Of a DNA stretch of 64,000 bases, positions 1 to 64,000 are shown in pieces. The stretch is from Crenobacter caeni (GTDB lineage Bacteria; Pseudomonadota; Gammaproteobacteria; Burkholderiales; Chromobacteriaceae): the NCBI RefSeq assembly GCF_010435965.1, contig NZ_JAAGAA010000002.1:186001-250000 (forward strand). Reading direction: 5' to 3'. A program made the position numbers and the translations under genes. The notes under the pieces are model-generated. The model searched no databases. It was not told the DNA's origin and saw only the letters and a program-made list of their open reading frames with translations. Numbering within the stretch: position 1 is the first letter of the stretch; every line of letters starts with the position of its first letter.

Positions 1-695
1 TGCGGGAGGGTGCCGACGCTCATCTCGCGCTTGCTGCCGAAGCCCGGCACCTTCTTCACGTCAAAACCTGCTGCCGAGAGGCCGCGGCGCACGAAGCCGG
101 CGGCGGTGAAGGTCGCGAAGCTTGCCCCTGCCGCCGAACACGCAGCCATCGCGTCGAACAGCGCCTGCACCCACATGTCGGGGTTCTTCGCCGGCGAGAA
201 GCCGTCGAGGAACCACGCGTCAACGCGCGCATCAAGCTGCGGCAGCGTCTCGAGCACGTCGCCGACAAGCAGGGTGAGCACCACGCGGCCACCGTCGAAC
301 ACGAAGCGCTGGTAGCCCGGCACCACACCGCGGTACTGGGCGAGCAAGGCGTCCGCGTAAGGCGAGAGCGCCGGCCACGCGGCAAGCGCGCGCGTAAGGT
401 CCGCAAGCGAGAGCGGGTACTTCTCGGTGCTGACGAAGTCGAGGCGGGCGCCCGCGGGTGCCACCGCGTCAAACAACTGCCAGGCGGCGAGGAAGTTGAG
501 GCCGGTGCCAAAACCCGTTTCGGCGACGGTCAACCGCTCGCCGGCTGCAAGCGCGGCGAAGCGCTCGGGCAGGCGGTTGCCGGCGAGAAAGACGTGGCGG
601 GTCTCGTCGAGCCCGCTGTCGCGCGAGAAGTAGACGTCGCCGAAGGCGCGCGAGCGCGGCTGGCCGTCTTCCCAGTCGAGGTCGGCGTGCTGCAT
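1..695 (-). CDS. mnmC: MnmC, bifunctional tRNA mnm5U34 biosynthesis protein (partial, N-terminal part)
   Basis: Leftward gene whose start codon lies at 695-693 and whose 3' end is cut by the window edge, so only about 231 residues are seen. It begins MQHADLDWEDGQPRSRAFGD and contains the methyltransferase-type SAM loop ETGFGTGLNFLAAWQLF near residue 60 and a WFLDGFSPAKNPDMW motif near residue 180, both diagnostic of the MnmC N-terminal (MnmC2) methyltransferase domain. This domain methylates the nm5U34 intermediate to mnm5U in tRNAs; the missing C-terminal FAD domain makes nm5U from cmnm5U. Its start overlaps the mnmH stop by one base (TGATG), so the two wobble-U34 modification genes are probably translationally coupled. 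Confidence 0.93.
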   Translation of the reverse strand, partial: MQHADLDWEDGQPRSRAFGDVYFSRDSGLDETRHVFLAGNRLPERFAALAAGERLTVAETGFGTGLNFLAAWQLFDAVAPAGARLDFVSTEKYPLSLADLTRALAAWPALSPYADALLAQYRGVVPGYQRFVFDGGRVVLTLLVGDVLETLPQLDARVDAWFLDGFSPAKNPDMWVQALFDAMAACSAAGASFATFTAAGFVRRGLSAAGFDVKKVPGFGSKREMSVGTLP

Positions 696-1735
696 CAGGC
701 GTCCAGCGTGCGTGCGGCCGCGTCGAGCGCGGCGTCGTCCAGCGTGGCAAGCGTAAGCGGCGTCGCTTCGGCCAGATGCGCGTAGTGCTTGCCCATCGAG
801 CGGCGGTACAGCGGGTCGTAGTGTTCGGTGAGTAGCATCGACACCAGCGCGTCGAAGTTACCGGCTTCGATCAGCGCGCGCCACGCTTCGAGCGTCTCCT
901 TCGGGTAGAGCGCCTTCAGGCAGTTCAGTTGCTCGATCAGCCGTGCCGGCTCCGTTACATAAAAGTCGTAGTCTTCCAACAGGAAACGCACGCGCTCGGC
1001 GAGCGGCGCGTCGACCAGCACGCAACGACTCTCGTGCATGCGGTCGAACAAGGCCTGCGGCAGCGCGACGGTGCCGATCTTCTTGCTCTCGGATTCGATG
1101 TAGACCGGGCGCGCAGGGTCGAGCGACTGCATCGCCTGCATCAGCAGCGAGTCGAAGTGCTTCTGCGACGGTTGCGGCGCGTCCGGCAGCTTGCCCAGCA
1201 CCGAGCCGCGGTGGCGGGCGAGGCCTTCGAGATCCAGCACCTGGCGGCCGGCGCGCTCCAAAGCGCCGAGCAGCCGGCTCTTGCCCGAGCCGGTCGGCCC
1301 GCACACCACGCGCAAGTCGAGGGAGGCGGGCAGGGTGTCGAAGCGCTCGAGCAGGTCGCGCCGGTACGCCTTGTAGCCGCCGTCGAGCTGGTGCGCGTAC
1401 CAGCCGACCTGCGCGAAGATCAGCGCCATCGAGCCGGAACGCTGGCCGCCGCGCCAGCAGTAGATCAGCGGCTTCCAGCGCTTGGGACGGTCGGCGAACT
1501 TCTCCTCGATATGGCGGGCGATATTGCGCGCGACCATAGCCGCGCCGACCCGCCGCGCGGCGAACGGCGAGTCCTGCTTGTAGAGCGTGCCGACGATGCG
1601 GCGCTCTTCGTCGTCGAGTACCGGGCAATTGATCGCGCCGGGGATATGGTCTTCGGCGAACTCGGACGGCGAGCGCACGTCGATCACCTCGTCAAACTCA
1701 CCCAGCTGTGCTACGTTGGCCTGCTTGTAAAGCAT
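695..1735 (-). CDS. mnmH: tRNA 2-selenouridine/geranyl-2-thiouridine synthase
   Basis: 346 residues. Residues 1-125 form a rhodanese domain with IDVRSPSEFAEDHIPGA near the start and the active-site loop IYCWRGGQRSGSMA (catalytic Cys). A P-loop, GPTGSGKSRLLG, follows near residue 150. This architecture is that of MnmH (SelU/YbbB), which exchanges sulfur for selenium on wobble uridine 34 with selenophosphate, via a geranylated intermediate. The ATG at 1735 is preferred because the family begins at this rhodanese strand; the open frame upstream has no family similarity and overlaps selD. The gene lies upstream of mnmC on the same strand and diverges from selD, which makes its selenium donor; the two start codons are only 18 bp apart. 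Confidence 0.95.
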   Translation of the reverse strand: MLYKQANVAQLGEFDEVIDVRSPSEFAEDHIPGAINCPVLDDEERRIVGTLYKQDSPFAARRVGAAMVARNIARHIEEKFADRPKRWKPLIYCWRGGQRSGSMALIFAQVGWYAHQLDGGYKAYRRDLLERFDTLPASLDLRVVCGPTGSGKSRLLGALERAGRQVLDLEGLARHRGSVLGKLPDAPQPSQKHFDSLLMQAMQSLDPARPVYIESESKKIGTVALPQALFDRMHESRCVLVDAPLAERVRFLLEDYDFYVTEPARLIEQLNCLKALYPKETLEAWRALIEAGNFDALVSMLLTEHYDPLYRRSMGKHYAHLAEATPLTLATLDDAALDAAARTLDA

Positions 1736-1753
1736 GATTTTGAAGGACTTTTC

Positions 1754-2794
1754 ATGTCGGATATCAGATTGACGCAATTGTCGCACGGCGGCGGTTGCGG
1801 CTGCAAAATCGCGCCGGCGGTGCTCGAGACCATACTCTCCGGCGCGCGCGAGAAGATGGCGTTCCCCAACTTGCTGGTCGGCCGCGAGACGGCGGACGAC
1901 GCTGCGGTGTACCAGCTCAACGATAGGCAGGCGATCGTCGCGACCACCGACTTTTTCATGCCCATCGTCGACGACGCCTTCGACTTCGGCCGCATCGCCG
2001 CGACCAACGCGATCTCGGACATCTACGCGATGGGCGGCACGCCGATCATGGCGCTGGCCATCGTCGGCATGCCGGTGAACGTGCTGCCGCCCGAAACTAT
2101 CCGGGCCATCCTCGACGGTGGCGAGTCGGTCTGCCACGCGGCGGGCATCCCGGTCGCCGGCGGCCATTCGATCGACTCGCCCGAGCCGATCTACGGCCTC
2201 GTCGCACTCGGCGTGGTCGACCCGGCCGAACTCAAGCGCAACTCGGACGCGCGCGCGGGCGACGTGCTGATCCTGGGCAAGGGCCTCGGCGTCGGCGTGC
2301 TCGCGCAGGCGATGAAGCGCGGCGAGCTCTCCGCGGCCGGCTACGACGCGCTGATCGCGTCGACCACCCAGCTTAACCGTGTCGGCAGCCAGTTGGCCGC
2401 GCGGCCGGACGTGCACGCGCTGACCGACGTCACCGGCTTCGGCCTGCTGGGCCATTTGCTGGAGGTGTGCCGTGGCGCCAAGCTGGGCGCCGAGGTCGAG
2501 ATGTCCCGCGTGCCGGTGATCCGCGAGGCGCGGCCGTTCGCCGAGGCCGGTATCGGCCCGGGTGCGATCGAGCGCAACCTGGCAAGCTTCGGCCACGACG
2601 TCGACTTCGCGCCGGATCTCGCCACCTGGCAGCAGCGCATCCTGGTCGACCCGCAGACCAGCGGCGGCCTGCTGGCGACGGTCGACGCCGCGCACGCCGA
2701 CGAAGTGCTCGCCCTGTTCCACGCGGCAGGCTTCGAGTACGCGGCGGTGATCGGCCACCTGACCGAGGGTGCGCCGCGCGTCGCGGTGCGCTGA
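1754..2794 (+). CDS. selD: Selenophosphate synthetase
   Basis: 346 residues, the normal SelD length. It makes selenophosphate from selenide and ATP. The N-terminal glycine-rich loop LSHGGGCGCKIAP carries Cys15, Cys17 and Lys18, equivalent to E. coli Cys17, Cys19 and Lys20, so the catalytic position is Cys and not selenocysteine. Further motifs are TTDFFMPIVDD, GGHSID, LTDVTGFGLLGH and the C-terminal DPQTSGGLL. The start is set by homology and by a GAAGGA stretch at 1742-1747. Its product feeds the divergent mnmH. No selenoprotein gene was recognised in this window, so tRNA modification is the visible use of the selenophosphate. Confidence 0.96.
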   Translation: MSDIRLTQLSHGGGCGCKIAPAVLETILSGAREKMAFPNLLVGRETADDAAVYQLNDRQAIVATTDFFMPIVDDAFDFGRIAATNAISDIYAMGGTPIMALAIVGMPVNVLPPETIRAILDGGESVCHAAGIPVAGGHSIDSPEPIYGLVALGVVDPAELKRNSDARAGDVLILGKGLGVGVLAQAMKRGELSAAGYDALIASTTQLNRVGSQLAARPDVHALTDVTGFGLLGHLLEVCRGAKLGAEVEMSRVPVIREARPFAEAGIGPGAIERNLASFGHDVDFAPDLATWQQRILVDPQTSGGLLATVDAAHADEVLALFHAAGFEYAAVIGHLTEGAPRVAVR

Positions 2795-2920
2795 CGCAGC
2801 GCAAGCCTTGCCCGTTTTTTGGGCAACCCGCGGCGACGCCCCGTGCAGCGGGCGTCGCCGTACCTTATCCACAGCTGCTCCCCAGCCTTGTCCCCCCGCC
2901 CTGTGGGCAAGATGACCGCT

Positions 2921-3514
2921 TTATTTCAGCAGCGGGCGCAGCGCCTTTTCGATGGTCGTCGCCATGGTCGGCTGCGCGGCGGCCGTCGGGTGGATGCCGT
3001 CTGCCTGGAACCAGTCCATCCGCGTCTCGAAGCCCGCCACCAGCACCGGCACGTAGGCGAGGCGCGCCCTTTTTGCCAGATCGTCATAAACGGCGCGGAA
3101 CCTTGCCGTATAGTCGGGGCCATAGTTAGGCGGCAGCGCCATGCCGACCAGGAGCACGCGGATGCCGCGCGCCTTTGAGAGTTCGACCATGCGCGAGAGG
3201 TTGCGCGAGAGCTCGGCCGGCGGCAACCCGCGCAGGCCGTCGTTGCCGCCCAGCTCCAGTACCAGCACGTCGGGCTTCACGCGATCGAGCGTGGCGGGCA
3301 GGCGGGCGAGGCCGCCTGCGCTGGTTTCGCCGCTGACCGACGCGTTGACGACGCGGTGCGCGGGCGCGAGGCGCTGCCCCAACAGGGCCACCCAGCCCGC
3401 TTCGGTTTTCATGCCGTACGCGGCCGAGAGGCTGTCGCCGAACACGAGTACGGTCTTGGCTGCCACCCACGGCGAGGCCAGGGCAATCCACAGGCAAAAG
3501 AAAAGACGCAGCAT
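2921..3514 (-). CDS. tesA: Periplasmic acyl-CoA thioesterase I / GDSL arylesterase TesA
   Basis: 197 residues with an N-terminal signal peptide (MLRLFFCLWIALASPWVAA). Block I is VFGDSLSAAYGM (nucleophile Ser), block III is GGNDGLRG and block V is DGIHPTAAAQ with the catalytic Asp and His, the SGNH hydrolase pattern of TesA. It hydrolyses acyl thioesters and aryl esters in the periplasm. It diverges from the ABC transporter gene ybbA, an arrangement conserved in many proteobacteria. The start codons of the two genes share the palindrome CATG at 3512-3515, so the coding regions overlap by two bases and each promoter must sit inside the other gene or depend on a leaderless start. Confidence 0.94.
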   Translation of the reverse strand: MLRLFFCLWIALASPWVAAKTVLVFGDSLSAAYGMKTEAGWVALLGQRLAPAHRVVNASVSGETSAGGLARLPATLDRVKPDVLVLELGGNDGLRGLPPAELSRNLSRMVELSKARGIRVLLVGMALPPNYGPDYTARFRAVYDDLAKRARLAYVPVLVAGFETRMDWFQADGIHPTAAAQPTMATTIEKALRPLLK

Positions 3515-4211
3515 GACAAACCTTCACGATGACAATGCCCCGATTCTGGTGGCGAGCCACCTCAGTCGGCAAGTGGACTACCACGGCGAGCACCTGACCA
3601 TCCTTAAGGACGCGTCGCTTTCCCTCGCGCGCGGGCAGTCGCTGGCGATTGTCGGCGCGTCGGGCTCGGGCAAGTCGACGCTGCTCGCGCTGTTGGCCGG
3701 GCTCGACCGCGCCAGCGGCGGCGAGGTGACGCTGTTCGGTGCGCCGCTGTCCACCCTCGACGAGGACGCGCGTGCCGCGCTGCGCCTCTCCAGGGTCGGC
3801 TTCGTGTTCCAGAACTTCCAGCTGTTGCCGCAACTGACCGCGCTGGAGAACGTGCTCTTGCCGCTCGAACTGGCCGGCCACGCGGGCGCCGAGGCGGCCG
3901 CGCGCGCGATGCTGGCGCGGGTAGGGCTGGCGCACCGCCTCGGCCACTATCCGCGCCACCTGTCCGGCGGCGAGCAGCAGCGCGTCGCGCTGGCGCGCGC
4001 CTTCGTCGGCGAGCCGGCGCTTTTGTTCGCCGACGAGCCGACCGGCAGCCTGGACACCGCGTCCGGCCACGAGGTCGGCGACCTGCTGTTCGGCATGAAC
4101 CGCGAGGCGGGCACCGCGCTGGTGCTGGTCACCCACGACATGAAGCTGGCCGCGCGCTGCGAGCAGGTGCTGCGCATCGAGGACGGCGTATTGGGCGGGG
4201 CCGGCGCATGA
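3513..4211 (+). CDS. ybbA: ABC transporter ATP-binding protein YbbA
   Basis: 232 residues, a MacB/LolD-type ABC ATPase. Walker A is GASGSGKST near residue 50, then the Q-loop FQNFQLLPQLTALENV, the signature HLSGGEQQRVALARA and Walker B LLFADEPTGSLD with a following switch His in LVLVTHD. It pairs with the FtsX-type permease encoded by the next gene, with which it overlaps in an ATGA junction at 4208-4211. The ATG at 3513 is chosen because the ATPase domain begins there; longer upstream reading in frame is antisense to tesA. The substrate is unknown; the E. coli orthologue pair YbbA-YbbP is also next to tesA. Confidence 0.93.
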   Translation: MTNLHDDNAPILVASHLSRQVDYHGEHLTILKDASLSLARGQSLAIVGASGSGKSTLLALLAGLDRASGGEVTLFGAPLSTLDEDARAALRLSRVGFVFQNFQLLPQLTALENVLLPLELAGHAGAEAAARAMLARVGLAHRLGHYPRHLSGGEQQRVALARAFVGEPALLFADEPTGSLDTASGHEVGDLLFGMNREAGTALVLVTHDMKLAARCEQVLRIEDGVLGGAGA

Positions 4212-6700
4212 ACCGCTTCCCGAAGGCGGCGCTGGCCTTGCGCCTGTTGCTGCGCGAGGCGCGCGCGGGTGAACTGACGGTGCTCGCCTTGTCGCTCGCG
4301 CTGGCGGTGGCCGCGATCAGCGCGGTGTCGATGTTCGCGTCGCGCTTCGAGCGCGCGCTGTCTGAACAGGCGGCGCAACTGCTGGCGGCCGACCTGTCGG
4401 TGTCGTCCGGCGCGCCGTCGCCTCAGTCGTGGCAGGCCGAGGCGACGCGGCTGGGGCTCTCGCTCGCACATACCACCACCTTCCCGTCGATGGCCGGCAC
4501 CAACGCCGGGGTGACGCTTGCCAACATCAAGGCGGTCGACGCGGCCTACCCCTTGCGCGGCGAGCTGACCGTGGCGGACGCGGCGGGGCGCGAGCGGGTG
4601 CTCGCGCAGGGGCCGGCGCCGGGCGAGGCGTGGGTCGACGCACGGCTCGCCGAGCGGCTCAGGCTCAAGGTCGGCGACAAGGTCAGCGTCGGCCGCCTCC
4701 GGCTGACGGTCGGTGCGCTGCTGATGCGCGAGCCGGACGCGATCACCGACATGTACGGCTTCGTGCCGAGGCTGATGATGGCCGAGGCAGACCTTGCGGA
4801 CGCCGGCCTGATCGGGCCGGGCAGCCGCGCACGCTACCGGCTCTTGGTCGCGGGCGATACGGCGCGCGTCGCCGAATTCGGCGCCTGGCTCAAGCCCAGG
4901 CTCCCCCGCGGCGCGCGCCTGGAGAACGTCGAGGAGGCGAGGCCCGAGGTGCGCGTCGCGCTCGAGCGTGCGCGCCGTTTCCTCGGCATGACCGCACTGT
5001 TGACCGTCGCGCTGTCGGTCGCCGCGGTGGTGCTCGCGGTGCGCAGGTATCTGGCGCGTCACTGGCGCACCGTCGCGCTGTTGCGCGCGCAGGGACAGTC
5101 GTCCGGCGCGATCGGCGCGCTGTTCGGCTGGCAGCTCGCCTGGCTGGGCGTTGCCGCCGGCGTGGTGGGCGTGCTCGCCGGTTTCGCGGTGCAGTCGGCG
5201 CTCGCCGCGGCCGTCGCGCCGCTGCTGTCGTTGCCGCTGCCTGCGCCGTCGGCCGCCGGGGTGCTGGTCGGCTTTGCCGCGGCGCTGGTGCTGACACTCG
5301 GCGTCGCCTGGCCGCCGATCCTCGCCTTGCGCCAGGTGCCGGCGCTCGCGGTGCTGCGTGCCGAGCTGCCGCCGCCCAGGGCGGGCGTTGCCTGGCCTGC
5401 GCTGTCGCTGGCGGCCTTGCTGCTGCTCGCTGCGCTGCAACTGGGCGACGCGCTGATCGCGCTGTGGCTGCTGCCGGCGCTGGCGGGCTTTCTCGCGCTC
5501 GCCGCGCTCATGGCGTGGGGCCTGTTGAAGCTCGTGCGCGCGCCGCGCGTAGGCAGGCGGCCGGGCTGGCGCTACGGGGTGGCCAGCCTCGCCAGGCGGC
5601 CCACGCTCGCGCTCGCACAGATCGTCGCGTTGTCGGTCGGGCTGTTCGCACTGCTTCTGATGACGGTGGTGCGCGCCGACCTGGTCGGCGCCTGGCAGGC
5701 GAGCGTACCGGCCGACGCGCCGAACAAGTTCGTGATCAACCTGCAATCCGACCAGCAGGCTGCGTTCGATGCGGCGTTCGCCAAGGCGCAACTGGTGCCG
5801 CCTCCGACCTATCCGATGGTGCGCGCGCGGCTGGTAGCGATCGGCGGCGTGCCGCTTGACCCCACGCGTTACGAAGACGCGCGCGCGCGGCGGCTGGCCG
5901 AGCGCGAATTCAACCTGTCGTGGAGCGCCGGCCTGCCGCAAGGCAATACGCTCAGCGCGGGGCGCTGGTGGGGCGCGGCGGCGACGCCGCAGTTCTCGGT
6001 CGAGGAAGACATCGCGCGCACGCTGGGCATCCGCATGGGCGACACGCTGTCGTTCGAGTCGGGCGGCGAGCGCTTCGAGGCGAAGGTGAGCAGCCTGCGC
6101 AAGGTCGCGTGGGACAGCTTCCGCGCCAACTTCTTCGTGCTCGCGCCGCCGGCCTGGCTCGAGCACCTGCCGGCGAGCCGCATCGCGAGCTTTTACCTGC
6201 CGCCTGAGCGCGAGCGCTTTGTCGGCGAGCTGGTGCACGCGCTGCCGAACCTGACGGTGATCGACGTGGGCAACGTGATCGCCGAGGTGCGCGCCATCGT
6301 CGAGCGGCTCGCGTACGCGATCGAGTTGATGTTCGTGCTGGCCTTGGCTGCCGGCGTACTGGTGATGTGGGCAGTGTTCGCCGCGACGCGGCAGGAGCGC
6401 GAGGCGGACATGGCGCTGATGCGCGCGCTGGGCGCGTCGCGCGCGCAACTGACGGCGATGCTCGCCGGCGAGCTCGCCTTTGTCGGCGCCTTCTCGGGCC
6501 TGATTGCCGGCGCCGGCGCATGGGCGGCCGGCGCGGTGGTCGCGGTGAAAGTGCTCGCGCTTGCGCACTGGCCGGCCCTCTGGCTGGTCCCCGGCGGCGT
6601 GTTGGCCGGGCTTGTGCTGGTGTTCGCCGCCGGCTGGCCGCTGATGCGCAAGGTCGCGCGGGTGCCGCCTTTGGCGGTGCTCAGGAACGAGCAGGGGTAA
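4208..6700 (+). CDS. ybbP: ABC transporter permease YbbP (FtsX family)
   Basis: 830 residues. One membrane helix near residues 17-40, a large periplasmic domain, then several helices around 255-450 (including strings such as LLTVALSVAAVVLAV), a second periplasmic domain and three or four C-terminal helices. This duplicated FtsX layout with up to ten helices is typical of YbbP/YbbP-like permeases, which work with the YbbA ATPase in a MacB-like exporter, possibly extracting lipophilic material from the inner membrane. It is co-transcribed with ybbA through an ATGA overlap. The open frame of about 1090 codons on the opposite strand here is only a GC-skew artefact. Confidence 0.92.
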   Translation: MNRFPKAALALRLLLREARAGELTVLALSLALAVAAISAVSMFASRFERALSEQAAQLLAADLSVSSGAPSPQSWQAEATRLGLSLAHTTTFPSMAGTNAGVTLANIKAVDAAYPLRGELTVADAAGRERVLAQGPAPGEAWVDARLAERLRLKVGDKVSVGRLRLTVGALLMREPDAITDMYGFVPRLMMAEADLADAGLIGPGSRARYRLLVAGDTARVAEFGAWLKPRLPRGARLENVEEARPEVRVALERARRFLGMTALLTVALSVAAVVLAVRRYLARHWRTVALLRAQGQSSGAIGALFGWQLAWLGVAAGVVGVLAGFAVQSALAAAVAPLLSLPLPAPSAAGVLVGFAAALVLTLGVAWPPILALRQVPALAVLRAELPPPRAGVAWPALSLAALLLLAALQLGDALIALWLLPALAGFLALAALMAWGLLKLVRAPRVGRRPGWRYGVASLARRPTLALAQIVALSVGLFALLLMTVVRADLVGAWQASVPADAPNKFVINLQSDQQAAFDAAFAKAQLVPPPTYPMVRARLVAIGGVPLDPTRYEDARARRLAEREFNLSWSAGLPQGNTLSAGRWWGAAATPQFSVEEDIARTLGIRMGDTLSFESGGERFEAKVSSLRKVAWDSFRANFFVLAPPAWLEHLPASRIASFYLPPERERFVGELVHALPNLTVIDVGNVIAEVRAIVERLAYAIELMFVLALAAGVLVMWAVFAATRQEREADMALMRALGASRAQLTAMLAGELAFVGAFSGLIAGAGAWAAGAVVAVKVLALAHWPALWLVPGGVLAGLVLVFAAGWPLMRKVARVPPLAVLRNEQG

Positions 6701-6709
6701 GGAGAAGCG

Positions 6710-7237
6710 ATGGACGCGATGGTGCTGGCCGCGATGGCCAAGTGGCCGGACGTGCCGGCGGTGTACGGCTTTCTCGCGCTGGACGCGCGCGGGCGGTGGT
6801 GGCTCAAGGGCGAGCGGGTGGCTAACGCCGCGCTCACGGGTTTTCTCGCGCGCAACTACGCGATTGATGCGGCGGGGCGCGCCTACGTGCAGAACGGCCC
6901 GCAGCAGGTGTTCGTCGCGTGCGCGTGCGCCCCAAGGGTGATCCGCCGCGAAGCGGGCCTGTGGCGCGCCGAGCCGGACGGCGCGACGGGTAGCGTTGAC
7001 GCGCTGTGGCTCACCCCCGACGGCGAGCTCTACGCCGCGTTCGCAGGCTCGCTCGCGCTCGTTGACGACCGGGAGCTGGTGTCGCTTGCCGACGAAATCC
7101 TGCCCGGCTGGAACGGCGACGAGGCGACGCTGCCTGCCGCCGTAGAACTTGACGGGCAGCGCGTGCCGCTCGCGTGCTGTGCGGCCGATGCGCTTGCCGT
7201 GCGCTTTGCCCTGCAACTGACGCCGCGCGGGCCCTAG
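6710..7237 (+). CDS. Conserved betaproteobacterial hypothetical protein (DUF2946-like)
   Basis: 175 residues. It begins [20 protein letters not shown] and continues with [15 protein letters not shown] and [20 protein letters not shown], a pattern I recall from a widespread uncharacterised betaproteobacterial family, probably DUF2946, although I am not certain of the number. There is no signal peptide and no membrane helix, so a soluble cytoplasmic protein is likely. A Shine-Dalgarno AAGGAG at 6700-6705 precedes the ATG. It lies nine bases after ybbP and 54 bases before mltG, so it may be transcribed with either. No function can be given. Confidence 0.8.
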
Positions 7238-7291
7238 CCGCGTGGTGGTATCATTGCAGCCATATTTTCCACCCGATCCGTATTCCGCCTG

Positions 7292-8284
7292 ATGCGTTCC
7301 CTGTTCATCCGTACGCTCGCCGCGCTTCTGGCTGCCGGCGCCCTCTGGCTCGCCTGGGTCGTCGCCGTGCCGGTATCCCTGCCGACCTCGCCGTACAGCG
7401 TGACCGTCGGCCCCAACCGCACGCTGTCACAAGTCGCCCGCACGCTGGAGGACGAGGGCGCGATCCGCAACCGCTGGGTGATGGTCGCACTGGCGCGCGC
7501 CAGCGGCGCCGACCGCAAGCTCAAGGCCGGCCTCTACGAGTTCTCGAGCCCGGTCGCGATGTGGCAGATCCTGCGCCGCCTCTCCGAAGGCAGCCCGGAC
7601 CAGCCCAGCGTGACGGTGATCGAGGGCTGGACCTTCCGCCAGTTCCGCCAGGCGCTCGCACGGGAGAAGGACCTCAAGCCGGTGAGTGCTCTCTGGAGCG
7701 AGGAGCGGGTCATGGCCGAGCTTGGCGCGACCGGGCAGCCGGCCGAGGGCATGTTCTTCCCGAGCACCTATTTCTTCGTGCCCGGCAGCTCGGACGTCGA
7801 CGTGATGCGCCGCGCGTACCGCACCATGCAGCAGCACCTGCAAAGCGCGTGGGATGCACGCGAGGAAGGGCTGCCGTACTCGAACCCGTACGAGATGCTG
7901 ATCATGGCGAGCCTGATCGAGAAGGAGACGTCGAAGGAGGCCGACCGCCCGCAGGTGGCGTCGGTGTTCGTCAACCGCCTGAAGATCGGCATGCGCCTGC
8001 AGACCGACCCGTCGGTGATCTACGGCATGGGCGAGCGCTACCAGGGCCGCATCGGCAAGGAAGGCCTGCGCCGCGACACGCCGTACAACACCTACACCCG
8101 CGCCGGGCTGCCGCCGACGCCGATCGCGCTGCCGGGGCAGGCGGCGCTGATGGCCGCCGCCCAGCCCATCGAGAGCCGCGCGCTGTATTTCGTCGCGCGT
8201 GGCGACGGTACCACCCATTTTTCCGAATCGCTGCCCGAGCACAACGCGGCGGTCCGCAAGTTCATCCTGAAGAAAGGCGAGTGA
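7292..8284 (+). CDS. mltG: Endolytic murein transglycosylase MltG
   Basis: 330 residues. One N-terminal membrane helix at about 8-25, followed by the YceG/MltG domain. The catalytic Glu lies in [16 protein letters not shown] near residue 215, followed by VASVFVNRL and [10 protein letters not shown], which are family hallmarks, and by the C-terminal [14 protein letters not shown] segment. It cuts nascent glycan strands next to the inner membrane and so sets glycan chain length. It overlaps tmk by one base (TGATG at 8282-8286). The mltG-tmk-holB order is conserved across many proteobacteria. Confidence 0.96.
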
Positions 8285-8904
8285 TGCGCGCGCGTTTCAT
8301 CACGCTCGAAGGCGTGGACGGTGCCGGCAAGAGCACCCATCTCTCGTTCATCCGCGACACCCTCGCGCAGCTGGGCGTCGACGCGCTGTTTACCCGCGAA
8401 CCCGGCGGCACCGCGCTTGGCGAGCGCCTGCGCGAACTGCTGCTTGCGGTCGACACCCGGGTGTCGCTGGAGGCGGAGACGCTGTTGATGTTCGCCGCGC
8501 GCGAAGAGCACCTGGCCGAGGTGATCCGTCCTGCGCTGGAAGCCGGGCGCTGGGTGGTATCCGACCGTTTCACCGACGCCACCTTCGCCTACCAGGGCGG
8601 CGGGCGAGGCCTGGCCGCCGGACGCATCGAGGTGCTGGAAGAATGGGTGCAGCGCGGCTTGCAGCCGGACTTGACCCTGCTGTTTGACGTGCCGACCGAG
8701 GTGGCCGCCGCGCGCATGGCCGCGAGCCGCAGCCTCGACCGCTTCGAGCGCGAGGCGGCCGACTTCCACCGCCGGGTGCGCGACGCCTACCTTGCGCGCG
8801 CCAAGGCCGACCCGCGCTTCGTGGTGATCGACTCGACGCAGCCGATAGACGCGATCCAGCGCGAACTGGCCGTACTGCTGGCCCGCTGCGTGGAGCAGGC
8901 CTGA
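8284..8904 (+). CDS. tmk: Thymidylate kinase
   Basis: 206 residues. P-loop [11 protein letters not shown] near residue 10, the DR(Y/F) motif in [19 protein letters not shown] and the Arg-rich LID ([15 protein letters not shown]). It phosphorylates dTMP to dTDP with ATP for DNA synthesis. It is coupled to mltG upstream (one-base overlap) and to holB downstream, which starts on the last base of its stop codon. Confidence 0.97.
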
Positions 8905-9890
8905 TGCGCTACCCGTGGCAAGAGGACGACTGGCGGCGCATCGTGCGCGAGTTCGACAGCCTGCCCAACGCGTGGCTGTTGACCGGTCCCGAGGGCATCG
9001 GCAAGGTCGACTTCGCGTATTCGCTCGCCCGCGCGCTGCTGTGCGACACGCCGCTGGCAGACGGGCGCGGCTGCGGCCGCTGCGAGTCCTGCCGCTGGCT
9101 CGCCAGCGGTACCCACCCCGATTTTCGCCACCTGTGCCCGGAAGCCGCCGACGAGGGCAAGGAGGAGGGCGGCAAGAGCGCCCGCAAGCTGTCCCAGATC
9201 AAGATCGAGGCGGTGCGCGAGATCATCGAGTTCTCGCAGCTGACCGCGCACCGGCACGGCCGCCGCGTGGTACTGGTCGATCCGGCCGAAAAGCTGAACC
9301 TCGCCGCCGCCAACGCCATCCTCAAGGTGCTCGAGGAGCCGCCGGACAACACGGTGTTCCTGCTGGTCGCCGACCGCCCGCAGCGGCTGTTGCCGACCAT
9401 CCGCAGCCGTTGCCGCAAGTTTTCGCTGTCGCGCCCGTCGCACGAGGTCGCGCTCGCCTGGCTCAAGTCGCAGGGCGTTGCCCACGCCGAGGCGGAGCTG
9501 GCCTGGCACGGCGGCGCGCCGGTGTTCGAGCACGACGAGGCGCTGTACCGCTTGCGCGCGCAGTTCCTGTCCGCGCTGAAGACGCCGACGCTGGTCGGCG
9601 TGCTTGCCGCCGCCGAGGAGGTCGACCGCCACAAGCTGCCGCTCGCGCAGCCCCTGGAATGGCTCGCCAAGTGGCTCGCCGACATCGCCGCGCAAAGGCT
9701 CGCGCACCGCGTGCGCTACCATCCGGACGAGGCGGACGCGGTGGCGCTGCTGGCAAGGCGCGCCAACCTTGCCGCGCTGATGCGCTGCCAGGACGCGCTG
9801 ACCCGACTGGTGCCGTTCGGGCAACACACGCTCAACGTGCGCTTGCAGCTTGAGGCGCTGTTGATGGAGTATCTGAAGGTTTTTGCCTGA
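8904..9890 (+). CDS. holB: DNA polymerase III delta-prime subunit
   Basis: 328 residues. AAA+ clamp-loader subunit with a degenerate P-loop, GPEGIGKVDFA, in which the Ser/Thr after Lys is missing, as is normal for the non-ATP-binding delta-prime. A four-Cys zinc module, CDTPLADGRGCGRCESC, lies near residue 50, and KVLEEPPDNTVFLLVADRP with the SRC motif IRSRCRKF follow. The C-terminal collar domain completes the pentameric loader. It overlaps tmk by one base and is followed 12 bases later by pilZ, as in Pseudomonas and other betaproteobacteria. Confidence 0.96.
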   Translation: MRYPWQEDDWRRIVREFDSLPNAWLLTGPEGIGKVDFAYSLARALLCDTPLADGRGCGRCESCRWLASGTHPDFRHLCPEAADEGKEEGGKSARKLSQIKIEAVREIIEFSQLTAHRHGRRVVLVDPAEKLNLAAANAILKVLEEPPDNTVFLLVADRPQRLLPTIRSRCRKFSLSRPSHEVALAWLKSQGVAHAEAELAWHGGAPVFEHDEALYRLRAQFLSALKTPTLVGVLAAAEEVDRHKLPLAQPLEWLAKWLADIAAQRLAHRVRYHPDEADAVALLARRANLAALMRCQDALTRLVPFGQHTLNVRLQLEALLMEYLKVFA

Positions 9891-9902
9891 AGGAGACCTA
9901 GC

Positions 9903-10274
9903 ATGGAAGCCAACGCCCCAGAGCGTGCCGACGCCGGTCGGGCCGGCGTGCTGTCGCTGTCGATCCGCGAGCGGAGCGCCTTGTTCGCCGCCTACATGCC
10001 CTTCGTCGGCAACGGCGGCATCTTCATTCCGTCCGCGCGCGAGTACCAGCTGGGCGACGAGGTGTTCCTGTTGCTGACGCTGATGGACGAGCCGGCCAAG
10101 GTTGCCGTCAAGGGCAAGGTGGTGTGGATCACCCCCGCCGGCGCCAACAACAACCGCACGCAGGGCATCGGCGTCGAGTTCGCTGCCGACGAAGCCGGCA
10201 GCCAGGCGCGCGACAAGATCGAGAAACTGCTGGGCGGCGTGCTCAATTCGAGCCGTACCACCCACACCATGTAA
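9903..10274 (+). CDS. pilZ: PilZ, type IV pilus assembly protein
   Basis: 123 residues, a single PilZ domain: GNGGIFIPSAREYQLGDEVF, KGKVVWITPAGANNN and GIGVEFA. The RxxxR and DxSxxG motifs that bind cyclic di-GMP are not apparent, matching the founding PilZ orthologues, which act through PilB and FimX and not by binding the nucleotide themselves. A Shine-Dalgarno AAGGAGA lies at 9890-9896. Its place after holB is conserved. It implies that the organism makes type IV pili. Confidence 0.93.
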   Translation: MEANAPERADAGRAGVLSLSIRERSALFAAYMPFVGNGGIFIPSAREYQLGDEVFLLLTLMDEPAKVAVKGKVVWITPAGANNNRTQGIGVEFAADEAGSQARDKIEKLLGGVLNSSRTTHTM

Positions 10275-10314
10275 TGCATACCGCCGCCCGCGAGGCGGCG
10301 ATACCGGGCCTGCC

Positions 10315-11088
10315 ATGTACGTCGATTCGCACTGCCACCTGAATTTCCCCGACCTCGCGGCTCGCCTGCCCGAGGTCCTTGCCAATATGCGCGCGGCGCG
10401 GGTGACGCACGCGGTGGTGATCGGCGTCGCGATGGATACCTACCCCGACGTGCTCGCGCTCGCCGAGCAGAACGACGCGTTGTTCGCCACCGTCGGCGTG
10501 CACCCGGACAGCAAGGACGCGTTCACCCCCAGCGAAGACGAGCTGGTCGCGTACGCGGCGCACCCCAAGGTGGTCGGCGTCGGCGAGACCGGCCTCGACT
10601 ACCACTGGTGCAAGGGGGACCTTGCCTGGCAGCACGAGCGCTTCGCGCGCCATATCCGCGCCGCGCGCCGCGCAGGCTTGCCGCTGGTGATCCACACCCG
10701 CGAGTCGGCCGATGACACCCTCGCCCTGATGCGCGATGAAAACGCGGGGGAGGCGGGCGGCGTGATGCACTGCTTCACCGAGAACTGGGACGTCGCGCGC
10801 GCCGCGCTCGACCTGGGCTTCTACATCTCGTTCTCCGGCATCGTCACCTTCAAGAACGCCAAGCAGATCCACGAGGTCGCGCAGAAGGTGCCGCTGGATA
10901 GGCTGCTGATCGAGACCGACTCGCCCTACCTCGCGCCGGTGCCGTACCGCGGCAAGACCAACGAACCGGCCTATGTCGCGCATGTCGCCGAGCATATCGC
11001 CACCCTGCGCGGGGTGAGCGCCGAGGCGATCGGCGAGGCGAGCACCGACAACTTCTTCCGGTTGTTCGCCAAGGCGCGCCGTGCTTAA
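10315..11088 (+). CDS. tatD: TatD-family metal-dependent hydrolase (DNase)
   Basis: 257 residues, a TIM-barrel amidohydrolase-type fold. Metal ligands are visible in DSHCHLNF, GVGETGLDYHW, LVIHTRES, GVMHCFTEN and LIETDSPYLAP. The protein is closest in layout to YcfH, the TatD paralogue usually found downstream of holB-pilZ, so YcfH is an equally good name. Activity is probably a metal-dependent 3'-5' DNase or D-aminoacyl-tRNA-type hydrolase. The ATG at 10315 starts the first strand (MYVDSHCH); the frame upstream overlaps pilZ. The next gene starts eight bases before its stop. Confidence 0.92.
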   Translation: MYVDSHCHLNFPDLAARLPEVLANMRAARVTHAVVIGVAMDTYPDVLALAEQNDALFATVGVHPDSKDAFTPSEDELVAYAAHPKVVGVGETGLDYHWCKGDLAWQHERFARHIRAARRAGLPLVIHTRESADDTLALMRDENAGEAGGVMHCFTENWDVARAALDLGFYISFSGIVTFKNAKQIHEVAQKVPLDRLLIETDSPYLAPVPYRGKTNEPAYVAHVAEHIATLRGVSAEAIGEASTDNFFRLFAKARRA

Positions 11089-11857
11089 GGGCCGCATCAC
11101 CGTCCTCGGCTGCGGGTCGAGTTCCGGCACGCCGGCGATCGGCTGTACCTGTCCGACCTGCGTGTCGGCCGACCCGAAGAACCGCCGCACCCGCTGCTCG
11201 GCCTACGTCGAACTGCCCGGCGCAGGCGTGCTGATCGACACCGGGCCGGACCTGCGCGCGCAGGCGCTGCGCGAGGGGATTACCCGCGTCGACGCGGTGC
11301 TCTACACGCACCCGCACGCCGACCACCTGGGCGGCATCGACGACTTGCGTGCGTTCTGCTATGTGAAGCGCGGCCCGATCGACCTGTTCGGCAACGCCTT
11401 CACCATGGAGAACATCCGTACCCGCTTCGGCTACACGCTGATGCCGGCGACGCCGGTTTGGGACAAGCCGGTGCTGGTGCCGCACGACGTCGACGGGGCG
11501 TTCTCGCTGGGCACGACGGTGGTGACGCCGGTGCCGCTCAGGCACGGCAGCTGGCCGTGTACCGGCTGGCGCATCGGCGACATGGCTTGGTTGACCGACG
11601 TCTCCGACATCCCCGGCGACAGCGTCGCGCTGCTCTCCGGCGTGCGCCTGTTGTTCCTCGACTGCCTGCGCGAGCGCCCCTACCCCTCGCACCTGTCGGT
11701 GGACGAGGCTTTGGCGTGGGCCGAATGCCTGGGCGCCGAGCGCACCGTGCTCATCCACATGACGCACGAGCTCGACTACCACGCCTTGTCCGCACGCTGT
11801 CCGCGCGGCGTCGAGGTGGCGTACGACGGCGCATCTTTCGACTTCAGGATTGGCTGA
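11081..11857 (+). CDS. MBL-fold metallo-hydrolase (PhnP-like)
   Basis: 258 residues beginning at a GTG codon inside the end of tatD. The N-terminus has the PhnP-type VLGCGSSSGTPAIGCTCPTC, where the Cys residues may bind a structural zinc, followed by the metal site THPHADHLGGIDD and the later ligands WLTDVSDIP and HMTHELDYH. PhnP hydrolyses cyclic phosphodiesters, but this gene is not in a phosphonate operon, and many betaproteobacteria have this protein directly after tatD. The true substrate is therefore open. Confidence 0.88.
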   Translation: MLKGRITVLGCGSSSGTPAIGCTCPTCVSADPKNRRTRCSAYVELPGAGVLIDTGPDLRAQALREGITRVDAVLYTHPHADHLGGIDDLRAFCYVKRGPIDLFGNAFTMENIRTRFGYTLMPATPVWDKPVLVPHDVDGAFSLGTTVVTPVPLRHGSWPCTGWRIGDMAWLTDVSDIPGDSVALLSGVRLLFLDCLRERPYPSHLSVDEALAWAECLGAERTVLIHMTHELDYHALSARCPRGVEVAYDGASFDFRIG

Positions 11858-11867
11858 TTGCGCTACT

Positions 11868-11916
11868 CGATTGCTATTTAAAGCGTTTTTTTGGTCTGTT
11901 ATGCCAATAGCAATCG
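11868..11916. repeat. 11-bp perfect inverted repeat in the intergenic region before the symporter gene
   Basis: CGATTGCTATT at 11868-11878 is matched exactly by AATAGCAATCG at 11906-11916, with 27 bases between the arms that include a run of seven T. The long loop is unlike a terminator. An operator for a dimeric regulator of the symporter gene is possible, as is an mRNA structure ending the tatD-MBL transcript. Confidence 0.5.
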
Positions 11917-11991
11917 CTTTCAAAGTTGACGGCGGGTGATGCTCCCCACTACATTCGGGTATTCAGAACCGAACAAGAGGGAGTGGAGAAA

Positions 11992-13254
11992 ATGAGCAAG
12001 GCATCCCGGGCGCCCCTGCCCATGTGGGCCAAGATCCTGCTTGGCCTGGTGCTGGGCGTCGCCACCGGCTTTGTCGCCGGCGATTGGGCGATGGTCCTCA
12101 AGCCGGTCGGCGACCTGTTTATCACCCTGATCCGCATGGTCGTGATGCCGGTGATCTTCGTGTCGCTGGTGTGCGGCGTGACCGCAATGCGCGACCTGAA
12201 AAAGATGGGCCGCGTCGCAGGCAAGACCCTGCTGATCTACATGGTGACGATGGCCGCCGCCGGCGCGCTGTCGATGACGCTGGCCAGCTTCTTCGGCATC
12301 GGCCAGGGGCTGGGCTACGAAGTGCCGGCGGTGGCCAAGGTGGCCGAAGTGCCGTCCTTCGTCGACACCATCATGGCCATCGTGCCGTCCAACCCGTTCA
12401 AGGCCTTCGCCGACGGCGCCATCCTGCCGGTGATCGTGTTCGCGATCTTCTTCGGCCTGTCGATCAACCTGGCCGGCAAGCAGGGCGAGGTGGTCGCCGA
12501 CTTCTTCCGTTCGCTCAACCACGTGGTGTTCCAGCTGGTGAACATCGCGCTGTCGTTCGCGCCGTACGGCGTGTTCGCGCTGATGGCGTACGTGACCGCC
12601 GACAACGGCTTCGCGATCCTGTCCGAACTCGCGGCGCTGGTCGGCACCATTTATCTGGCGTGCCTGACCATGCTTGTCGTCGTCTACGCGCTGTTGCTGA
12701 CCGTGTTTGGCCTCAACCCGTGGCACTTCATCCGCAAGATGCTGCCGGTGCAGCTGTTCGCGTTCTCGACCACCAGCTCGAACGCGACGCTGCCGCTGAA
12801 CATGCAGGTGGCCGAAGAGAAGCTCGGCGTGCACAACAGCATCGCGTCCTTCGTGCTGCCGCTGGGCGCGACCATCAATATGAACGGCCTGGCGACCTAC
12901 CTGGGCGCGGTGGCGATCTTCGCCGCCAACGCCTACGGGATCGAGCTGACGCTGATGCAGAAGGTCACCGTGGTGCTGACCACCACGCTGGCCGCGATCG
13001 GCGCCGCCGGCGTGCCGGGTACGGGCCTGGTGGTGATGAGCCTGGTGCTCGCGTCGGTCGGCCTGCCGCTGGAAGTGATCGCCGCCATCGCCGCGGTCGA
13101 CCGCATCATCGACATGATCAACACGCCGACCAACGTCTCCGGCGACACCCTCTCCGCGGTGCTGGTCGCCAAGAGCGAGGGCGAATTGGAACGCGACGTC
13201 TACGCGGGTGATATCGAGCCTGCGCTGGCGGAGGCGGCCACCGAGAACGCCTGA
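11992..13254 (+). CDS. Dicarboxylate/amino acid:cation symporter (DAACS family)
   Basis: 420 residues with about eight membrane segments. The serine-rich hairpin AFSTTSSNATLP, the unwound-helix motif GATINMNG and the C-terminal GVPGTGLVVMSLVLASVGLP followed by AAVDRIIDMINTPTNVSGD are the substrate- and sodium-binding elements of the GltP/GltPh/DctA superfamily. It imports glutamate, aspartate or C4-dicarboxylates with Na+ or H+; the exact substrate cannot be told. The ATG at 11992 follows GAGGGAGTGGAG, a better site than upstream starts in the same frame. A strong terminator follows at 13272. Confidence 0.92.
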   Translation: MSKASRAPLPMWAKILLGLVLGVATGFVAGDWAMVLKPVGDLFITLIRMVVMPVIFVSLVCGVTAMRDLKKMGRVAGKTLLIYMVTMAAAGALSMTLASFFGIGQGLGYEVPAVAKVAEVPSFVDTIMAIVPSNPFKAFADGAILPVIVFAIFFGLSINLAGKQGEVVADFFRSLNHVVFQLVNIALSFAPYGVFALMAYVTADNGFAILSELAALVGTIYLACLTMLVVVYALLLTVFGLNPWHFIRKMLPVQLFAFSTTSSNATLPLNMQVAEEKLGVHNSIASFVLPLGATINMNGLATYLGAVAIFAANAYGIELTLMQKVTVVLTTTLAAIGAAGVPGTGLVVMSLVLASVGLPLEVIAAIAAVDRIIDMINTPTNVSGDTLSAVLVAKSEGELERDVYAGDIEPALAEAATENA

Positions 13255-13271
13255 ACACGGCTTCACACATA

Positions 13272-13308
13272 AAAACAGCCCGGCACGCGCAAGCGGCCGG
13301 GCTGTTTT
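13272..13308. terminator. Bidirectional intrinsic terminator between the symporter gene and lolA
   Basis: Arms AAAACAGCCCGGC (13272-13284) and GCCGGGCTGTTTT (13296-13308) are perfectly complementary with an 11-base loop. Runs of A on the left and T on the right let it work for both converging transcripts. Confidence 0.9.
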
Positions 13309-13325
13309 CTTGTGGAGGCTTGCGC

Positions 13326-13934
13326 TTATTCGCTCAGCACGTCGACGCCGGGCGGCGCGGCAAAGCGGAAGCGGTCGGCCGCCAGCGGCGGGTTCTTCTT
13401 CAGCGCGTCAAAGCGGATGTCGGTGACGTTGCCGAAGCTGTCGGTCAGCTGCATTTCTTTGAGCGTATTGCCGGCAAAGCCCATCTTCAGCGACGAAAAA
13501 CCGCTGTCGGCCAGGCGCGGCGTGGCGACCAGCCACTCGATGCCGCCTTGCTTGCCGGCTTCGCGCAGCTTGTAGTTGGCCTCGATCGCATTGTCGCCGG
13601 CCAACAGCGCCGCCGGGCTCGAACCCAGCGCCGCATCGAGTGCGCGGCTGGTGACCTGCGCAAGCTCCTTGTCGTAGATCCACAGTCGCTTGCCGTCGCC
13701 GACGATCAGCTGCTCGTAGGGCTTGGCGTAGCTCCAGCGGAACTTGCCCGGGCGCGAGATCTCCAGCGTGCCGTGCGCGCGCTCCTGCCGCCCCTGGCTG
13801 GTGACGGTCTGTTCGAACTGTGCCGACACGGTGCGGGTGCCGGCGACGAAGGCCTTGAGCTGGGCGACGGCCGCCGCGTGCGCGGGCAGCGCCAGCGCCG
13901 CCAACAGCGGCATCAAAAGCAGGGGTTTCTTCAT
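13326..13934 (-). CDS. lolA: Outer-membrane lipoprotein carrier protein LolA
   Basis: 202 residues with a signal peptide (MKKPLLLMPLLAALALPAHA). The LolA fold is shown by RTVSAQFEQTV, RPGKFRWSY and LIVGDGKRLWIYDKELAQVT. It carries lipoproteins across the periplasm from LolCDE to LolB. It lies directly after nadE on the same strand with no gap between stop and start, so the two are probably one transcript ending at the terminator at 13272-13308. Confidence 0.93.
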   Translation of the reverse strand: MKKPLLLMPLLAALALPAHAAAVAQLKAFVAGTRTVSAQFEQTVTSQGRQERAHGTLEISRPGKFRWSYAKPYEQLIVGDGKRLWIYDKELAQVTSRALDAALGSSPAALLAGDNAIEANYKLREAGKQGGIEWLVATPRLADSGFSSLKMGFAGNTLKEMQLTDSFGNVTDIRFDALKKNPPLAADRFRFAAPPGVDVLSE

Positions 13935-15527
13935 TTAGCTGAACCGGTTGGTGATCGGGTAGCGCCAGTCCTTGCCGAACGCGCGCTGGGTGATGCGCGG
14001 CCCGACCGGCGCCTGGCGGCGCTTGTATTCGTTGATCTTCAAGAGGCGCACCACGCGGCGCACGTCGGCCTCGGCAAAGCCCTCGGCGATGATCTCCTCG
14101 CTCGAGTGGTTCTCCTCGACGTAGCGCTGCATGATCGCGTCGAGCACTTCGTAAGGCGGCAGGCTGTCCTGGTCTTTCTGGTCGGGACGCAGTTCGGCCG
14201 ACGGCGGGCGGGTAATGATGCGCTCGGGGATCACTTCGCCCACCGTATTGCGCCAGCGGCACAGCTCGAACACCAGCGTCTTGGCGACGTCTTTCAGTAC
14301 GGCGAAGCCGCCGGCCATGTCGCCGTATAGCGTGCAGTAGCCGGTGGTCATCTCCGACTTGTTGCCGGTGGTCAGCACCAGCTTACCGCTCTTGTTGGAG
14401 AGCGCCATCAGCAAGGTGCCGCGGATGCGCGCCTGCAGGTTCTCTTCGGTAGTGTCGGCCGCCAGGCCCGCGAAGGCTGGCGAGAGCGCCGCCATGAAGC
14501 TCTCGTAAGTCGGCCAGATGTCGATCTCGTCGTAGCGCACGTTAAGCCGCTTCACCATGTCGCGCGAGTCGATCAGCGAGATGTCGGCGGTGTAGCGGCT
14601 GGGCATCATCACCGCGTGCACCTTGTCCGCGCCGAGCGCGTCGACGGCCACCGCCAGCGTCAGCGCCGAGTCGACGCCGCCGGAGAGGCCGAGCAGCGCG
14701 CCGGCAAAGCCGTTCTTGCCGATGTAGTCGCGCACGCCGGTCACCAGCGCGCGGTACACGCTCTCGGTCGGCGCGGGCAGGGCAGCCTGGTCGCCCGGCT
14801 GCAGCCGGCCGTTGTCGACGTCGACGTAGACCAGCGCCTCGTCGTACGCCGGCGCCTGCACCGCGACTTCGCCTGCGGCATCCAGCGCGAACGACGCGCC
14901 GTCGAACACCAGTTCGTCCTGGCCGCCAACCAGGTTCACGTAGATGAGCGGCAGGCCGGTCTCCTGCACGCGGTAGCGCGCGGTTTCCTGGCGGGTGGCG
15001 ACCTTGTCGCGGTGGAACGGCGACGCGTTGAGCGTGATAAGCACCTGGGCGCCGGCGTCGGCCGCCTCGGCGGCCGGCTCGACCGACCAGATGTCCTCGC
15101 AGATCAATACGCCCAGCTTCACGCCGTCCTGCTCGAACACCAAAGGCGCCGCGCCCGGCGTGAAGTAGCGACACTCGTCGAATACCTGGTCGTTCGGCAG
15201 CAGCATCTTGTGGTACTGGCCCAGGCGGTTGCCGTCGCGCAGCACGGTCGCCGCATTGAAGGTTTCCGCGCCCAGCCGCACCGGGTGGCCGATCACCAGC
15301 GTGATGCCGTCCAGTTCCAAGAGCTCATCCATCGCCGCGCTGACCGCGCGGAAGAAGTGGCCGCGCAGCAGCAGGTCTTCCGGGCTGTAGCCGGTGAGTG
15401 CCAGCTCCGGCGTCACCAGCACGTCGGCGCCGGCGGCCATCGCCTCGCGGGCGAGCTCGAGGATCCTGCGGGTGTTGCCGGCGATATCACCGACGACGGG
15501 GTTGAACTGGGCAAGGGCGATGCGCAT
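13935..15527 (-). CDS. nadE: Glutamine-dependent NAD+ synthetase
   Basis: 530 residues. Residues 1-260 are a nitrilase/CN-hydrolase glutaminase domain with ELALTGYSPEDLL (Glu), YHKMLLPNDQVF (Lys) and LGVLICEDIW (Cys). Residues 270-530 are the synthetase with the PP-loop LLGLSGGVDSALTLA and TTGNKSEMTTGYCTLYGDMAGG. It amidates nicotinic acid adenine dinucleotide with glutamine as nitrogen source. The gene starts opposite the tRNA genes and is followed by lolA. Confidence 0.96.
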   Translation of the reverse strand: MRIALAQFNPVVGDIAGNTRRILELAREAMAAGADVLVTPELALTGYSPEDLLLRGHFFRAVSAAMDELLELDGITLVIGHPVRLGAETFNAATVLRDGNRLGQYHKMLLPNDQVFDECRYFTPGAAPLVFEQDGVKLGVLICEDIWSVEPAAEAADAGAQVLITLNASPFHRDKVATRQETARYRVQETGLPLIYVNLVGGQDELVFDGASFALDAAGEVAVQAPAYDEALVYVDVDNGRLQPGDQAALPAPTESVYRALVTGVRDYIGKNGFAGALLGLSGGVDSALTLAVAVDALGADKVHAVMMPSRYTADISLIDSRDMVKRLNVRYDEIDIWPTYESFMAALSPAFAGLAADTTEENLQARIRGTLLMALSNKSGKLVLTTGNKSEMTTGYCTLYGDMAGGFAVLKDVAKTLVFELCRWRNTVGEVIPERIITRPPSAELRPDQKDQDSLPPYEVLDAIMQRYVEENHSSEEIIAEGFAEADVRRVVRLLKINEYKRRQAPVGPRITQRAFGKDWRYPITNRFS

Positions 15528-15662
15528 GGGGCAGGGCGGCAGAGTGAAGTAGACGCGCCATTCTACCCCGTTTTACCCGGCCGGCGGGCGCGCGGGCGGC
15601 GCCTCGGCTCAACGGCAAAACATCGCAATCTCGGGTTTTTTTCAGGAAATTTCACAAAAGCC

Positions 15663-15691
15663 TTGCCTTGTAAAAAAATGGCCTATACAAT
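15663..15691 (+). promoter_or_regulatory. Putative sigma-70 promoter of the tRNA-Ser/tRNA-Asn pair
   Basis: A -35-like TTGCCT (15663-15668) and a -10-like TACAAT (15686-15691) are separated by 17 bp, about 50 bp before tRNA-Ser. The GC-rich bases after the -10 resemble stringently controlled stable-RNA promoters. Confidence 0.6.
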
Positions 15692-15740
15692 GCGCAGCCT
15701 CTGACGACGAAACGCTGTCAACCGGCGAGTCGGAGCACCT

Positions 15741-15831
15741 GGAGAGGTGGATGAGTGGTTTAAGTCGCACGCCTGGAAAGCGTGTTCAGGGTAATACCCT
15801 GACGGGGGTTCGAATCCCCCCCTCTCCGCCA
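15741..15831 (+). tRNA. tRNA-Ser (anticodon GGA)
   Basis: A 91-base class II tRNA including the encoded CCA. The acceptor stem GGAGAGG pairs with CCTCTCC at 15821-15827, the anticodon loop reads CTGGAAA, a long variable arm (CAGGGTAATACCCTG) is present and the T loop is TTCGAAT. It decodes UCC and UCU. Confidence 0.97.
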
Positions 15832-15868
15832 GTTTAAAGTTTTGCGTGTAGCGCGAAACTGGTTTTGT

Positions 15869-15944
15869 TCCCTGATAGCTCAGTTGGTAGAGCGACGGAC
15901 TGTTAATCCGCAGGTCGCAGGTTCGAGCCCTGCTCGGGGAGCCA
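15869..15944 (+). tRNA. tRNA-Asn (anticodon GUU)
   Basis: A 76-base tRNA with encoded CCA. The acceptor stem TCCCTGA pairs with TCGGGGA, the D arm is GCTCAGTTGGTAGAGC, the anticodon loop CTGTTAA and the T loop TTCGAGC. Its 3' half from the anticodon stem on (15895 onward) belongs to the island-derived attL repeat, so insertion kept the gene whole. Confidence 0.97.
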
Positions 15945-15993
15945 ATAGATTCAAGCATTTAGCCCGCCATTAGGTGGGCTTTTTGCTTTGTGC
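15895..15993. repeat. attL: 99-bp direct repeat, left copy
   Basis: From the anticodon stem of tRNA-Asn (ACGGACTGTTAATCC) to GCTTTGTGC after the terminator. It is identical over 99 bases to 48400-48498. The strand exchange point must lie inside this stretch, probably in the anticodon stem-loop, the usual core for tRNA-directed tyrosine integrases. Confidence 0.93.
15961..15984 (+). terminator. Intrinsic terminator of the tRNA-Asn transcript
   Basis: AGCCCGCC, loop ATTA, GGTGGGCT, followed by TTTT. The hairpin is part of the att repeat, so an identical copy sits at 48466-48489. Confidence 0.88.
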
Positions 15994-16002
15994 CGCCTTT
16001 TT

Positions 16003-16022
16003 TGCTGCATTTTTGCTGCACT
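16003..16022. repeat. Candidate integrase arm-type site next to attL
   Basis: A 20-base sequence with two TGCTGCA units separated by T's and ending CACT. The same sequence recurs at 48496-48515, and with one change at 48278-48297, on both sides of attR. More TGCTGCA/TGCAGC units lie at 16026-16040. Repeated short sites flanking the core fit integrase arm or excisionase binding sites. Confidence 0.5.
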
Positions 16023-16102
16023 CGTTGCAGCCTGCTGCAAATTTCCCGCCCCCTTCCGCACTGCAGCTTCGCTATACGCACATCCACTTATGGAGGATCA
16101 GT

Positions 16103-17116
16103 ATGGCAAGCATCCTCCGACGGGGCCCCGATCAGGTTCAGGCGATCATTCGCCGCAAGGGCTACCCCTCACAAACCCGCACCTTTGAGACACGTGCTGC
16201 TGCCGAGGCTTGGGCACGCAGCGTTGAGTCGAAAATAGACCTGGGCCAGTTCCACGATCTGCGCCCGCTCGGCCAACTCACTCTAGGCGATTTGTTGCAG
16301 CGTTATGGTGATGAAGTTACGCCGACAAAGCGTGGTGCTGTCGCTGAAGGCAATCGCATCAAGCAACTGCTCAGGCACCCGCTCTCGCTGCGACCGATGT
16401 CCACGTTACGCGCGTGCGATTTTGCTGCCTATCGCAATGAGCGCCTTGAGCGGGTCGGTCCTAACACCGTGCGCCTGGAACTCGCGCTGCTTTCCCATTT
16501 GTACACGGTAGCGATCCGCGAGTGGTCGCTGCCGATGGAGCATGAGCTGCATAAGGTCAGTCGTCCCAAGGCGGCTCCTGGCCGTGAGCGCCGCCTGCAA
16601 CGAGGTGAGCTGTCGCGCCTGCTGTCTGCGATCGAAGATCAGGGCGGCCAGGCCGCACCCTGGCTTCGGGCCTGTATTGAGCTGGCTTTGGAAACGGGTA
16701 TGCGTGCCGGCGAGATCCTGAGCCTTGAATGGCGGCAGGTCGACCTGGTTTCGGCGGTCATCAAGCTGGAACAGACCAAGAACGGTACCAGCCGGCTGGT
16801 GCCGCTGTCCGAACATGCTGAGTCGGTGTTGGCTGCCTTGCCCCGGCCCGAACTGCGCGTCATCCCCAACTTCTACGACACCTCTGGCCTGGATCGCGCC
16901 TTCAAACGCGCCTGCCTGCGGGCAGGGATCGAGGGGCTGCGTTTCCACGATCTACGTCATGAAGCCGCATCGCGGCGCGCCCCGCACGTCACGCCCCAGA
17001 CGCTCGCTAAGTTGTTCGGCTGGCGAAATTTGCAGATGTCGATGCGCTACTACAACCCGCAGATCGCTGAGTTGCACGCCGCGATCGGCCGTGCGCCGCT
17101 GGCGGCCGGACTGTAA
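16103..17116 (+). CDS. Tyrosine recombinase, island integrase 1
   Basis: 337 residues. N-terminal Arm-type DNA-binding region (MASILRRGPDQVQAIIRRKG), core-binding domain near 60-150, catalytic domain from about 160. Catalytic residues are visible: Arg in LETGMRAGEILSLEW, Lys in EQTKNGTSRLVPL, His and Arg in RFHDLRHEAAS, Trp in LFGWRNLQ and the Tyr in MRYYNP. It sits just inside attL, reads away from the tRNA gene and is the likely enzyme for integration and excision. The ATG at 16103 follows GGAGGATCAGT and matches the start of its paralogue at 19141, about three quarters identical by eye. The next gene starts 12 bases on. Confidence 0.93.
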   Translation: MASILRRGPDQVQAIIRRKGYPSQTRTFETRAAAEAWARSVESKIDLGQFHDLRPLGQLTLGDLLQRYGDEVTPTKRGAVAEGNRIKQLLRHPLSLRPMSTLRACDFAAYRNERLERVGPNTVRLELALLSHLYTVAIREWSLPMEHELHKVSRPKAAPGRERRLQRGELSRLLSAIEDQGGQAAPWLRACIELALETGMRAGEILSLEWRQVDLVSAVIKLEQTKNGTSRLVPLSEHAESVLAALPRPELRVIPNFYDTSGLDRAFKRACLRAGIEGLRFHDLRHEAASRRAPHVTPQTLAKLFGWRNLQMSMRYYNPQIAELHAAIGRAPLAAGL

Positions 17117-17128
17117 GGAGGACCGAAC

Positions 17129-17308
17129 ATGACGTTCAAAAATGAGTGCGACTTTTCTGCTGGCGAAGCTATACGAAGCAACCGCACGAGCGAGCTGTCG
17201 CCTGCCGTGCGGGAACTGGCTGACCTGTTGGCTGAACTAGCCTGCCGGCAGCTCAAGCGTCAAGCGTTGATCCCGGAAGGGTCCGAACAAGAAGGAGATC
17301 GCGAATGA
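17129..17308 (+). CDS. Small 59-residue protein coupled to the serine recombinase
   Basis: ATG at 17129 preceded by an ideal TAAGGAGG at 17114-17121. The product is 59 residues, MTFKNECDFSAGEAIRSNRT at its N-terminus, then an amphipathic stretch (AVRELADLLAELACRQLKRQ) and an acidic tail. Its stop overlaps the start of the serine recombinase gene (ATGA, 17305-17308), which indicates translational coupling. The family is not recognised. A recombination accessory or directionality factor is a reasonable guess from place and size only. Confidence 0.72.
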   Translation: MTFKNECDFSAGEAIRSNRTSELSPAVRELADLLAELACRQLKRQALIPEGSEQEGDRE

Positions 17309-18984
17309 CAAAAGTCGCGATTTACGCGCGCTATTCGTGCGAGAAGCAAAACGAAACGTCGCTCGACGACCAGATCCGGCGTTGCCGGGAACTCGCCCAA
17401 CAAAACGGGCTGGAAGTCGATGAGGCGCTGATTTTCACTGACGCAGCCATCTCAGGCCAGTCACACGCCTTACACAAGCGGGAAGGCTACCAAGCGTTCC
17501 AGAAGGCGTGGCAGCAAGGGGCGTTCAACGTATTCATCGTCGACGAACCCTCGCGGCTGACGCGCGACCCGGTAGAGCAGGCCCAGTTGATGAAGTTGCT
17601 GGAAAACCGGCGGGTGCGCATGCTCAGTTGCGACGGCCTGGATAGCCACAGCCAGGGCTGGGAGATCCGCTTTGGCTTACAGAGCATGATCGCACAGCAG
17701 GAAGGCCGGAACTTGCGCCACAGGGTTGGTCGCGGCATGTACGGCCAACTGTTGCGTGGCTACATGATCGCGACGCCGGCCTATGGTTACGAACTCAAGC
17801 GGGAGTTTGACGATGTTGGGAACCGGGTCGGTAGTCACTGGCAGGTCAACGAGGCTGAAGCTGCGGTCGTGCGCGAAGTGTATGCGCGGCGGGAGGCTGG
17901 GCAATCGATGCATCAGATCGCGGCTTGGCTGAATACCGAAGCGATCCCCTGTAGCCGCATGGCGCGCAAGTCGGACGGTGGCTATTGGCGGCCGGCGCGG
18001 GTGCGCAACCTGCTCAGCAATACGATCTACCGGGGTACCTTTACTTGGCACGGATCGACGACTTACGCAAAGCGCGCGGCCAAACGCGGCATTGAGGTGG
18101 AGCAAGAGGTGTTTGCTCGCTCTGAGCTGCGCCTGGTCAGTGACCAGACCTGGTATCGCTGCAACCAGAAAACGCACAGCCGGACCGGTTACGGCGGCGG
18201 CAAGCATGCTTTGGCCGGACTGTTCAGCTGTGGCTGCTGTGGCGGAACCTTGGTGCTGTCGGCGCATCGGCGCGCGAAGTCGCTGTACTGCGCGAACTGT
18301 ACGGTCGGCCAGTCATCGGAAGCGGGTGGTACGTATCAGACGCAGACCATCGCGGTTGCTGGTATCGAGACTCTGTTGAACCACATGCTGCAGTGTTTTC
18401 TCACCCCTGCGTTCGTCGAAGCGTTCCGCACGTCGTTACAACTGCGGCTGACCGGCGACACCCGCCAGCAGTTGGAAGACTGCCGCAAGCGGCTGGTGCA
18501 GTTGGAGCGCACGCAGGCGCGGCTGTCGCACATGCTGACTGGCATCAGTGATGAAGACCCCGTGCTGGAGCAGCGCTACGCGGAAACGCGCGACAAGGTG
18601 GCCGCGTGCAAGACTGAGCTGGCAGAGCTGGAAAGCACCCAACTGCAGGTCGACGCCCAGGCGATCGAGGCGCAGTTGCAGGTCGACCCAGCTGTGCTGC
18701 TCGGCACCCTGCTGCAGGCGGACCTCGCGCCTGAGCGCAAGCGTGCACTGCTGGCCAGGCTGTTCCCGGTGCTGCGTTTTGACGGCAAACGCGGGCGCTA
18801 TTGCTCCCGCTTCTACGTCGAGTTTGCCGCCGGCGCAGCTCTGGCATTGGCGAGCGGTACTGAACAGGTCGACGAAGGCCGCCAGGCGCTGCGCTTCCGC
18901 CTGCAGTACACGCCTCGTCATCGCGGCGACGCTGCTGGCAACGACAAGGGGACGCACTGGTCGGTGGAGGTGTTGTCCAGCTAA
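17305..18984 (+). CDS. Large serine recombinase
   Basis: 559 residues. The resolvase/invertase catalytic domain covers about 1-150 with Ser11 in IYARYSCEKQ, the SLDDQIRRC motif and the Arg-containing EPSRLTRD. A recombinase domain follows (PAYGYELKREFDD to NLLSNTIYRGTFTW), then a zinc ribbon, LFSCGCCGG with CANC, near 310-335 and a coiled-coil-like region near 395-470 rich in Gln, Leu and Glu. This is the layout of phage and conjugative-element integrases. Finding one between two tyrosine integrases in a tRNA-targeted island is unusual. It is coupled to the 59-residue gene upstream and ends in a strong terminator. Confidence 0.92.
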   Translation: MTKVAIYARYSCEKQNETSLDDQIRRCRELAQQNGLEVDEALIFTDAAISGQSHALHKREGYQAFQKAWQQGAFNVFIVDEPSRLTRDPVEQAQLMKLLENRRVRMLSCDGLDSHSQGWEIRFGLQSMIAQQEGRNLRHRVGRGMYGQLLRGYMIATPAYGYELKREFDDVGNRVGSHWQVNEAEAAVVREVYARREAGQSMHQIAAWLNTEAIPCSRMARKSDGGYWRPARVRNLLSNTIYRGTFTWHGSTTYAKRAAKRGIEVEQEVFARSELRLVSDQTWYRCNQKTHSRTGYGGGKHALAGLFSCGCCGGTLVLSAHRRAKSLYCANCTVGQSSEAGGTYQTQTIAVAGIETLLNHMLQCFLTPAFVEAFRTSLQLRLTGDTRQQLEDCRKRLVQLERTQARLSHMLTGISDEDPVLEQRYAETRDKVAACKTELAELESTQLQVDAQAIEAQLQVDPAVLLGTLLQADLAPERKRALLARLFPVLRFDGKRGRYCSRFYVEFAAGAALALASGTEQVDEGRQALRFRLQYTPRHRGDAAGNDKGTHWSVEVLSS

Positions 18985-19006
18985 GCCACGGGCGGGGGCA
19001 AACAGG

Positions 19007-19035
19007 ACGGCGGGGTGATTACCACGCCGTTTTTT
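19007..19035 (+). terminator. Intrinsic terminator after the serine recombinase gene
   Basis: ACGGCGGGGT (19007-19016), loop GATT, ACCACGCCGT (19021-19030), then TTTTT. Nine of ten stem positions pair. It separates the first recombination operon from integrase 2. Confidence 0.85.
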
Positions 19036-19140
19036 GTGGTCGGGACAGCGATGGTAACTTTAACCATCCGTCCGCCAATTAAGGGCGTAGAAATTCCTGC
19101 AGCTTCGCTATACGTCTGCTCTACCTTTTGGAGCAGCAGC

Positions 19141-20157
19141 ATGGCAAGCATCACCCATCGTGGCCCTTACCAGTACCAGGTGATTATTCGCCGCAAGGGC
19201 TACCCCACGCAAACCCGGACTTTCGAAAGCCAAGAAGAAGCCGAGATCTGGGCCCGCATGGTCGAGTCGGGAATGGACTTCGGCCAGTTCCGGGATCTGC
19301 GCCTGCTCGACAAGCTGACCCTCGGAGATCTGTTGCGCCGCTATGGCGAAGAGGTGACGCCTAGCAAGCGGGGAGCAGTGCAGGAAGGCAATCGCATCAG
19401 GCAACTGCTTCGCCACCCACTGGCGCTGCGCCCGATGTCCGGCTTGCGGGCCTGCGACTATGCGGCTTACCGCAATGCGCGGCTTGAGCAGGTGGGCCCG
19501 AGCACTGTGCGGCTGGAGCTCGCGCTGCTCTCTCACCTCTACACCATTGCGATTCGCGAATGGTCATTGCCCCTTGTGCACGAGCTGAAGAATATCAGCC
19601 GCCCCAAAGCGTCACCGGGTCGTGAGCGTCGGCTACAGCGGGGCGAACTGGCGCGCCTGCTCGCGGCAATCGACGCACAGGGTGGCCGGGCCGCACCCTG
19701 GTTGAAGGCCTGTATCGAGCTTGCACTGGAAACAGGCATGCGCGCTGGCGAGTTGCTGAGCCTGGAGTGGAAGCAAGTCGACCTGGCTACGGCCGCAGTC
19801 AGACTTGAGCAGACCAAGAACGGCGATGCGCGGCTGGTGCCCTTGTCGGAGAAAGCCGAGGCGGTACTGACCGCATTGCCCCGGCCTGGCCTGCGTGTCA
19901 TTCCCAACTTCTACGACACTTCGGGCTTGGACCGTGCGTTCAAGCGGGCCTGTGGGGTCGCTGGCATCGAGGGGCTGCGCTTTCACGATCTACGGCACGA
20001 GGCCGCTTCGCTGCGCGCGCCGCAGATGCCTCCGCAGACCCTCGCCAAGCTGTTCGGCTGGAAGAACCTGCAGATGGCGATGCGCTACTACAACCCACAG
20101 ATCGCCGAACTGCACGCGGCGATCGGTCGCACGCCGCCGGCGGCATGCCTGCACTGA
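19141..20157 (+). CDS. Tyrosine recombinase, island integrase 2 (paralogue of integrase 1)
   Basis: 338 residues, aligned end to end with the gene at 16103. All catalytic positions are intact: LETGMRAGELLSLEW, EQTKNGDARLVPL, RFHDLRHEAAS, LFGWKNLQ and MRYYNP. The leader is also shared: the string GCAGCTTCGCTATACG about 40 bases before the start occurs before both genes, and a decayed form occurs past attR at 48556. The gene is therefore a duplication that includes the promoter region, or the integrase of a second element that entered the same site. It has no obvious own att site at its left. Confidence 0.92.
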   Translation: MASITHRGPYQYQVIIRRKGYPTQTRTFESQEEAEIWARMVESGMDFGQFRDLRLLDKLTLGDLLRRYGEEVTPSKRGAVQEGNRIRQLLRHPLALRPMSGLRACDYAAYRNARLEQVGPSTVRLELALLSHLYTIAIREWSLPLVHELKNISRPKASPGRERRLQRGELARLLAAIDAQGGRAAPWLKACIELALETGMRAGELLSLEWKQVDLATAAVRLEQTKNGDARLVPLSEKAEAVLTALPRPGLRVIPNFYDTSGLDRAFKRACGVAGIEGLRFHDLRHEAASLRAPQMPPQTLAKLFGWKNLQMAMRYYNPQIAELHAAIGRTPPAACLH

Positions 20158-20339
20158 GCCTTCAAACTGTGTGTCCGGTATGGTCAAGCTGTGTTCGGGG
20201 CCGTTTTACCTCGGCACAGCCGCCAATGCGCCGTCCCTGTAGCGCCGGCTGGACGAAAATCCCGCCGTTTATAAGGGAGATTTGCGTTGCGTTCCGGCAT
20301 TAAATTTGTATCACCCGGTTCCCAGAACAATACAAAACG

Positions 20340-20885
20340 GTGTTGAGCTGACCTGACTGCCAAAGCAGAGCGGAGGATTCCGCGCGATCGAAGTGACCAG
20401 CAATGGCATGGGTGACGCCCCGATGTTGCCAGAGCTACTCAAGTAGATCCCGTCTGACTAGGCGATTGCGAGCGTCAGCGCCGACGGTGCGTACGACACC
20501 AAATCCTGTCACGCGGCCATTGCGGCACGCCACGCCGAAGCCATCATCCCGGTTCGCAAGAATGGCCGACCGTGGAAGGAGGATGGCGCGGGTGCTAGGG
20601 CGCGGAACGAAATTCTACGTGCTACCCGAAGACTGGGAGCGACCCTCTGGAAGCGCTGGAGTGGCTACCACCGGCGTAGCCTAGTCGAAACGAAGATACG
20701 CTGCTTCAAACGGCTGGGTGAGCGCGTCATGGCGCGAACGTTTGAACGCCAAGCGGCAGAGTGACAGATTTGCGCGGTACTCCTCAACCGCCTCACGCAG
20801 TTGAGCAGGCCGCTCACTGTGCGCGTGGGGTAACTGCGTTGGGGAAAGGGGGGGCTAGCCTTCAGGTGATTTGTGCAACAAAGCC
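20340..20885 (+). pseudogene. Remnant of an IS5-family insertion sequence (transposase C-terminal part and right end)
   Basis: One reading frame from about 20340 to 20833 encodes a typical IS5-group transposase C-terminus, including VSADGAYDTKSCHAAIAARH, AIIPVRKNGRPWK, RWSGYHRRSLVETK and FKRLGERVMARTFERQ, but it is broken by three in-frame stops (TAG twice near 20440-20460, TGA near 20761). GATTTGTGCAACAAAGCC at 20868-20885 looks like the right terminal inverted repeat of such elements. The 5' half of the transposase and the left end are missing. It is dead and marks the join between the recombination module and the copper block. Confidence 0.85.
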
Positions 20886-20948
20886 CCCACACGTTCTCAA
20901 TCAACGCCATGGTCAGGATGACCATCACATTTACTTCGGATCTGTAGC

Positions 20949-20979
20949 TTGACCTTCCTACGGTGGCAAGGTTCAGACT
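20949..20979 (+). promoter_or_regulatory. CueR-type (MerR-family) promoter/operator of copZ
   Basis: TTGACC (20949-20954) and a -10-like CAGACT (20974-20979) are 19 bp apart, the overlong spacer that MerR-family activators correct. The spacer holds the imperfect dyad ACCTTCCT-ACGGT-GGCAAGGT, close to known CueR boxes. Confidence 0.75.
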
Positions 20980-21026
20980 GCAGTCACGGCCAGATCACCG
21001 GCCGTTCTCAACCGAAAGGACACGCC

Positions 21027-21224
21027 ATGCATCAGCTACATATCGACAATATCCATTGCGGCGGCTGCGTCGCCCGAGTGACCCGCGCCTTGCAACAACT
21101 AGACGAAAATGTCCGCGTCGAGATCGACCGTACCAGCGGACTGGCCCATATCGAAACGACTGCGTCGCTGGCCAGCGTGTGCGAACAACTGGGCAAAAGC
21201 GGCTACCCGGCCCGCTCCGTCTGA
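21027..21224 (+). CDS. copZ: CopZ-like copper chaperone (HMA domain)
   Basis: 65 residues, a single heavy-metal-associated domain: [20 protein letters not shown] with the Cys-x-x-Cys copper site. It would carry Cu(I) to the CopA ATPase encoded next. A Shine-Dalgarno GAAAGGA precedes the ATG. It has its own CueR-type promoter at 20949. The binding loop is NIHCGGC and not the usual MxCxxC, with Ile replacing Met, a small deviation also seen in related chaperones. Confidence 0.88.
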
Positions 21225-21310
21225 AGCGCTGCCAAGCCGTACCATCACCAGCCCCTGCCGACAGGGGCGCTGGCATGGGCGGCGGCGTATCCCCCAAGCA
21301 GCGCCAGGGC

Positions 21311-21341
21311 TTGACCTTGCCATGATGGCAAGGTCGATGCT
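21311..21341 (+). promoter_or_regulatory. CueR-type promoter/operator of copA
   Basis: TTGACC (21311-21316), 19-bp spacer, -10-like GATGCT (21336-21341). The spacer region carries a perfect 9-5-9 palindrome, GACCTTGCC-ATGAT-GGCAAGGTC (21313-21335), matching the CueR operator pattern. The cueR gene lies just downstream of copA. Confidence 0.85.
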
Positions 21342-21372
21342 GGCGCGATCCCCACTACAGGAGACATGCATC

Positions 21373-23769
21373 ATGTCCCATTCCTCCTCCCCCGCCAGCG
21401 CTCGCCGCCTGCAGTTGCCCGTGCTGGGCATGACGTGCGCCAGTTGTGCCAGCCGGGTGGAAAAAGCGCTAGGCAAAGTGGACGGCGTCCGCGCCGCCAG
21501 CGTCAACCTGGCGACCGAATCGGTCACGCTGGATGTCGCGCCTACCCTCGCGCTGGGCGCGGTGTATGGCGCGATCGAACAAGCCGGCTACCAAGTCGGC
21601 AGCCACAGCGTCGAGCTGTCGATCGGCGGCATGAGCTGCGCCAGCTGCGTCGGCCGGGTGGAACGCGCCCTGCTCGCACTCGATGGTGTCAGCGCGGCCA
21701 GCGTCAACCTGGCGAGCGAAAGCGCCCGCGTCACCCTGCGCGCCGGCACCGCCCCCGCCGCCCTGCTCGCCGCTGTCGCTGCCGCCGGCTACCAGGCCGT
21801 GCTGCGCCAGGATGAAGAGCAGCCGGCCGAGCCGCCGCATGCGACGCCATGGTGGCCGGTGCTGCTGGCTGCCGCCCTGGCGCTGCCCTTGGTGCTGCCG
21901 ATGCTGGGCCACTTCGCCGGCGCCAACTGGATGCTGCCGCCGTGGCTGCAATTCCTGCTAGCGACCCCGGTCCAGTTCTGGCTGGGGGCGCGCTTCTACC
22001 GCGCCGGCTGGAAAGCGTTGCGCGCAGGCAGCGGCAATATGGACCTGCTGGTCGCCATCGGCACCAGCGCCGCCTACGGGCTGTCGCTGTATCAATGGTG
22101 GCAGGCGGGCGGGCATGGTGGCGGCCACCTGTACTTCGAAGCCTCCGCCGTCGTCATCACGCTGGTGCTGCTGGGCAAGCAGCTGGAAGCGCGCGCCAAG
22201 CAACAGACCACGGCCGCCATCCGCGCCCTGCAGGCGCTGCGCCCCAGCTCGGCCCGCGTGCGCAAGGACGGAGTCGAGCGCGAGGTCCCGCTGCAACAAG
22301 TCGTGCCTGGCGACCTGGTGGTGGTGCGTCCGGGCGAGCGCGTGCCGGTTGACGGCGAAATCCGCGAAGGCAGCAGCCAGCTGGACGAATCGATGCTGAC
22401 CGGCGAAAGCCTGCCACTGGCCAAGCAGCCGGGCGATTACGTCACCGGCGGCGCCATCAACCACGACGGCCTGCTGCTGATCGAAACCCGCGCCGTCGGC
22501 CGGGACAGCACGCTCGCCCGCATCATCCGCCTGGTCGAAGACGCGCAGGCGGGCAAGGCGCCGGTGCAACGGCTGGTCGATCGCGTCAGCGCGGTCTTCG
22601 TCCCGCTCGTGCTGCTGATCGCCCTGTTGACGCTAGGCATCTGGTGGCTGCTGAGCGGCAATATCGAACAGGCGATCCTCAACGCCGTCGCCGTGCTGGT
22701 GATTGCCTGCCCCTGCGCGCTGGGCCTGGCGACGCCGACCGCGATCATGGCCGGCACCGGCGTCGCCGCGCGCCACGGCATCCTGATCAAGGACGCCACG
22801 GCGCTGGAGCTGGCGCACGGCGTGCGGCTGGTGGCCTTCGACAAGACCGGCACCCTGACGGCGGGCAAACCGCAACTGACCCGCATCGTCGCCCGCGACG
22901 GCGATGAAGACCGCGTGCTGGAGCTCGCCGCGACCTTGCAGCAAGGCAGCGAGCACCCGCTGGCGCAGGCGGTGCGGCAGGCGGCCAGCGGCGTGACGCT
23001 GGATGCGACGGCACAACAACTGCAGGCCTTGCCCGGGCGCGGTCTGCAAGCCGAGGTCGACGGCGTCGGCTGGCTGCTGGGCAACCAGCGCCTGATGCAG
23101 GAGCACGGGGTCGAGCTGTCGGCCATGCGTGATGCCCAGCAGCAAGAGCAACAGCTGGGGCGCAGCGTATCGTGGCTGGCGCGCGCAAGCGACGGCCTGC
23201 TGCTCGGCATGCTGTCTTTTGGCGACAGCGTCAAACCCGGTGCCGCGGCCGCCATCAGCCAGCTGCACCAGCTGGGAATACGCAGCGTGATGATTTCCGG
23301 CGACAACCAGGGCGCGGCGCAGCAGGTGGCGGCAGCGCTGGGCGTCGACGAAGTGATCGCCGAGGTGCTGCCGGGTGACAAGGCGGCACATGTGGCACGC
23401 TTGCGTGCAGGCGGGGTACGCGTGGCGATGGTAGGCGACGGCATCAACGACGCGCCGGCGCTGGCCGCCGCCGATGTCGGCATGGCCATGAGCACCGGCA
23501 CCGACGTGGCCATGCACGCCGCGGGGGTGACGCTGATGCGTGGCGACCCGGCGCTGGTGGCGCAGGCCATCGCCATCTCGCGCCTGACCTACCGCAAAAT
23601 CAGACAGAACCTGTTCTGGGCGTTTATCTTCAACCTGGTGGGCATCCCGCTGGCGGCGTTCGGCCTGCTCAACCCGATGGTCGCCGGCGCGGCGATGGCG
23701 TTTTCCAGTGTCAGCGTGGTAGCCAACGCCCTACTGCTGCGCCGCTGGCAGCCGGTCCCGCATCACTGA
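21373..23769 (+). CDS. copA: Cu(I)-exporting P1B-type ATPase CopA
   Basis: 798 residues. Two N-terminal HMA domains with GMTCASC (Cys22, Cys25) and GGMSCASC (near residue 90), eight membrane helices, the transport-site motif [14 protein letters not shown], phosphorylation site [13 protein letters not shown], the TGES loop ([10 protein letters not shown]), the nucleotide-site motif [10 protein letters not shown] and the hinge [18 protein letters not shown]. It pumps Cu(I) from the cytoplasm to the periplasm. The ATG at 21373 begins just before HMA 1. It stands between copZ and cueR and has its own CueR operator. Confidence 0.96.
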
Positions 23770-23774
23770 ACCCG

Positions 23775-23796
23775 CGGCGGGCATGCCCGCCGTTTT
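23775..23796 (+). terminator. Intrinsic terminator or attenuator between copA and cueR
   Basis: CGGCGGGC-AT-GCCCGCCG (23775-23792) followed by TTTT. The stem is perfect and the loop very tight. It would limit read-through from copA into cueR. Confidence 0.7.
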
Positions 23797-23810
23797 GACA
23801 GGAGTAGCAC

Positions 23811-24212
23811 ATGAATATCGGCCAGGCGGCGGATCACAGCGGCGTTTCCGCCAAGATGATCCGCCATTACGAAAGCATCGGCCTGATCCAGCCGGGCTTG
23901 CGCAGCGCCGCCGGCTATCGCCAGTACAGCGAACGCGACGTGCACCTGCTGCGCTTTATCGGCCAGGCCCGCAAGCTGGGCTTCCCGCTGGAGCAGATCC
24001 GCCTACTGCTGTCGCTGTGGCAGGACAGCCAGCGCAGCAGCGCCGACGTCAAGCAGCTGGCGGCGGCGCATATCGCCGAGCTGGACCAGCGCATCCGCGA
24101 ACTGAGCGCGATGCGCGACGCCCTGTCCGCGCTGGCGACCGGCTGCGCCGGCGACGTCCGCCCCGATTGTCCGATCCTGCAAGGGCTGGCACAACAAGGC
24201 GGCTCGACCTAG
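23811..24212 (+). CDS. cueR: CueR, copper-responsive MerR-family regulator
   Basis: 133 residues. The N-terminal winged helix (MNIGQAADHSGVSAKMIRHYESIGLI) and dimerisation helix are followed by the metal-binding loop GCAGDVRPDCPIL near residues 111-123, with the two Cys spaced as in CueR and specific for Cu(I)/Ag(I)/Au(I). The family distorts 19-bp-spacer promoters, and two such promoters precede copZ and copA. The Shine-Dalgarno is AGGAG at 23800-23804. Confidence 0.95.
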   Translation: MNIGQAADHSGVSAKMIRHYESIGLIQPGLRSAAGYRQYSERDVHLLRFIGQARKLGFPLEQIRLLLSLWQDSQRSSADVKQLAAAHIAELDQRIRELSAMRDALSALATGCAGDVRPDCPILQGLAQQGGST

Positions 24213-24257
24213 GTAGTCTGATCAGAAGCCACTTGCGATGAGGGTAGGACGACTAAG

Positions 24258-24346
24258 ACCGGCTAACAAAACCTATATTTCTGGCTGTCGAGAATTTGGC
24301 GGATCAGCAACTTACTGGTTGCCCGTGTAGTTTTGTTAGCGACTCT
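24258..24346. repeat. Repeat R1, imperfect palindrome with 11-bp inverted ends
   Basis: GCTAACAAAAC (24262-24272) and GTTTTGTTAGC (24330-24340) are perfect inverted arms, with an inner hairpin GCAAC/GTTGC. About 80 percent of positions match the adjacent copy R2. It shares blocks ATTTCTGG, TTGGC, ATCAG and GTTTT with further copies near 26114, 27406 and 29011. The general shape resembles an integron attC site, but the core does not fit GTTRRRY. Confidence 0.7.
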
Positions 24347-24349
24347 AAG

Positions 24350-24437
24350 AGTGGCTCACAAAACCCACATTTCTGGTCTCTCGTGCTTGGCAAATCAGTA
24401 ATTTATTGGTGGCTCGTTCGGTTTTATTAGCGGATCT
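24350..24437. repeat. Repeat R2, tandem copy of R1
   Basis: Arms GCTCACAAAAC (24354-24364) and GTTTTATTAGC (24421-24431), with inner blocks ATTTCTGG, TTGGCAAATCAGTAATTTAT and GGTGGCTCG. The whole interval 24213-24570 contains no gene; R1 and R2 fill most of it and the rest is AT-rich leader of the oxidase gene. Confidence 0.7.
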
Positions 24438-24570
24438 ACGACAAGTCTGTCACGTCAAGCATCTCGCAGTAGGGTGATTTTTCTGCATTTTCAAGATGGC
24501 TTGCGATATCGTCAATGACTTCTACTCTAGAGTGAACTGGGATTTCATCTAGTTTCTTCTGGAGATGGTC

Positions 24571-26127
24571 ATGTCGCCGTATCGTTCTGCCAAGCCAGCC
24601 AGACAGGATATTTCGTCTGGAAATCTACTCAATCGTCGTCAAGTCCTAGGTCTAGGCGCGGCCATTTTGATTGCACCGGTCCTCAGGCCTGATCACGCAC
24701 ATGCTGTGCCGCGCCCTGTGGGTAAAATTAAACCTGAAGACCTGACACGAGCCACTCCCCCTGGTTTTCCATGGAAGCGGTTTCACCTTGATATTGCTGA
24801 AGGTGCTGTTATGTCAGGTGGTGGGAAACTGATTAGTATTAATGGTAAGAAAAGCGGCCCGGAAATTCGCCTGAAGCAGGGCGAGGTGTTCTACGTCACT
24901 GTACGCAACCGTTTGCGTGAAGCCACGACCGTGCATTGGCACGGTATTATCGTTCCAAACTTAATGGACGGTGTTCCGCACGTATCGCAAGTTCCCATCC
25001 CTTCGGGAATCGAAACTACTTATGCTTGGCCGGTGATCCAGTCTGGTACGTTCTGGTATCACTCACACATGGGACTGCAAGAACAGCAGGGGTTAGCCGG
25101 CCCACTTATTCTTGAAAGCTCAGACAACGATGGTCTAAACTATGATCGCGAGGCTGTGCTTTTCATGGAAGATCGCCTTTCAGCTAACCCCAATCAGGTA
25201 CTTGACGCCCTGCAAGGGAAAACGGCACCCGCTGCAGCTAAAGCTGCCATTGCTGCCCCAAGTGCTCCGATTTTTCCCTACCCTGATGGAAAAATGTTCG
25301 GTGTTGATGTGCAGTATACCCGCTTCCCGTTGAATGGTAACTTGCCGAATTCTCCTACTATCATTGATGCTATGCCGGATGAAGTGCTGCGTCTGCGCAT
25401 ACTCAACGCCTCTGCGTCTTCGTATTTTTTATTCAAGGTTGACGATCATAATCTGGAAGTTGTCGCCAAGGATGGTAATCGTACACGTCCACTTGCTACC
25501 CAAAATATCCTGATTGCCACCGCAGAACGATATGATGCACTGATTAAAGTCGGCAAGCCCGGTGTTTACAGAATCACAGGTGCCGCTGTCGGGCAAACTA
25601 CGGGTGCGCTGGCGCTGTTGAGAGTAGGCAATTCGCCATTGCCAGTGAAGATTGATGCTCCTCTGCCAGGGAATACCAGGTTTGAAGGTAAAACCATTGA
25701 TGCCAATGATATAAGGTCTCAATATTCAACGGTACTTCCTGATGCTAACGTAGAAACCATTCGGGAGGTACTTGCAGGTAATATGAAAAGCTATCGTTGG
25801 AGTATTAATGGCGAATACTATCCTGATGCTAAGCCAGAGATCATCGCATCAGGCCGACGAGTACGACTTGAAGTGGTAAACGACACCATGATGTATCACC
25901 CGATGCATTTGCATGGGCATTTCTTCCGGGTTGAACGCGAAGACATGCCAGAAGATGAGTATGCACCCTTAATGGATACCTATTCTGTTCCACCTAAATC
26001 CAAAGTGACACTAGCGTTCTATTCAGATAATCCTGGACGATGGGTTTTTCATTGTCACAATATGTATCATATGGCAGCAGGCATGCTACGTGTGATTAGT
26101 TATAACGCAACTGACATTTCTGGGTAG
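24571..26127 (+). CDS. Multicopper oxidase (CopA/PcoA-CumA type), Tat-exported
   Basis: 518 residues. Twin-arginine signal in LLNRRQVLGLGAAILIAPVL, cleaved after about HAHA. All four copper-ligand motifs are present: HWHG, WYHSHMG, HPMHLHGHFF and HCHNMYHMAAGM, so types 1, 2 and 3 copper can all be bound. It oxidises Cu(I) to less toxic Cu(II) or similar substrates in the periplasm. The ATG at 24571 has TCTGGAG at good spacing; an ATG at 24565 in the same frame is possible. Codon use is clearly more AT-rich than copA beside it. Its last codons (DISG-stop) fall within a copy of the repeat family. Confidence 0.92.
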   Translation: MSPYRSAKPARQDISSGNLLNRRQVLGLGAAILIAPVLRPDHAHAVPRPVGKIKPEDLTRATPPGFPWKRFHLDIAEGAVMSGGGKLISINGKKSGPEIRLKQGEVFYVTVRNRLREATTVHWHGIIVPNLMDGVPHVSQVPIPSGIETTYAWPVIQSGTFWYHSHMGLQEQQGLAGPLILESSDNDGLNYDREAVLFMEDRLSANPNQVLDALQGKTAPAAAKAAIAAPSAPIFPYPDGKMFGVDVQYTRFPLNGNLPNSPTIIDAMPDEVLRLRILNASASSYFLFKVDDHNLEVVAKDGNRTRPLATQNILIATAERYDALIKVGKPGVYRITGAAVGQTTGALALLRVGNSPLPVKIDAPLPGNTRFEGKTIDANDIRSQYSTVLPDANVETIREVLAGNMKSYRWSINGEYYPDAKPEIIASGRRVRLEVVNDTMMYHPMHLHGHFFRVEREDMPEDEYAPLMDTYSVPPKSKVTLAFYSDNPGRWVFHCHNMYHMAAGMLRVISYNATDISG

Positions 26128-26160
26128 TATTTTGGTGGCTCGCTGTGATTTTCTGCGGAT
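26114..26160. repeat. Repeat R3, internally deleted copy overlapping the oxidase gene end
   Basis: Begins ACATTTCTGG and continues, after loss of the middle, with ATTTTGGTGGCTCGCTGTGA and CTGCGGAT, matching the two ends of R2. The oxidase stop codon lies inside it. Confidence 0.6.
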
Positions 26161-26204
26161 GACAAGTTTCGTATTATCCGTTGTTAACGGAGAAGAAGGT
26201 GGGC

Positions 26205-27419
26205 ATGCTCAAACTGATGTTGCAGGCGCTATTCTCGGGGTTAAACGGGCCGGTACCATTTGTTGTCGCGTACTGGGACGGCGCACAGGTTATCTACGGG
26301 CGGGGCGAGCCCGCTTTCACGTTGCGTTTCACTCGCGAGCCCAATGGGCAGCCGGACGAGCCTGTTGTCTACCTCGGTGAGTGCTATATGGATGGCACAC
26401 TCGAGATTGACGGCTCGTGGGACGCGTTGCTCGCCACGATGGTTGCCAGCTCCGCCACGCTGATGGGACGCGGCACTGGCAAGGCATTGGGCTGGCTGGG
26501 CGAGAAGTTTGCCGCGCGGCGCGAGCGGCAACGCCACAACGTCCGTCATCACTACGACATCGGCAACGATTTCTACCGGCTGTGGCTGGACGAGACGCAG
26601 ACCTACTCCTGCGCGTACTTCCGCAACCCTAACGACTCGCTGCTCACCGCACAGCGCAACAAGGTCGCGCTGTGCCTAGATAAGCTGGGCGTCGGCGAAG
26701 GCACCCGCTTGCTCGACATCGGCTGCGGTTGGGGCGAGATGGCGATCGCCGCGGCGCGCCGTGGCGCGCGGGTTGTCGGTATCACGCTTTCTGCAGAGCA
26801 GCGCAGCGGTGCTTGTGACCGGGTCGCAGCGGCAGGACTGGCAGACCGTGTCGACATCCGTCTGCAGGACTACCTCGACCTCGATGGCAACGCCGAGCGT
26901 TTCGACCGGGTGGTCAGCGTCGGCATGTTTGAGCATGTCGGCCGCGGTCACCACGACGATTTCTTCGGGCGCGCAAGCAGCATGCTGAAGGAGGGCGGGC
27001 TGATGTTGCTGCATACCATCACCGGGCCGGAGACTCGCGAAACCAACCCATGGATTGAGAAGTACATCTTCCCTGGCGGTTATATCCCGGCGCCGGAGAC
27101 GCTGGTTGCGGCGCTGCCGGCGCAGGGCTTAAAACTTGTGCACATGGAAAGCCTGCGCCTGCACTACGCGCAGACCTTGCAGTGCTGGCTTGATCGCTAC
27201 AAGGCGGTGACGCCGCAGGTGCTTGCGATGTTCGACGTGCGTTTCGAGCGCATGTGGACGCTGTACCTGCGCGGCTGTTCGGCCGCCTTCCGTGCGGGGG
27301 ATCTCGACATCCACCAGCTGCTGGTCTCCAAGGGCAACAACAATACCCTGCCGCGCGACTGGGGCTACCTATATAGCGGCAGTGTGCCGCTGAGTTGGAG
27401 CGCTGATATTTCAGGGTGA
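26205..27419 (+). CDS. cfa: Cyclopropane-fatty-acyl-phospholipid synthase-family methyltransferase
   Basis: 404 residues. An N-terminal lipid-binding domain with the LYLGECYMDG-like VVYLGECYMDGTLEIDG is followed by HHYDIGNDFYRLWLDETQTYSCAYF and the SAM motif LLDIGCGWGEMAIAAARRG, then GMFEHVGRGHHDDFF and WIEKYIFPGGYIP. These are CFA synthase hallmarks; the enzyme adds a methylene bridge to unsaturated acyl chains in membrane phospholipids and raises acid tolerance. The ATG at 26205 follows AGAAGAAGG. The gene is GC-rich, unlike both neighbours, and ends ADISG-stop like the oxidase gene, inside the next repeat. Confidence 0.92.
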   Translation: MLKLMLQALFSGLNGPVPFVVAYWDGAQVIYGRGEPAFTLRFTREPNGQPDEPVVYLGECYMDGTLEIDGSWDALLATMVASSATLMGRGTGKALGWLGEKFAARRERQRHNVRHHYDIGNDFYRLWLDETQTYSCAYFRNPNDSLLTAQRNKVALCLDKLGVGEGTRLLDIGCGWGEMAIAAARRGARVVGITLSAEQRSGACDRVAAAGLADRVDIRLQDYLDLDGNAERFDRVVSVGMFEHVGRGHHDDFFGRASSMLKEGGLMLLHTITGPETRETNPWIEKYIFPGGYIPAPETLVAALPAQGLKLVHMESLRLHYAQTLQCWLDRYKAVTPQVLAMFDVRFERMWTLYLRGCSAAFRAGDLDIHQLLVSKGNNNTLPRDWGYLYSGSVPLSWSADISG

Positions 27420-27497
27420 TTTAAGAAAAGGCTCAAATTGGATCGACCTTAACATGCATTAATTGCGCATGATGGTGCCGATGTTTTTGCCGCTGAT
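27406..27497. repeat. Repeat R4, diverged copy at the cfa 3' end
   Basis: Starts ATATTTCAGG across the cfa stop codon and ends ATGATGGTGCCGATGTTTTTGCCGCTG, resembling the 3' end of the copy at 29011. The middle does not align well, so the assignment is tentative. Confidence 0.4.
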
Positions 27498-27540
27498 GAG
27501 TTGTAAATTTGCCAACTTGAACTGCAGTTAGGAGAAACCC

Positions 27541-28869
27541 ATGATCACCTATGATAATGTCGTGATAGGCTTTGGCAAGGCAGGAAAAACCTTGGCTGCA
27601 TTTTTGGGGGAAAAGGGGGAGTCTGTAGCAATTATCGAGCAAGATCCTAATATGTATGGCGGTACCTGTATAAATGTAGGTTGCATTCCAACTAAAACAC
27701 TAGTGCATGACTCGGATGTAAAAATTGGCTTTGCTGCTGCCATGCAGCACAAACGGCAGGTTGTAGAACTTCTGCGAGAAAAAAACAAGGAAAAGCTCAT
27801 TGGTATTTCGAGCGTAACTCTAATAAATGGGCATGCCAAGTTCATCGACTCTCACACGGTGGAGGTTGCCAACGAAAAAGAATTGTATTCTATTCGTGGC
27901 GATAGGATATTTATTGATACTGGGGCGAGAGCGCGCCTGCCGGCGATACCTGGTTTGGAAAAATTGCCGAATGTATACGATAGCACTGGAATACTGCAAC
28001 TTGAAACACAACCAAAGCGACTTGGTATCATTGGAGCAGGTTATGTTGGTATCGAGTTTGCATCGATATTCAGCGGTTTTGGAACAGAGGTGACTCTGTT
28101 TGATTCTGCGCAATCATTTCTAGGTCGTGAAGATAGAGATATTGCAGATCTGGTGGAATCTATTTTGCGTGAGCAAGGGATTAATTTGCATCTTGGGGCT
28201 AATGTTATGGGGTTATTTGCTGATGGCAATGATGCATGTGTGATGTACGGATCGAATTTACGAGAATCATTCGATGCCGTATTACTGGCGTCGGGTCGAG
28301 CTCCCAATACGGATGGCTTGGGTCTAGATCTCGCAGGTATCAAAATAGATGCCAACGGTGCAATAGAAGTTGACGAATATCTACGTACCAGTCAGCACCA
28401 TATTTGGGCTATGGGGGATGTTAAGGGTGGGCCACAGTTTACTTATATTTCTTTGGATGACTTCCGTATTGTGCGCGATCAACTGTACGGCGATGGGGTT
28501 CGTAATACTGGAAATCGGGGGCAGGTTCCTTATTCTGTTTTTATGACGCCCACATTATCTCGAATCGGATTAACCGAACAGCAGGCTAGTAAGCTGGGTG
28601 TTGCGGTAAAAATTGCATCAATTCCTGCTGTAGCTGTGACTCGGGCTCATACCCTTGGTGACACGCGTGGCATATTAAAAGTGCTGGTTTCGGTTGATTC
28701 CGACCAGATTGTAGGGGCGGCGTTGTTGTGTCGAGATTCGCATGAAACAATTAATATTGTTAAGCTGGCCATGGATAATGGTTTGTCATATAGGGTTTTG
28801 CGTGACCATGTTTATACACACCCAACGATGAGTGAAGCTTTTAACGAGTTGCTCATGCAGATAAATTGA
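27541..28869 (+). CDS. rclA: RclA-like pyridine nucleotide-disulfide oxidoreductase
   Basis: 442 residues, the length of E. coli RclA (441). The N-terminal FAD motif is VVIGFGKAGKTLAAFL, the redox disulfide GGTCINVGCIPTKT gives Cys43 and Cys48 (as in RclA), the NAD(P) motif is GIIGAGYVGIEFAS, the second FAD motif HIWAMGDVKGG, and the C-terminal dimer interface ends HVYTHPTMSEAFNELL. RclA protects against reactive chlorine and has been described as a Cu(II) reductase, which fits the copper genes nearby. Mercuric reductase is less likely because the C-terminal Cys pair is absent. The gene is AT-rich. RBS AGGAGA at 27531-27536. Confidence 0.87.
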   Translation: MITYDNVVIGFGKAGKTLAAFLGEKGESVAIIEQDPNMYGGTCINVGCIPTKTLVHDSDVKIGFAAAMQHKRQVVELLREKNKEKLIGISSVTLINGHAKFIDSHTVEVANEKELYSIRGDRIFIDTGARARLPAIPGLEKLPNVYDSTGILQLETQPKRLGIIGAGYVGIEFASIFSGFGTEVTLFDSAQSFLGREDRDIADLVESILREQGINLHLGANVMGLFADGNDACVMYGSNLRESFDAVLLASGRAPNTDGLGLDLAGIKIDANGAIEVDEYLRTSQHHIWAMGDVKGGPQFTYISLDDFRIVRDQLYGDGVRNTGNRGQVPYSVFMTPTLSRIGLTEQQASKLGVAVKIASIPAVAVTRAHTLGDTRGILKVLVSVDSDQIVGAALLCRDSHETINIVKLAMDNGLSYRVLRDHVYTHPTMSEAFNELLMQIN

Positions 28870-29347
28870 ATGCGGAGTAAAAAAGAAGTGTGGATTTAAA
28901 GTGGTCATGTCAATTTATTTCGGATTTTCCTGTGCTTATTTCCTAGTGTTCGTGTTCACTTTCTGTATTTATTGCTATGGCAGTGCATTTAGAGTTTTTA
29001 AATAAATTATGATTCTGGCCTTCGCGTGCTGGGCAGATCGGTAAATTCATGATGACCTGTGCGGTTTTGTCGGAAGGTCTTGATGGGAACTTCCAGGGGT
29101 CTGTCTCCTGACTACTTTCGTAGCTAACGAGGGATAATGCTTATTTGTCGATTGTATTTTTTCTATCGCTAGTAGTCTTTCTATTTGTCTTTGGGGTGGA
29201 TTTTACAGGGTTTCAGGCGTTTTGCAGGCGTCAGAAGGCTGATATTTCGTTTGGTTATATGTAGGTTGTGCCCAGTCTAGGACTTGGTTGCCGCCGGTTT
29301 TGGATTGGTAAGTTCTTTATTGATTAATTGTTATTGCTTGGTATGCG
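28870..29347. other. Gene-free AT-rich interval with repeat copies
   Basis: No convincing gene. A clear repeat copy lies at 29011-29080 and a possible sixth one at 29241-29305 (ATATTTC to TGGTTGCCGCCGGTTTTGG). The rclA-like gene and the MFS gene converge here; I see no strong intrinsic terminator. Confidence 0.6.
29011..29080. repeat. Repeat R5
   Basis: GATTCTGG, TTCGCGTGCTGGGCAGATCG, GTAAATTCATGATG and GCGGTTTTGTCGG align with R2 over about 70 bases, although the left inverted arm is lost. Confidence 0.6.
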
Positions 29348-30823
29348 CTAGCGGATAGATGGTATTTCTGGTAGGGAAGCTGTGGTTTGATGATATTCAA
29401 GCGGTCTGACCGGGATGTTGCGACCGCTCAACCACAGGGTCAGGATGCAGCCGCTCAGGCTAATGATGGCAGCCAGTTCCAGCACGGCCGCAATGCCCCA
29501 CTGTTCTCGAACCATCGGCAAGAAGAGGATGCCGATGCAAGCACCTACCTTGGCCATGCTGGAGGCAATACCGCAGGCGGTTGCCCGAAGTTGCGTCGGA
29601 AAAAGCACCGGCGGCAGCGCGAAGGTTGTCGCGTTAGGGCCTGCGTACATGGCCAAGTTGTACAGTGCGAAGCCGCTCAGTGTCCAGACCAGTGAGTGTG
29701 GGCTAGCGAGACCGCTGATGGCTAGCAGCATGAGTAACATGCCGCAGACCATCCCGGCGAAGCCGATCGCTTGTGCGCGGATGGCGCCAAGCCAGGGAAC
29801 AAAGTACAGGCTGGCAACCGCGCCAGCGAGCAGGGCCAGGTCGACCAGCGTGCTGCCGCGGGTGGCGGCTGCGTCTCGGCCGATTAGGCTGGCGCCAGCG
29901 TCGTTCAGACCCAAGCTCGCCAGGATGACTGGCGTGAACAGGCCGACTCCGTACGTCGCGATATCCATTAGCAACCAAGGGAGGCATGACAACGCCGTCC
30001 TACGCCGGTAGGGCGTTTGTAGAAGGCTGCGTACGTGCATGGCGTGTGCTGGATTGGCGAGGGTCTGGACATGCCGTGCCGTGCCGGCAGCCTGCGCATG
30101 GCGCAGGCTGTGCCCAGCCAGGTGTGGCAGGATGCTGGCGAGTGCATGCGCAGCCTCCAGGTTGCGTCCGTGCAGCATCAGCCAGCGGGGACTTTCCTGC
30201 AGGGTCAGCCTTGCCAATGCGATCAGCACCGCGCACAAGCCCGTACATCCCAGCAGCAGACGCCAGACCTCGCTTGCGGGGCTTGCGTCGAGCAGAGCGA
30301 GCCCCGCGCCTGCCCCGATGACCATACCGGCTGCCTGCGACCCTTTCAGAGCGACCATCGCGCGCGGTCTGCTGGCGACGGGCATCCATTCGGCAACGTA
30401 GGTGCCGCTGACCGGGAAGTCGACTCCGATACCGAAACCGACCAGCAGCAGTCCCGCAGCCAGCACGAGCGGTGTCTGCGCCCAGGCCGCGAGCGCTGCG
30501 CCCAACGCAACCAGTACCATGTCGACAATGAAAACGGGTTTGCGGCCAGCACGGTCGGCCGCGAAACCGCCCAGAAGCGCGCCAGGCACCGAGCCGAATA
30601 CTAGTGCTGCCCCCAGTAGTCCTTGTTCGGTAGGCGACAGCGCAAATTTGACCGTGAGCAGCGGGAGCGCGATTCCTAGCAACATTAGCGACATACCATT
30701 TAGCAAAGTACCGCCGCTGGCCAGCGCCCATAGCCGCGCATGACTACGATCAAGCGTAGCCTGGTCGATCAGGTCGAGCAGCCCCTGATGGGGACTGGAG
30801 TCTTGCGGAGCGGGTGTGTTCAT
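29348..30823 (-). CDS. MFS transporter, last gene of the urease operon
   Basis: 491 residues with twelve membrane segments and the sugar-porter/AAHS-type signature GGFAADRAGRKPVF between helices 2 and 3, plus ESPRWLMLHGR after helix 6 and a large central loop. The substrate is unknown. Its start overlaps the stop of nikO (ATGA), so it belongs to the operon and may export or import something linked to nickel or urea metabolism. A decayed paralogue lies at 45766-47812 near the other end of the island. Alternative: an unrelated metabolite transporter picked up at the operon end. Confidence 0.82.
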   Translation of the reverse strand: MNTPAPQDSSPHQGLLDLIDQATLDRSHARLWALASGGTLLNGMSLMLLGIALPLLTVKFALSPTEQGLLGAALVFGSVPGALLGGFAADRAGRKPVFIVDMVLVALGAALAAWAQTPLVLAAGLLLVGFGIGVDFPVSGTYVAEWMPVASRPRAMVALKGSQAAGMVIGAGAGLALLDASPASEVWRLLLGCTGLCAVLIALARLTLQESPRWLMLHGRNLEAAHALASILPHLAGHSLRHAQAAGTARHVQTLANPAHAMHVRSLLQTPYRRRTALSCLPWLLMDIATYGVGLFTPVILASLGLNDAGASLIGRDAAATRGSTLVDLALLAGAVASLYFVPWLGAIRAQAIGFAGMVCGMLLMLLAISGLASPHSLVWTLSGFALYNLAMYAGPNATTFALPPVLFPTQLRATACGIASSMAKVGACIGILFLPMVREQWGIAAVLELAAIISLSGCILTLWLSGRNIPVRPLEYHQTTASLPEIPSIR

Positions 30824-31602
30824 TTGATTTCGCGTATTGGCCGCAGGTGGGATGCATTTGGTATTGAGCCCCGTGTTTGCATAGAGAGCGGGCGTTCAAG
30901 GGAGGCCTGTGCCAACAGTGCATCGTCGCTGAACAATTCGAGCGGGCGGGCGTTGGCAAGTACCCTGCCTTGCGAGAGCACGATTACCCTGCTGCATACG
31001 TCAAGGACGAGGTCGAGGTCGTGGGTGGCGATCAGCTTTGTGTGCTCGAAACGCTGCAGCAGCCCGATCAGCCGTCGCCGTGCGGCAGGGTCTAGTGCGT
31101 CGGATGGCTCGTCAAGGATCAGGATGTCCGGTTGCATGGCGAGCACGCCAGCAATGGCGACTGCTCTTTTTTGCCCGCCCGAGAGCTCCCACGGAGCACG
31201 TCCGGCTAGGCTAGCTGCGCCGACCTGTTCAAGGGCGTGTATCACGACTCGGTCGATGTCCTGGGGGGATACACCAAGGTTGAGGGGGCCGAACGCGACG
31301 TCTTCGTACACTGTAGGCATGAACAACTGGTCGTCTGGGTTCTGGAAGACAAAGCCCAGCGTGCGGCGCAGTTGCGGCAGAGTGCGTCGCTCGACGCGCA
31401 GTTCTCCGACGCGGATCTGCCCCTGCGCGGGCATGAGAAAGCCGGTCAGTAACTGCAGCAGCGTTGACTTGCCCGCGCCGTTGCCGCCGACGACGGCAAC
31501 CGCCTCGCCGTGGTGCAGGGTGAAGCTGACCTTGTCCAGTGCCGGTGCTTGTCCCGGATAGGCAAAGCCTAGGTTTTCGACCTGCAGCAGGTGATGGCTC
31601 AT
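30820..31602 (-). CDS. cbiO: Nickel/cobalt ECF transporter ATPase NikO/CbiO
   Basis: 260 residues. Walker A GGNGAGKST, Q-loop FVFQNPDDQLFMPTVYEDVAFGPLNLG (the DDQ-L-F form is typical of ECF ATPases), signature WELSGGQKRAVAIAGVLA, Walker B ILILDEPSDALD and switch His in ATHDLD. With the products of the next two genes it forms an energy-coupling-factor importer. The genomic context (urease, a nickel enzyme) makes nickel the likely cargo, hence NikO. Confidence 0.93.
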   Translation of the reverse strand: MSHHLLQVENLGFAYPGQAPALDKVSFTLHHGEAVAVVGGNGAGKSTLLQLLTGFLMPAQGQIRVGELRVERRTLPQLRRTLGFVFQNPDDQLFMPTVYEDVAFGPLNLGVSPQDIDRVVIHALEQVGAASLAGRAPWELSGGQKRAVAIAGVLAMQPDILILDEPSDALDPAARRRLIGLLQRFEHTKLIATHDLDLVLDVCSRVIVLSQGRVLANARPLELFSDDALLAQASLERPLSMQTRGSIPNASHLRPIREIK

Positions 31603-31606
31603 GTGC

Positions 31607-32419
31607 TCATGCTCCAGTTAGCAAGCGGCCCAGCGTCAGGGGGATGTCCACCAGTCTTGCGAGTAGCGGGAAGGCGATCCAGAACAGCAAAAATACGGTA
31701 TCACGCAGGTGCCAGCGAGGGGCGCTTGGCAGACGCAATTGCCCGTCAAAGCCGCGCGCGAGCATGGCCTGGTGGATGCGCATGGCACGCTGGAACGTTC
31801 GCGCAAGCACTGCTGCGAGCAGCAACTTGAGCTGATGCGGTGGTACCCCATGCCGAGGTTTTCCGGCTCTACGCAGTTGCCAAGCCTGTACGGTGCGCGC
31901 GAGCTCCTCGCCGACCACAAAAAGGTAGCGGTACAGAAACAGCACCTGGTTAACGAGCACAGCGGGCAAGCCCAAGGCCGACATGGCGTAGCCAATGCGG
32001 ATGATGCCGGTGGTCGCCAGCAGCAGGAGCGCGCTGGAGACGGCAATCAGGCCACGCAGCAGGATAGACGCCAGCGAAAACCATCCCGCCGCGATCGGAG
32101 CACCCCACGGCGATGCCATGGGGCTTGGGTCAAGCCAAGGGTTCAACATTCCAACCATCAGTACAAATGGCAGGGCCAGCAGCAGGCGTCCGCACAGCCA
32201 GCCAAGCGGCACTTCGCCTGTTACCAGCAGGACGACCGGAAACAATGCGAGCGGTAGGAGACTGGCGACTTCGTAAGATGGGAACGAGGCGAGCACCCCA
32301 ACGACCCACAAGCTAGCCAACAACTTGGCCCGCGCATCGATTGTAGAGGCGAGAGTTGACCGGCCGGCGAGGCTATCGGCCCGCCGGATCGAGGAAAGTG
32401 CGTGTGCCAAGCCTGCCAT
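31607..32419 (-). CDS. cbiQ: ECF transporter transmembrane T component NikQ/CbiQ
   Basis: 270 residues. About five to six membrane helices, then the paired coupling motifs near the C-terminus (VQAWQLRRAGKPRHG and QRAMRIHQAMLARGFDGQL), the Ala-Arg-Gly coupling helices of CbiQ/EcfT that contact the ATPases. Four bases separate it from cbiO downstream and 13 from nikMN upstream. It transmits ATPase movement to the NikM substrate-binding subunit. Confidence 0.92.
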   Translation of the reverse strand: MAGLAHALSSIRRADSLAGRSTLASTIDARAKLLASLWVVGVLASFPSYEVASLLPLALFPVVLLVTGEVPLGWLCGRLLLALPFVLMVGMLNPWLDPSPMASPWGAPIAAGWFSLASILLRGLIAVSSALLLLATTGIIRIGYAMSALGLPAVLVNQVLFLYRYLFVVGEELARTVQAWQLRRAGKPRHGVPPHQLKLLLAAVLARTFQRAMRIHQAMLARGFDGQLRLPSAPRWHLRDTVFLLFWIAFPLLARLVDIPLTLGRLLTGA

Positions 32420-32432
32420 GGCTCGCCATGGC

Positions 32433-33434
32433 CTATTTAATGCGGCGCGAGGGGCGGCGCAATATCAGGGCGACCAGCGCAACAAGCGCAAGGGTCGCCA
32501 GACTGCCGACAATGCCGGCAATCGACACGCCAGGCGCGACAATTCCGGCCTTGGGCAAAGCGGCAGGCAGCTCGTAGTCGGGGAGGATCGCGGTGATTTG
32601 TTGCACCTGCGCGCTCTGGCGGTGCAAAGCGTCGACGGGTGCCTCTTCCAGCAGATGAGTTGCCCCCAGCCGCTCGATCGACCATTCCAGACCATCCGGA
32701 TGTGCCGAGGCCAGCCATGAGAGCACGCCACCTGTCAGTAGCGCGGCCAGGATGAAGCTGGCGATGATGCCACGGCTCCCAGCCTGCAAAGGTCGCCCGG
32801 AAAAGCCACCCCGTCGTTGCGCCAGCGCAGCCAGCACGCCGGCCGTGACGAGACCTTCTACAAAACCGATGGCCAGATGGATCGGGATCATCAACGTCAG
32901 GAACTCGGGCAGGGGTAAGCGGGTGATTCCACTCGCTGCCGTTTCCAGGGCGACGCCTGTTGCGCCCAGTGTGGTTGACAGCGTGCAGGCGAGCACCGCC
33001 GCCAGGGTGACACGGGTGCGACTATTGCCGTCTCCGGCCAGCGTGCAGTAAATCAGCGGATAGAGGATCAGGCAGCTGACCACTCCCAAGTTGAACACAT
33101 TGGCACCCCAGGCCAGCAAGCCGCCGTCGGCAAAAAACAGGGCCTGCACCAGCAGGACCGACGCGATCACGATGAGCCCAGCCCAAGGCCCCAGCAGGAT
33201 CGCTAACAGCATTCCGCCACCTAGGTGACCGCTAGAGCCGGTTCCGGGGATGCTGAAGTTGATCATCTGTGCGGCAAATACAAAAGCACCGAGAACACCC
33301 ATCAGCGCAACGAGCTGGCTGTCTTCCTGCAAGCTTGCTTGCAGGCGGCGTGCGCCAATGGCCAGGGCGGTGAGGCTCGCGGCGAGAAAACTGGCGCCTA
33401 CCTCGGGGGACAGCAAAGCATCGGCCATGTGCAT
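32433..33434 (-). CDS. nikMN: Nickel ECF transporter substrate-binding protein NikMN (CbiM with C-terminal PDGLE domain)
   Basis: 333 residues. The N-terminus MHMADALLSPEVG carries the His2 that ligates the metal in CbiM/NikM, which decides the start at 33434. CbiM-type helices follow with NFSIPGTGSSGHLGGG and PIHLAIGFVEGLVTAG. Near residue 245 begins an NikN-like domain with AHPDGLEWSIERL (PDGLE family) and a final helix, so NikM and NikN are fused. It binds Ni2+ (or Co2+) at the periplasmic side for uptake with CbiQ and CbiO. Confidence 0.92.
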   Translation of the reverse strand: MHMADALLSPEVGASFLAASLTALAIGARRLQASLQEDSQLVALMGVLGAFVFAAQMINFSIPGTGSSGHLGGGMLLAILLGPWAGLIVIASVLLVQALFFADGGLLAWGANVFNLGVVSCLILYPLIYCTLAGDGNSRTRVTLAAVLACTLSTTLGATGVALETAASGITRLPLPEFLTLMIPIHLAIGFVEGLVTAGVLAALAQRRGGFSGRPLQAGSRGIIASFILAALLTGGVLSWLASAHPDGLEWSIERLGATHLLEEAPVDALHRQSAQVQQITAILPDYELPAALPKAGIVAPGVSIAGIVGSLATLALVALVALILRRPSRRIK

Positions 33435-33477
33435 GTGGGTTCTCCAAGGAGGTCGTTTAAGGAAAGATAAGAGCCCA

Positions 33478-34461
33478 CTAGTTGCCAATTTTTGCGTCTG
33501 GGCTTGGTGCATGCGGGTGAGGCTGCAATTGTGTTTTGGGCAGCGTGAAGAGCCACATCGCCAAGACGTAAGGAGCGGTAAAGGTCGGGATGCCGACAGG
33601 CGCCAAGAGGGTGTCGAGCGCTCCTTGTACGATGACCGTGAAAATGGTCGCCAACAGGGCAAACACAAGCACCTTCGGGCCGGTTTTCAGGAAGATGACA
33701 CCACACGCAATCGCCGTCAGTACCGGGCTAAAGCCATACAGGCCAGCTTTGACCGCAGCCGGATCCGCGCCGAACAGCACGCTGCAAAAGAGTGCAACTA
33801 CCGAGCCCAGGATGGCGGCGATGGTGGCGGGTATTGATTCGACTAGAAGGCCGATCACGATCAGTACGCCGCTGACCGCATTGCCTAGAAGAAAGACCTG
33901 CGCGATATTGCGGCAGAGGATGACCAGCATGTCCTGCGGCGCCATACCCGCGAAGCCTGCCACGGAGATAGCTTCGGGCAGTTTGGGCGGCCCCATGCTG
34001 GCGATCGGCAGGTTGGCAAAGGCGTAGGCTGCCAGCATCAGCATCCAGGTAGTCAGCACGAAGGGGCCAGTCGATGCGGCAACGCCCCAGTTTTTGGTGA
34101 CCACATTAGAGAATGCGTCCATGACGACCGTCGAGATGGCGGCGCCCAGTAGCAGCAAGACCCACATCACCGGCCCTGCCGCCAGGAAGGTGGGGACAGC
34201 AATCCCAACCAGAATGCCGTTGAAGCCATACAAGCCTTGGGTGATCGCCTTGTCGCGTGCGTCGATCAGATAGGCAGTCCCGGTCGAGACGACCAGCCCA
34301 AGAACGGCACCAACAGTGGTGGCCCAGTTGCCGGTGTCAACGGACGCATACGCAATCGCGAGCAGAAAGCACACCCCCGTCAGTGCATTCTCCATGAAGA
34401 AAACCTGACCCGCACCACGCAGGCAGTACGTGATGAAATGCTCCGGTAAACGGTAACCCAT
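33478..34461 (-). CDS. Urea transporter (UT family)
   Basis: 327 residues with ten predicted membrane segments in two homologous halves. Each half has the UT pattern: GAGQVFFMENALTGVCFLLAI with GLYGFNGILVGIAVPTF, and RNIAQVFLLGNAVSGVLIVIG with GLYGFSPVLTAIACGV. It is a channel that lets urea in for the urease. ATG 34461 has TAGGAGG at six bases; an ATG two codons earlier touches the Shine-Dalgarno and is less likely. It lies between ureD and nikMN. Confidence 0.93.
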   Translation of the reverse strand: MGYRLPEHFITYCLRGAGQVFFMENALTGVCFLLAIAYASVDTGNWATTVGAVLGLVVSTGTAYLIDARDKAITQGLYGFNGILVGIAVPTFLAAGPVMWVLLLLGAAISTVVMDAFSNVVTKNWGVAASTGPFVLTTWMLMLAAYAFANLPIASMGPPKLPEAISVAGFAGMAPQDMLVILCRNIAQVFLLGNAVSGVLIVIGLLVESIPATIAAILGSVVALFCSVLFGADPAAVKAGLYGFSPVLTAIACGVIFLKTGPKVLVFALLATIFTVIVQGALDTLLAPVGIPTFTAPYVLAMWLFTLPKTQLQPHPHAPSPDAKIGN

Positions 34462-34491
34462 GATCATCCTCCTAGGCTACTTGACTTGGTT

Positions 34492-35430
34492 TCAGCGCCA
34501 GCGGAACTCGGCTGGCAGCGTGTGTCCGGTTGCCTCTTCGCGCACGACCTGCCAGCACTCCCTGATCCGCTCGCGCACCTGATGGCTTTCCTGTCCGACT
34601 ACCCGGAACATCAATCCGGCTTCCCCTGGCAGACGACTGAGCCCGCTGGCGACACCTTCTGCGCGGTCGAAGCGGGGAGAAACCCTCGCGCAGATCCGCT
34701 CGGCGATGGAGGGCGAGGTCAGGATCAGCAGGTTGCCGAATACGTCAAAGCCGGCCATCACACCGGGCAGGGCTAGGCTGCCGCCAGCGGGTTCCGCCAG
34801 CAGTTTTTCGGTGAAGAGTAGCGTGCCGTCCGGCCGCCGCACCTCGGTGCGCAAAGAAAGTACGTCGTATGCAAAACGCTCGGCGTGGTGCTTGCGACCC
34901 GACATGACCGACTCGGAGCAGACGAGCGTCGCCGAAGCTGGAAGCACGATACGGGTCAGACTCGCGTAGCGAGCGTGGCGGTAGGGGATGGTGACCTCGG
35001 GCATGTACTCCAGATAGGCGTCTTCGTCGAGCACCAGCGTCTGCACCTGCGATGCGTAGTTAGCATCCATCGCGTGAACCCTGTTTGCGCCTTGGGTCGT
35101 GACATGCGCGCAGGCGCCGGCGCCGACCGTGACATAAATCCCCAGACGGTCGCCTTGCAGAATGCCCCCACCGATCGAGGTCACCATGCAGATGGGCAAC
35201 TGCGGCATGGCCTCGTCCCAATACAAGGCTTGCTGTACGAGCAGGGGCGTTTTGCGATAGAGGTCGGCGAGGATGGAACGGTCGTTCCGCAACTCGAAGC
35301 CCAGCCTGAGTAGACCTACCTTGCCTGGCGCGCCTGCTGGCATCTGCGCCGGGTGATCCTGATACCCTGCAAGTTCGGGCAGACCGCCAAGCTCGCCCAA
35401 CTGGGCGAGCAGTTCTGCGTCGCGCATCAT
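34492..35430 (-). CDS. ureD: Urease accessory protein UreD
   Basis: 312 residues. UreD/UreH features are [38 protein letters not shown]-like N-terminal strands (see 35226-35330), [25 protein letters not shown] and [17 protein letters not shown]. UreD forms the scaffold with UreF and UreG that delivers nickel to the UreABC apoenzyme. Two consecutive ATG codons (35430 and 35427) overlap the ureG stop. Here ureD is at the end of the accessory genes and not first, as in many other urease operons. Confidence 0.94.
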
Positions 35431-36068
35431 GGCAGGCTCTTTTCACGGATGGGAACGTCGAATAGCGCCATCTCGTGGATCAGGCTCACGAGTTCAGTGA
35501 TGCCCTCGCCAGTCTTGCAATTGGTGAACAGGTAGGGTTTGTCCGGCCGCATCAGGCGCGAGTCACGGTCCATCACTTCAAGGCTAGCGCCGACGTAGGG
35601 GGCGAGGTCGGTCTTGTTGATGACCAGAATGTCGGACTGGCAGATGCCCGGACCGTTCTTGCGCGGGATCTTGTCGCCCGCGGCGACGTCGATCACATAA
35701 ATGAAGAAGTCAACGAGTGCTGGGCTAAAGGTCAGCGTCAGGTTGTCGCCGCCGGACTCGATCAGCACCACGTCGCTTTCCGGGAAACGCGCCTCCATTT
35801 CTTCGACTGCGGCCAGGTTCATCGACGGATCTTCCCGCACCGCGGTATGCGGACAGGCGCCCGTCTCGACACCGAGAATCTTCTCCTCCACTAGAATGCC
35901 CTTGAGGGTACGCTGCACATGCCGCGCATCTTCGGTGGTGACGACGTCGTTGGTGATGATCAGCACCCGGATGCCCAAGTCGAGCATCAGCGGCGTGATC
36001 GCCTCGATGATGGCTGTTTTACCCGACCCCACAGGGCCGCCGATACCGATTCGTGTGATTTTCTTCAT
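35427..36068 (-). CDS. ureG: Urease accessory GTPase UreG
   Basis: 213 residues. P-loop [14 protein letters not shown], the metal-binding Cys-Pro-His in [34 protein letters not shown] and the G4 motif [14 protein letters not shown]. It hydrolyses GTP during nickel insertion and binds nickel itself through the CPH motif. The ATG at 36068 follows GGGGGAATCACC. It overlaps ureD by four bases. Confidence 0.97.
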
Positions 36069-36102
36069 GGTGATTCCCCCGTGAGGCCGCAACCAATTGC
36101 GG

Positions 36103-36816
36103 TCAGTTCATGAACATGCGTACATGGGCACCGACGTGATGGGCGACCAACACGTCAAAGACAGGCGCGAAGCCGGACATCTCGTCAAGGGACAGCTGCC
36201 GGCTGTGCTGGTAAGCATCATTGGCGGTGCCGTTCACTCGATAGAGCAGTTGCTGAGTGTCGTAGTGGTCGATCTTCATCATCCTGAGCGCTGCGCCGAG
36301 CATCATCGACGCTACACCGTACTGGTGGACGGTAAAGGCGTCCTCTTCCGGCAGCCGGCGATCGGCAAACATCAGCGCATGGGCGATCGCGTAGCAACCC
36401 GGCGTCCGCCCCTGCCGAATCTCGTCGAGCCACGTAGGTACCATGCCCGCATCGGGCAGCTTGGCACCCAGTTCGGCCAGCTTCTTGCCCATCCGGGTGG
36501 TCATCAGCCGCTGCTCCTCGCCGACCCTACGAGATAGCAGCGCATGGTCGGCTAGCAACACGCCTTCAAGTGACCCTTCGCATGCTGCCCGGTGTGCATG
36601 CAGCAGCGCGACCCCGTCCAGCGAAGCTGCCTGCCGCGTTGCGGCCAGTACGAAGCCTTCCAGTGTAGTGACGTCGTGCACGATGCCGGTTTGTAGGGCC
36701 GACTCAAGCGCATTGGAGAAAGCGAACGCACCGACCGGTAAGGTCGAGTCGCCAAACTGCAGCACCCGCATCAGTTCCGTCAGTGAACCTGTCGCGTTTC
36801 GTCTAGTCATGGTCAT
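36103..36816 (-). CDS. ureF: Urease accessory protein UreF
   Basis: 237 residues (235 if the second ATG at 36810 is used). [14 protein letters not shown]-type motif as [47 protein letters not shown] and the C-terminal conserved tail. UreF links UreD and UreG in the activation complex and acts as a GTPase-regulating factor. Its start lies inside the end of ureE, indicating coupling. Confidence 0.93.
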
Positions 36817-37546
36817 GCCGGTGCTGTGTATAGTTGCCATGTAACTCGGCGTGACGGTGTTCACCTGTCGGTGCCGCCGCGTGTGGGTGCTGATGGGCAT
36901 GACTGTGCGGGTGAGCATGGCAGCTACCACCCTCGTGGGTATGCTCATGTTCGTGTTGGTGCTCATGCACAGCGGGTGCGGCTTGCTCGAAAGGTTTGCT
37001 ATGGCTGTGAGGGGTGGCGTCTGCTCCGCCAAATAGCCTGCGGGATTCGTGTGGCGCAAGATAGGGAATCACCTCTGCGCCTGGGATGAACTGGTAACGG
37101 ATATGTTCGAAGTGATGCGTGCGCATGACCGAATCCATGACCTTACGGTCTACGGTCAGCGGCACGTAGACACGCGAACCTTTTACCACGGCTGGCCAGT
37201 GCTGGTTACCCAGTGCGTGCCCGAGTTCGAAGCAAGTCCGCGCGATCAGTTCGGCAGACAACGCTTGGGTACCTTCGAGTTCGATCACCAGGACATCTTT
37301 GAGCGTGATACTGACGACGATGGCGGTGCGAGCATCTTCGTCGAGGGCGACGATATCGCCGTCGTGCAGGTGGCTTTGTCTGGGCAGGGCGATGGCGATT
37401 TCGTTTCCAGCGAGCGTTTTCTTGCGCAGGCGGTTTTTCTGGGCCTCCCACTGGTCAAGTGCCAGAGTGTCGACGTCCCAGCCAGCCAGGCGGGATGCCC
37501 ATTCCGGTGTCTGGCGATTTCCTAGTACTGTCTCGATCAGAATCAT
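36803..37546 (-). CDS. ureE: Urease accessory metallochaperone UreE, His-rich
   Basis: 247 residues, longer than the usual 150-170. Residues 1-150 contain the peptide-binding and nickel-binding domains ([15 protein letters not shown]-like [14 protein letters not shown]). From about 180 on the tail is very rich in His, with some 25 His residues in [27 protein letters not shown] and HRHDHD. Such tails store several nickel ions and hand them to UreG. The tail suggests a need to buffer nickel. Confidence 0.95.
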
Positions 37547-37588
37547 TGAAAGCCCCTTGTTGGTGGGTGGTAATGGTAAGGAGACCGC

Positions 37589-37969
37589 TCAGCCAACCGT
37601 TTTCTTTGCAAGCTTCAAACCTGCGATCATCAGCAGGAAGCCCGCAAACAGGCTAGCGACGATATACGCCAGTGCGACCGCGAATTCGCCAGGTGTCTTC
37701 ATGACGGTCGAGGTGCCATAGACGAAACTTGAAAAGGTCGACATGCCTCCCATGATGCCGGTGCCGATCATGGTGTGGACGTGATGGTGAATCTTGACCC
37801 GCTGGTGAAACGAGGTCGACAGACCAAGTAGGAAGCAGGCAACCATGTTGGCCGCGAAAACGTCGAGTGGAAATCCGTCGGCCATGGGGGGAACCATCAG
37901 CATGATGAACTCCCGACACATCGCACCGAATGCACCGCCGACAAAGATCAGAATGATCAGGTTCGCCAT
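37589..37969 (-). CDS. crcB: FluC/CrcB fluoride channel subunit 2
   Basis: 126 residues and four membrane helices. [13 protein letters not shown], the pore Asn in [12 protein letters not shown], and the Phe-box [12 protein letters not shown] are the fluoride channel elements. It lies nine bases after the other crcB gene, so the two products may form a heterodimer, as known for paired FluC genes. Location inside the urease operon, between ureC and ureE, is unusual; fluoride is a known inhibitor of the nickel site of urease. Confidence 0.92.
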
Positions 37970-37978
37970 GACTAGCTC

Positions 37979-38371
37979 CTAGTCTTGCAGCACGGCAAGC
38001 CATGCGCCGAAAACGGCTGCGGCGAGGCCCGCGGATGTCGATACGAGTAGGTAGATCGTGGCAAGCCAGCCCTTGCCAGCATCCGCCAGCTTGGCTGCGT
38101 CCAGTTGCATGCTGCTGAAGGTGGTGTATCCGCCTAGTACGCCGGTGAGCACCCCTGCGTTCAGGGCGCTGCCGAAGCGGTCTCGCCAGTCGACACCGAA
38201 CAGGATCGCCAGATAGGCGATGACGAACGCCCCTGTAACGTTGATCAGAAAGGTGCCAAGCGGAAAGTCTCCGTGGTAATGCTCGCCGACGATAGCGCCG
38301 ATGCGCCAACGCAGCAGCGAGCCCAGTCCTCCGCCTAACCCGATCCACATCACGTCCAGTGGTGTCATCAT
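37979..38371 (-). CDS. crcB: FluC/CrcB fluoride channel subunit 1
   Basis: 130 residues and four membrane helices. Motifs are GLGGGLGSLLRWRIG, PLGTFLINVTGAF with the pore Asn and GGYTTFSSMQLDA (Phe-box). It follows ureC by 19 bases and precedes the second crcB gene. FluC dimers let F- leave the cytoplasm. The two subunits differ enough in sequence not to be a recent duplication. Confidence 0.93.
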   Translation of the reverse strand: MMTPLDVMWIGLGGGLGSLLRWRIGAIVGEHYHGDFPLGTFLINVTGAFVIAYLAILFGVDWRDRFGSALNAGVLTGVLGGYTTFSSMQLDAAKLADAGKGWLATIYLLVSTSAGLAAAVFGAWLAVLQD

Positions 38372-38390
38372 CGCCTCTCTCCTTGCCGGG

Positions 38391-40109
38391 TTAGCTGAAG
38401 AAGTGCAGCTGGTTCAAGGCAATCGACGCTGCCGGGGGGATGGTGGCGTGTACCCCGTTCACCCGTACGGCAAAGGTTTCCGGATCGACTTCGATCAGGG
38501 GGGTCGCGTCGTTGCGCACCATGTCCCGCTTGGTGACCTGTCGTGTCCGGTAAACCGGCTCCACCCGACGCTGTAGGCCGTAGCGGTCGGCAATCCCGTT
38601 TTCGTACGCTGCCCTTGACGTGAAGGTGATGCAGGTCTTGTGCAGCGCTGAACCGAAGGAGCCGTACATCGGCCGGTAAATGACCGGTTGCGGGGTGGGG
38701 AGCGAGGCGTTCGGATCACCCATTGGCGCCCAGGAAATCAGGCCGCCCTTGATCACGTACTTGGGCTTTGCGCCAAAAAACGCCGGATCCCACAGGACCA
38801 GGTCGGCCATCTTGCCCACCTCGACTGAGCCAATCAGGTGACTCACCCCCTGCGCGATAGCTGGGTTAATGGTGACCTTGGCGACAAAGCGCAGCACGCG
38901 GAAGTTGTCGTTGCCCGGAGCGTCCTCTGGTAGCTTGCCGCGCGCCTTCTTCATGCAGTTGGCTGTCTGAATCGCACGCAGGAAACTTTCGCCCACCCGG
39001 CCCATTGCCTGAGAGTCGGACGAGATGATCGAGATCGCCCCCATGTCGTGCAGGACGTTCTCGGCAGCGATGGTCTCGGCACGGACCCGGCTCTCGGCGA
39101 ATGCCACGTCCGAAGGAATTTTCGGGTTGAGGTTATGGCACACCATGATCATGTCGAAGAGTTCGGCCTGCGAGTTCACGCCATAAGGCAGCGTCGGGTT
39201 GGTCGAGCTGGGAAGCACGTTCTGCAGGGAGGCTACGCGGATGATGTCCGGCGCGTGGCCGCCGCCAGCCCCTTCGGTGTGGTAGGTATGGATCGTACGC
39301 CCCTCGAGCGCAGCGATGGTGTTTTCGACAAAGCCGGCTTCGTTCAGGGTGTCCGTATGGATGCACACCTGAACATCCATGTCGTCGGCGACCTTGAGCG
39401 AACTGCGGATCGTACCCGGGGTTGCACCCCAGTCCTCATGTATCTTGAACCCCGCGGCGCCTGCGTTGATTTGCTCAACAAGTGGTGCAATTCCGGAGGA
39501 GTTGCCCTTGCCTAGCAGACCCACATTAATGGGCAGGGCGTCAAAGGCCCGCATCATCATCTCCATGTTCCATACGCCGGAAGTGATGGTTGTGCCATTG
39601 GTGCCGTCGGTCGGGCCAACGCCGCCGCCCCACAGCGTGGTAATCCCGTTGGAAAGTGCTGCGTAGGCTTGCTGCGGAGAGATCATGTGGACGTGACCGT
39701 CGTTGCCGCCGGCGGTCAGGATCAGGTGTTCGCCAGAAATGGCGTCCGTCGACGGGCCGATGGCCAGCGATGGGGTGACTCCGTCCATGGTTGAAGGGTT
39801 GCCAGCCTTGCCGATGCCGCAGATCAGACCATCCTTGATGCCCACGTCTGCCTTGATGACACCAAGGCGGGCATCGACGATGGTCACGTTGGTGATCACA
39901 AGATCAGGCGAGCCGGCAAAGCCCGTGAGCTGGTTATCCATGCCCATACCGTCACGCAAGGTCTTACCACCGCCGTAGACTGCTTCGTCACCGTAGCTGC
40001 GCAGGTCTTTTTCGATCTCAACGTAAAGGTCGGTGTCTCCCAGCCGGATCTTGTCACCGGTGGTCGGGCCGAATAGGTCGGCGTACTGCTGTCTGGATAT
40101 GCTCGACAT
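38391..40109 (-). CDS. ureC: Urease alpha subunit UreC
   Basis: 572 residues, the catalytic subunit. It begins [20 protein letters not shown]. Nickel ligands and catalytic parts are seen in [13 protein letters not shown] (two His), [13 protein letters not shown] (the Lys carbamylated to bridge the two Ni2+), [30 protein letters not shown] (flap region with the Cys replaced nearby by standard residues) and [12 protein letters not shown] (Asp). It hydrolyses urea to ammonia and carbamate. Separate ureA and ureB genes upstream show the three-subunit bacterial form. Confidence 0.98.
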
Positions 40110-40136
40110 AGAATTAATCCTCTTGATGTAGACGGC

Positions 40137-40547
40137 TCAACGTTTGTTTTTAAAGCCACGCAGTTCGATGCGGCGCATGGCTTCGCCGAAGCGGGGGCGA
40201 TAGGCATGGTCATGCTCGCTACCCGTCCAGCCGTCCACCAGATTGTTGAAACCGTATACCCGCTGGCCTCCGCCGATCGGGATCAGCGTCACTTCCTTCT
40301 CATCGCCTGGTTCGAAACGGACAGCGGTGGTCGCGGGAATGTCGAGGCGCTTGCCGAAGGTTTGTGCGCGGTCAAATTCCAGATAAGCGTTTGCTTCAAA
40401 AAAGTGGAAATGCGAGCCGACTTGAACCGGCCGGTCGCCAGTATTGCGTACCTTGAGGGTGGTGGTTGGTTTGCCGGCGTTCAGCTCGATAGCGCCGTCG
40501 GCCAGGATGAGCCCGCCTACCGGGCAGCTTGGTGTCGGATTGGACAT
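40137..40547 (-). CDS. ureB: Urease beta subunit UreB
   Basis: 136 residues. Typical beta subunit: [38 protein letters not shown], and [18 protein letters not shown] with the C-terminal extension common in betaproteobacteria. It forms the heterotrimer with UreA and UreC. It is 27 bases upstream of ureC and 27 bases after ureA. Confidence 0.97.
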
Positions 40548-40574
40548 GGACAGAGCTCCGCAGAGTGGAGGGAG

Positions 40575-40877
40575 TTACTTGATCGGCGCGTGTACGGTCA
40601 CCAGACGACTGCCATCGGTGAACACGGCTTCAACTTGCACGATGGGGATCATCTCGGCGACGCCTTCCATCACATCAGCACGGGTAAGTACGGTGCTGGC
40701 GTCTTTCATCACGTCTTCGACAGACTTGCCTTCTCGTGCGCCTTCCATGGCTGCGCTGGAGATGATCGCAACGGCTTCTGGATGGTTGAGCTTCAAACCC
40801 TTGGCCTTTCGTTTGAGTGCGACATCGGCGAGGGTGTAGATCATCAGCTTGTCGAGTTCTCTAGGAGTTAGATGCAT
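40575..40877 (-). CDS. ureA: Urease gamma subunit UreA
   Basis: 100 residues, the usual length. [43 protein letters not shown]-type helix and [24 protein letters not shown]. First gene of the leftward operon ureABC-crcB-crcB-ureEFGD-UT-nikMN-cbiQ-cbiO-MFS. The start at 40877 is fixed by the family N-terminus; AGAGG lies nine bases upstream. Confidence 0.97.
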
Positions 40878-41374
40878 ATAAACCTCTTGGCATGACGGGG
40901 GAGAACCGGTTCGAAACAACGAAACCCATCCATAGCAAGTGTTCTTGGCTATGGATCAGAGGCGCCTCTGTCTACCTGCTGTAGGCAGATGCCTGCTTTT
41001 TAGGACATGCATTATTTTCGTCAAGTTTTTAGCAAAAAATGACATAAGAATTATATGCGTGCAGGTAACGCGATTTTGATGGTGTTTTTTATAAATAAAG
41101 CACGCTTAATTTGTTGTTAGTGTGGGATTTTGGCGGCTGCATTTTTGTACGCGCATGGCACTGCGCAGTTTGAAATTGACTTTTCGTTTTTGTTGATTAT
41201 CTTGTGGTGGTAAATTTTCGTCGGTTGTGGTTATGGATTTTCATGGCCATTTTCTTTGTACTTGCGTCATTGTTCGTTTTGTGTTTTACAGGTATGTGTT
41301 AACGAATGACCTCCAGTTTTCAGCAAAGCTGGGATTGGGGGAAAGTAAGCCATCTTCCGGAAAGGGCATCAGCC
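40878..41374 (-). promoter_or_regulatory. Urease operon promoter and structured leader (AT-rich intergenic region)
   Basis: No gene. On the minus strand a TTGACG (41024-41019) and TAAAAA (41002-40997) are 16 bp apart, a plausible promoter. The leader then carries inverted repeats: GCAGGCATCTGCC near 40995-40983, a perfect 14-bp palindrome CAGAGGCGCCTCTG (40957-40970) and 9-bp arms ATCCATAGC/GCTATGGAT (40928-40936, 40948-40956). These may be operators or RNA hairpins. I do not recognise a known riboswitch. The part 41030-41374 is AT-rich leader of the rightward yhiM gene. Confidence 0.45.
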
Positions 41375-42424
41375 ATGAACTACGGAATTAGTGTTCTTTT
41401 TAGAATGATCCCACTATCGATGGGTGCTGTATGTTTTTCTTTTGGTCTGTACGTGATGCAGAGTGATCAAGGTGCAAATCATTTTGTTGCAGGTCATGTA
41501 CTTGTAGCGCTAACTGCAATATGTTTCGCCCTGTTCACAACAGCTGCTGTCATTATTCGTCAATTGACAAACTCTTTTAGTCGTTTTCTGATGTTTGCTT
41601 TACCGGCAGCAGGTTACGCTGCTGCCATATTTGTCATGTTATGGGGGCTGTTTATCATCTCGCGTGGTGTTGATGCTTACTATTTTGTTGCGGGGCATGT
41701 TGTTTTTGGTGTTGGCTTGGTTTCTGCTTGTGTGTCAACCGTGGCAGCTGCCTCAAGTAAATTTACCTTGATCCCACTCAATGCAGCCGGTCGGCATTCT
41801 GATGGCGTCCCTAGCCAGGCATATTCAAAATCGGTTGGGGTTGCGTTAATTGCGGTCCCTGTGGTGTGTGCTGCTGTTGGTTTTTTTATGGCAATGCGTA
41901 TATTTTCTGAAGCGAGCAGTGAAAATTACGTGGTTGGCCATGTGTTGGCAGGGTTGTCTGCTATTTGCGCTTGCCTAGTCGCTTTGGTTGCTACTGTTGT
42001 TAGACAGGTCAGAAACTCATTCAATGATACGGAGCGTTGGTATTGGAGTGGCTGGGTATTTTTGGTGGGCTCATTTTGCATCGCATGGGGATTGCTGGTT
42101 TTAGTAGGGTCTTCAGGTACTGAACGCTTGGCTCCGGGCTGTCTTCTCATTGGAATTGGAATGGTTTGCTACAGCATTATTTCTAAAGTTTGGTTGCTGG
42201 CATTGGTTTGGCGACGCGAGTGCTTGTTAGCTAATAGAATTCCATTGATTCCTGTGGTGACTTGCCTTGGCTGTTTGTTTTTTTCTTCATTCATGGCCGA
42301 GGCTGCCATGTATAACCAAGGTTTTTACATTCCAGCTAGAGTAATGGTTGGCTTGGGTGCAGTTTGTTTTACTCTTTTTTCAATTGTGTCGATTCTTGAG
42401 GCTGGAACTTCTTCTAAAAAATAG
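41375..42424 (+). CDS. yhiM: YhiM-like inner-membrane protein (DUF2776)
   Basis: 349 residues with about ten membrane helices, an E. coli YhiM-length protein. Several stretches match what I recall of YhiM: VAGHVLVALTAICFALFTTA, FVAGHVVFGVG, AACVSTVAA, QAYS, LAPG, SKVWLLALVWRR and the end GAVCFTLFSIVSILEAG. A repeated FVAGHV motif suggests internal repeats. YhiM has been linked to acid resistance and membrane stress at low pH. ATG 41375 gives the family N-terminus; an upstream in-frame ATG at 41306 would add 23 odd residues. Composition is much more AT-rich than the core genes. Confidence 0.85.
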   Translation: MNYGISVLFRMIPLSMGAVCFSFGLYVMQSDQGANHFVAGHVLVALTAICFALFTTAAVIIRQLTNSFSRFLMFALPAAGYAAAIFVMLWGLFIISRGVDAYYFVAGHVVFGVGLVSACVSTVAAASSKFTLIPLNAAGRHSDGVPSQAYSKSVGVALIAVPVVCAAVGFFMAMRIFSEASSENYVVGHVLAGLSAICACLVALVATVVRQVRNSFNDTERWYWSGWVFLVGSFCIAWGLLVLVGSSGTERLAPGCLLIGIGMVCYSIISKVWLLALVWRRECLLANRIPLIPVVTCLGCLFFSSFMAEAAMYNQGFYIPARVMVGLGAVCFTLFSIVSILEAGTSSKK

Positions 42425-42439
42425 TTAGCCATTAAAATT

Positions 42440-42871
42440 ATGGAGGGCGTAATTGTGCTGGTGATACTGTTTTGTTTGGTGATGATGCTTTTTACGGTTT
42501 CAATTCATGTTTTTGGTATATATTTTATATCAAATATCGAAAAGCATTTACTGAATAATGCCAAGCCTGGCATTGCCAGCGAGTCTATTTTGTTTAGTGT
42601 TTTATCATGTCTTTTGATGGTTGTGCATCTTTTTGCTATTTTTGTGTGGGCGATTGGGTATTTTTTTATTCTGGATATTCCGGTTTTTGGAAACGCATTC
42701 TTCTATTCTTTATCGAGCTACTCCACAGTTGGTATTTATAGCACCGGTCCGGCAGGTGAAATGGGGCGGCTTACGGGCGCTTTTGAGTCATGTGTAGGCA
42801 TGCTTATGTTTGGTCTTTCTGTTTCGTATCTGTTTGCAGTGAGGGATAATATTAGGAGGAAGCTTTCCTGA
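42440..42871 (+). CDS. Small potassium-channel-like membrane protein with altered selectivity filter
   Basis: 143 residues. Helix near 4-30, helix near 52-78, then a pore-type segment FFYSLSSYSTVGIYST (near 87-102) and a last helix GMLMFGLSVSYLFAV. The layout and the F-S-L-x-x-Y-S-T-V-G pattern resemble small bacterial ion channels of the PF07885 kind, but the filter reads TVGIYS and not TVGYGD. It starts 15 bases after yhiM, so they are probably co-transcribed. A non-potassium or broken filter is possible. Confidence 0.65.
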   Translation: MEGVIVLVILFCLVMMLFTVSIHVFGIYFISNIEKHLLNNAKPGIASESILFSVLSCLLMVVHLFAIFVWAIGYFFILDIPVFGNAFFYSLSSYSTVGIYSTGPAGEMGRLTGAFESCVGMLMFGLSVSYLFAVRDNIRRKLS

Positions 42872-43022
42872 TTGATTTTGCATTCAGGCCTTTTGTAGGT
42901 TTATGTGGTTTTCTTTGGTGTGCTTGTAGTGGGTATTTTTTTATTTTGTGCTGTTTTTGTTTTTGTTTTTGTTTGTAATTGTTTATTGGTTGTTTATTCT
43001 TAATTCTAATGGAGGTGTTAAA

Positions 43023-43865
43023 GTGCCGCGACCAGATGATTCTAATAGTATATTTGCCTTGCTTCCCCTATCTCCTGAACGTGTAGTGGATGAGTTGGCT
43101 AGAGCCGGTCGGGTGCGCGTGGTTAGTTATTCGGTATGGCAGTTAGCGTCTCTCGGCGTTTTGGGAGGAGCTCTAATATCGTCAGGAGCGTTGTTTATGG
43201 TTCTTCTGACTAGCGGGGTATCGAACGAAGGACTGGCAAGATTACTTGGGGGTTTTGGTTTTTCTGCTGGATTTTTTCTGGTAATAATATCTCACGCGGC
43301 ATTGCTTACTGAGGTTAATACAATACTGCCATTGTCGTTGATAAATAGAAACATGTGCTGCCGGTGGAGTGATGCCATCCGATTCTGGATTCTAACGCTA
43401 ATAACCAATTTTATTGGCGCGTTTTTCTTTTCTTGGATGGTTAGTAGTGCGCAGCATTATTCTCATGAGACAATAAATACCATTCGGGAGATAATAGAAC
43501 TGAAGTTAAGTTATTACTATGCAGGGGGTGTTTTTGAGTGGGGGAAAATAGTTATTTCGGCCATGCTTGCAAATTGGATGGTTGGCTTGGCTACGATTTT
43601 TGCATTTATGGCGCCTACAGTTACAGGTAAGTATATACCGGTTTTCTTGGCGGTTACTTTTTTTGATGCTGCTAATTTTCAGCACAGCCCCGCTAACATG
43701 GGGTTTTTTTCATTGGCTTCAGCTTTTGGTGTCGGGGTTCCTTGGGATGTTGCGTTGATTTGGAGTATAATTCCAGCGGCAATCGGAAATGTAATTGGTG
43801 CGATTTTATTTGTTGTATTGCCTATGAATTTTGTGTTTGGCCGTCATGGTGATAAATCTTCATGA
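43023..43865 (+). CDS. Formate/nitrite transporter (FNT) family channel
   Basis: 280 residues with six helices. FNT features are the N-terminal LSPERVVDELARAGRVRV segment, the loops around GGALISSGALF and the second half ANWMVGLATIFAF with PVFLAVTFFDAANFQHSPANMGFF (the region of the pore His and Asn). The GTG at 43023 with GGAGG seven bases upstream gives normal FNT length; the earlier ATG at 42948 would add an odd hydrophobic string. FNT proteins move formate, nitrite, lactate or similar weak acids with protons. The substrate is unknown; context suggests pH homeostasis. Confidence 0.82.
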   Translation: MPRPDDSNSIFALLPLSPERVVDELARAGRVRVVSYSVWQLASLGVLGGALISSGALFMVLLTSGVSNEGLARLLGGFGFSAGFFLVIISHAALLTEVNTILPLSLINRNMCCRWSDAIRFWILTLITNFIGAFFFSWMVSSAQHYSHETINTIREIIELKLSYYYAGGVFEWGKIVISAMLANWMVGLATIFAFMAPTVTGKYIPVFLAVTFFDAANFQHSPANMGFFSLASAFGVGVPWDVALIWSIIPAAIGNVIGAILFVVLPMNFVFGRHGDKSS

Positions 43866-44069
43866 GATTGAATAAATTGACTGAAGACTCAGGCATGTGG
43901 ATAGGTGAAATGTACTGCAGATTCATCAGTCCATGGGTATGTCTACTTCGTGAAAATGGTTTTCAGTCGAATGCCAGTCAACTCTTTCCCGTGGATTGAA
44001 ATTCATCTTTCGTTCGATATCGTCTAGCTCGTAGAGCTGCTCCCTATACTCGCATCAAAAGGATTATTG

Positions 44070-45755
44070 GTGCTCAAAAAATTTATCTTGTTACTTACTG
44101 GCTTGGTAGGTAGCGCAATAGCACAACCCCCGATCCCCAACTTCGCGCCTGGTTCCTGTGGCGAACTTGCGCGCTCCGGCTATTTCGCGCTGCCTGGCGC
44201 GCCAACGTCGATCAGCCGAACCCGCGTTGTGCCCGACAACGCCGATCAGCCCGAGCATTGCGCGGTACGCGGTTTGATCGCACCGCAGATCGGCTTTGAA
44301 ATGCTGCTGCCGATCTCCGCTTGGAATGGCCGCTATTTGCAGGTCGGCTGTGGCGGCTATTGCGGGCAGGAGCTGATTCCGAATGGACAGGCGCGTCAGG
44401 CACTCGCGCGCGGCTATGCGGTGGCATACACCAATGGTGGCCATGTCAGCGGTGGGCGCGGCGGCAATGGCGCTGCAGACGCCTTCTGGGGCGAGGATCC
44501 CAGCTTGCGCACGGACTTTGGGTGGCGCTCCGAACACGTCATGTCGGCCGCAGCCAAGGCCATCATTGACAGCTTCTACGGCCGCAAACCGCAACGCTCC
44601 TACTATCAAGGCTGCTCAAACGGTGGCCGGCAGGCACTGCAAGAAGCGCAGCGCTTCCCGACCGATTTCGATGGCGTAATCGCGGGCTCGCCGGCGGCGA
44701 TTCAGGCCCCGCTCAATGGCGAGTACGAGGTTTGGAACGCGCGCGCCAACCGGTCAGAAAACGGCAGTCCGATTCTCACCGCAGCCGAACTTCCTTTTCT
44801 GCATCGGGCCGTCATGGAACAGTGTGATGCCGTTGATGGACTCCGGGACGGACAAATCACCGACCCGCGTGCGTGCCATTTCCAACCCGAGGTTCTTCTC
44901 TGCCCTTCGGGCGCCAATCCGGAAGCCAAACCGGGTTCCTGCCTGACACGGGCTCAGCTTGATGTCGTCAACAAACTCTATGGCGGCCCGCGTGACGAGT
45001 CCGGGCGCTTGCTCTATCCTGGCTACCAGGCTTTCGGTTCTGAATTGGGATGGCTTGGCTGGGTAGTCCCGTTTGGGGGGGGCGCCGCCCCGGCGACCAC
45101 CATCACCAGCGGGATCGCCAACGGCTATCTGAAGTTTTTGGCCTTCGAGACCACCCCCCCAGCAGACTTCACTTATCTGGATTGGCGCTTTGACGCCGCT
45201 GGCTTTGATCGCCTGCGGCCAATGGGCGAGACCTACAACGCCACCAATCCCGATCTCGCACCCTTCTCTGCACGCGGCGGCAAGCTGATTCTCTATGCGG
45301 GTTGGGCTGACCCGGCGATCCCGCCCTTTGGTACGGTCGCTTATTACCAGGCCGTGGCGGACGCGGCGGGTAGTTTTCCGGCTGCGCAAAAATTTGCCCG
45401 TTTGTTCATGGTGCCCGGCATGTACCACTGCAGTGGCGGCATCGGGCCGGATCAATTTGATCTTCTTACGCCGCTCGAAAACTGGGTCGAACGCGGCATG
45501 GCTCCTGACATGATCATCGCGAGCCAAACCGCAGGCAAAGCCGCCTCAGGCGGATTCTCAGACCCCACGGCCGGCGGCAACAGCGGCAAAGTGATTCGTA
45601 CTCGTCCGCTCTACCCCTACCCACAGCAAGCCCGTTATCGCGGCCACGGTGACATCAATGACGCGACGAACTTCGAACCCGTGATCGTGCCGGGTCTCAT
45701 CGACGGGCGCATCGATTGGTTAGGACAGGATTTGTTTGCCGCACCCGGCAAATAG
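44070..45755 (+). CDS. Tannase/feruloyl esterase-family alpha/beta hydrolase, secreted
   Basis: 561 residues with a signal peptide ending near SAIAQ. Nucleophile loop YYQGCSNGGRQALQEAQRFP (Ser), Asp in LILYAGWADPAIPP and His in VPGMYHCSGGIGPD. Paired Cys flank the catalytic site, as in tannase-family enzymes where a disulfide bridges the triad. It would release phenolic acids from esters. GTG 44070 has AAGGA at six bases; TTG 44067 is too close. It is GC-richer than the three genes before it, which suggests a separate origin. Confidence 0.88.
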   Translation: MLKKFILLLTGLVGSAIAQPPIPNFAPGSCGELARSGYFALPGAPTSISRTRVVPDNADQPEHCAVRGLIAPQIGFEMLLPISAWNGRYLQVGCGGYCGQELIPNGQARQALARGYAVAYTNGGHVSGGRGGNGAADAFWGEDPSLRTDFGWRSEHVMSAAAKAIIDSFYGRKPQRSYYQGCSNGGRQALQEAQRFPTDFDGVIAGSPAAIQAPLNGEYEVWNARANRSENGSPILTAAELPFLHRAVMEQCDAVDGLRDGQITDPRACHFQPEVLLCPSGANPEAKPGSCLTRAQLDVVNKLYGGPRDESGRLLYPGYQAFGSELGWLGWVVPFGGGAAPATTITSGIANGYLKFLAFETTPPADFTYLDWRFDAAGFDRLRPMGETYNATNPDLAPFSARGGKLILYAGWADPAIPPFGTVAYYQAVADAAGSFPAAQKFARLFMVPGMYHCSGGIGPDQFDLLTPLENWVERGMAPDMIIASQTAGKAASGGFSDPTAGGNSGKVIRTRPLYPYPQQARYRGHGDINDATNFEPVIVPGLIDGRIDWLGQDLFAAPGK

Positions 45756-46051
45756 CACCAGCACTAGCGTGTATGCACCGCTTTATTTTCCACGGCTAGG
45801 GCGTGTCTGCCTTTTTCTTGGTGGTGGGTCTTTAATGGGCATAGTAGGTTGCAGCGCCGTCCTGGCCAGACCGTGAGTGTGGCACCCGTCAGGCTGACTG
45901 CGAGTACCATGCCTAGAACCGAGACGACTCGGCCTTGGACACGCGATGTCGGCGAGACAAGTGGTCCCGTGCTGGCGCCTAGCCTGGCCACACTTGCGGC
46001 CAAGCCGCTGGCTGAGCCGCGCAATTGGGTTGGAAACAAGATCGGAACTAG

Positions 46052-47377
<1,326 letters not shown>

Positions 47378-47808
47378 CTCGTACATGCTCGCTAGCCATG
47401 CCAAGCAGAGCAGCATCAGCGCCATGCATGGCGACCATGCCGACACTGCCGGCCAATTGGGCGCAGATCGCACCCAACCTCGGAACGAAATACAAGTTGA
47501 CCACGGCACCTAGCAGCAGGGCGAGGTTCACTAGATGCTACCGCAGCTGGCTGCGGCATCACTTCCAGTCAAGCTTACTCCGACATCGTTCACGCAAAAT
47601 GAGGCCAGAATGACCAGTGTGAACAAGCCGACCCCATAGGTGGCAATATCAATCAAGGCAGACCAGCAGGGTGTGTCGGTGGCATGTCGGATCAAGCCCA
47701 TTATTCTTTGGAAATATTCATCGACTGCCAGACTCAGCTCATGCGGCCCTGTTCCTGCTTGCGTCGCTCCGTGTTGGCTGGCCACAGGTGAGTTTGGGAT
47801 GATTGTTG

Positions 47809-48153
47809 TCACGACTCGTGCGGAAACTCGCTTCCGAGGGGGGCGCCATTTAAAGGGAAGCTGCGATCTGGATTATTTGCCCGGAGCCGTCTGCGGATTG
47901 CTTCCTCCTTACTGGGCCGGCCTCTTTTGACCGGTCCTGCTTGATGAGGAGCCTTGGCCTCCTGTAGTGCAGGGGTGTGCTCGTACTGACCCTGCAGCCA
48001 GGCTTCCACATCGGATAACTGGTAACGAACCCGTCGACCGACAACGATCGCTGGTGGCAAGGCCCCCCCATTAGAACGGAGGTTGTAAATCGTCTGAACG
48101 GAAAGTCCGAGCATCTCCGCGAGCTCGGCGGGCGTCAGTAAGGCAGTCGACAT
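47809..48153 (-). CDS. AlpA/excisionase-like helix-turn-helix protein
   Basis: 114 residues (122 if an ATG at 48177 is used). LLTPAELAEMLGLSVQTIYNLRSNGG, PPAIVVGRRVRYQLSDVEAWLQG is the MerR-like winged helix of AlpA/excisionase proteins (HTH_17). A basic C-terminal part follows (PVKRGRPSKEEAIRRRLRANN). Such proteins bind next to att sites to control integrase or drive excision. It reads away from attR, 247 bases inside the island. Confidence 0.85.
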   Translation of the reverse strand: MSTALLTPAELAEMLGLSVQTIYNLRSNGGALPPAIVVGRRVRYQLSDVEAWLQGQYEHTPALQEAKAPHQAGPVKRGRPSKEEAIRRRLRANNPDRSFPLNGAPLGSEFPHES

Positions 48154-48277
48154 TAGGTGCGTCCGGTGCGCTGGCACCTGCCAGCTTGACCGTATAGCGC
48201 GGCGCGGCCACTTTGTGACACCTTATTTTTCGCAGCATTGCGGATGCTGCAAAGCGCGACCATAATGACGTCAGCGT

Positions 48278-48297
48278 TGCTGCAATTTTGCTGCACT
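48278..48297. repeat. Candidate integrase arm-type site inside attR
   Basis: TGCTGCAATTTTGCTGCACT differs at one base from the site next to attL at 16003. More GCTGC units are at 48225-48252. The interval 48154-48399 has no gene other than these sites. Confidence 0.5.
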
Positions 48298-48399
48298 GAG
48301 TGCGGTAAACAGCGGTAAATCGCGGGAATCGGCAGTAGGTTAAATGCATGATTTCTATGAGCTTTCAGTGGTTCTTCTCGGCCGAATAAGGCGTTTGGA

Positions 48400-48498
48400 A
48401 CGGACTGTTAATCCGCAGGTCGCAGGTTCGAGCCCTGCTCGGGGAGCCAATAGATTCAAGCATTTAGCCCGCCATTAGGTGGGCTTTTTGCTTTGTGC
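48400..48498. repeat. attR: 99-bp direct repeat with the 3' half of tRNA-Asn
   Basis: Perfect copy of 15895-15993. 48400-48449 is the anticodon stem-loop to CCA of tRNA-Asn without its 5' half, so it cannot make a tRNA. The terminator copy follows at 48466-48489. Confidence 0.93.
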
Positions 48499-48515
48499 TG
48501 CATTTTTGCTGCACT
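48496..48515. repeat. Candidate integrase arm-type site outside attR
   Basis: Identical to 16003-16022 over 20 bases. It lies in chromosomal (or older island) DNA after attR. Confidence 0.5.
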
Positions 48516-48594
48516 CGCCGCCGCATGCAGCAAAAGCTGTCCCCTGTCTCACCGCCGCTTCGCCATACGCATCCCCCTTAACAGAAAGATCAGT

Positions 48595-48710
48595 AAGGTC
48601 AGCATTACCCGACGGAGCCCTGGCCCGCTTAAGGCCATCATTCGCCAGCCGGACTCTCTCGACCCTCCAGCCCTTTCGAGGCGCGGAAGGCGGCTGATGC
48701 CTGAGTCCGC
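48595..48710 (+). pseudogene. Decayed 5' end of a third integrase gene
   Basis: After the GCTTCGCCATACGCATCC leader (48557 on; compare 16067) the sequence follows the first ~38 codons of the integrase gene at 16103. The start codon is changed to AAG, SITRRSPGP and AIIRQ keep the protein pattern, and a frame shift follows. Similarity ends near 48710, 45 bases before the LysR gene. Confidence 0.72.
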
Positions 48711-48755
48711 ATCATCGTCTTCAGGGGCAGTACTTTTTCGTGCAGCAGGCCACGG

Positions 48756-49721
48756 TCAAGCGATTGAAGCGTCGGGTTGGGGGAGGGCGCTTGCCTGGCG
48801 GTTGCCATTATCCGCAGTCGGGGCGTTCTGGCTGGCTGCATGCTCGATGATCTTCTGGATTACAAAGCGGGCCGCAGAAGACAGGAAGTGGTCTTGCTGA
48901 TGGATGATCGCCGCATTGAAGGAGTCGGGCAGCCCGACGAGCTTTCTGGCTTCACTGTGGTGTAGCGTTCGGCGTGCGAGTTCGGATTCCGGTACCACGG
49001 CGACGGCGTCGATCCCGGTATCGATCACGTCCATCAGCGTACGGATATCGTGGCAATCGATAAGGATGTTGGGGCGGGGAATGACCTTGCGGATGCTGTC
49101 CAGCAGGAAGTCGTCGATCTCGGCGCCGAAGGTCCTGCGGGTGACCACCAGCGGGGTAGAGGTCAACTCGGACAGATGTATGGCACTACCCGTCAGCTCG
49201 TTGCGGTAGCGTCCGGCCACCAGCGCGCAAAATGCCCTGGGCGGTAGCGGATACACCTGATACGCGCTGGCGTCATGCGGCGGCTGGGTAATCGCGAAGT
49301 CGATCTGGTGCTTGTTGACCAGCGCTTCCAGGTTGGTGAAGTTGCCGTGGATGAGCCTGAACTTGATCCCGGGCATGATCTCGTAGAGCAGCGGCAGAAC
49401 ATCCAGCAGTACGCTCAGGCACATGGTCGAGATGCCGATGGCGATGCGGGTGTTGCTGCCTTCGGTCAACTCCTGCACATCCGAAGAGGTCTCCTCGACC
49501 AGCATCAGGATGCGGCGGGCGCGCTGGTAGAGCAGTTTGCCCGCCTCGGTTACCTTCCACTGCCTGCCTTTGCGCAGGATCAGTGGTACCCCCAGTTCTT
49601 CTTCCAGTTCATGCAGGCGCTGGCTGAGCGCCGGTTGGGTGATGCACAGCACTTCCGCAGCACGGCTGATCTGTCCCTGCTCGACAATCGTGCAGAAATA
49701 ACGCAAACGTTTCAAATCCAT
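48756..49721 (-). CDS. LysR-family regulator, divergent from the DASS transporter
   Basis: 321 residues. N-terminal HTH MDLKRLRYFCTIVEQGQISRAAEVLCITQPALSQRLHELEEELG, then the substrate-binding domain from about 90. The last 25 residues are a low-complexity tail. It reads away from the transporter gene at 49920 and the space between them holds palindromes suited to LysR binding, so it probably controls that locus. Confidence 0.92.
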   Translation of the reverse strand: MDLKRLRYFCTIVEQGQISRAAEVLCITQPALSQRLHELEEELGVPLILRKGRQWKVTEAGKLLYQRARRILMLVEETSSDVQELTEGSNTRIAIGISTMCLSVLLDVLPLLYEIMPGIKFRLIHGNFTNLEALVNKHQIDFAITQPPHDASAYQVYPLPPRAFCALVAGRYRNELTGSAIHLSELTSTPLVVTRRTFGAEIDDFLLDSIRKVIPRPNILIDCHDIRTLMDVIDTGIDAVAVVPESELARRTLHHSEARKLVGLPDSFNAAIIHQQDHFLSSAARFVIQKIIEHAASQNAPTADNGNRQASALPQPDASIA

Positions 49722-49750
49722 ACGGCATTACCAGTCAAGGCTTCAGGGGT

Positions 49751-49810
49751 GCATTCCATAAATAGAATGTATGCACGACTTGATATTACATAAAGTTATG
49801 CTTGGCATAA
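49751..49810. promoter_or_regulatory. LysR-type operator candidates in the divergent promoter region
   Basis: TTATGC-TTG-GCATAA (49796-49810) is a perfect dyad that contains the LysR T-N11-A motif. CATTC-N8-GAATG (49752-49769) is a second, weaker dyad. Both lie between the LysR gene and the DASS gene. Confidence 0.55.
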
Positions 49811-49919
49811 TTAAACACTATCAAGAGAGTGAGCGCAATCTGGAATACTGTCGGCATTCGGATTGCCGGCACGACCGGCAACCACATGCATCCTGAAATG
49901 CCATTTAAAGGGGGTAGTT

Positions 49920-51500
49920 ATGGGAAGCACGACATTGCCCGGCGTTGCCGGCATGGGCGGGCGACAGCCAGAAGCACGCAAGCCCGACATGAGGGCGGAT
50001 GCAGGGTTCGATCCGCTGGACATGAGCCAGTACTCCTTGTCCAAGCTGCCCAAGCGGGCGCCGACCCAAGTCGGGGTGTTTTTCCAGCAGTGGGGATTGT
50101 TGCTAGCCGGCGTGGTCTTTGTACTGACCGCGTATCTGCTGCCGATGCCCGGACTGGACGCCAAACAGCAAGTCATGTTCGGTCTCTTTACTACTGCGCT
50201 GTTCCTGTGGATTTCCGAGGCTGTCCCCAACTACCTCACCTCGATGCTGCTGATCTGCGGCCTCATTCTCACCAAGACCCTCAAAGCCAAGGCCGCAATG
50301 GCCACCCTCGGCGACCCCACCATCTGGTTGAACGTTTCCGCTTTCATCATGGCTTCGGCGATGGTCAGTACGGACCTGGCCAAACGCGCTGCGCTGGCCT
50401 TTGTGCTCAAGTTTGGCAAGAACGCGGGAGCGCTGTTCCTGAGCTTCATGGCGATCAACATCATCCTGAGCGCCTTCATCAACGCAACCGCCGCCAAGGC
50501 CGCACTGATGATGCCGCTGTTCATGGTGGTTTCCGCCGTGTACGGCGCGCCGGGTACCAATACCACCAACAATTTTGCGCGCAACCTGGTGCTGCATAAC
50601 CTGCTGATGATCAACGCGGGCTCCAACGCCTTCATGACCGGCTCCGGGGCCAACTTGATGGGCGTGGCGCTGCTGGCCGGCGCTGGCGTCACCGTCTACT
50701 ACATCGACTGGCTGGCAGCAGGCCTGCCGATCACCATCGCGCTGGGGATCCTGACCTATGTGATCGGCGTGCGCTTCATCTTCCCGCTGACCAAGGAAGA
50801 CAAGGAGCCCAAGCTGGAGGGTGGCCGCGAAGCGCTGCAGCGCGAACTGGACAAACTAGGCAAGTTCAAGTTGGGCGAGGTGAAGGCCGCGCTGATCTTC
50901 TTTGCCGTACTGGCCATCTGGGCGACCGACAAGCTTCACGGACTCAACGCCACGGTGGTGGCGATGCTGGGTGCAACCGTGATGCTGATGCCGCAGACCA
51001 AGTTGATCGACTGGAACAAGGTCGACATCCCGTGGCACCTGATGCTGTTCTCGGCGGGTGCGTACTCACTGGGCGCTGGGCTTAACGAGACCAAGCTGAT
51101 GACCGTGCTGACCACGCAGCTGATGGACTCCCTCGGCATGAACAGCATGGGCTACTTCGAGCTGTATGCGGTGCTGACCGGCCTGTTCATCGCCTCGCAC
51201 TGGATCTTCCAGTCCAAAAACATGCGCACGTTGATCTTCCTGCCGATCGTGATCGGGGTGGCCGAGACGCTGCAACTGGATGTGATGTCACTCGCCCTGC
51301 CTGTCGCGCTGTGCATCAACATGTGCTGGACGTTGCCGTTCAACGCTAAGCCCAACGCGATGCTGTACGGCTGCAACAAATACACCATGGGTGAAGCATG
51401 GAAGTACGGCGCGACCATGTCGGTTGTCGCCTGGTTGCTGATGCTGGTCGCAGGCGGCACCTGGTTGCATTGGCTGGGCATCACCCCCGGTTTCTTCTAA
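49920..51500 (+). CDS. DASS (SLC13)-family anion:Na+ symporter
   Basis: 526 residues. A cytoplasmic N-terminal stretch of about 60 residues, then eleven or so helices. SLC13 features are SEAVPNYLTSMLLICG, NVSAFIMASAMVSTDL, the first binding-site stretch FINATAAKAALMMPLF, MLFSAGAYSLGAGL, and the C-terminal TLPFNAKPNAMLYG. Family members import di- and tricarboxylates, sulfate or phosphate. ATG 49920 follows GGGGGTAG; upstream codons are outside the family. It opens the rightward run up to the porin. Confidence 0.9.
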   Translation: MGSTTLPGVAGMGGRQPEARKPDMRADAGFDPLDMSQYSLSKLPKRAPTQVGVFFQQWGLLLAGVVFVLTAYLLPMPGLDAKQQVMFGLFTTALFLWISEAVPNYLTSMLLICGLILTKTLKAKAAMATLGDPTIWLNVSAFIMASAMVSTDLAKRAALAFVLKFGKNAGALFLSFMAINIILSAFINATAAKAALMMPLFMVVSAVYGAPGTNTTNNFARNLVLHNLLMINAGSNAFMTGSGANLMGVALLAGAGVTVYYIDWLAAGLPITIALGILTYVIGVRFIFPLTKEDKEPKLEGGREALQRELDKLGKFKLGEVKAALIFFAVLAIWATDKLHGLNATVVAMLGATVMLMPQTKLIDWNKVDIPWHLMLFSAGAYSLGAGLNETKLMTVLTTQLMDSLGMNSMGYFELYAVLTGLFIASHWIFQSKNMRTLIFLPIVIGVAETLQLDVMSLALPVALCINMCWTLPFNAKPNAMLYGCNKYTMGEAWKYGATMSVVAWLLMLVAGGTWLHWLGITPGFF

Positions 51501-51567
51501 GCAAGTCCTCCCGATTTTCATCCTGTCTGATGCTCCGGCCCATGCCGGCCGGAGCAAGGGGGAAGCT

Positions 51568-51765
51568 ATGTCTTCGATTTGCGCGGAATACATGGAAGTC
51601 AGCGATTTTGAAACCGGCGAGATCACCCGCTACGAGATCGTCGACGATCCTGCCGAGCATGATGTCAGGGCCCACCGCCTGTTCCGGCTGGCGCCTGTCG
51701 TGATTGCCGGGCAAATGCAGCAGGAACTCGCGCGCAAGGCCCGGCAAGCAGAAGGAGGACGTTGA
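51568..51765 (+). CDS. Small 65-residue acidic/basic protein of unknown function
   Basis: 65 residues, MSSICAEYMEVSDFETGEIT at the start, soluble, with an amphipathic C-terminal helix (IAGQMQQELARKARQAEGGR). GGGGGAAG precedes the ATG. Its stop overlaps the start of the next gene (TGATG), so translation is coupled. Not recognised. Confidence 0.7.
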   Translation: MSSICAEYMEVSDFETGEITRYEIVDDPAEHDVRAHRLFRLAPVVIAGQMQQELARKARQAEGGR

Positions 51766-53159
51766 TGGAGGATAGGGTCGAGTTGGCCGCCTGCGTGCAC
51801 GACGCAATGCAGCTGAGGATAACGGCGCAGGGAAAGCTTCTTGCCGCCCGTAGCCAACTGGACGTTTTCATGCTGGTGCCGGCGCAACTCGATATCCAGC
51901 CGGCTAATTTTTCACGGGAGCTGTTTTACCGATACCTGAAGAACCGTTTTGCGCTGCTGCCCGAATGCAGGACGCTTGCGGAACTGGCCGAGCCGGCCTG
52001 TATTGCTAGCTTGACCGAAGCGGCAAGGACCGGGCCGGCGCGCTACCACGAGGCAGCCGCCCGCTGGGCGCGGCAGTTCTCCAAAGCGTTGGGTGAGGGG
52101 CTCGGACAGGCGACAGACGAAGCTGTTCTGCGCCAAGTGGGCGAACAGGCCCGACATGCCCTGGCCCGTTTCAGGAGTATCGAGCCGGTGATGCTCAGGG
52201 CTGCCTACCTGATGGTCAACGACTATCTGGGCCAGCAATTGCAGCAGTTGTACCTGCAGCATTTCGCGCGCCAAAGCGACGGCGCAGCGAGTAGCCAACT
52301 GGTCGAAGTGTTGCAACTGGAGCGGGACTGGCGGCGGGAGCGGGGGCTGCCAGGCTTGCCGAGCGGCGCACACAAAGGCGCCGAATTGCAGCACTTCACC
52401 ACGTTGCAGCATTTCTGCCTGACCCCGCTGCTACCACTGGCCAAACGTGTGGAGTCTGGTGTCTGGGTGCAGCACGTGATTAGCGGCATGGCCGCAGCGC
52501 TGGCGATGACCATCGCGATGTTGATCGCGTTCTGGTCGCAGATGAAGTACGGCAACTTCACCGCACCCTTTCTGATCGCGATGGTCGCCGGGTACATCCT
52601 CAAGGATCGGGTCAAGGAAGTCAGCCGCTTGCAGACCATACGGCGGCTTAGCCGGCGCCTGTTTGATTACCGGACTTCACTTGAGTGCCGGACGGCACGG
52701 GGGTGCATTGCCAGCATCTACGAAAGATTCTGGCTGGGCACGCCAACTGAAGCGACAGACCGCCAACTGCGGGCGATGAGTCGGCGCTACCGCAAGCGCT
52801 ACCACCCGCAAGGCTCCAGCTTGCTGGCCTACACCCGACTGGTGGCCCCGCAGGCAACCGCTGCCTTGTCCGCGTCCACTTGCGAGGACGTGCAGGTGAT
52901 CAACCTGCAGAAACTGCTGCGCAACGCGGCGCGTGACGAGCGGGAGATCTGGTTTCTTGAAGGCGAGCGCATCAGGCACAAGGCCGTCAGGCCCCGCTAC
53001 CGGATCGGCCTGTTACTGCGCTACCAGCGCGGGGAGTGTGTCCGCTATCAACGCTACGACCTGGATGTGACGTACAAGGGCATCCAGTCACTGGAAACAC
53101 GGTCGGAAGGGAAGTATCCGCGGGCCAGGTCATTTTTTGAGAAATTGGGGAGAGCATGA
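51765..53159 (+). CDS. Unknown 464-residue membrane-anchored protein
   Basis: A soluble, mostly helical N-terminal part (1-225), two adjacent membrane helices near 235-285 (HVISGMAAALAMTIAMLIAF and FTAPFLIAMVAGYIL), then a basic, Arg-rich cytoplasmic part ending DVTYKGIQSLETRSEGKYPR. No family is recognised. Placed between the 65-residue protein and the PhoU-like gene; coupled to both (one-base overlap upstream, four bases ATGA downstream). A sensor or regulator of the transporters is one idea, with no direct support. Confidence 0.8.
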   Translation: MEDRVELAACVHDAMQLRITAQGKLLAARSQLDVFMLVPAQLDIQPANFSRELFYRYLKNRFALLPECRTLAELAEPACIASLTEAARTGPARYHEAAARWARQFSKALGEGLGQATDEAVLRQVGEQARHALARFRSIEPVMLRAAYLMVNDYLGQQLQQLYLQHFARQSDGAASSQLVEVLQLERDWRRERGLPGLPSGAHKGAELQHFTTLQHFCLTPLLPLAKRVESGVWVQHVISGMAAALAMTIAMLIAFWSQMKYGNFTAPFLIAMVAGYILKDRVKEVSRLQTIRRLSRRLFDYRTSLECRTARGCIASIYERFWLGTPTEATDRQLRAMSRRYRKRYHPQGSSLLAYTRLVAPQATAALSASTCEDVQVINLQKLLRNAARDEREIWFLEGERIRHKAVRPRYRIGLLLRYQRGECVRYQRYDLDVTYKGIQSLETRSEGKYPRARSFFEKLGRA

Positions 53160-53827
53160 TGATTTTCGACAAGATCAAGAACACTTTATTGATCGACAGC
53201 CAGCGTCTGCGTAATGACCTGGACAGCTATTTCGACCTGGTCGGCGACGCAGGCGAGGTCTTCGCCTGCCTGCTTGGCCAGTACATGAGTACTTCTTCGG
53301 TTAACCCGCCCTTTTACGCGAGCCTGCAGCGGCTGAACGAGATCGAGCTTGCCGCCGACGCGCTGCGCCGCGGTATCGAAACCTACGTTTACGAGAAGAC
53401 CTTGATTCCTGACCTGCGTAGCGACGTGCTGAAAATGATTGAGCAACTCGATACGCTGATCAACGCGCAAAAGGCGTTGGCCATCAGCCTGGAAGTCGAG
53501 CAGCCCGCCATTCCCGAGCGCTTCGCGCCCGACTTCATCGCGTTGCAGCAGAGCGTACAAAAGTGTCTTGAGCATGTGGTGCTCGCCTCGCGGGCCTTCT
53601 TCCGCGACACCGCGGCCGTCCGCGACCACTGTCACAAGGTGATTTTCTGCGAGAGCGAGGCGGACCGGCTGTGCACCGACCTCAAACGTGCGGTGTTCAG
53701 CAGCGACGAGGAACTGTCCTGGAAACTGCACATGCGCTACTTCATCGAGCGCATCGACATGGTGGCCAACCGGGCCGAGGATCTCGCCGACCAGCTGGTG
53801 ATCTTTGCCCTTAAGCGCAGCATGTGA
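53156..53827 (+). CDS. DUF47/PhoU-like phosphate transport accessory protein
   Basis: 223 residues, all helical. IKNTLLIDSQRLRNDLDSYFDLVGDAGEVF and repeated Glu/Asp-rich helices such as FCESEADRLCTDLKRAVF and RIDMVANRAEDLADQLV form the PhoU-type metal-binding bundles of the Pit accessory (DUF47) family. These genes usually precede a PiT gene, as here. It probably regulates the phosphate transporter. Confidence 0.88.
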   Translation: MMIFDKIKNTLLIDSQRLRNDLDSYFDLVGDAGEVFACLLGQYMSTSSVNPPFYASLQRLNEIELAADALRRGIETYVYEKTLIPDLRSDVLKMIEQLDTLINAQKALAISLEVEQPAIPERFAPDFIALQQSVQKCLEHVVLASRAFFRDTAAVRDHCHKVIFCESEADRLCTDLKRAVFSSDEELSWKLHMRYFIERIDMVANRAEDLADQLVIFALKRSM

Positions 53828-53835
53828 GGCCGGAC

Positions 53836-55326
53836 ATGGACCCGATTGCCCTGTTCCTCCTCTCCAGCGGCTTGTTCCTTGGCTGGTCGCTCGGCGCCAA
53901 CGACGCGGCCAACGTATTCGGCACCGCTGTCGGCAGCCGCATGGTGCGCTTTGGCACTGCGGCGCTGATCTGCTCGGTCTTCGTGATCTTGGGCGCCACC
54001 ATCAGCGGTGCCGGCGCCGCGCATACCCTGTCCCAACTGGGCGCCATCAGCGAGCTGGGTGGTGCATTCGCCGCCGCGCTCTCCGCTGCAGCGGCGGTGA
54101 TGATGATGACCCACTACGGGCTGCCGGTTTCAACCGGGCAGGCCATCATTGGCGCCATCATTGGCTGGAACCTGTTCTCTGGTACCCAGATCGATACCAG
54201 CGTGCTCTCCAAGATCCTGATGACCTGGGTGCTCTGCCCGATCTTGTCGGCCATCGTCGCGGTTGCCCTGTACCGGGGGACCGACTGGACGCTCAGGCAT
54301 GTTAAGCCGCATGTGTTGACACTGGACGCGGGCGCGCGCTGGGCGCTGATTGTCGCCGGTGCGTTTGGTTCGTACAGCCTGGGTGCCAACAACATTGCCA
54401 ACGTGATGGGCGTGTTCATGAACAGCGTGCAGCTGCCGTCGCTATCGCTGGGCCTGTATACCCTGAGTCCCGTGCAGACCCTGTTCCTGGTCGGCGGCGT
54501 CGCCATCGCGGCCGGGGTGTATACCTACTCGAAACGGGTGATGCTGACCGTAGGCCAGGGGCTGATGCCCCTGTCGCCGGTCGCGGCGTGGGTGGTGGTG
54601 ATGTCGCACTCGGTGGTGCTCTTCCTGTTCGCCTCGCAAGACCTGCAGACCTTTCTCGCCAGCCACAACCTGCCGACGATTCCGCTGGTGCCGGTTTCCA
54701 GTTCGCAAGCCATCGTGGGCGCCGTGATCGGCATCGGCCTGCTAAAGGGCGGGCAGAGTATCAACTGGCGCATGGCAGGAAGGATCACCGGCGGCTGGGT
54801 GCTGACCCCCTTCATTGCAGCTGCGGTCTGCCTCGCCTGCCTGCTGGTCGTACAGAACGTGATGCGCCTGCCCGTCCATGAGGTACAACGCTACGAGCTG
54901 AGTGAAGAAGTCCTGCTCGAAGCCCGCCGGCAAGGCCTGCAGGTCGGGGCCTTGCAAGCGGCCGAAGGACGCACCTTTGAGCGTGCCGATAAGCTGAGCC
55001 GCTATCTGGCGCAGCAAGGCTTGCCGGATGAAGCGGGGCTTGAAACGCTGGTCTCGCTGGCTCGGACCTCGCCGATGGTGGTTGGCCACCCCGGGCAGAC
55101 GCTGCCGTTATTGTCGCAAGCCCAACAGCAGGACCTGCTCGCTCTGAAAGGTGCGACCTTCACACACACCTGGCAATTGCGGCAGGCACTCGAGGCGTGT
55201 GGCGCGCATTGGCTGCCGCGCGAATCAACGCCGCTAAATGCAAAGTTCAACAAGCATATTGAACTCGTATTTTCAAAGTTGTACGCGGAATTCAAAATTC
55301 CGAACAATGGAGGTGAAGGCATATGA
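53836..55326 (+). CDS. pitA: PiT-family inorganic phosphate transporter with C-terminal extension
   Basis: 496 residues. The duplicated PiT signatures are LGANDAANVFGTAVGSR and LGANNIANVMGVF, with HYGLPVSTGQAIIGAIIGW and VPVSSSQAIVGAVIG. About 355 residues with ten helices are standard; a soluble tail of about 140 residues follows (from HEVQRYELSEEVLLEARRQG), unlike normal PiT proteins. It takes up phosphate (with H+ or as metal phosphate). The ATG at 53836 has GAGG upstream; GTG 53824 is an alternative. Confidence 0.9.
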   Translation: MDPIALFLLSSGLFLGWSLGANDAANVFGTAVGSRMVRFGTAALICSVFVILGATISGAGAAHTLSQLGAISELGGAFAAALSAAAAVMMMTHYGLPVSTGQAIIGAIIGWNLFSGTQIDTSVLSKILMTWVLCPILSAIVAVALYRGTDWTLRHVKPHVLTLDAGARWALIVAGAFGSYSLGANNIANVMGVFMNSVQLPSLSLGLYTLSPVQTLFLVGGVAIAAGVYTYSKRVMLTVGQGLMPLSPVAAWVVVMSHSVVLFLFASQDLQTFLASHNLPTIPLVPVSSSQAIVGAVIGIGLLKGGQSINWRMAGRITGGWVLTPFIAAAVCLACLLVVQNVMRLPVHEVQRYELSEEVLLEARRQGLQVGALQAAEGRTFERADKLSRYLAQQGLPDEAGLETLVSLARTSPMVVGHPGQTLPLLSQAQQQDLLALKGATFTHTWQLRQALEACGAHWLPRESTPLNAKFNKHIELVFSKLYAEFKIPNNGGEGI

Positions 55327-55430
55327 TAAAAAAATGGCTGTATTTTCATGTGCGTCGGCTTGTTAAAAAATCGGAGCGAAGACGCCGAAGGTTTTCGCTG
55401 CCCGGGATATACGGCAGGGTATGTAGGTAA
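55323..55430 (+). CDS. Possible 35-residue basic peptide coupled to pitA
   Basis: ATG 55323 overlaps the pitA stop (ATGA), with GGAGG at 55309-55313. Product MIKKWLYFHVRRLVKKSERR plus about 15 more residues, strongly basic. It may be real or a chance reading after the PiT gene. The rest of the gap up to 55547 is AT-rich leader with a small hairpin at 55492-55507. Confidence 0.35.
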   Translation: MIKKWLYFHVRRLVKKSERRRRRFSLPGIYGRVCR

Positions 55431-55547
55431 AAAAACAACAAAAAATGCTTGATTCAAAATAAAAACTGATGCCTAATTTAAATATCAAATCTTCGCCGGA
55501 AGGCGAAAAATAAAACCACCATCCATACCAAATCAAAAGGAAATGTC

Positions 55548-56192
55548 ATGACCGAAAAGAAAGCCCTCGTCATTGGTGAAATCTCCAAGCCGCGTTTTGA
55601 ATTCCGCACTTTCGGCCAGGATTTCAGCGAAGCGTCCAAGCGGATGGCCCGCCTGTCCCAGCCGGTGCCGGAAAAGGTATGGGAGCGACAGTCTGACGAG
55701 ATTTACATCATGTCCCGCACCAATGATGTAAACAACACCAAGATCCGCGACGGCAAGATGGACATCAAGACCTATGTGCAGACTGTGGATGGCCTTGAGC
55801 AATGGAATCCGCTGATGAAAGGCGAATTCCCGATGTCGCGCGCACAACTGGAAGCAGAAGTGTTCCCGGCCTTCCAGGTCGAGATGCCGCAGCTGACACA
55901 AGAGCAACTGACGCTGGACGAGTTCCTGGCCCTGATCGATGCCCACCCCGACCTGCAGGCGGTTCGCGTGCACAAGCAGCGCTTCGGCTACATGGTAAAC
56001 GACACCATCTGCGAAGTAGCCAATGTGCTGATCAACGGCGCCAAGCTGGTGTCGATCAACTCCGAATCGACCGAAGTAGCCGACATCCTGAAGACGGTAG
56101 ACGATGTGCGCCTGTCCGGTGTGGAGAACATCAATTACCTGCAAGCGATCAAGCGTGTGGTCGGCATGATCAACAAGCCACTGGCAAACTGA
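55548..56192 (+). CDS. CYTH-like (triphosphate tunnel fold) protein
   Basis: 214 residues, cytoplasmic. Remote CYTH features: RFEFRTFGQ at the start, EIYIMSRTNDVNNTKIRDGKMDIKTYV followed by GLEQWNPLMKGEFPM, and later RVHKQRFGYMVNDTICEVANVLING with SINSESTEVADILKTV and NYLQAIKRVVG. Lys and Arg residues alternating with strands fit a tunnel that binds a triphosphate. It could be a phosphatase, a cyclase-type enzyme or a sensor. First of three such genes in a row. Confidence 0.6.
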   Translation: MTEKKALVIGEISKPRFEFRTFGQDFSEASKRMARLSQPVPEKVWERQSDEIYIMSRTNDVNNTKIRDGKMDIKTYVQTVDGLEQWNPLMKGEFPMSRAQLEAEVFPAFQVEMPQLTQEQLTLDEFLALIDAHPDLQAVRVHKQRFGYMVNDTICEVANVLINGAKLVSINSESTEVADILKTVDDVRLSGVENINYLQAIKRVVGMINKPLAN

Positions 56193-56200
56193 TGCCGATC

Positions 56201-56219
56201 GGCGGGGCGATGCCCCGCC
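56201..56219 (+). other. Intercistronic hairpin between the two CYTH-type genes
   Basis: GGCGGGGC-GAT-GCCCCGCC, an 8-bp perfect stem without a T run after it. More likely an RNA-stabilising or partial stop structure than a full terminator. Confidence 0.5.
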
Positions 56220-56250
56220 TACTTCAATTATTCAAAAAGGATTCAATTAG

Positions 56251-56718
56251 ATGGCTAACGAAATCGAACGCAAATTTCTGGTAAAAGGTGACTTCCGTAC
56301 TTCCGTCCTCAAGGAGCAGCGCATTACCCAGGGCTACCTGTCTTCGGTTCCCGAGCGCACCGTGCGCGTGCGCATCAAGGGCGACAAGGGCTTCATCACG
56401 ATCAAGGGCATTGGCAGCGCGTCGGGCGCCTCCCGCTACGAGTGGGAAAAGGAAATTCCGGTCGCCGAAGTTGAAGAACTGCTGAAAATATGCGAACCGG
56501 GCGTGATCGACAAGATCCGCCACCTGGTACAGGCCGGTGCACATACCTACGAAGTCGACGAGTTCTTCGGCGACAACGAGGGGCTGATCGTAGCCGAAGT
56601 CGAACTCTCCAGCGAAGACGAAGCCTTCGACAAGCCTGAATGGCTGGGCGAGGAAGTGACGGGTGAAACCCGCTACTACAACTCGATGCTGATGAAGCAG
56701 CCTTTCAAGACCTGGTAA
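56251..56718 (+). CDS. CYTH-domain protein, probable inorganic triphosphatase
   Basis: 155 residues, the size of single-domain triphosphate tunnel metalloenzymes. The N-terminal EIERKFLVKGDF is the defining ExExK motif; RVRIKGDKGFITIKG, RYEWEKEIP, IRHLVQAGAHTYEVDEFFGDNEGLIVAEVEL (acidic metal ligands) and ETRYYNSML complete the fold. Related proteins from Nitrosomonas and Clostridium hydrolyse tripolyphosphate. Soluble and cytoplasmic. Confidence 0.92.
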   Translation: MANEIERKFLVKGDFRTSVLKEQRITQGYLSSVPERTVRVRIKGDKGFITIKGIGSASGASRYEWEKEIPVAEVEELLKICEPGVIDKIRHLVQAGAHTYEVDEFFGDNEGLIVAEVELSSEDEAFDKPEWLGEEVTGETRYYNSMLMKQPFKTW

Positions 56719-56750
56719 TGATTTGATTCAGGTTGCGAGTTGCGATTTGC

Positions 56751-56775
56751 AGGGGGCTACGGCCCCCTATTTTTA
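56751..56775 (+). terminator. Intrinsic terminator after the CYTH gene
   Basis: AGGGGGC-TACG-GCCCCCT (56751-56768) followed by ATTTTTATTT. Confidence 0.85.
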
Positions 56776-56891
56776 TTTGCTGGTTTGAATTTTTTGTATT
56801 TCCTTTTGTTATACGTAGCATTTCTATTTGCGATACCGCTAAGTTTTAATTCCATTATATTGGTCGTGAATCTTTTGTTGAGGGGGTACAC

Positions 56892-57824
56892 ATGAGGAAA
56901 ATGGTCGCCATCCCGTTTGCCGTAGCTGGTGCGTTTGTACTGGCCAGTTCGTCCGCGCTGGCCGGGGCGCAACAGCGCCACGCTGCAAACAGCCAGTTGT
57001 GGAAGCCGCACGGGGAAGTTTCCGGGGCGGAGTACAAGTTCCAGTTGGACGGAAAATACTGCGCCGACCCCGCACAGGATTTCAAGAAAGTATGGGCCGT
57101 CATCCGGACTGAGGCGGAGAAAGCTGGTTTTCCGGCTACTGACATCAAGAAGCTCAAACTCAGGCAAGGCACCAAAGACTATCTGGATACGCCTGCAGAC
57201 GCGCTGAAGCATGCGGGGTTTATCGTCCGTGTGAATACCCGTTACGAAGACGGCATTGCTGAAAATCCGCTGCGGGTATCGGTAAAGACCAGCGGCAAGG
57301 ATGCCGCCTTCGTGCTGGGAACGTCGCTGTTTACGCGGGGCGCCAAGGGAAAGATCTCTGCCGAGGACAACCCCAGTCTCGGCCAGGGTGGCGTGATGGT
57401 CAGCAACGTCGAAAAGGGGGTCGACCTCAAGCTTGCGCCTTCGCAGTTTGAGGGGATGACCTTGGGTGAGTTCACGCGCTACGTACCGGACCTCAAGAAG
57501 TCCGGGCTGCCTGGCAACACCAAGCTTGAAGCGACCCGGGCGTACTACCGCTCGGCAACCGTCGGCAAGATCACGCTGGGAATGGGGGAGGCCGAAGCCA
57601 AGCTGGAGACCTGGTCTCGTACGGCCGGCGGCGCCCCCATGCTTTGCGAATTCTCGTACGGTTACGAGGACGTCGATTACTTCAAAACCCCTGAGCTTGT
57701 GGAGGCCGGAGACGCGTTTTACCGCAAGGTCGTGTTGTCACCGGCTGTCCGCGAGATGCAGTTGCCTGGGTTTGAGAAGTTTGGTGGCTCGAAGACCCGC
57801 CTGCTACGGAATCAACCGCTTTAA
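56892..57824 (+). CDS. Exported CYTH-like protein
   Basis: 310 residues with a signal peptide ending ASSSALA (about residue 24). The mature part has CYTH-like lines: LRQGTKDYLDTPADALKHAGFIVRV (compare the Y-F-D-T-P-x-x-x-L-x-x-x-G motif), NPLRVSVKTSG, GVDLKLAPS and CEFSYGYEDVDYF. The usual N-terminal ExExK is replaced by AEYKFQLDGKY. It would work in the periplasm, where polyphosphate-like substrates brought in by the porin encoded next could be met. The family name is my inference. Confidence 0.6.
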   Translation: MRKMVAIPFAVAGAFVLASSSALAGAQQRHAANSQLWKPHGEVSGAEYKFQLDGKYCADPAQDFKKVWAVIRTEAEKAGFPATDIKKLKLRQGTKDYLDTPADALKHAGFIVRVNTRYEDGIAENPLRVSVKTSGKDAAFVLGTSLFTRGAKGKISAEDNPSLGQGGVMVSNVEKGVDLKLAPSQFEGMTLGEFTRYVPDLKKSGLPGNTKLEATRAYYRSATVGKITLGMGEAEAKLETWSRTAGGAPMLCEFSYGYEDVDYFKTPELVEAGDAFYRKVVLSPAVREMQLPGFEKFGGSKTRLLRNQPL

Positions 57825-57850
57825 TTCCTAATTTTCTTCAAGGGGGTCAA

Positions 57851-58948
57851 ATGAAAGCCAAGCAGTGGAGTCTCGTGGTGCCGTTCTGCATGTTGCCGGC
57901 GTTTGCACAGGCAGAGGTGGAAATCTACGGCCGGATCAACGCGGGGTTTGATTCGGTCAAGGAAATCGCGCTCAAGGGACAGGGGCAACGCATCAACGGG
58001 GTCAACGACAACACCTCCCGGATCGGGTTTCGAGGCAAGGAGAATCTGGGTAATGGCCTGGCGGCCATCTGGCAGGTGGAAAGCCGGATCGAGATAGACG
58101 GCTCCAAGGAGCGGGCATGGGCTTCGCGCCAGTCGTTTATCGGTCTGGAGACCGCCGGCTACGGGGTGTTCAAGCTGGGCTACCTGGACAACTTCGGCAA
58201 GGAAAGCTGGATGGACGACATTGACCCGATCAAGGTCAAGGCGTTCGAGAACAACTTCGTACGGGTCACCGGCGAGCGGGTCAAGAATGCGGTCAGCTAC
58301 TACTCGCCCAACTGGTATGGCTGGGAACTCGCACTGACCTACGGCACCAGCGAACTCGACCACAAGCAGATGGCTGATGCAGAACTCAAGTATCCGGACA
58401 ACGCCCAGCATACCTACGACGTGGGTATCAGCTACCAGTACGGCCCCTATCTGGCGGCCTACGAGTACACCAAGTTTGAGGGACAGAACAGGCAGAAGAA
58501 GAAGCCTGATTTGCCGGTAAACGCGTACAACCACCGAGCCCAGCTTGGTTACGACGGGGATACGGTTTTCTGGACGGTGGCTTACCAGCAGGGCAAGGGA
58601 GTTAGCACAGCGCTCTATGAAGATGATGCTTTCAGAGACGTACTTAGCAAGCATTTAGGTTGGGATTACAAGAAGGACAATCCGGCCAAGTACCGTGAAA
58701 TGTCGGTGGCCTCCGAGTACAAGCTGGGCAAGAAAATGCGGCTGAAGGCCTATGTCACCAAGGGTTGGGACCTGCAGACAGATCAGGGAACCATAAGTGA
58801 TAGCGGATACCTTCAATACGCGGCGGCAGTGCGTTACGATCTCTCCAAACGTACCAATCTTGAGCTAGCTGCCGGCCAATGGTCTTTCGATACCGACCAT
58901 CTGGACAAGGCCAACGGCGTAGGCTTCGGGATTTTCCACAAGTTCTGA
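57851..58948 (+). CDS. Gram-negative porin (Neisseria/OmpC-like)
   Basis: 365 residues with a signal peptide (to AQA), then EVEIYGRINAGFDSV, NTSRIGFRGKENLGNGLAAIWQVESRI and FIGLETAGYGVFKLGYLDNFGK as in betaproteobacterial trimeric porins. It ends GVGFGIFHKF with the terminal Phe needed for Bam-dependent insertion. Loops are rich in Lys, which suggests an anion-preferring pore. It lies 26 bases after the exported CYTH-like gene and before a strong terminator, so it is probably the last gene of the run. Confidence 0.94.
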   Translation: MKAKQWSLVVPFCMLPAFAQAEVEIYGRINAGFDSVKEIALKGQGQRINGVNDNTSRIGFRGKENLGNGLAAIWQVESRIEIDGSKERAWASRQSFIGLETAGYGVFKLGYLDNFGKESWMDDIDPIKVKAFENNFVRVTGERVKNAVSYYSPNWYGWELALTYGTSELDHKQMADAELKYPDNAQHTYDVGISYQYGPYLAAYEYTKFEGQNRQKKKPDLPVNAYNHRAQLGYDGDTVFWTVAYQQGKGVSTALYEDDAFRDVLSKHLGWDYKKDNPAKYREMSVASEYKLGKKMRLKAYVTKGWDLQTDQGTISDSGYLQYAAAVRYDLSKRTNLELAAGQWSFDTDHLDKANGVGFGIFHKF

Positions 58949-58967
58949 CCGGGACACGCTGTCGGCA

Positions 58968-59002
58968 CAGGGCGGCGCCAGCAGGCGCCGCCCTGTTTGT
59001 CT
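58968..59002 (+). terminator. Strong intrinsic terminator after the porin gene
   Basis: CAGGGCGGCGCC-AGCA-GGCGCCGCCCTG (58968-58995), then TTTGTCTT. Confidence 0.9.
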
Positions 59003-59059
59003 TGAGGTGCCCACGCGTGCTGTTCTTGCTTGAATTGTTCTGGATAGGGGGAAGAGGGG

Positions 59060-59602
59060 ATGGCCGCACCGGATGCCGGCATGCTTTTCGTGCAGTTCGC
59101 CAAGGTGGGCCTCTCCGGCTTTGGCGGCTGCCTGCCATGGGCCCAACGCGCGCTGGTCGACAAGTTGCGCTGGCTTGACCAGAAAACATTTACGGAGTTG
59201 CTGGGCATTGCGCAGGTGCTGCCCGGCCCCAACGTCTGCAACCTGGCGCTGATTGTCGGCACGCAGTTTGCCGGTTGGCGGGGCGCCGCCGCAGCCCTGG
59301 GCGGCTTGCTGTGTGCGCCTTGCCTGATCGTCCTGGCCTTGGGCGCGGCCTACGCGCATTTCGGCCACCAGCCTCAGGTGCACGCCGCGCTCTCGGGCAT
59401 GGCGTCGGTCGGTGCGGGCCTGTTGCTTGCCAGCGCGCTGAGCCTGTTAAGAGGCTTATCCGGGCGGCGGGCCGACGTGCTGCTCGCAATGGCCGCGTGT
59501 GCCGCGCTGGGGGTGTTGGGCTGGTCGCTGTGGATGGTGCTCGCCGTGCTGGTGCCCGCCGCGCTGGCCCTGCACGCGTACACAGGACGGCGCGATGGCT
59601 GA
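59060..59602 (+). CDS. chrA: Chromate transporter, N-terminal-type half (short-chain CHR)
   Basis: 180 residues with about six helices. FVQFAKVGLSGFGGCLPWAQ and QKTFTELLGIAQVLPGPNVCNLALIVG are the CHR domain motifs. Long ChrA proteins have two such domains in one chain; here they are on two genes that overlap by eight bases. Paired short CHR proteins work together in chromate export. GGGGAAGAGGGG precedes the ATG. Confidence 0.9.
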   Translation: MAAPDAGMLFVQFAKVGLSGFGGCLPWAQRALVDKLRWLDQKTFTELLGIAQVLPGPNVCNLALIVGTQFAGWRGAAAALGGLLCAPCLIVLALGAAYAHFGHQPQVHAALSGMASVGAGLLLASALSLLRGLSGRRADVLLAMAACAALGVLGWSLWMVLAVLVPAALALHAYTGRRDG

Positions 59603-60128
59603 CCCCCAGGTGCTATGGACGCTGGCGGTTTTTTTCGGCCGTCTTTCCCTGCAGGCTTTCGGCGGCGTCAATGTGGCCCTGGGAAGCATGCAGCGCTTTT
59701 TTGTCGTCGAGCAGCAGTGGCTGGGCGCGGCCGAGTTTGCCGAACTCTTTGCCCTCGCGCAGACGGCGCCCGGGCCCAATGTGATCGTGGTGACCTTGCT
59801 GGGCTGGCGGGTGGCCGGCTTGGCGGGCGCGCTGGTGTCTACCCTGGCCATGCTTTTGCCAGCGGCACTGCTCGTTTACCTGTGTGCCTGCACGCTGGTG
59901 CGCGGCAGGCAGCAACAGCTCGTGAAAGCCCTGCTCGCTGCGCTGGCCCCTGCCACGGTCGGCCTGTTGCTCGCGTCGGGTGGCATCTTGGCCCGCTCCA
60001 GCAACCACGGGCTGTCTGGCTGGGTGTTGACGCTGGTGACCGCTGTGGTCGCGTTATCCTGCCGCGCGCATCCACTGTGGTTGATCGCAGTTGGAGGACT
60101 GGCAGGCCTGCTTGCCGGGCATGCCTGA
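59595..60128 (+). CDS. Chromate transporter, C-terminal-type half (short-chain CHR)
   Basis: 177 residues. FFGRLSLQAFGGVNVALGSMQ and EFAELFALAQTAPGPNVIVVTLLGW correspond to the second CHR domain. Its ATG is within the end of the first chr gene. No chromate regulator is adjacent, and CHR proteins can also move sulfate-like anions. Confidence 0.88.
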   Translation: MADPQVLWTLAVFFGRLSLQAFGGVNVALGSMQRFFVVEQQWLGAAEFAELFALAQTAPGPNVIVVTLLGWRVAGLAGALVSTLAMLLPAALLVYLCACTLVRGRQQQLVKALLAALAPATVGLLLASGGILARSSNHGLSGWVLTLVTAVVALSCRAHPLWLIAVGGLAGLLAGHA

Positions 60129-60235
60129 ATGCCGCGTGGGCCGCAAGCGCTGCATCGGGCGTGGCCCGCCGCCGTCCAGCGTGGCCTGACGCTTGCCCGC
60201 GCTTTAGCCGGGACGTCGCGCCTGCCTTTCCCCGC

Positions 60236-61144
60236 TTACCTTCCCTTGCCGGCGCCCAGCCGTGCGGCCAGATGTGCTGCCAGATAGTCGACAAAGGCGG
60301 CCAGACGCGGCGCCAGTGTGCCTTGCCGGTAGAACACGGCCCATACCGGTAAGCTCCAGTCCAGCCTTGCTGCAGGTAATACCTCGCACAACTTCCCCTG
60401 GGCGAGCGCGTCGGCGACTAGGAAGTCGGACAGGCAGGCGATGCCGGCGCCTTCCAGCGCCAGACGGTACAGCGTCTCCCCGCTGGAGGCCGCCAGCGAT
60501 GGTCGGATGGCGAGCCCGTCGCCGCCGGCGTGCCGTAGCGGCCACAGGTTGAGCGAGACGGGCTGGGTGAAACCCAGCAGTCGGTGCGCGGCCAGTGCGT
60601 CGACGCTGGCGGGCGTACCGTGGCGGGCCAGGTAGGCGGGTGCGGCGACCAGCCGCAAGGCCGTTTCACCCAGCCTGCGCGCGTTGAGGGTCGAGTCCGC
60701 CAGAGTGCCCAGTCGGATCGCGACGTCGGCGCGCTCCTCGATCAGGTCGACGACGGTTTCCCCGTGGGTCAGTTCCAGTTGCACCTGCGGGTACGCGTCC
60801 AGAAACCCAGCTACCAGCGGCGCGATCAGGTGGGCCAGCACCGGCGTCGCCGCGTTGACGCGCACGAGGCCTGAGGGCTGGCCGAGGCTGTTTGCCAGCT
60901 GGGCCTCGGTTTCTGCGAGTTCCGCGAGGATGGCGCGGGCGCGTTCCAGCAGCCAGCGTCCCTCTTCAGTCAAGTCGAGCCGGCGGGTGGTGCGGGTGAT
61001 CAGGCTGATGCCCAGCTGGCTCTCCAACCGCGAGATGGTGCGGCTGATGCCGGACGGCGTCTGCCCGAGGCGCTCGGCCGCCGCCGAGAAAGAGCCGGCG
61101 TCGATGACGGCACAAAACGCGGTCAGCGCGTCGATGTTCAGCAT
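60236..61144 (-). CDS. LysR-family regulator divergent from the MFS efflux gene
   Basis: 302 residues. MLNIDALTAFCAVIDAGSFSAAAERLGQTPSGISRTISRLESQLG is the HTH, followed by the effector domain and RLGAGKGR at the end. The layout is that of CrgA/DsdC-like LTTRs, which act beside MFS or reductase genes. It probably controls the gene starting at 61262. Confidence 0.92.
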   Translation of the reverse strand: MLNIDALTAFCAVIDAGSFSAAAERLGQTPSGISRTISRLESQLGISLITRTTRRLDLTEEGRWLLERARAILAELAETEAQLANSLGQPSGLVRVNAATPVLAHLIAPLVAGFLDAYPQVQLELTHGETVVDLIEERADVAIRLGTLADSTLNARRLGETALRLVAAPAYLARHGTPASVDALAAHRLLGFTQPVSLNLWPLRHAGGDGLAIRPSLAASSGETLYRLALEGAGIACLSDFLVADALAQGKLCEVLPAARLDWSLPVWAVFYRQGTLAPRLAAFVDYLAAHLAARLGAGKGR

Positions 61145-61261
61145 TGTTGACTCCAGCTCACAAGTGTTTGCCAGTACAGCCGATTTATCCGCGCTCGGCA
61201 AGTACCCACAATGCGCAGCCTGTCAGCGGGGAATGTTCCCGCGCCGCCAAAGGAGCACATC

Positions 61262-62467
61262 ATGCCACTCGCCTTGTGGGCGCTGACGCTCAGCGCCTTC
61301 GCCATCGGTACCACCGAATTCGTCATCGTCGGGCTGATCCCGACCATTGCCCAGTCGCTGGGCGTTTCCGTGCCGTCCGCCGGCCTGCTGGTCAGCCTGT
61401 ATGCTTTGGGCGTCGCCGTCGGCGCGCCGGTACTCACCGCGCTGACCGGACGCGTGCCGCGTAAGCAGTTGTTGCTCGGGCTGATGGCCCTCTTTACCGT
61501 CGGCAACCTGGTCGCCTGGATGGCGCCGGGGTACGAGGCGCTGATGGCGGCCCGCGTGCTGACCGGCCTCGCGCACGGCGTGTTCTTCTCGATCGGCTCG
61601 ACCATCGCCACCAGCCTGGTGCCCAAGGAAAAGGCGGCCAGCGCCATCGCCATCATGTTTACCGGCCTGACCGTCGCGCTGGTCACCGGCGTGCCGTTGG
61701 GTACCTGGATCGGCCAGAGCTTCGGCTGGCAAGCGACCTTCCTCGCCGTGGCCATGCTGGGTGTGGTCGCCTTTGTCGGCAGCCTGCTGCTGGTGCCGAA
61801 CAATATCGTGCAGCCCAAGCCGGCGTCCATCCTGACCCAGATGTCCGTGCTCAAGAAGCCGCGCCTGCTGCTGGTCTACGCGATGACCGCGCTGGGTTAC
61901 GGCGGTTCGTTCACCGCCTTCACCTACCTTGCCCCCATCCTCGAACAGGTAACCGGCATGGGCGCCGCCAGCGTCAGCCTGGTGATGCTGGTGTACGGCG
62001 TATCGGTGGCCTTCGGCAACATCTGGGGCGGCAAACTGGCTGACATGAAGGGCCCGATCCGCGCGCTACAGATCATCTTCACCCTGCTAGCCCTGGTGCT
62101 GCTGGCGCTGACCTTCACCGCACCGTCGACCCCGCTGGTGATCGCCACCGTACTGGCCTGGGGCGCAGTCGCCTTCGGCAACGTGGCCGGCCTGCAGGTC
62201 TACGTGGTGCAGCAGGCCGAGCGTGAAGCCCCGCAAGCGGTGGATGTCGCCTCCGGCCTGAATATCGCGGCCTTCAACGTCGGAATCGCGCTGGGTGCCT
62301 GGATTGGCGGCGTGATCGTCAGCACCCTCGGCCTGCTGGCCACCCCGTGGATCGGTGCCCTGATCGTGGTCGCGGCACTGGGCCTGACCACCTGGGCCGG
62401 CCGTCTCGACAAAAAAGCAGGCATCGACCCGCTGGCCAAACCGGCCCACGCCGTCGGCGTGCATTAA
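61262..62467 (+). CDS. MFS efflux transporter (AraJ/YdhP type)
   Basis: 401 residues, twelve helices. ALSAFAIGTTEFVIVGLIPTIA at the start, the GxLaDrxGRR-like loop LTALTGRVPRKQLLL, RVLTGLAHGVFFSIGSTIATSLVPKEK and GVPLGTWIGQSFGWQATF are typical of the DHA1 drug/sugar efflux group with AraJ, YdhP and PbuE. The substrate is unknown. AAAGGAG lies seven bases before the ATG at 61262. Confidence 0.9.
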   Translation: MPLALWALTLSAFAIGTTEFVIVGLIPTIAQSLGVSVPSAGLLVSLYALGVAVGAPVLTALTGRVPRKQLLLGLMALFTVGNLVAWMAPGYEALMAARVLTGLAHGVFFSIGSTIATSLVPKEKAASAIAIMFTGLTVALVTGVPLGTWIGQSFGWQATFLAVAMLGVVAFVGSLLLVPNNIVQPKPASILTQMSVLKKPRLLLVYAMTALGYGGSFTAFTYLAPILEQVTGMGAASVSLVMLVYGVSVAFGNIWGGKLADMKGPIRALQIIFTLLALVLLALTFTAPSTPLVIATVLAWGAVAFGNVAGLQVYVVQQAEREAPQAVDVASGLNIAAFNVGIALGAWIGGVIVSTLGLLATPWIGALIVVAALGLTTWAGRLDKKAGIDPLAKPAHAVGVH

Positions 62468-62486
62468 GCGAGCCTGACCTTCCCCG

Positions 62487-62510
62487 AGCCTCCGCCTTCC
62501 GGCGGAGGCT
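62487..62510 (+). terminator. Hairpin after the MFS efflux gene
   Basis: AGCCTCCGCC-TTCC-GGCGGAGGCT, a perfect 10-bp stem but with no T run. A second hairpin, GCGCCGGC/GCCGGCGC, follows at 62581-62603. Termination is likely but not certain. Confidence 0.6.
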
Positions 62511-62645
62511 TGCGCATGTCCGTATGGCCCGGCCGCACAGGCCGGCGATTATTGCCGTCGAGACAATAGCGTCTTGCCTGGCGCCGGCTTTTTCCGCCGG
62601 CGCTGGGTGGGGACAATAACGACATCAGTATCTGGGGGACACATC

Positions 62646-63629
62646 ATGAAAAACTGTATGCAAGCCTGGACCTGGACACAGCCGGGCCAGCCGACCGACC
62701 TGATTCTGCGCCATCTGGAGCGGCCAAGGCCGCAGGTGGGCGAGGTGCTGGTCGAAAACCATGCGGTCGGCCTCAACCCGGTCGACTGGAAGTTCATCGA
62801 CTGGGGCCACCCGCGCTGGCAGGACGGCCATATCCCCGGCGTGGACGGTGCAGGCGTGGTGATCGCCGTCGGCGAGGGCGTCACGCTGCCGGTAGGCAGC
62901 CGCGTCGCCTACCACCAGAACCTGTTCCGTGACGGCAGCTTTGCCAGCCATACCGTGCTCGCTGCCGACATGGTGATGTGCGTGCCGGGCTCGCTCGACT
63001 TCGCCACCGCCGCCAGCCTGCCGTGTCCGGCGCTGACCGCGAGCCAGGCCGTCGCCAAGCTGCCGCCGGCCAAAGGCGTGCCAGTGCTGGTCACACGCGT
63101 CGGCGGGGCTGTCGGCACTTTTGTCGTCCAGTTGCTGGCACGGGCCGGTTTCGAAGTGTGGGCCGCCGCCAGCGGCCGCCATCACCCGCGTCTGGCAAGC
63201 CTAGGCGCCCGACATTGTGTCGACGAGTGCTCGGTCGACTGGTATGAGCGGCTGCAACGCATGGGCACGCCGTTTTACGCGGTGATCGACAGCGCAAGCG
63301 GCACGGCGGCGGCGCGGCTTGCGCCGCTGATCGCTTACAACGGGCACCTGGTCTGCATCCAGGACCGGCAGGAAGCGCCGCCGCTGCCCGCGTTCACCAG
63401 TGCGCTGTCGTTGCACGAGGTGGCGCTCAACAGCGTGCACGAGTACGCGGACGCGCCGGCGCGCGCCGCGTTGATGGCAAGCGGCGAAGCGCTGCTCGCG
63501 GACGTCGCGCAGCAGCGCCTGCACGGCGTGCCGCTGGAGGCCTTCCCCTTTGACGCGCTGCCCGAGGCCTTGCAGGCGATGAAGGACGGCTCAGCCAGCG
63601 CGCGGCCGGTGCTGCAGTTAATAGGATAA
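62646..63629 (+). CDS. MDR-superfamily zinc-type alcohol dehydrogenase/quinone reductase-like protein
   Basis: 327 residues. GroES-like part with GEVLVENHAVGLNPVDWKFIDW and GHIPGVDGAGVVIAVGEGV; nucleotide-binding part with LVTRVGGAVGTFVVQLLARAGFEVWAAAS. The catalytic-zinc Cys of true alcohol dehydrogenases is not present at the usual place, so it is probably an NADPH quinone-oxidoreductase-type enzyme. The substrate is not known. Confidence 0.87.
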   Translation: MKNCMQAWTWTQPGQPTDLILRHLERPRPQVGEVLVENHAVGLNPVDWKFIDWGHPRWQDGHIPGVDGAGVVIAVGEGVTLPVGSRVAYHQNLFRDGSFASHTVLAADMVMCVPGSLDFATAASLPCPALTASQAVAKLPPAKGVPVLVTRVGGAVGTFVVQLLARAGFEVWAAASGRHHPRLASLGARHCVDECSVDWYERLQRMGTPFYAVIDSASGTAAARLAPLIAYNGHLVCIQDRQEAPPLPAFTSALSLHEVALNSVHEYADAPARAALMASGEALLADVAQQRLHGVPLEAFPFDALPEALQAMKDGSASARPVLQLIG

Positions 63630-63683
63630 GCTGCTTGAGCGGCGCCATGCCGGCGCCGACAGACGTTATCCAGGAGGAGAGCC

Positions 63684-64000
63684 GTGGCCGAGTTCGAGTT
63701 GATCAACCCCTTGTGGCTGCGCTCCTTGCTGGCGGTGGTGGCGACCGGCAGCTTCACGCGTGCGGCCGAGCGGCTGGATATCACGCAGGCGGCGGTCAGC
63801 CAGCATATCCGCCATCTCGAGGACCGTTACGGGCGACTGCTGCTGCGCGAGCGGCGGCAGGTCGAGCTGACGCCGCAGGGGCGGCTGCTGTTCGAATACG
63901 CCGAGGCGCTTGCCGCCGCCACCGCCCGCCTGCGGGCGCGTCTGGCCGACGACGACCCGACGCAGGGAACGGTGTCGCTGGCGACGCCTGGTAGCATCGG
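63684..64000 (+). CDS. LysR-family regulator (partial, N-terminal part)
   Basis: About 105 residues before the window edge. It starts at GTG 63684 with AGGAGGAGAG just before. MAEFELINPLWLRSLLAVVATGSFTRAAERLDITQAAVSQHIRHLE is a LysR HTH, followed by the linker helix and the first strand of the effector domain. Targets are unknown; the MDR gene upstream reads in the same direction. Confidence 0.9.
   Translation, partial: MAEFELINPLWLRSLLAVVATGSFTRAAERLDITQAAVSQHIRHLEDRYGRLLLRERRQVELTPQGRLLFEYAEALAAATARLRARLADDDPTQGTVSLATPGSI

Follow-up and report, generated by a model that had tools for sequence, protein, structure and literature searches.

Organization and conservation of the locus

In the window, by which we mean the whole 64,000-nucleotide stretch of Crenobacter caeni DNA analysed here, eight co-directional genes on the forward strand (49920-58948) are accompanied by a divergent LysR gene on the reverse strand (48756-49721), an arrangement that a preliminary description of this DNA had already proposed. 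Its assignments of a DASS transporter, a DUF47/PhoU_div protein, a PiT/PHO4 transporter, one CYTH protein and a Gram-negative porin are all borne out by Pfam, and its nine genes are in place, although it overlooked an intact 65-aa open reading frame (51568-51765, forward strand) that is nearly identical in C. intestini. In the latter species all nine genes occur in identical order. The eight co-directional genes show 90-99% protein identity between the two species with dN/dS values of 0.016-0.159, and the LysR proteins are identical at 313 of 321 residues. A search of two other Crenobacter genomes did not find the genes encoding the 464-, 310- and 214-aa proteins described below. A probable mobile island adjoins the locus.

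The tight spacing that had been taken to unite these genes holds within three blocks, but it is broken by a 221-bp gap 5' of the 214-aa gene and by strong terminator-like hairpins on the forward strand 3' of the CYTH gene (56751-56768) and 3' of the porin gene (58967-58996). The two hairpins were selected on strength and position from the 13 terminator-like sites of the whole scan; shuffled sequences gave 9.2 +/- 2.6. The gap makes a single transcript for the nine genes unlikely, as do the hairpins, both of which C. intestini has too. There are probably three, the first running from the DASS gene through the 65-aa frame, the 464-aa gene and the DUF47 gene to the PiT gene, the second comprising the 214-aa and CYTH genes, and the third comprising the genes for the exported 310-aa protein and the porin.

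Transporters, porin and regulatory sequences

The first gene encodes a DASS-family anion transporter of 526 aa (49920-51500, forward strand; Na_sulph_symp, E 2e-61), which exceeds the cut-off of the DASS/SLC13 model TIGR00785 (205.1 versus 198.6 bits) and is 41% identical to the transporter of a Citrobacter plasmid cluster considered below. Na+/dicarboxylate-type DASS proteins carry canonical Ser-Asn-Thr substrate motifs. In an alignment to solved relatives these motifs were not found in the DASS protein of the window, where the corresponding sites read INAT and, in the second SNT motif region, SKNMRT. The canonical motifs being replaced, we do not claim Na+/dicarboxylate transport. We know of no DASS protein that has been shown to carry phosphate chains. 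Downstream lies a gene for a 464-aa protein (51765-53159, forward strand) with a hydrophobic hairpin at about residues 235-282, whose first segment (235-258) was above the computed hydropathy cut-off and whose second was read from the sequence. This protein matched nothing in Pfam or NCBIfam and has no solved relative in our searches.

The DUF47/PhoU_div protein (53156-53827, forward strand; Pfam E 5e-21), which we take to be a likely PiT accessory, is encoded by a gene that overlaps that of the PiT-family (PHO4) transporter (53824-55326, forward strand; 500 aa, of which residues 24-335 match Pfam at E 8e-52). The transporter belongs to the PiT family by its PHO4 score (176.7 bits, cut-off 33.7), has a solved relative in 6l85 (E 7e-22) and bears a C-terminal extension of about 150 aa. 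Its best NCBIfam match, the CysP sulfate permease, scores 73 bits where the cut-off is 400, and PitA scores 19 bits; as to phosphate or sulfate as the transported anion, the DUF47 partner would favour phosphate. The pairing of PiT with DUF47 is of a known kind, and such pairs serve phosphate transport. The pair described here resembles them in that the genes are adjacent and overlapping and each protein scores above its Pfam cut-off, but it differs in the long extension of PiT and in the 464-aa gene upstream.

At the far end of the locus, a PorB-like porin with a signal peptide read from the sequence (57851-58948, forward strand) matches Porin_4 (E 7e-36), Porin_1 and PorB itself (PDB 4aui, E 1e-22), with no match to Porin_O_P (PF07396). 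The suggestion that its lysine content favours anions finds no support in its net charge, which is neutral: although 30 of its residues are lysine, its basic and acidic residues number 46 each.

The LysR-family regulator (HTH_1, E 8e-22; LysR_substrate, E 7e-18) is 24% identical to the LysR protein of the Citrobacter cluster. Between its gene and the DASS gene lie two palindromes, to which no strand is assigned: CATTCCATAAATAGAATG at 49752-49769, a candidate LysR operator whose C. intestini copy differs at the first base only, and a second at 49796-49810 that has one base different in C. intestini. A third, TTCGCC-GGAA-GGCGAA (55492-55507, likewise without strand), lies 5' of the 214-aa gene and reads TTCGCT-AATT-AGCGAA in C. 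intestini, a paired change. A scan of the gaps of the locus with the PhoB consensus found no Pho box; the best match, 9/14 in the LysR-DASS gap, was equalled in 151 of 300 shuffles, and no remaining gap exceeded 8/14.

A NeuTTM-type CYTH protein and two CYTH-like candidates

Three proteins of the locus had been described as CYTH-type, and this is shown for one of them. The CYTH protein (56251-56718, forward strand; Pfam E 2e-15, 57.8 bits against a cut-off of 23.2) aligns over residues 1-147 of 155 with PDB 3typ and 2fbl at E of about 1e-17, 2fbl being NE1496 (E 2e-17), the inorganic triphosphatase NeuTTM of Nitrosomonas. Residues E4, E6, K8, Y29, R39, R41, K52, E64, K88, R90, E101, D103 and E116 are invariant among 11 aligned sequences including its own. 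The available text of PMC3440374 describes NeuTTM as a specific inorganic triphosphatase with a proposed Tyr/Lys catalytic dyad, and Tyr29 and Lys52 of the window's protein align with that dyad, in addition to the tunnel residues that are retained. It is certainly a CYTH protein and by sequence of the NeuTTM type, and inorganic triphosphatase activity is predicted from its family. It is of similar length to NeuTTM, but its predicted activity would be tied to a transporter and to the 214-aa partner. A second NeuTTM-type CYTH protein, 69% identical, is encoded elsewhere in the Crenobacter genome.

The 214-aa protein (55548-56192, forward strand), with homologues in nine other loci, may be of CYTH/TTM type by the order of its motifs. 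Its conserved residues (E18-x-R20, E51-x-Y53, K65-x-R67, K74, E84, K143-x-R145, E156 and E173) follow a CYTH-like order as judged by eye, but a search with five members of the family at E up to 10 gave no Pfam CYTH match, the sole hit being YlbF at 0.12, and the hhalign comparison with CYTH was not significant (P 0.01). The 310-aa protein (56892-57824, forward strand), which is 95% identical to its C. intestini counterpart, has an N-terminal hydrophobic segment and a signal peptide at about residues 1-24. It looks CYTH-like by motif order, with a YLDTPADALKHAGFIVRV motif and an hhalign P of 0.006 against cytosolic relatives, but it too has no Pfam CYTH match and no significant profile match; of four cytosolic relatives, three give CYTH hits with E values of 0.003-0.023 that fall short of the cut-off, and the Nostoc relative gives none. 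Few sequences entered the profile-profile comparisons of both proteins with CYTH, which were not significant. AlphaFold models of the 310- and 214-aa proteins from two-sequence alignments had mean pLDDT values of 32.8 and 35.0, a fold that is unusable. Neither the CYTH protein nor the 214-aa protein has a signal peptide or transmembrane segment.

Recurrence of the core in other genomes

The core of the cluster recurs in other, distantly related bacteria. A Citrobacter plasmid carries LysR, CYTH, 214-aa, DASS and 464-aa genes in that order. Genome G548 carries a Porin_O_P gene (E 5e-41), a lipoprotein gene, a 214-aa homologue (68% identity), a CYTH gene (74%) and a DASS N-terminus (E 4e-6) that is cut by the end of a 5.5-kb contig. 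Since the CYTH, 214-aa and DASS genes are contiguous in both, in an order unlike that of Crenobacter, their linkage goes beyond a local arrangement. Scattering of the genes in relatives had been named as an outcome that would refute the proposed system; this part stays clustered, but the PiT, DUF47, 310-aa and PorB-type porin genes had no match in the Citrobacter or the truncated G548 locus, and no PiT and DUF47 pair is annotated in the Citrobacter cluster. By megablast the latter matched nothing in E. coli and, among plasmids, itself only.

Homologues of the 214-aa protein were found in 10 loci including that of the window, and a scan of viral contigs for relatives found none. CYTH is adjacent in five of the 10 (four of the nine others), among them G395, which has a 214-CYTH pair. 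In three, the 214 domain and an exopolyphosphatase-type domain (Ppx/GppA) form a single fusion protein, encoded beside a 310-type CYTH-like protein, and one locus (G166) has neither feature. The remaining locus (G438), in which the 214-aa gene lies at a contig end, was counted as neither adjacent nor fused; a CYTH gene had been placed beside it, a placement unsupported by the contig read.

NeuTTM-type CYTH proteins are usually found without such a cluster. In 10 plasmid loci inspected out of 100 records matched, one had the 214-aa, DASS and 464-aa partners, one a Porin_O_P gene with DUF4010, one a CHAD gene, and seven no such partner. The 464-aa protein had been suggested as a query for a gene-neighbourhood search. 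In Citrobacter a homologue with 24% identity is encoded after DASS, but three distant chromosomal homologues (G420, G512 and G079) lie in unrelated neighbourhoods, and therefore we do not use this protein as an argument about function. In a search without a positive control the family was not found in seven genomes including G548, G395, G438, G540 and G578. Neither the 464- nor the 310-aa protein had a match in plasmid searches, and the Citrobacter 464-type protein matched itself only.

Discussion

The observations made here establish what the locus contains, its conservation, the recurrent core and the family to which the CYTH enzyme belongs; the substrate, which way it is transported, each of the catalytic steps, that of CYTH included, and what the 214-, 310- and 464-aa proteins do are our inferences. 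We suggest, at a confidence just short of even, that these genes form an accessory module by which inorganic triphosphate or short polyphosphate would be taken up and hydrolysed to supply phosphate. The anion would pass the outer membrane through a porin, PorB-like here and of the phosphate-selective type in the G548 version, and the exported 310-aa CYTH-like protein might bind or trim it in the periplasm. The DASS protein would then move the small charged chain over the inner membrane, where the NeuTTM-type CYTH protein would cleave PPPi to PPi and Pi, the 214-aa protein acting as a second tunnel-type enzyme or as a chain-holding partner. PiT and its DUF47 partner would move free Pi, and the LysR protein is the probable regulator of the DASS block. 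A phosphate chain as substrate, which the preliminary description had also proposed, is supported by the Porin_O_P gene in G548 and the fusion of the 214 domain to Ppx/GppA in three of 10 loci; the recurrent core agrees with it, but no Pho box was found and the argument from porin charge fails. Also speaking against our reading are the four genes without a match in the Citrobacter and truncated G548 loci, the usual occurrence of NeuTTM-type CYTH genes outside such clusters, the second CYTH gene elsewhere in the Crenobacter genome, the low identity of the two LysR proteins and the unrelated neighbourhoods of other 464-aa homologues. More tentatively, and as a possibility we would not lean on, this may be a horizontally spread and previously undescribed tripolyphosphate pathway, in which the altered-motif DASS protein imports the intact chain, the CYTH and 214-aa proteins cut it, and the exported CYTH-like protein acts in the periplasm.

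It is unlikely, though worth keeping in view, that the locus serves homeostasis or export instead, with CYTH, the 214-aa protein and PiT/DUF47 clearing internal PPPi and PPi and balancing Pi while DASS exports or exchanges an anion. The CYTH and 214-aa proteins, lacking signal peptides and transmembrane segments, would suit such a role, as would the exopolyphosphatase-type fusions, the phosphate transport that DUF47/PiT pairs serve and the CHAD gene that adjoins one CYTH gene. However, the outer-membrane phosphate-type porin in the gene run of G548, and the exported CYTH-like protein and porin that adjoin the block in Crenobacter, point to an outside supply. Somewhat less probable still is that two or three operons are neighbours by chance, namely a dicarboxylate-type DASS operon, a group of phosphate genes, and a general porin paired with a secreted protein. 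The division of the genes by terminator-like hairpins and the 221-bp gap, the probable mobile island next to the locus and the ordinary PorB type of the porin are consistent with this explanation, but it is at odds with the contiguity of CYTH, 214-aa and DASS genes in Citrobacter and G548, an argument that covers these three genes and not the 310-porin pair or PiT-DUF47. Lastly, thiamine triphosphatase and the CyaB cyclase are also counted among the CYTH proteins (PMC3440374, available text), yet an organic triphosphate or other phosphoanhydride such as a nucleotide or thiamine triphosphate, or a cAMP-making CYTH, with DASS carrying a metabolite, is improbable for a NeuTTM-type protein that keeps the Tyr/Lys pair and whose partners elsewhere include a Ppx/GppA domain on 214 and a phosphate-type porin.

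In the open-licence literature, outside which most subscription papers lie, we found no described system of such composition. The OprP/OprO porins of Pseudomonas, specific for phosphate and pyrophosphate, of which OprO is described as the pyrophosphate-specific one (PMC9769906, available text), resemble it when acting with Pst in that a porin is joined to inner-membrane uptake of phosphate anions, and the G548 version has a Porin_O_P gene. In contrast, the Crenobacter porin is PorB-like, the inner-membrane step would be taken by DASS in place of Pst, and a Pho box was not found. CYTH-type proteins are tied to phosphate chains in the YgiF/VTC-type TTM and CHAD polyphosphate proteins as well (available text of PMC6537752 and PMC4641920), but no CHAD or SPX domain is among the families that Pfam matched in the nine gene products. 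The use of external polyphosphate would be shared with Haloferax volcanii, which grows on it as sole phosphorus source, but there the responsible enzyme is still unknown according to the available text of PMC13318637, in whose main text the words 'transporter' and 'CYTH' have zero occurrences.

The available text of PMC3440374 poses as an open question whether living cells contain inorganic triphosphate, the compound on which NeuTTM and other specific triphosphatases act. A transporter-linked triphosphatase would allow a direct test of this question, as external tripolyphosphate may be the source. Tripolyphosphate is common in detergents and food. If the proposed module is real, DASS transporters would gain a new kind of cargo, and a function would be suggested for two protein families that lack annotation, one of which is found fused to an exopolyphosphatase-type domain.

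A conserved accessory locus

The locus comprises nine genes, as the preliminary description claimed: eight co-directional genes (49920-58948) and a divergent LysR gene (48756-49721). A 65-aa ORF between the DASS and 464-aa genes (51568-51765), overlooked there, is intact in the close relative Crenobacter intestini. Pfam and NCBIfam assign the LysR, DASS, DUF47/PhoU_div, PiT/PHO4, CYTH and PorB-like porin families, and neither gives a significant match for the 464-, 214- and 310-aa proteins. Gene order is identical in C. intestini, with protein identities of 90-99% and dN/dS of 0.016-0.159 for the eight co-directional genes and agreement at 313 of 321 LysR residues. We conclude that the arrangement is not due to chance, and that this is a real, conserved, accessory locus. 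It is present in two of four Crenobacter genomes; in the other two, G001 and G003, searches for the 464-, 310- and 214-aa genes found none. Homology of G001 to the downstream flank ends at window position 60254, so that the locus and the chromate-transporter genes following it are absent from this genome, and G003 gave no match to that flank. Among 150 related genomes (own included), the 464-, 310- and 214-aa proteins had 3 (one distant), 2 and 2 matches, respectively; profile searches of class samples (369 genomes, own counted) gave 3, 1 and 4, and an order sample (220 genomes, own counted) gave 4 for the 214-aa family.

The locus appears to be divided into three blocks: DASS through PiT; 214aa-CYTH, preceded by a 221-bp gap and ending in a terminator-like hairpin; and 310aa-porin, ending in a second. 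The scan that listed these hairpins counted 13 terminator-like sites versus 9.2 +/- 2.6 in shuffled sequences, and 1 promoter-like site versus 3.4 +/- 1.8; its totals therefore do not carry this division, which is drawn from two hairpins that stand out by strength, position and conservation and that C. intestini also has. A palindrome upstream of the 214-aa gene (55492-55507), both arms of which show a paired change in C. intestini, is a candidate hairpin or operator.

The locus begins immediately outside the right end of a probable integrated island of ~32.5 kb, which lies between two direct copies (15895-16002 and 48400-48507; 98%) of a 108-bp stretch from the 3' end of tRNA-Asn and carries an integrase-core (rve) gene (46923-47369) and an AlpA-like HTH gene (47809-48177). 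Chromate-transporter (PF02417) genes come after the porin in Crenobacter (59060-60128 in the window), and C. intestini has a second copy of this porin-end/chromate-transporter region (15550-16987 of stretch L053). A chromate-transporter pair also adjoins a distant GPP34-214-like gene in genome G166 (L027 9140-10261), which may be coincidence.

CYTH and CYTH-like proteins

Residues 1-147 of the 155-residue CYTH protein match Nitrosomonas europaea NE1496 (3typ, E 9e-18; 2fbl, E 2e-17). PMC3440374 describes this enzyme, NeuTTM, as a specific inorganic triphosphatase for which a Tyr-28/Lys-52 dyad is proposed. Across an alignment of 11 sequences that includes the locus CYTH, the Tyr and Lys matching the dyad never vary, nor do the Glu, Lys and Arg tunnel residues. 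A second NeuTTM-like gene elsewhere in the genome is 69% identical, and G001 and G003 carry one each (77-78% identical to locus CYTH); the locus CYTH is therefore not the sole likely triphosphatase.

Of the three CYTH-type proteins originally proposed, this one is confirmed by Pfam, but the 214- and 310-aa proteins lack a significant match and show likeness of motif only. In the 214-aa family, the invariant residues (E-x-R, E-x-Y, K-x-R, K, E, K-x-R, E, E) appear by eye to run in the same order as in CYTH; the best non-self matches of its profile were mostly CYTH, but at E ~2 and with a reversed decoy among them (336 ORFs plus reversals), and hhalign against CYTH gave P 0.01. A signal peptide, the first-strand motif E-x-K and YLDTPADALKHAGFIVRV are present in the 310-aa protein. 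In a search with a profile of its cytosolic relatives, this protein ranks first among the non-self matches (E 0.24, against 0.71 for a reversed decoy; hhalign P 0.006), and three of four of these relatives reach CYTH below cut-off. AlphaFold gave no usable model for either protein. Given this and the weak profile statistics, we label both CYTH-like rather than CYTH members.

Recurrence of the core

CYTH adjoins the 214 homologue in five of the ten loci that have one, namely the window, C. intestini, G548 (same taxonomic order), Citrobacter freundii and G395 (same class). The Citrobacter plasmid NZ_CP026058.1 carries LysR-CYTH (51%)-214aa (37%)-DASS (41%)-464-aa homologue (24%, E 1e-18). A 5.5-kb G548 contig carries Porin_O_P (E 5e-41), a lipoprotein, 214aa (68%), CYTH (74%) and a DASS start (32% over residues 12-80, E 4e-6), where it ends. 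PiT, DUF47, 310aa and the PorB-type porin are unmatched in both loci, the G548 contig being cut. G395 has tandem 214aa (31%) and CYTH (48%) facing a DUF4010 membrane-protein gene. In Bacteroides finegoldii (L020 4926-7811), three consecutive genes encode Porin_O_P, CYTH (64.5% to the copy in the window) and DUF4010; DUF4010 is a possible alternative membrane partner.

In three further loci, on a Cupriavidus plasmid and in the congeneric genomes G578 and G540, the 214-aa domain forms a fusion with a Ppx/GppA exopolyphosphatase-type domain (L018 11986-13479, L039 466-2043 and L040 7538-9289; Pfam E 8e-47 for Cupriavidus, 9e-51 for G578 and 1e-47 for G540), and each fusion has a 310-type, CYTH-like protein beside it. 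The Cupriavidus Ppx/GppA domain is nearest TIGR03706 exopolyphosphatase (211 bits versus a cut-off of 307). The 214 part received no Pfam name in the three fusions, nor an NCBIfam name in the Cupriavidus one, the only one scanned. Of the remaining two loci, G438 ends at a contig edge, and G166, with a distant 214 copy joined to a GPP34 domain, is without a CYTH or Ppx-type neighbour. A search of five 214-bearing genomes for the 464-aa family gave no match.

CYTH alone is not usually clustered: among 10 plasmid CYTH loci inspected (from 100 records with a match; flanks 4-12 kb), one had 214, DASS and 464, one a Porin_O_P gene and DUF4010, and one a CHAD gene, the other seven having none of these.

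Transport, regulation and a possible pathway

The DASS protein exceeds the TIGR00785 cut-off and reads INAT and SKNMRT at the positions of SNT-type motifs in solved relatives, where Citrobacter DASS reads ISAT and SKTART; judging from these residues, the extra positive charge would suit a highly charged anion. A Klebsiella plasmid, pmk2 (L021 5945-9173), has a divergent LysR, a DASS (33% identical, SKTVKT motif) and then a histidine-phosphatase gene. The nearest NCBIfam match of PiT is the sulfate permease CysP, far under cut-off, and the case for phosphate specificity therefore depends on DUF47 as its partner. OprP/OprO are described as phosphate and pyrophosphate porins (PMC9769906); the lysine richness of the locus porin gives no support to the anion preference earlier read from it, the charge of this porin being balanced.

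Two palindromes in the LysR-DASS gap may serve control by LysR; each differs from its C. intestini counterpart at a single base. A search of the locus for a Pho box found none, and PhoB-mediated phosphate-starvation control is thus not supported.

CHAD proteins are reported to bind polyphosphate, many carrying a TTM domain (PMC6537752); in Acidithiobacillus a CYTH-CHAD gene adjoins ppk (PMC6416229), and a haloarchaeon is reported to grow on external polyphosphate via a still unknown enzyme (PMC13318637). The open-licence literature searched yielded no description of a DASS-CYTH or DASS-CYTH-porin system. In the mechanism that we envisage, the anion would first pass the outer membrane, optionally be trimmed in the periplasm by the 310-aa protein and be imported by DASS; CYTH with the 214-aa protein would cleave PPPi in the cytosol, PiT/DUF47 would move Pi, and LysR would control the pathway. 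Within this scheme, only two points are established: the family to which CYTH belongs and the repeated association of the genes. While the substrate and the peripheral genes of the initially proposed import and cleavage of inorganic (tri)polyphosphate are unproven, its core gains support.
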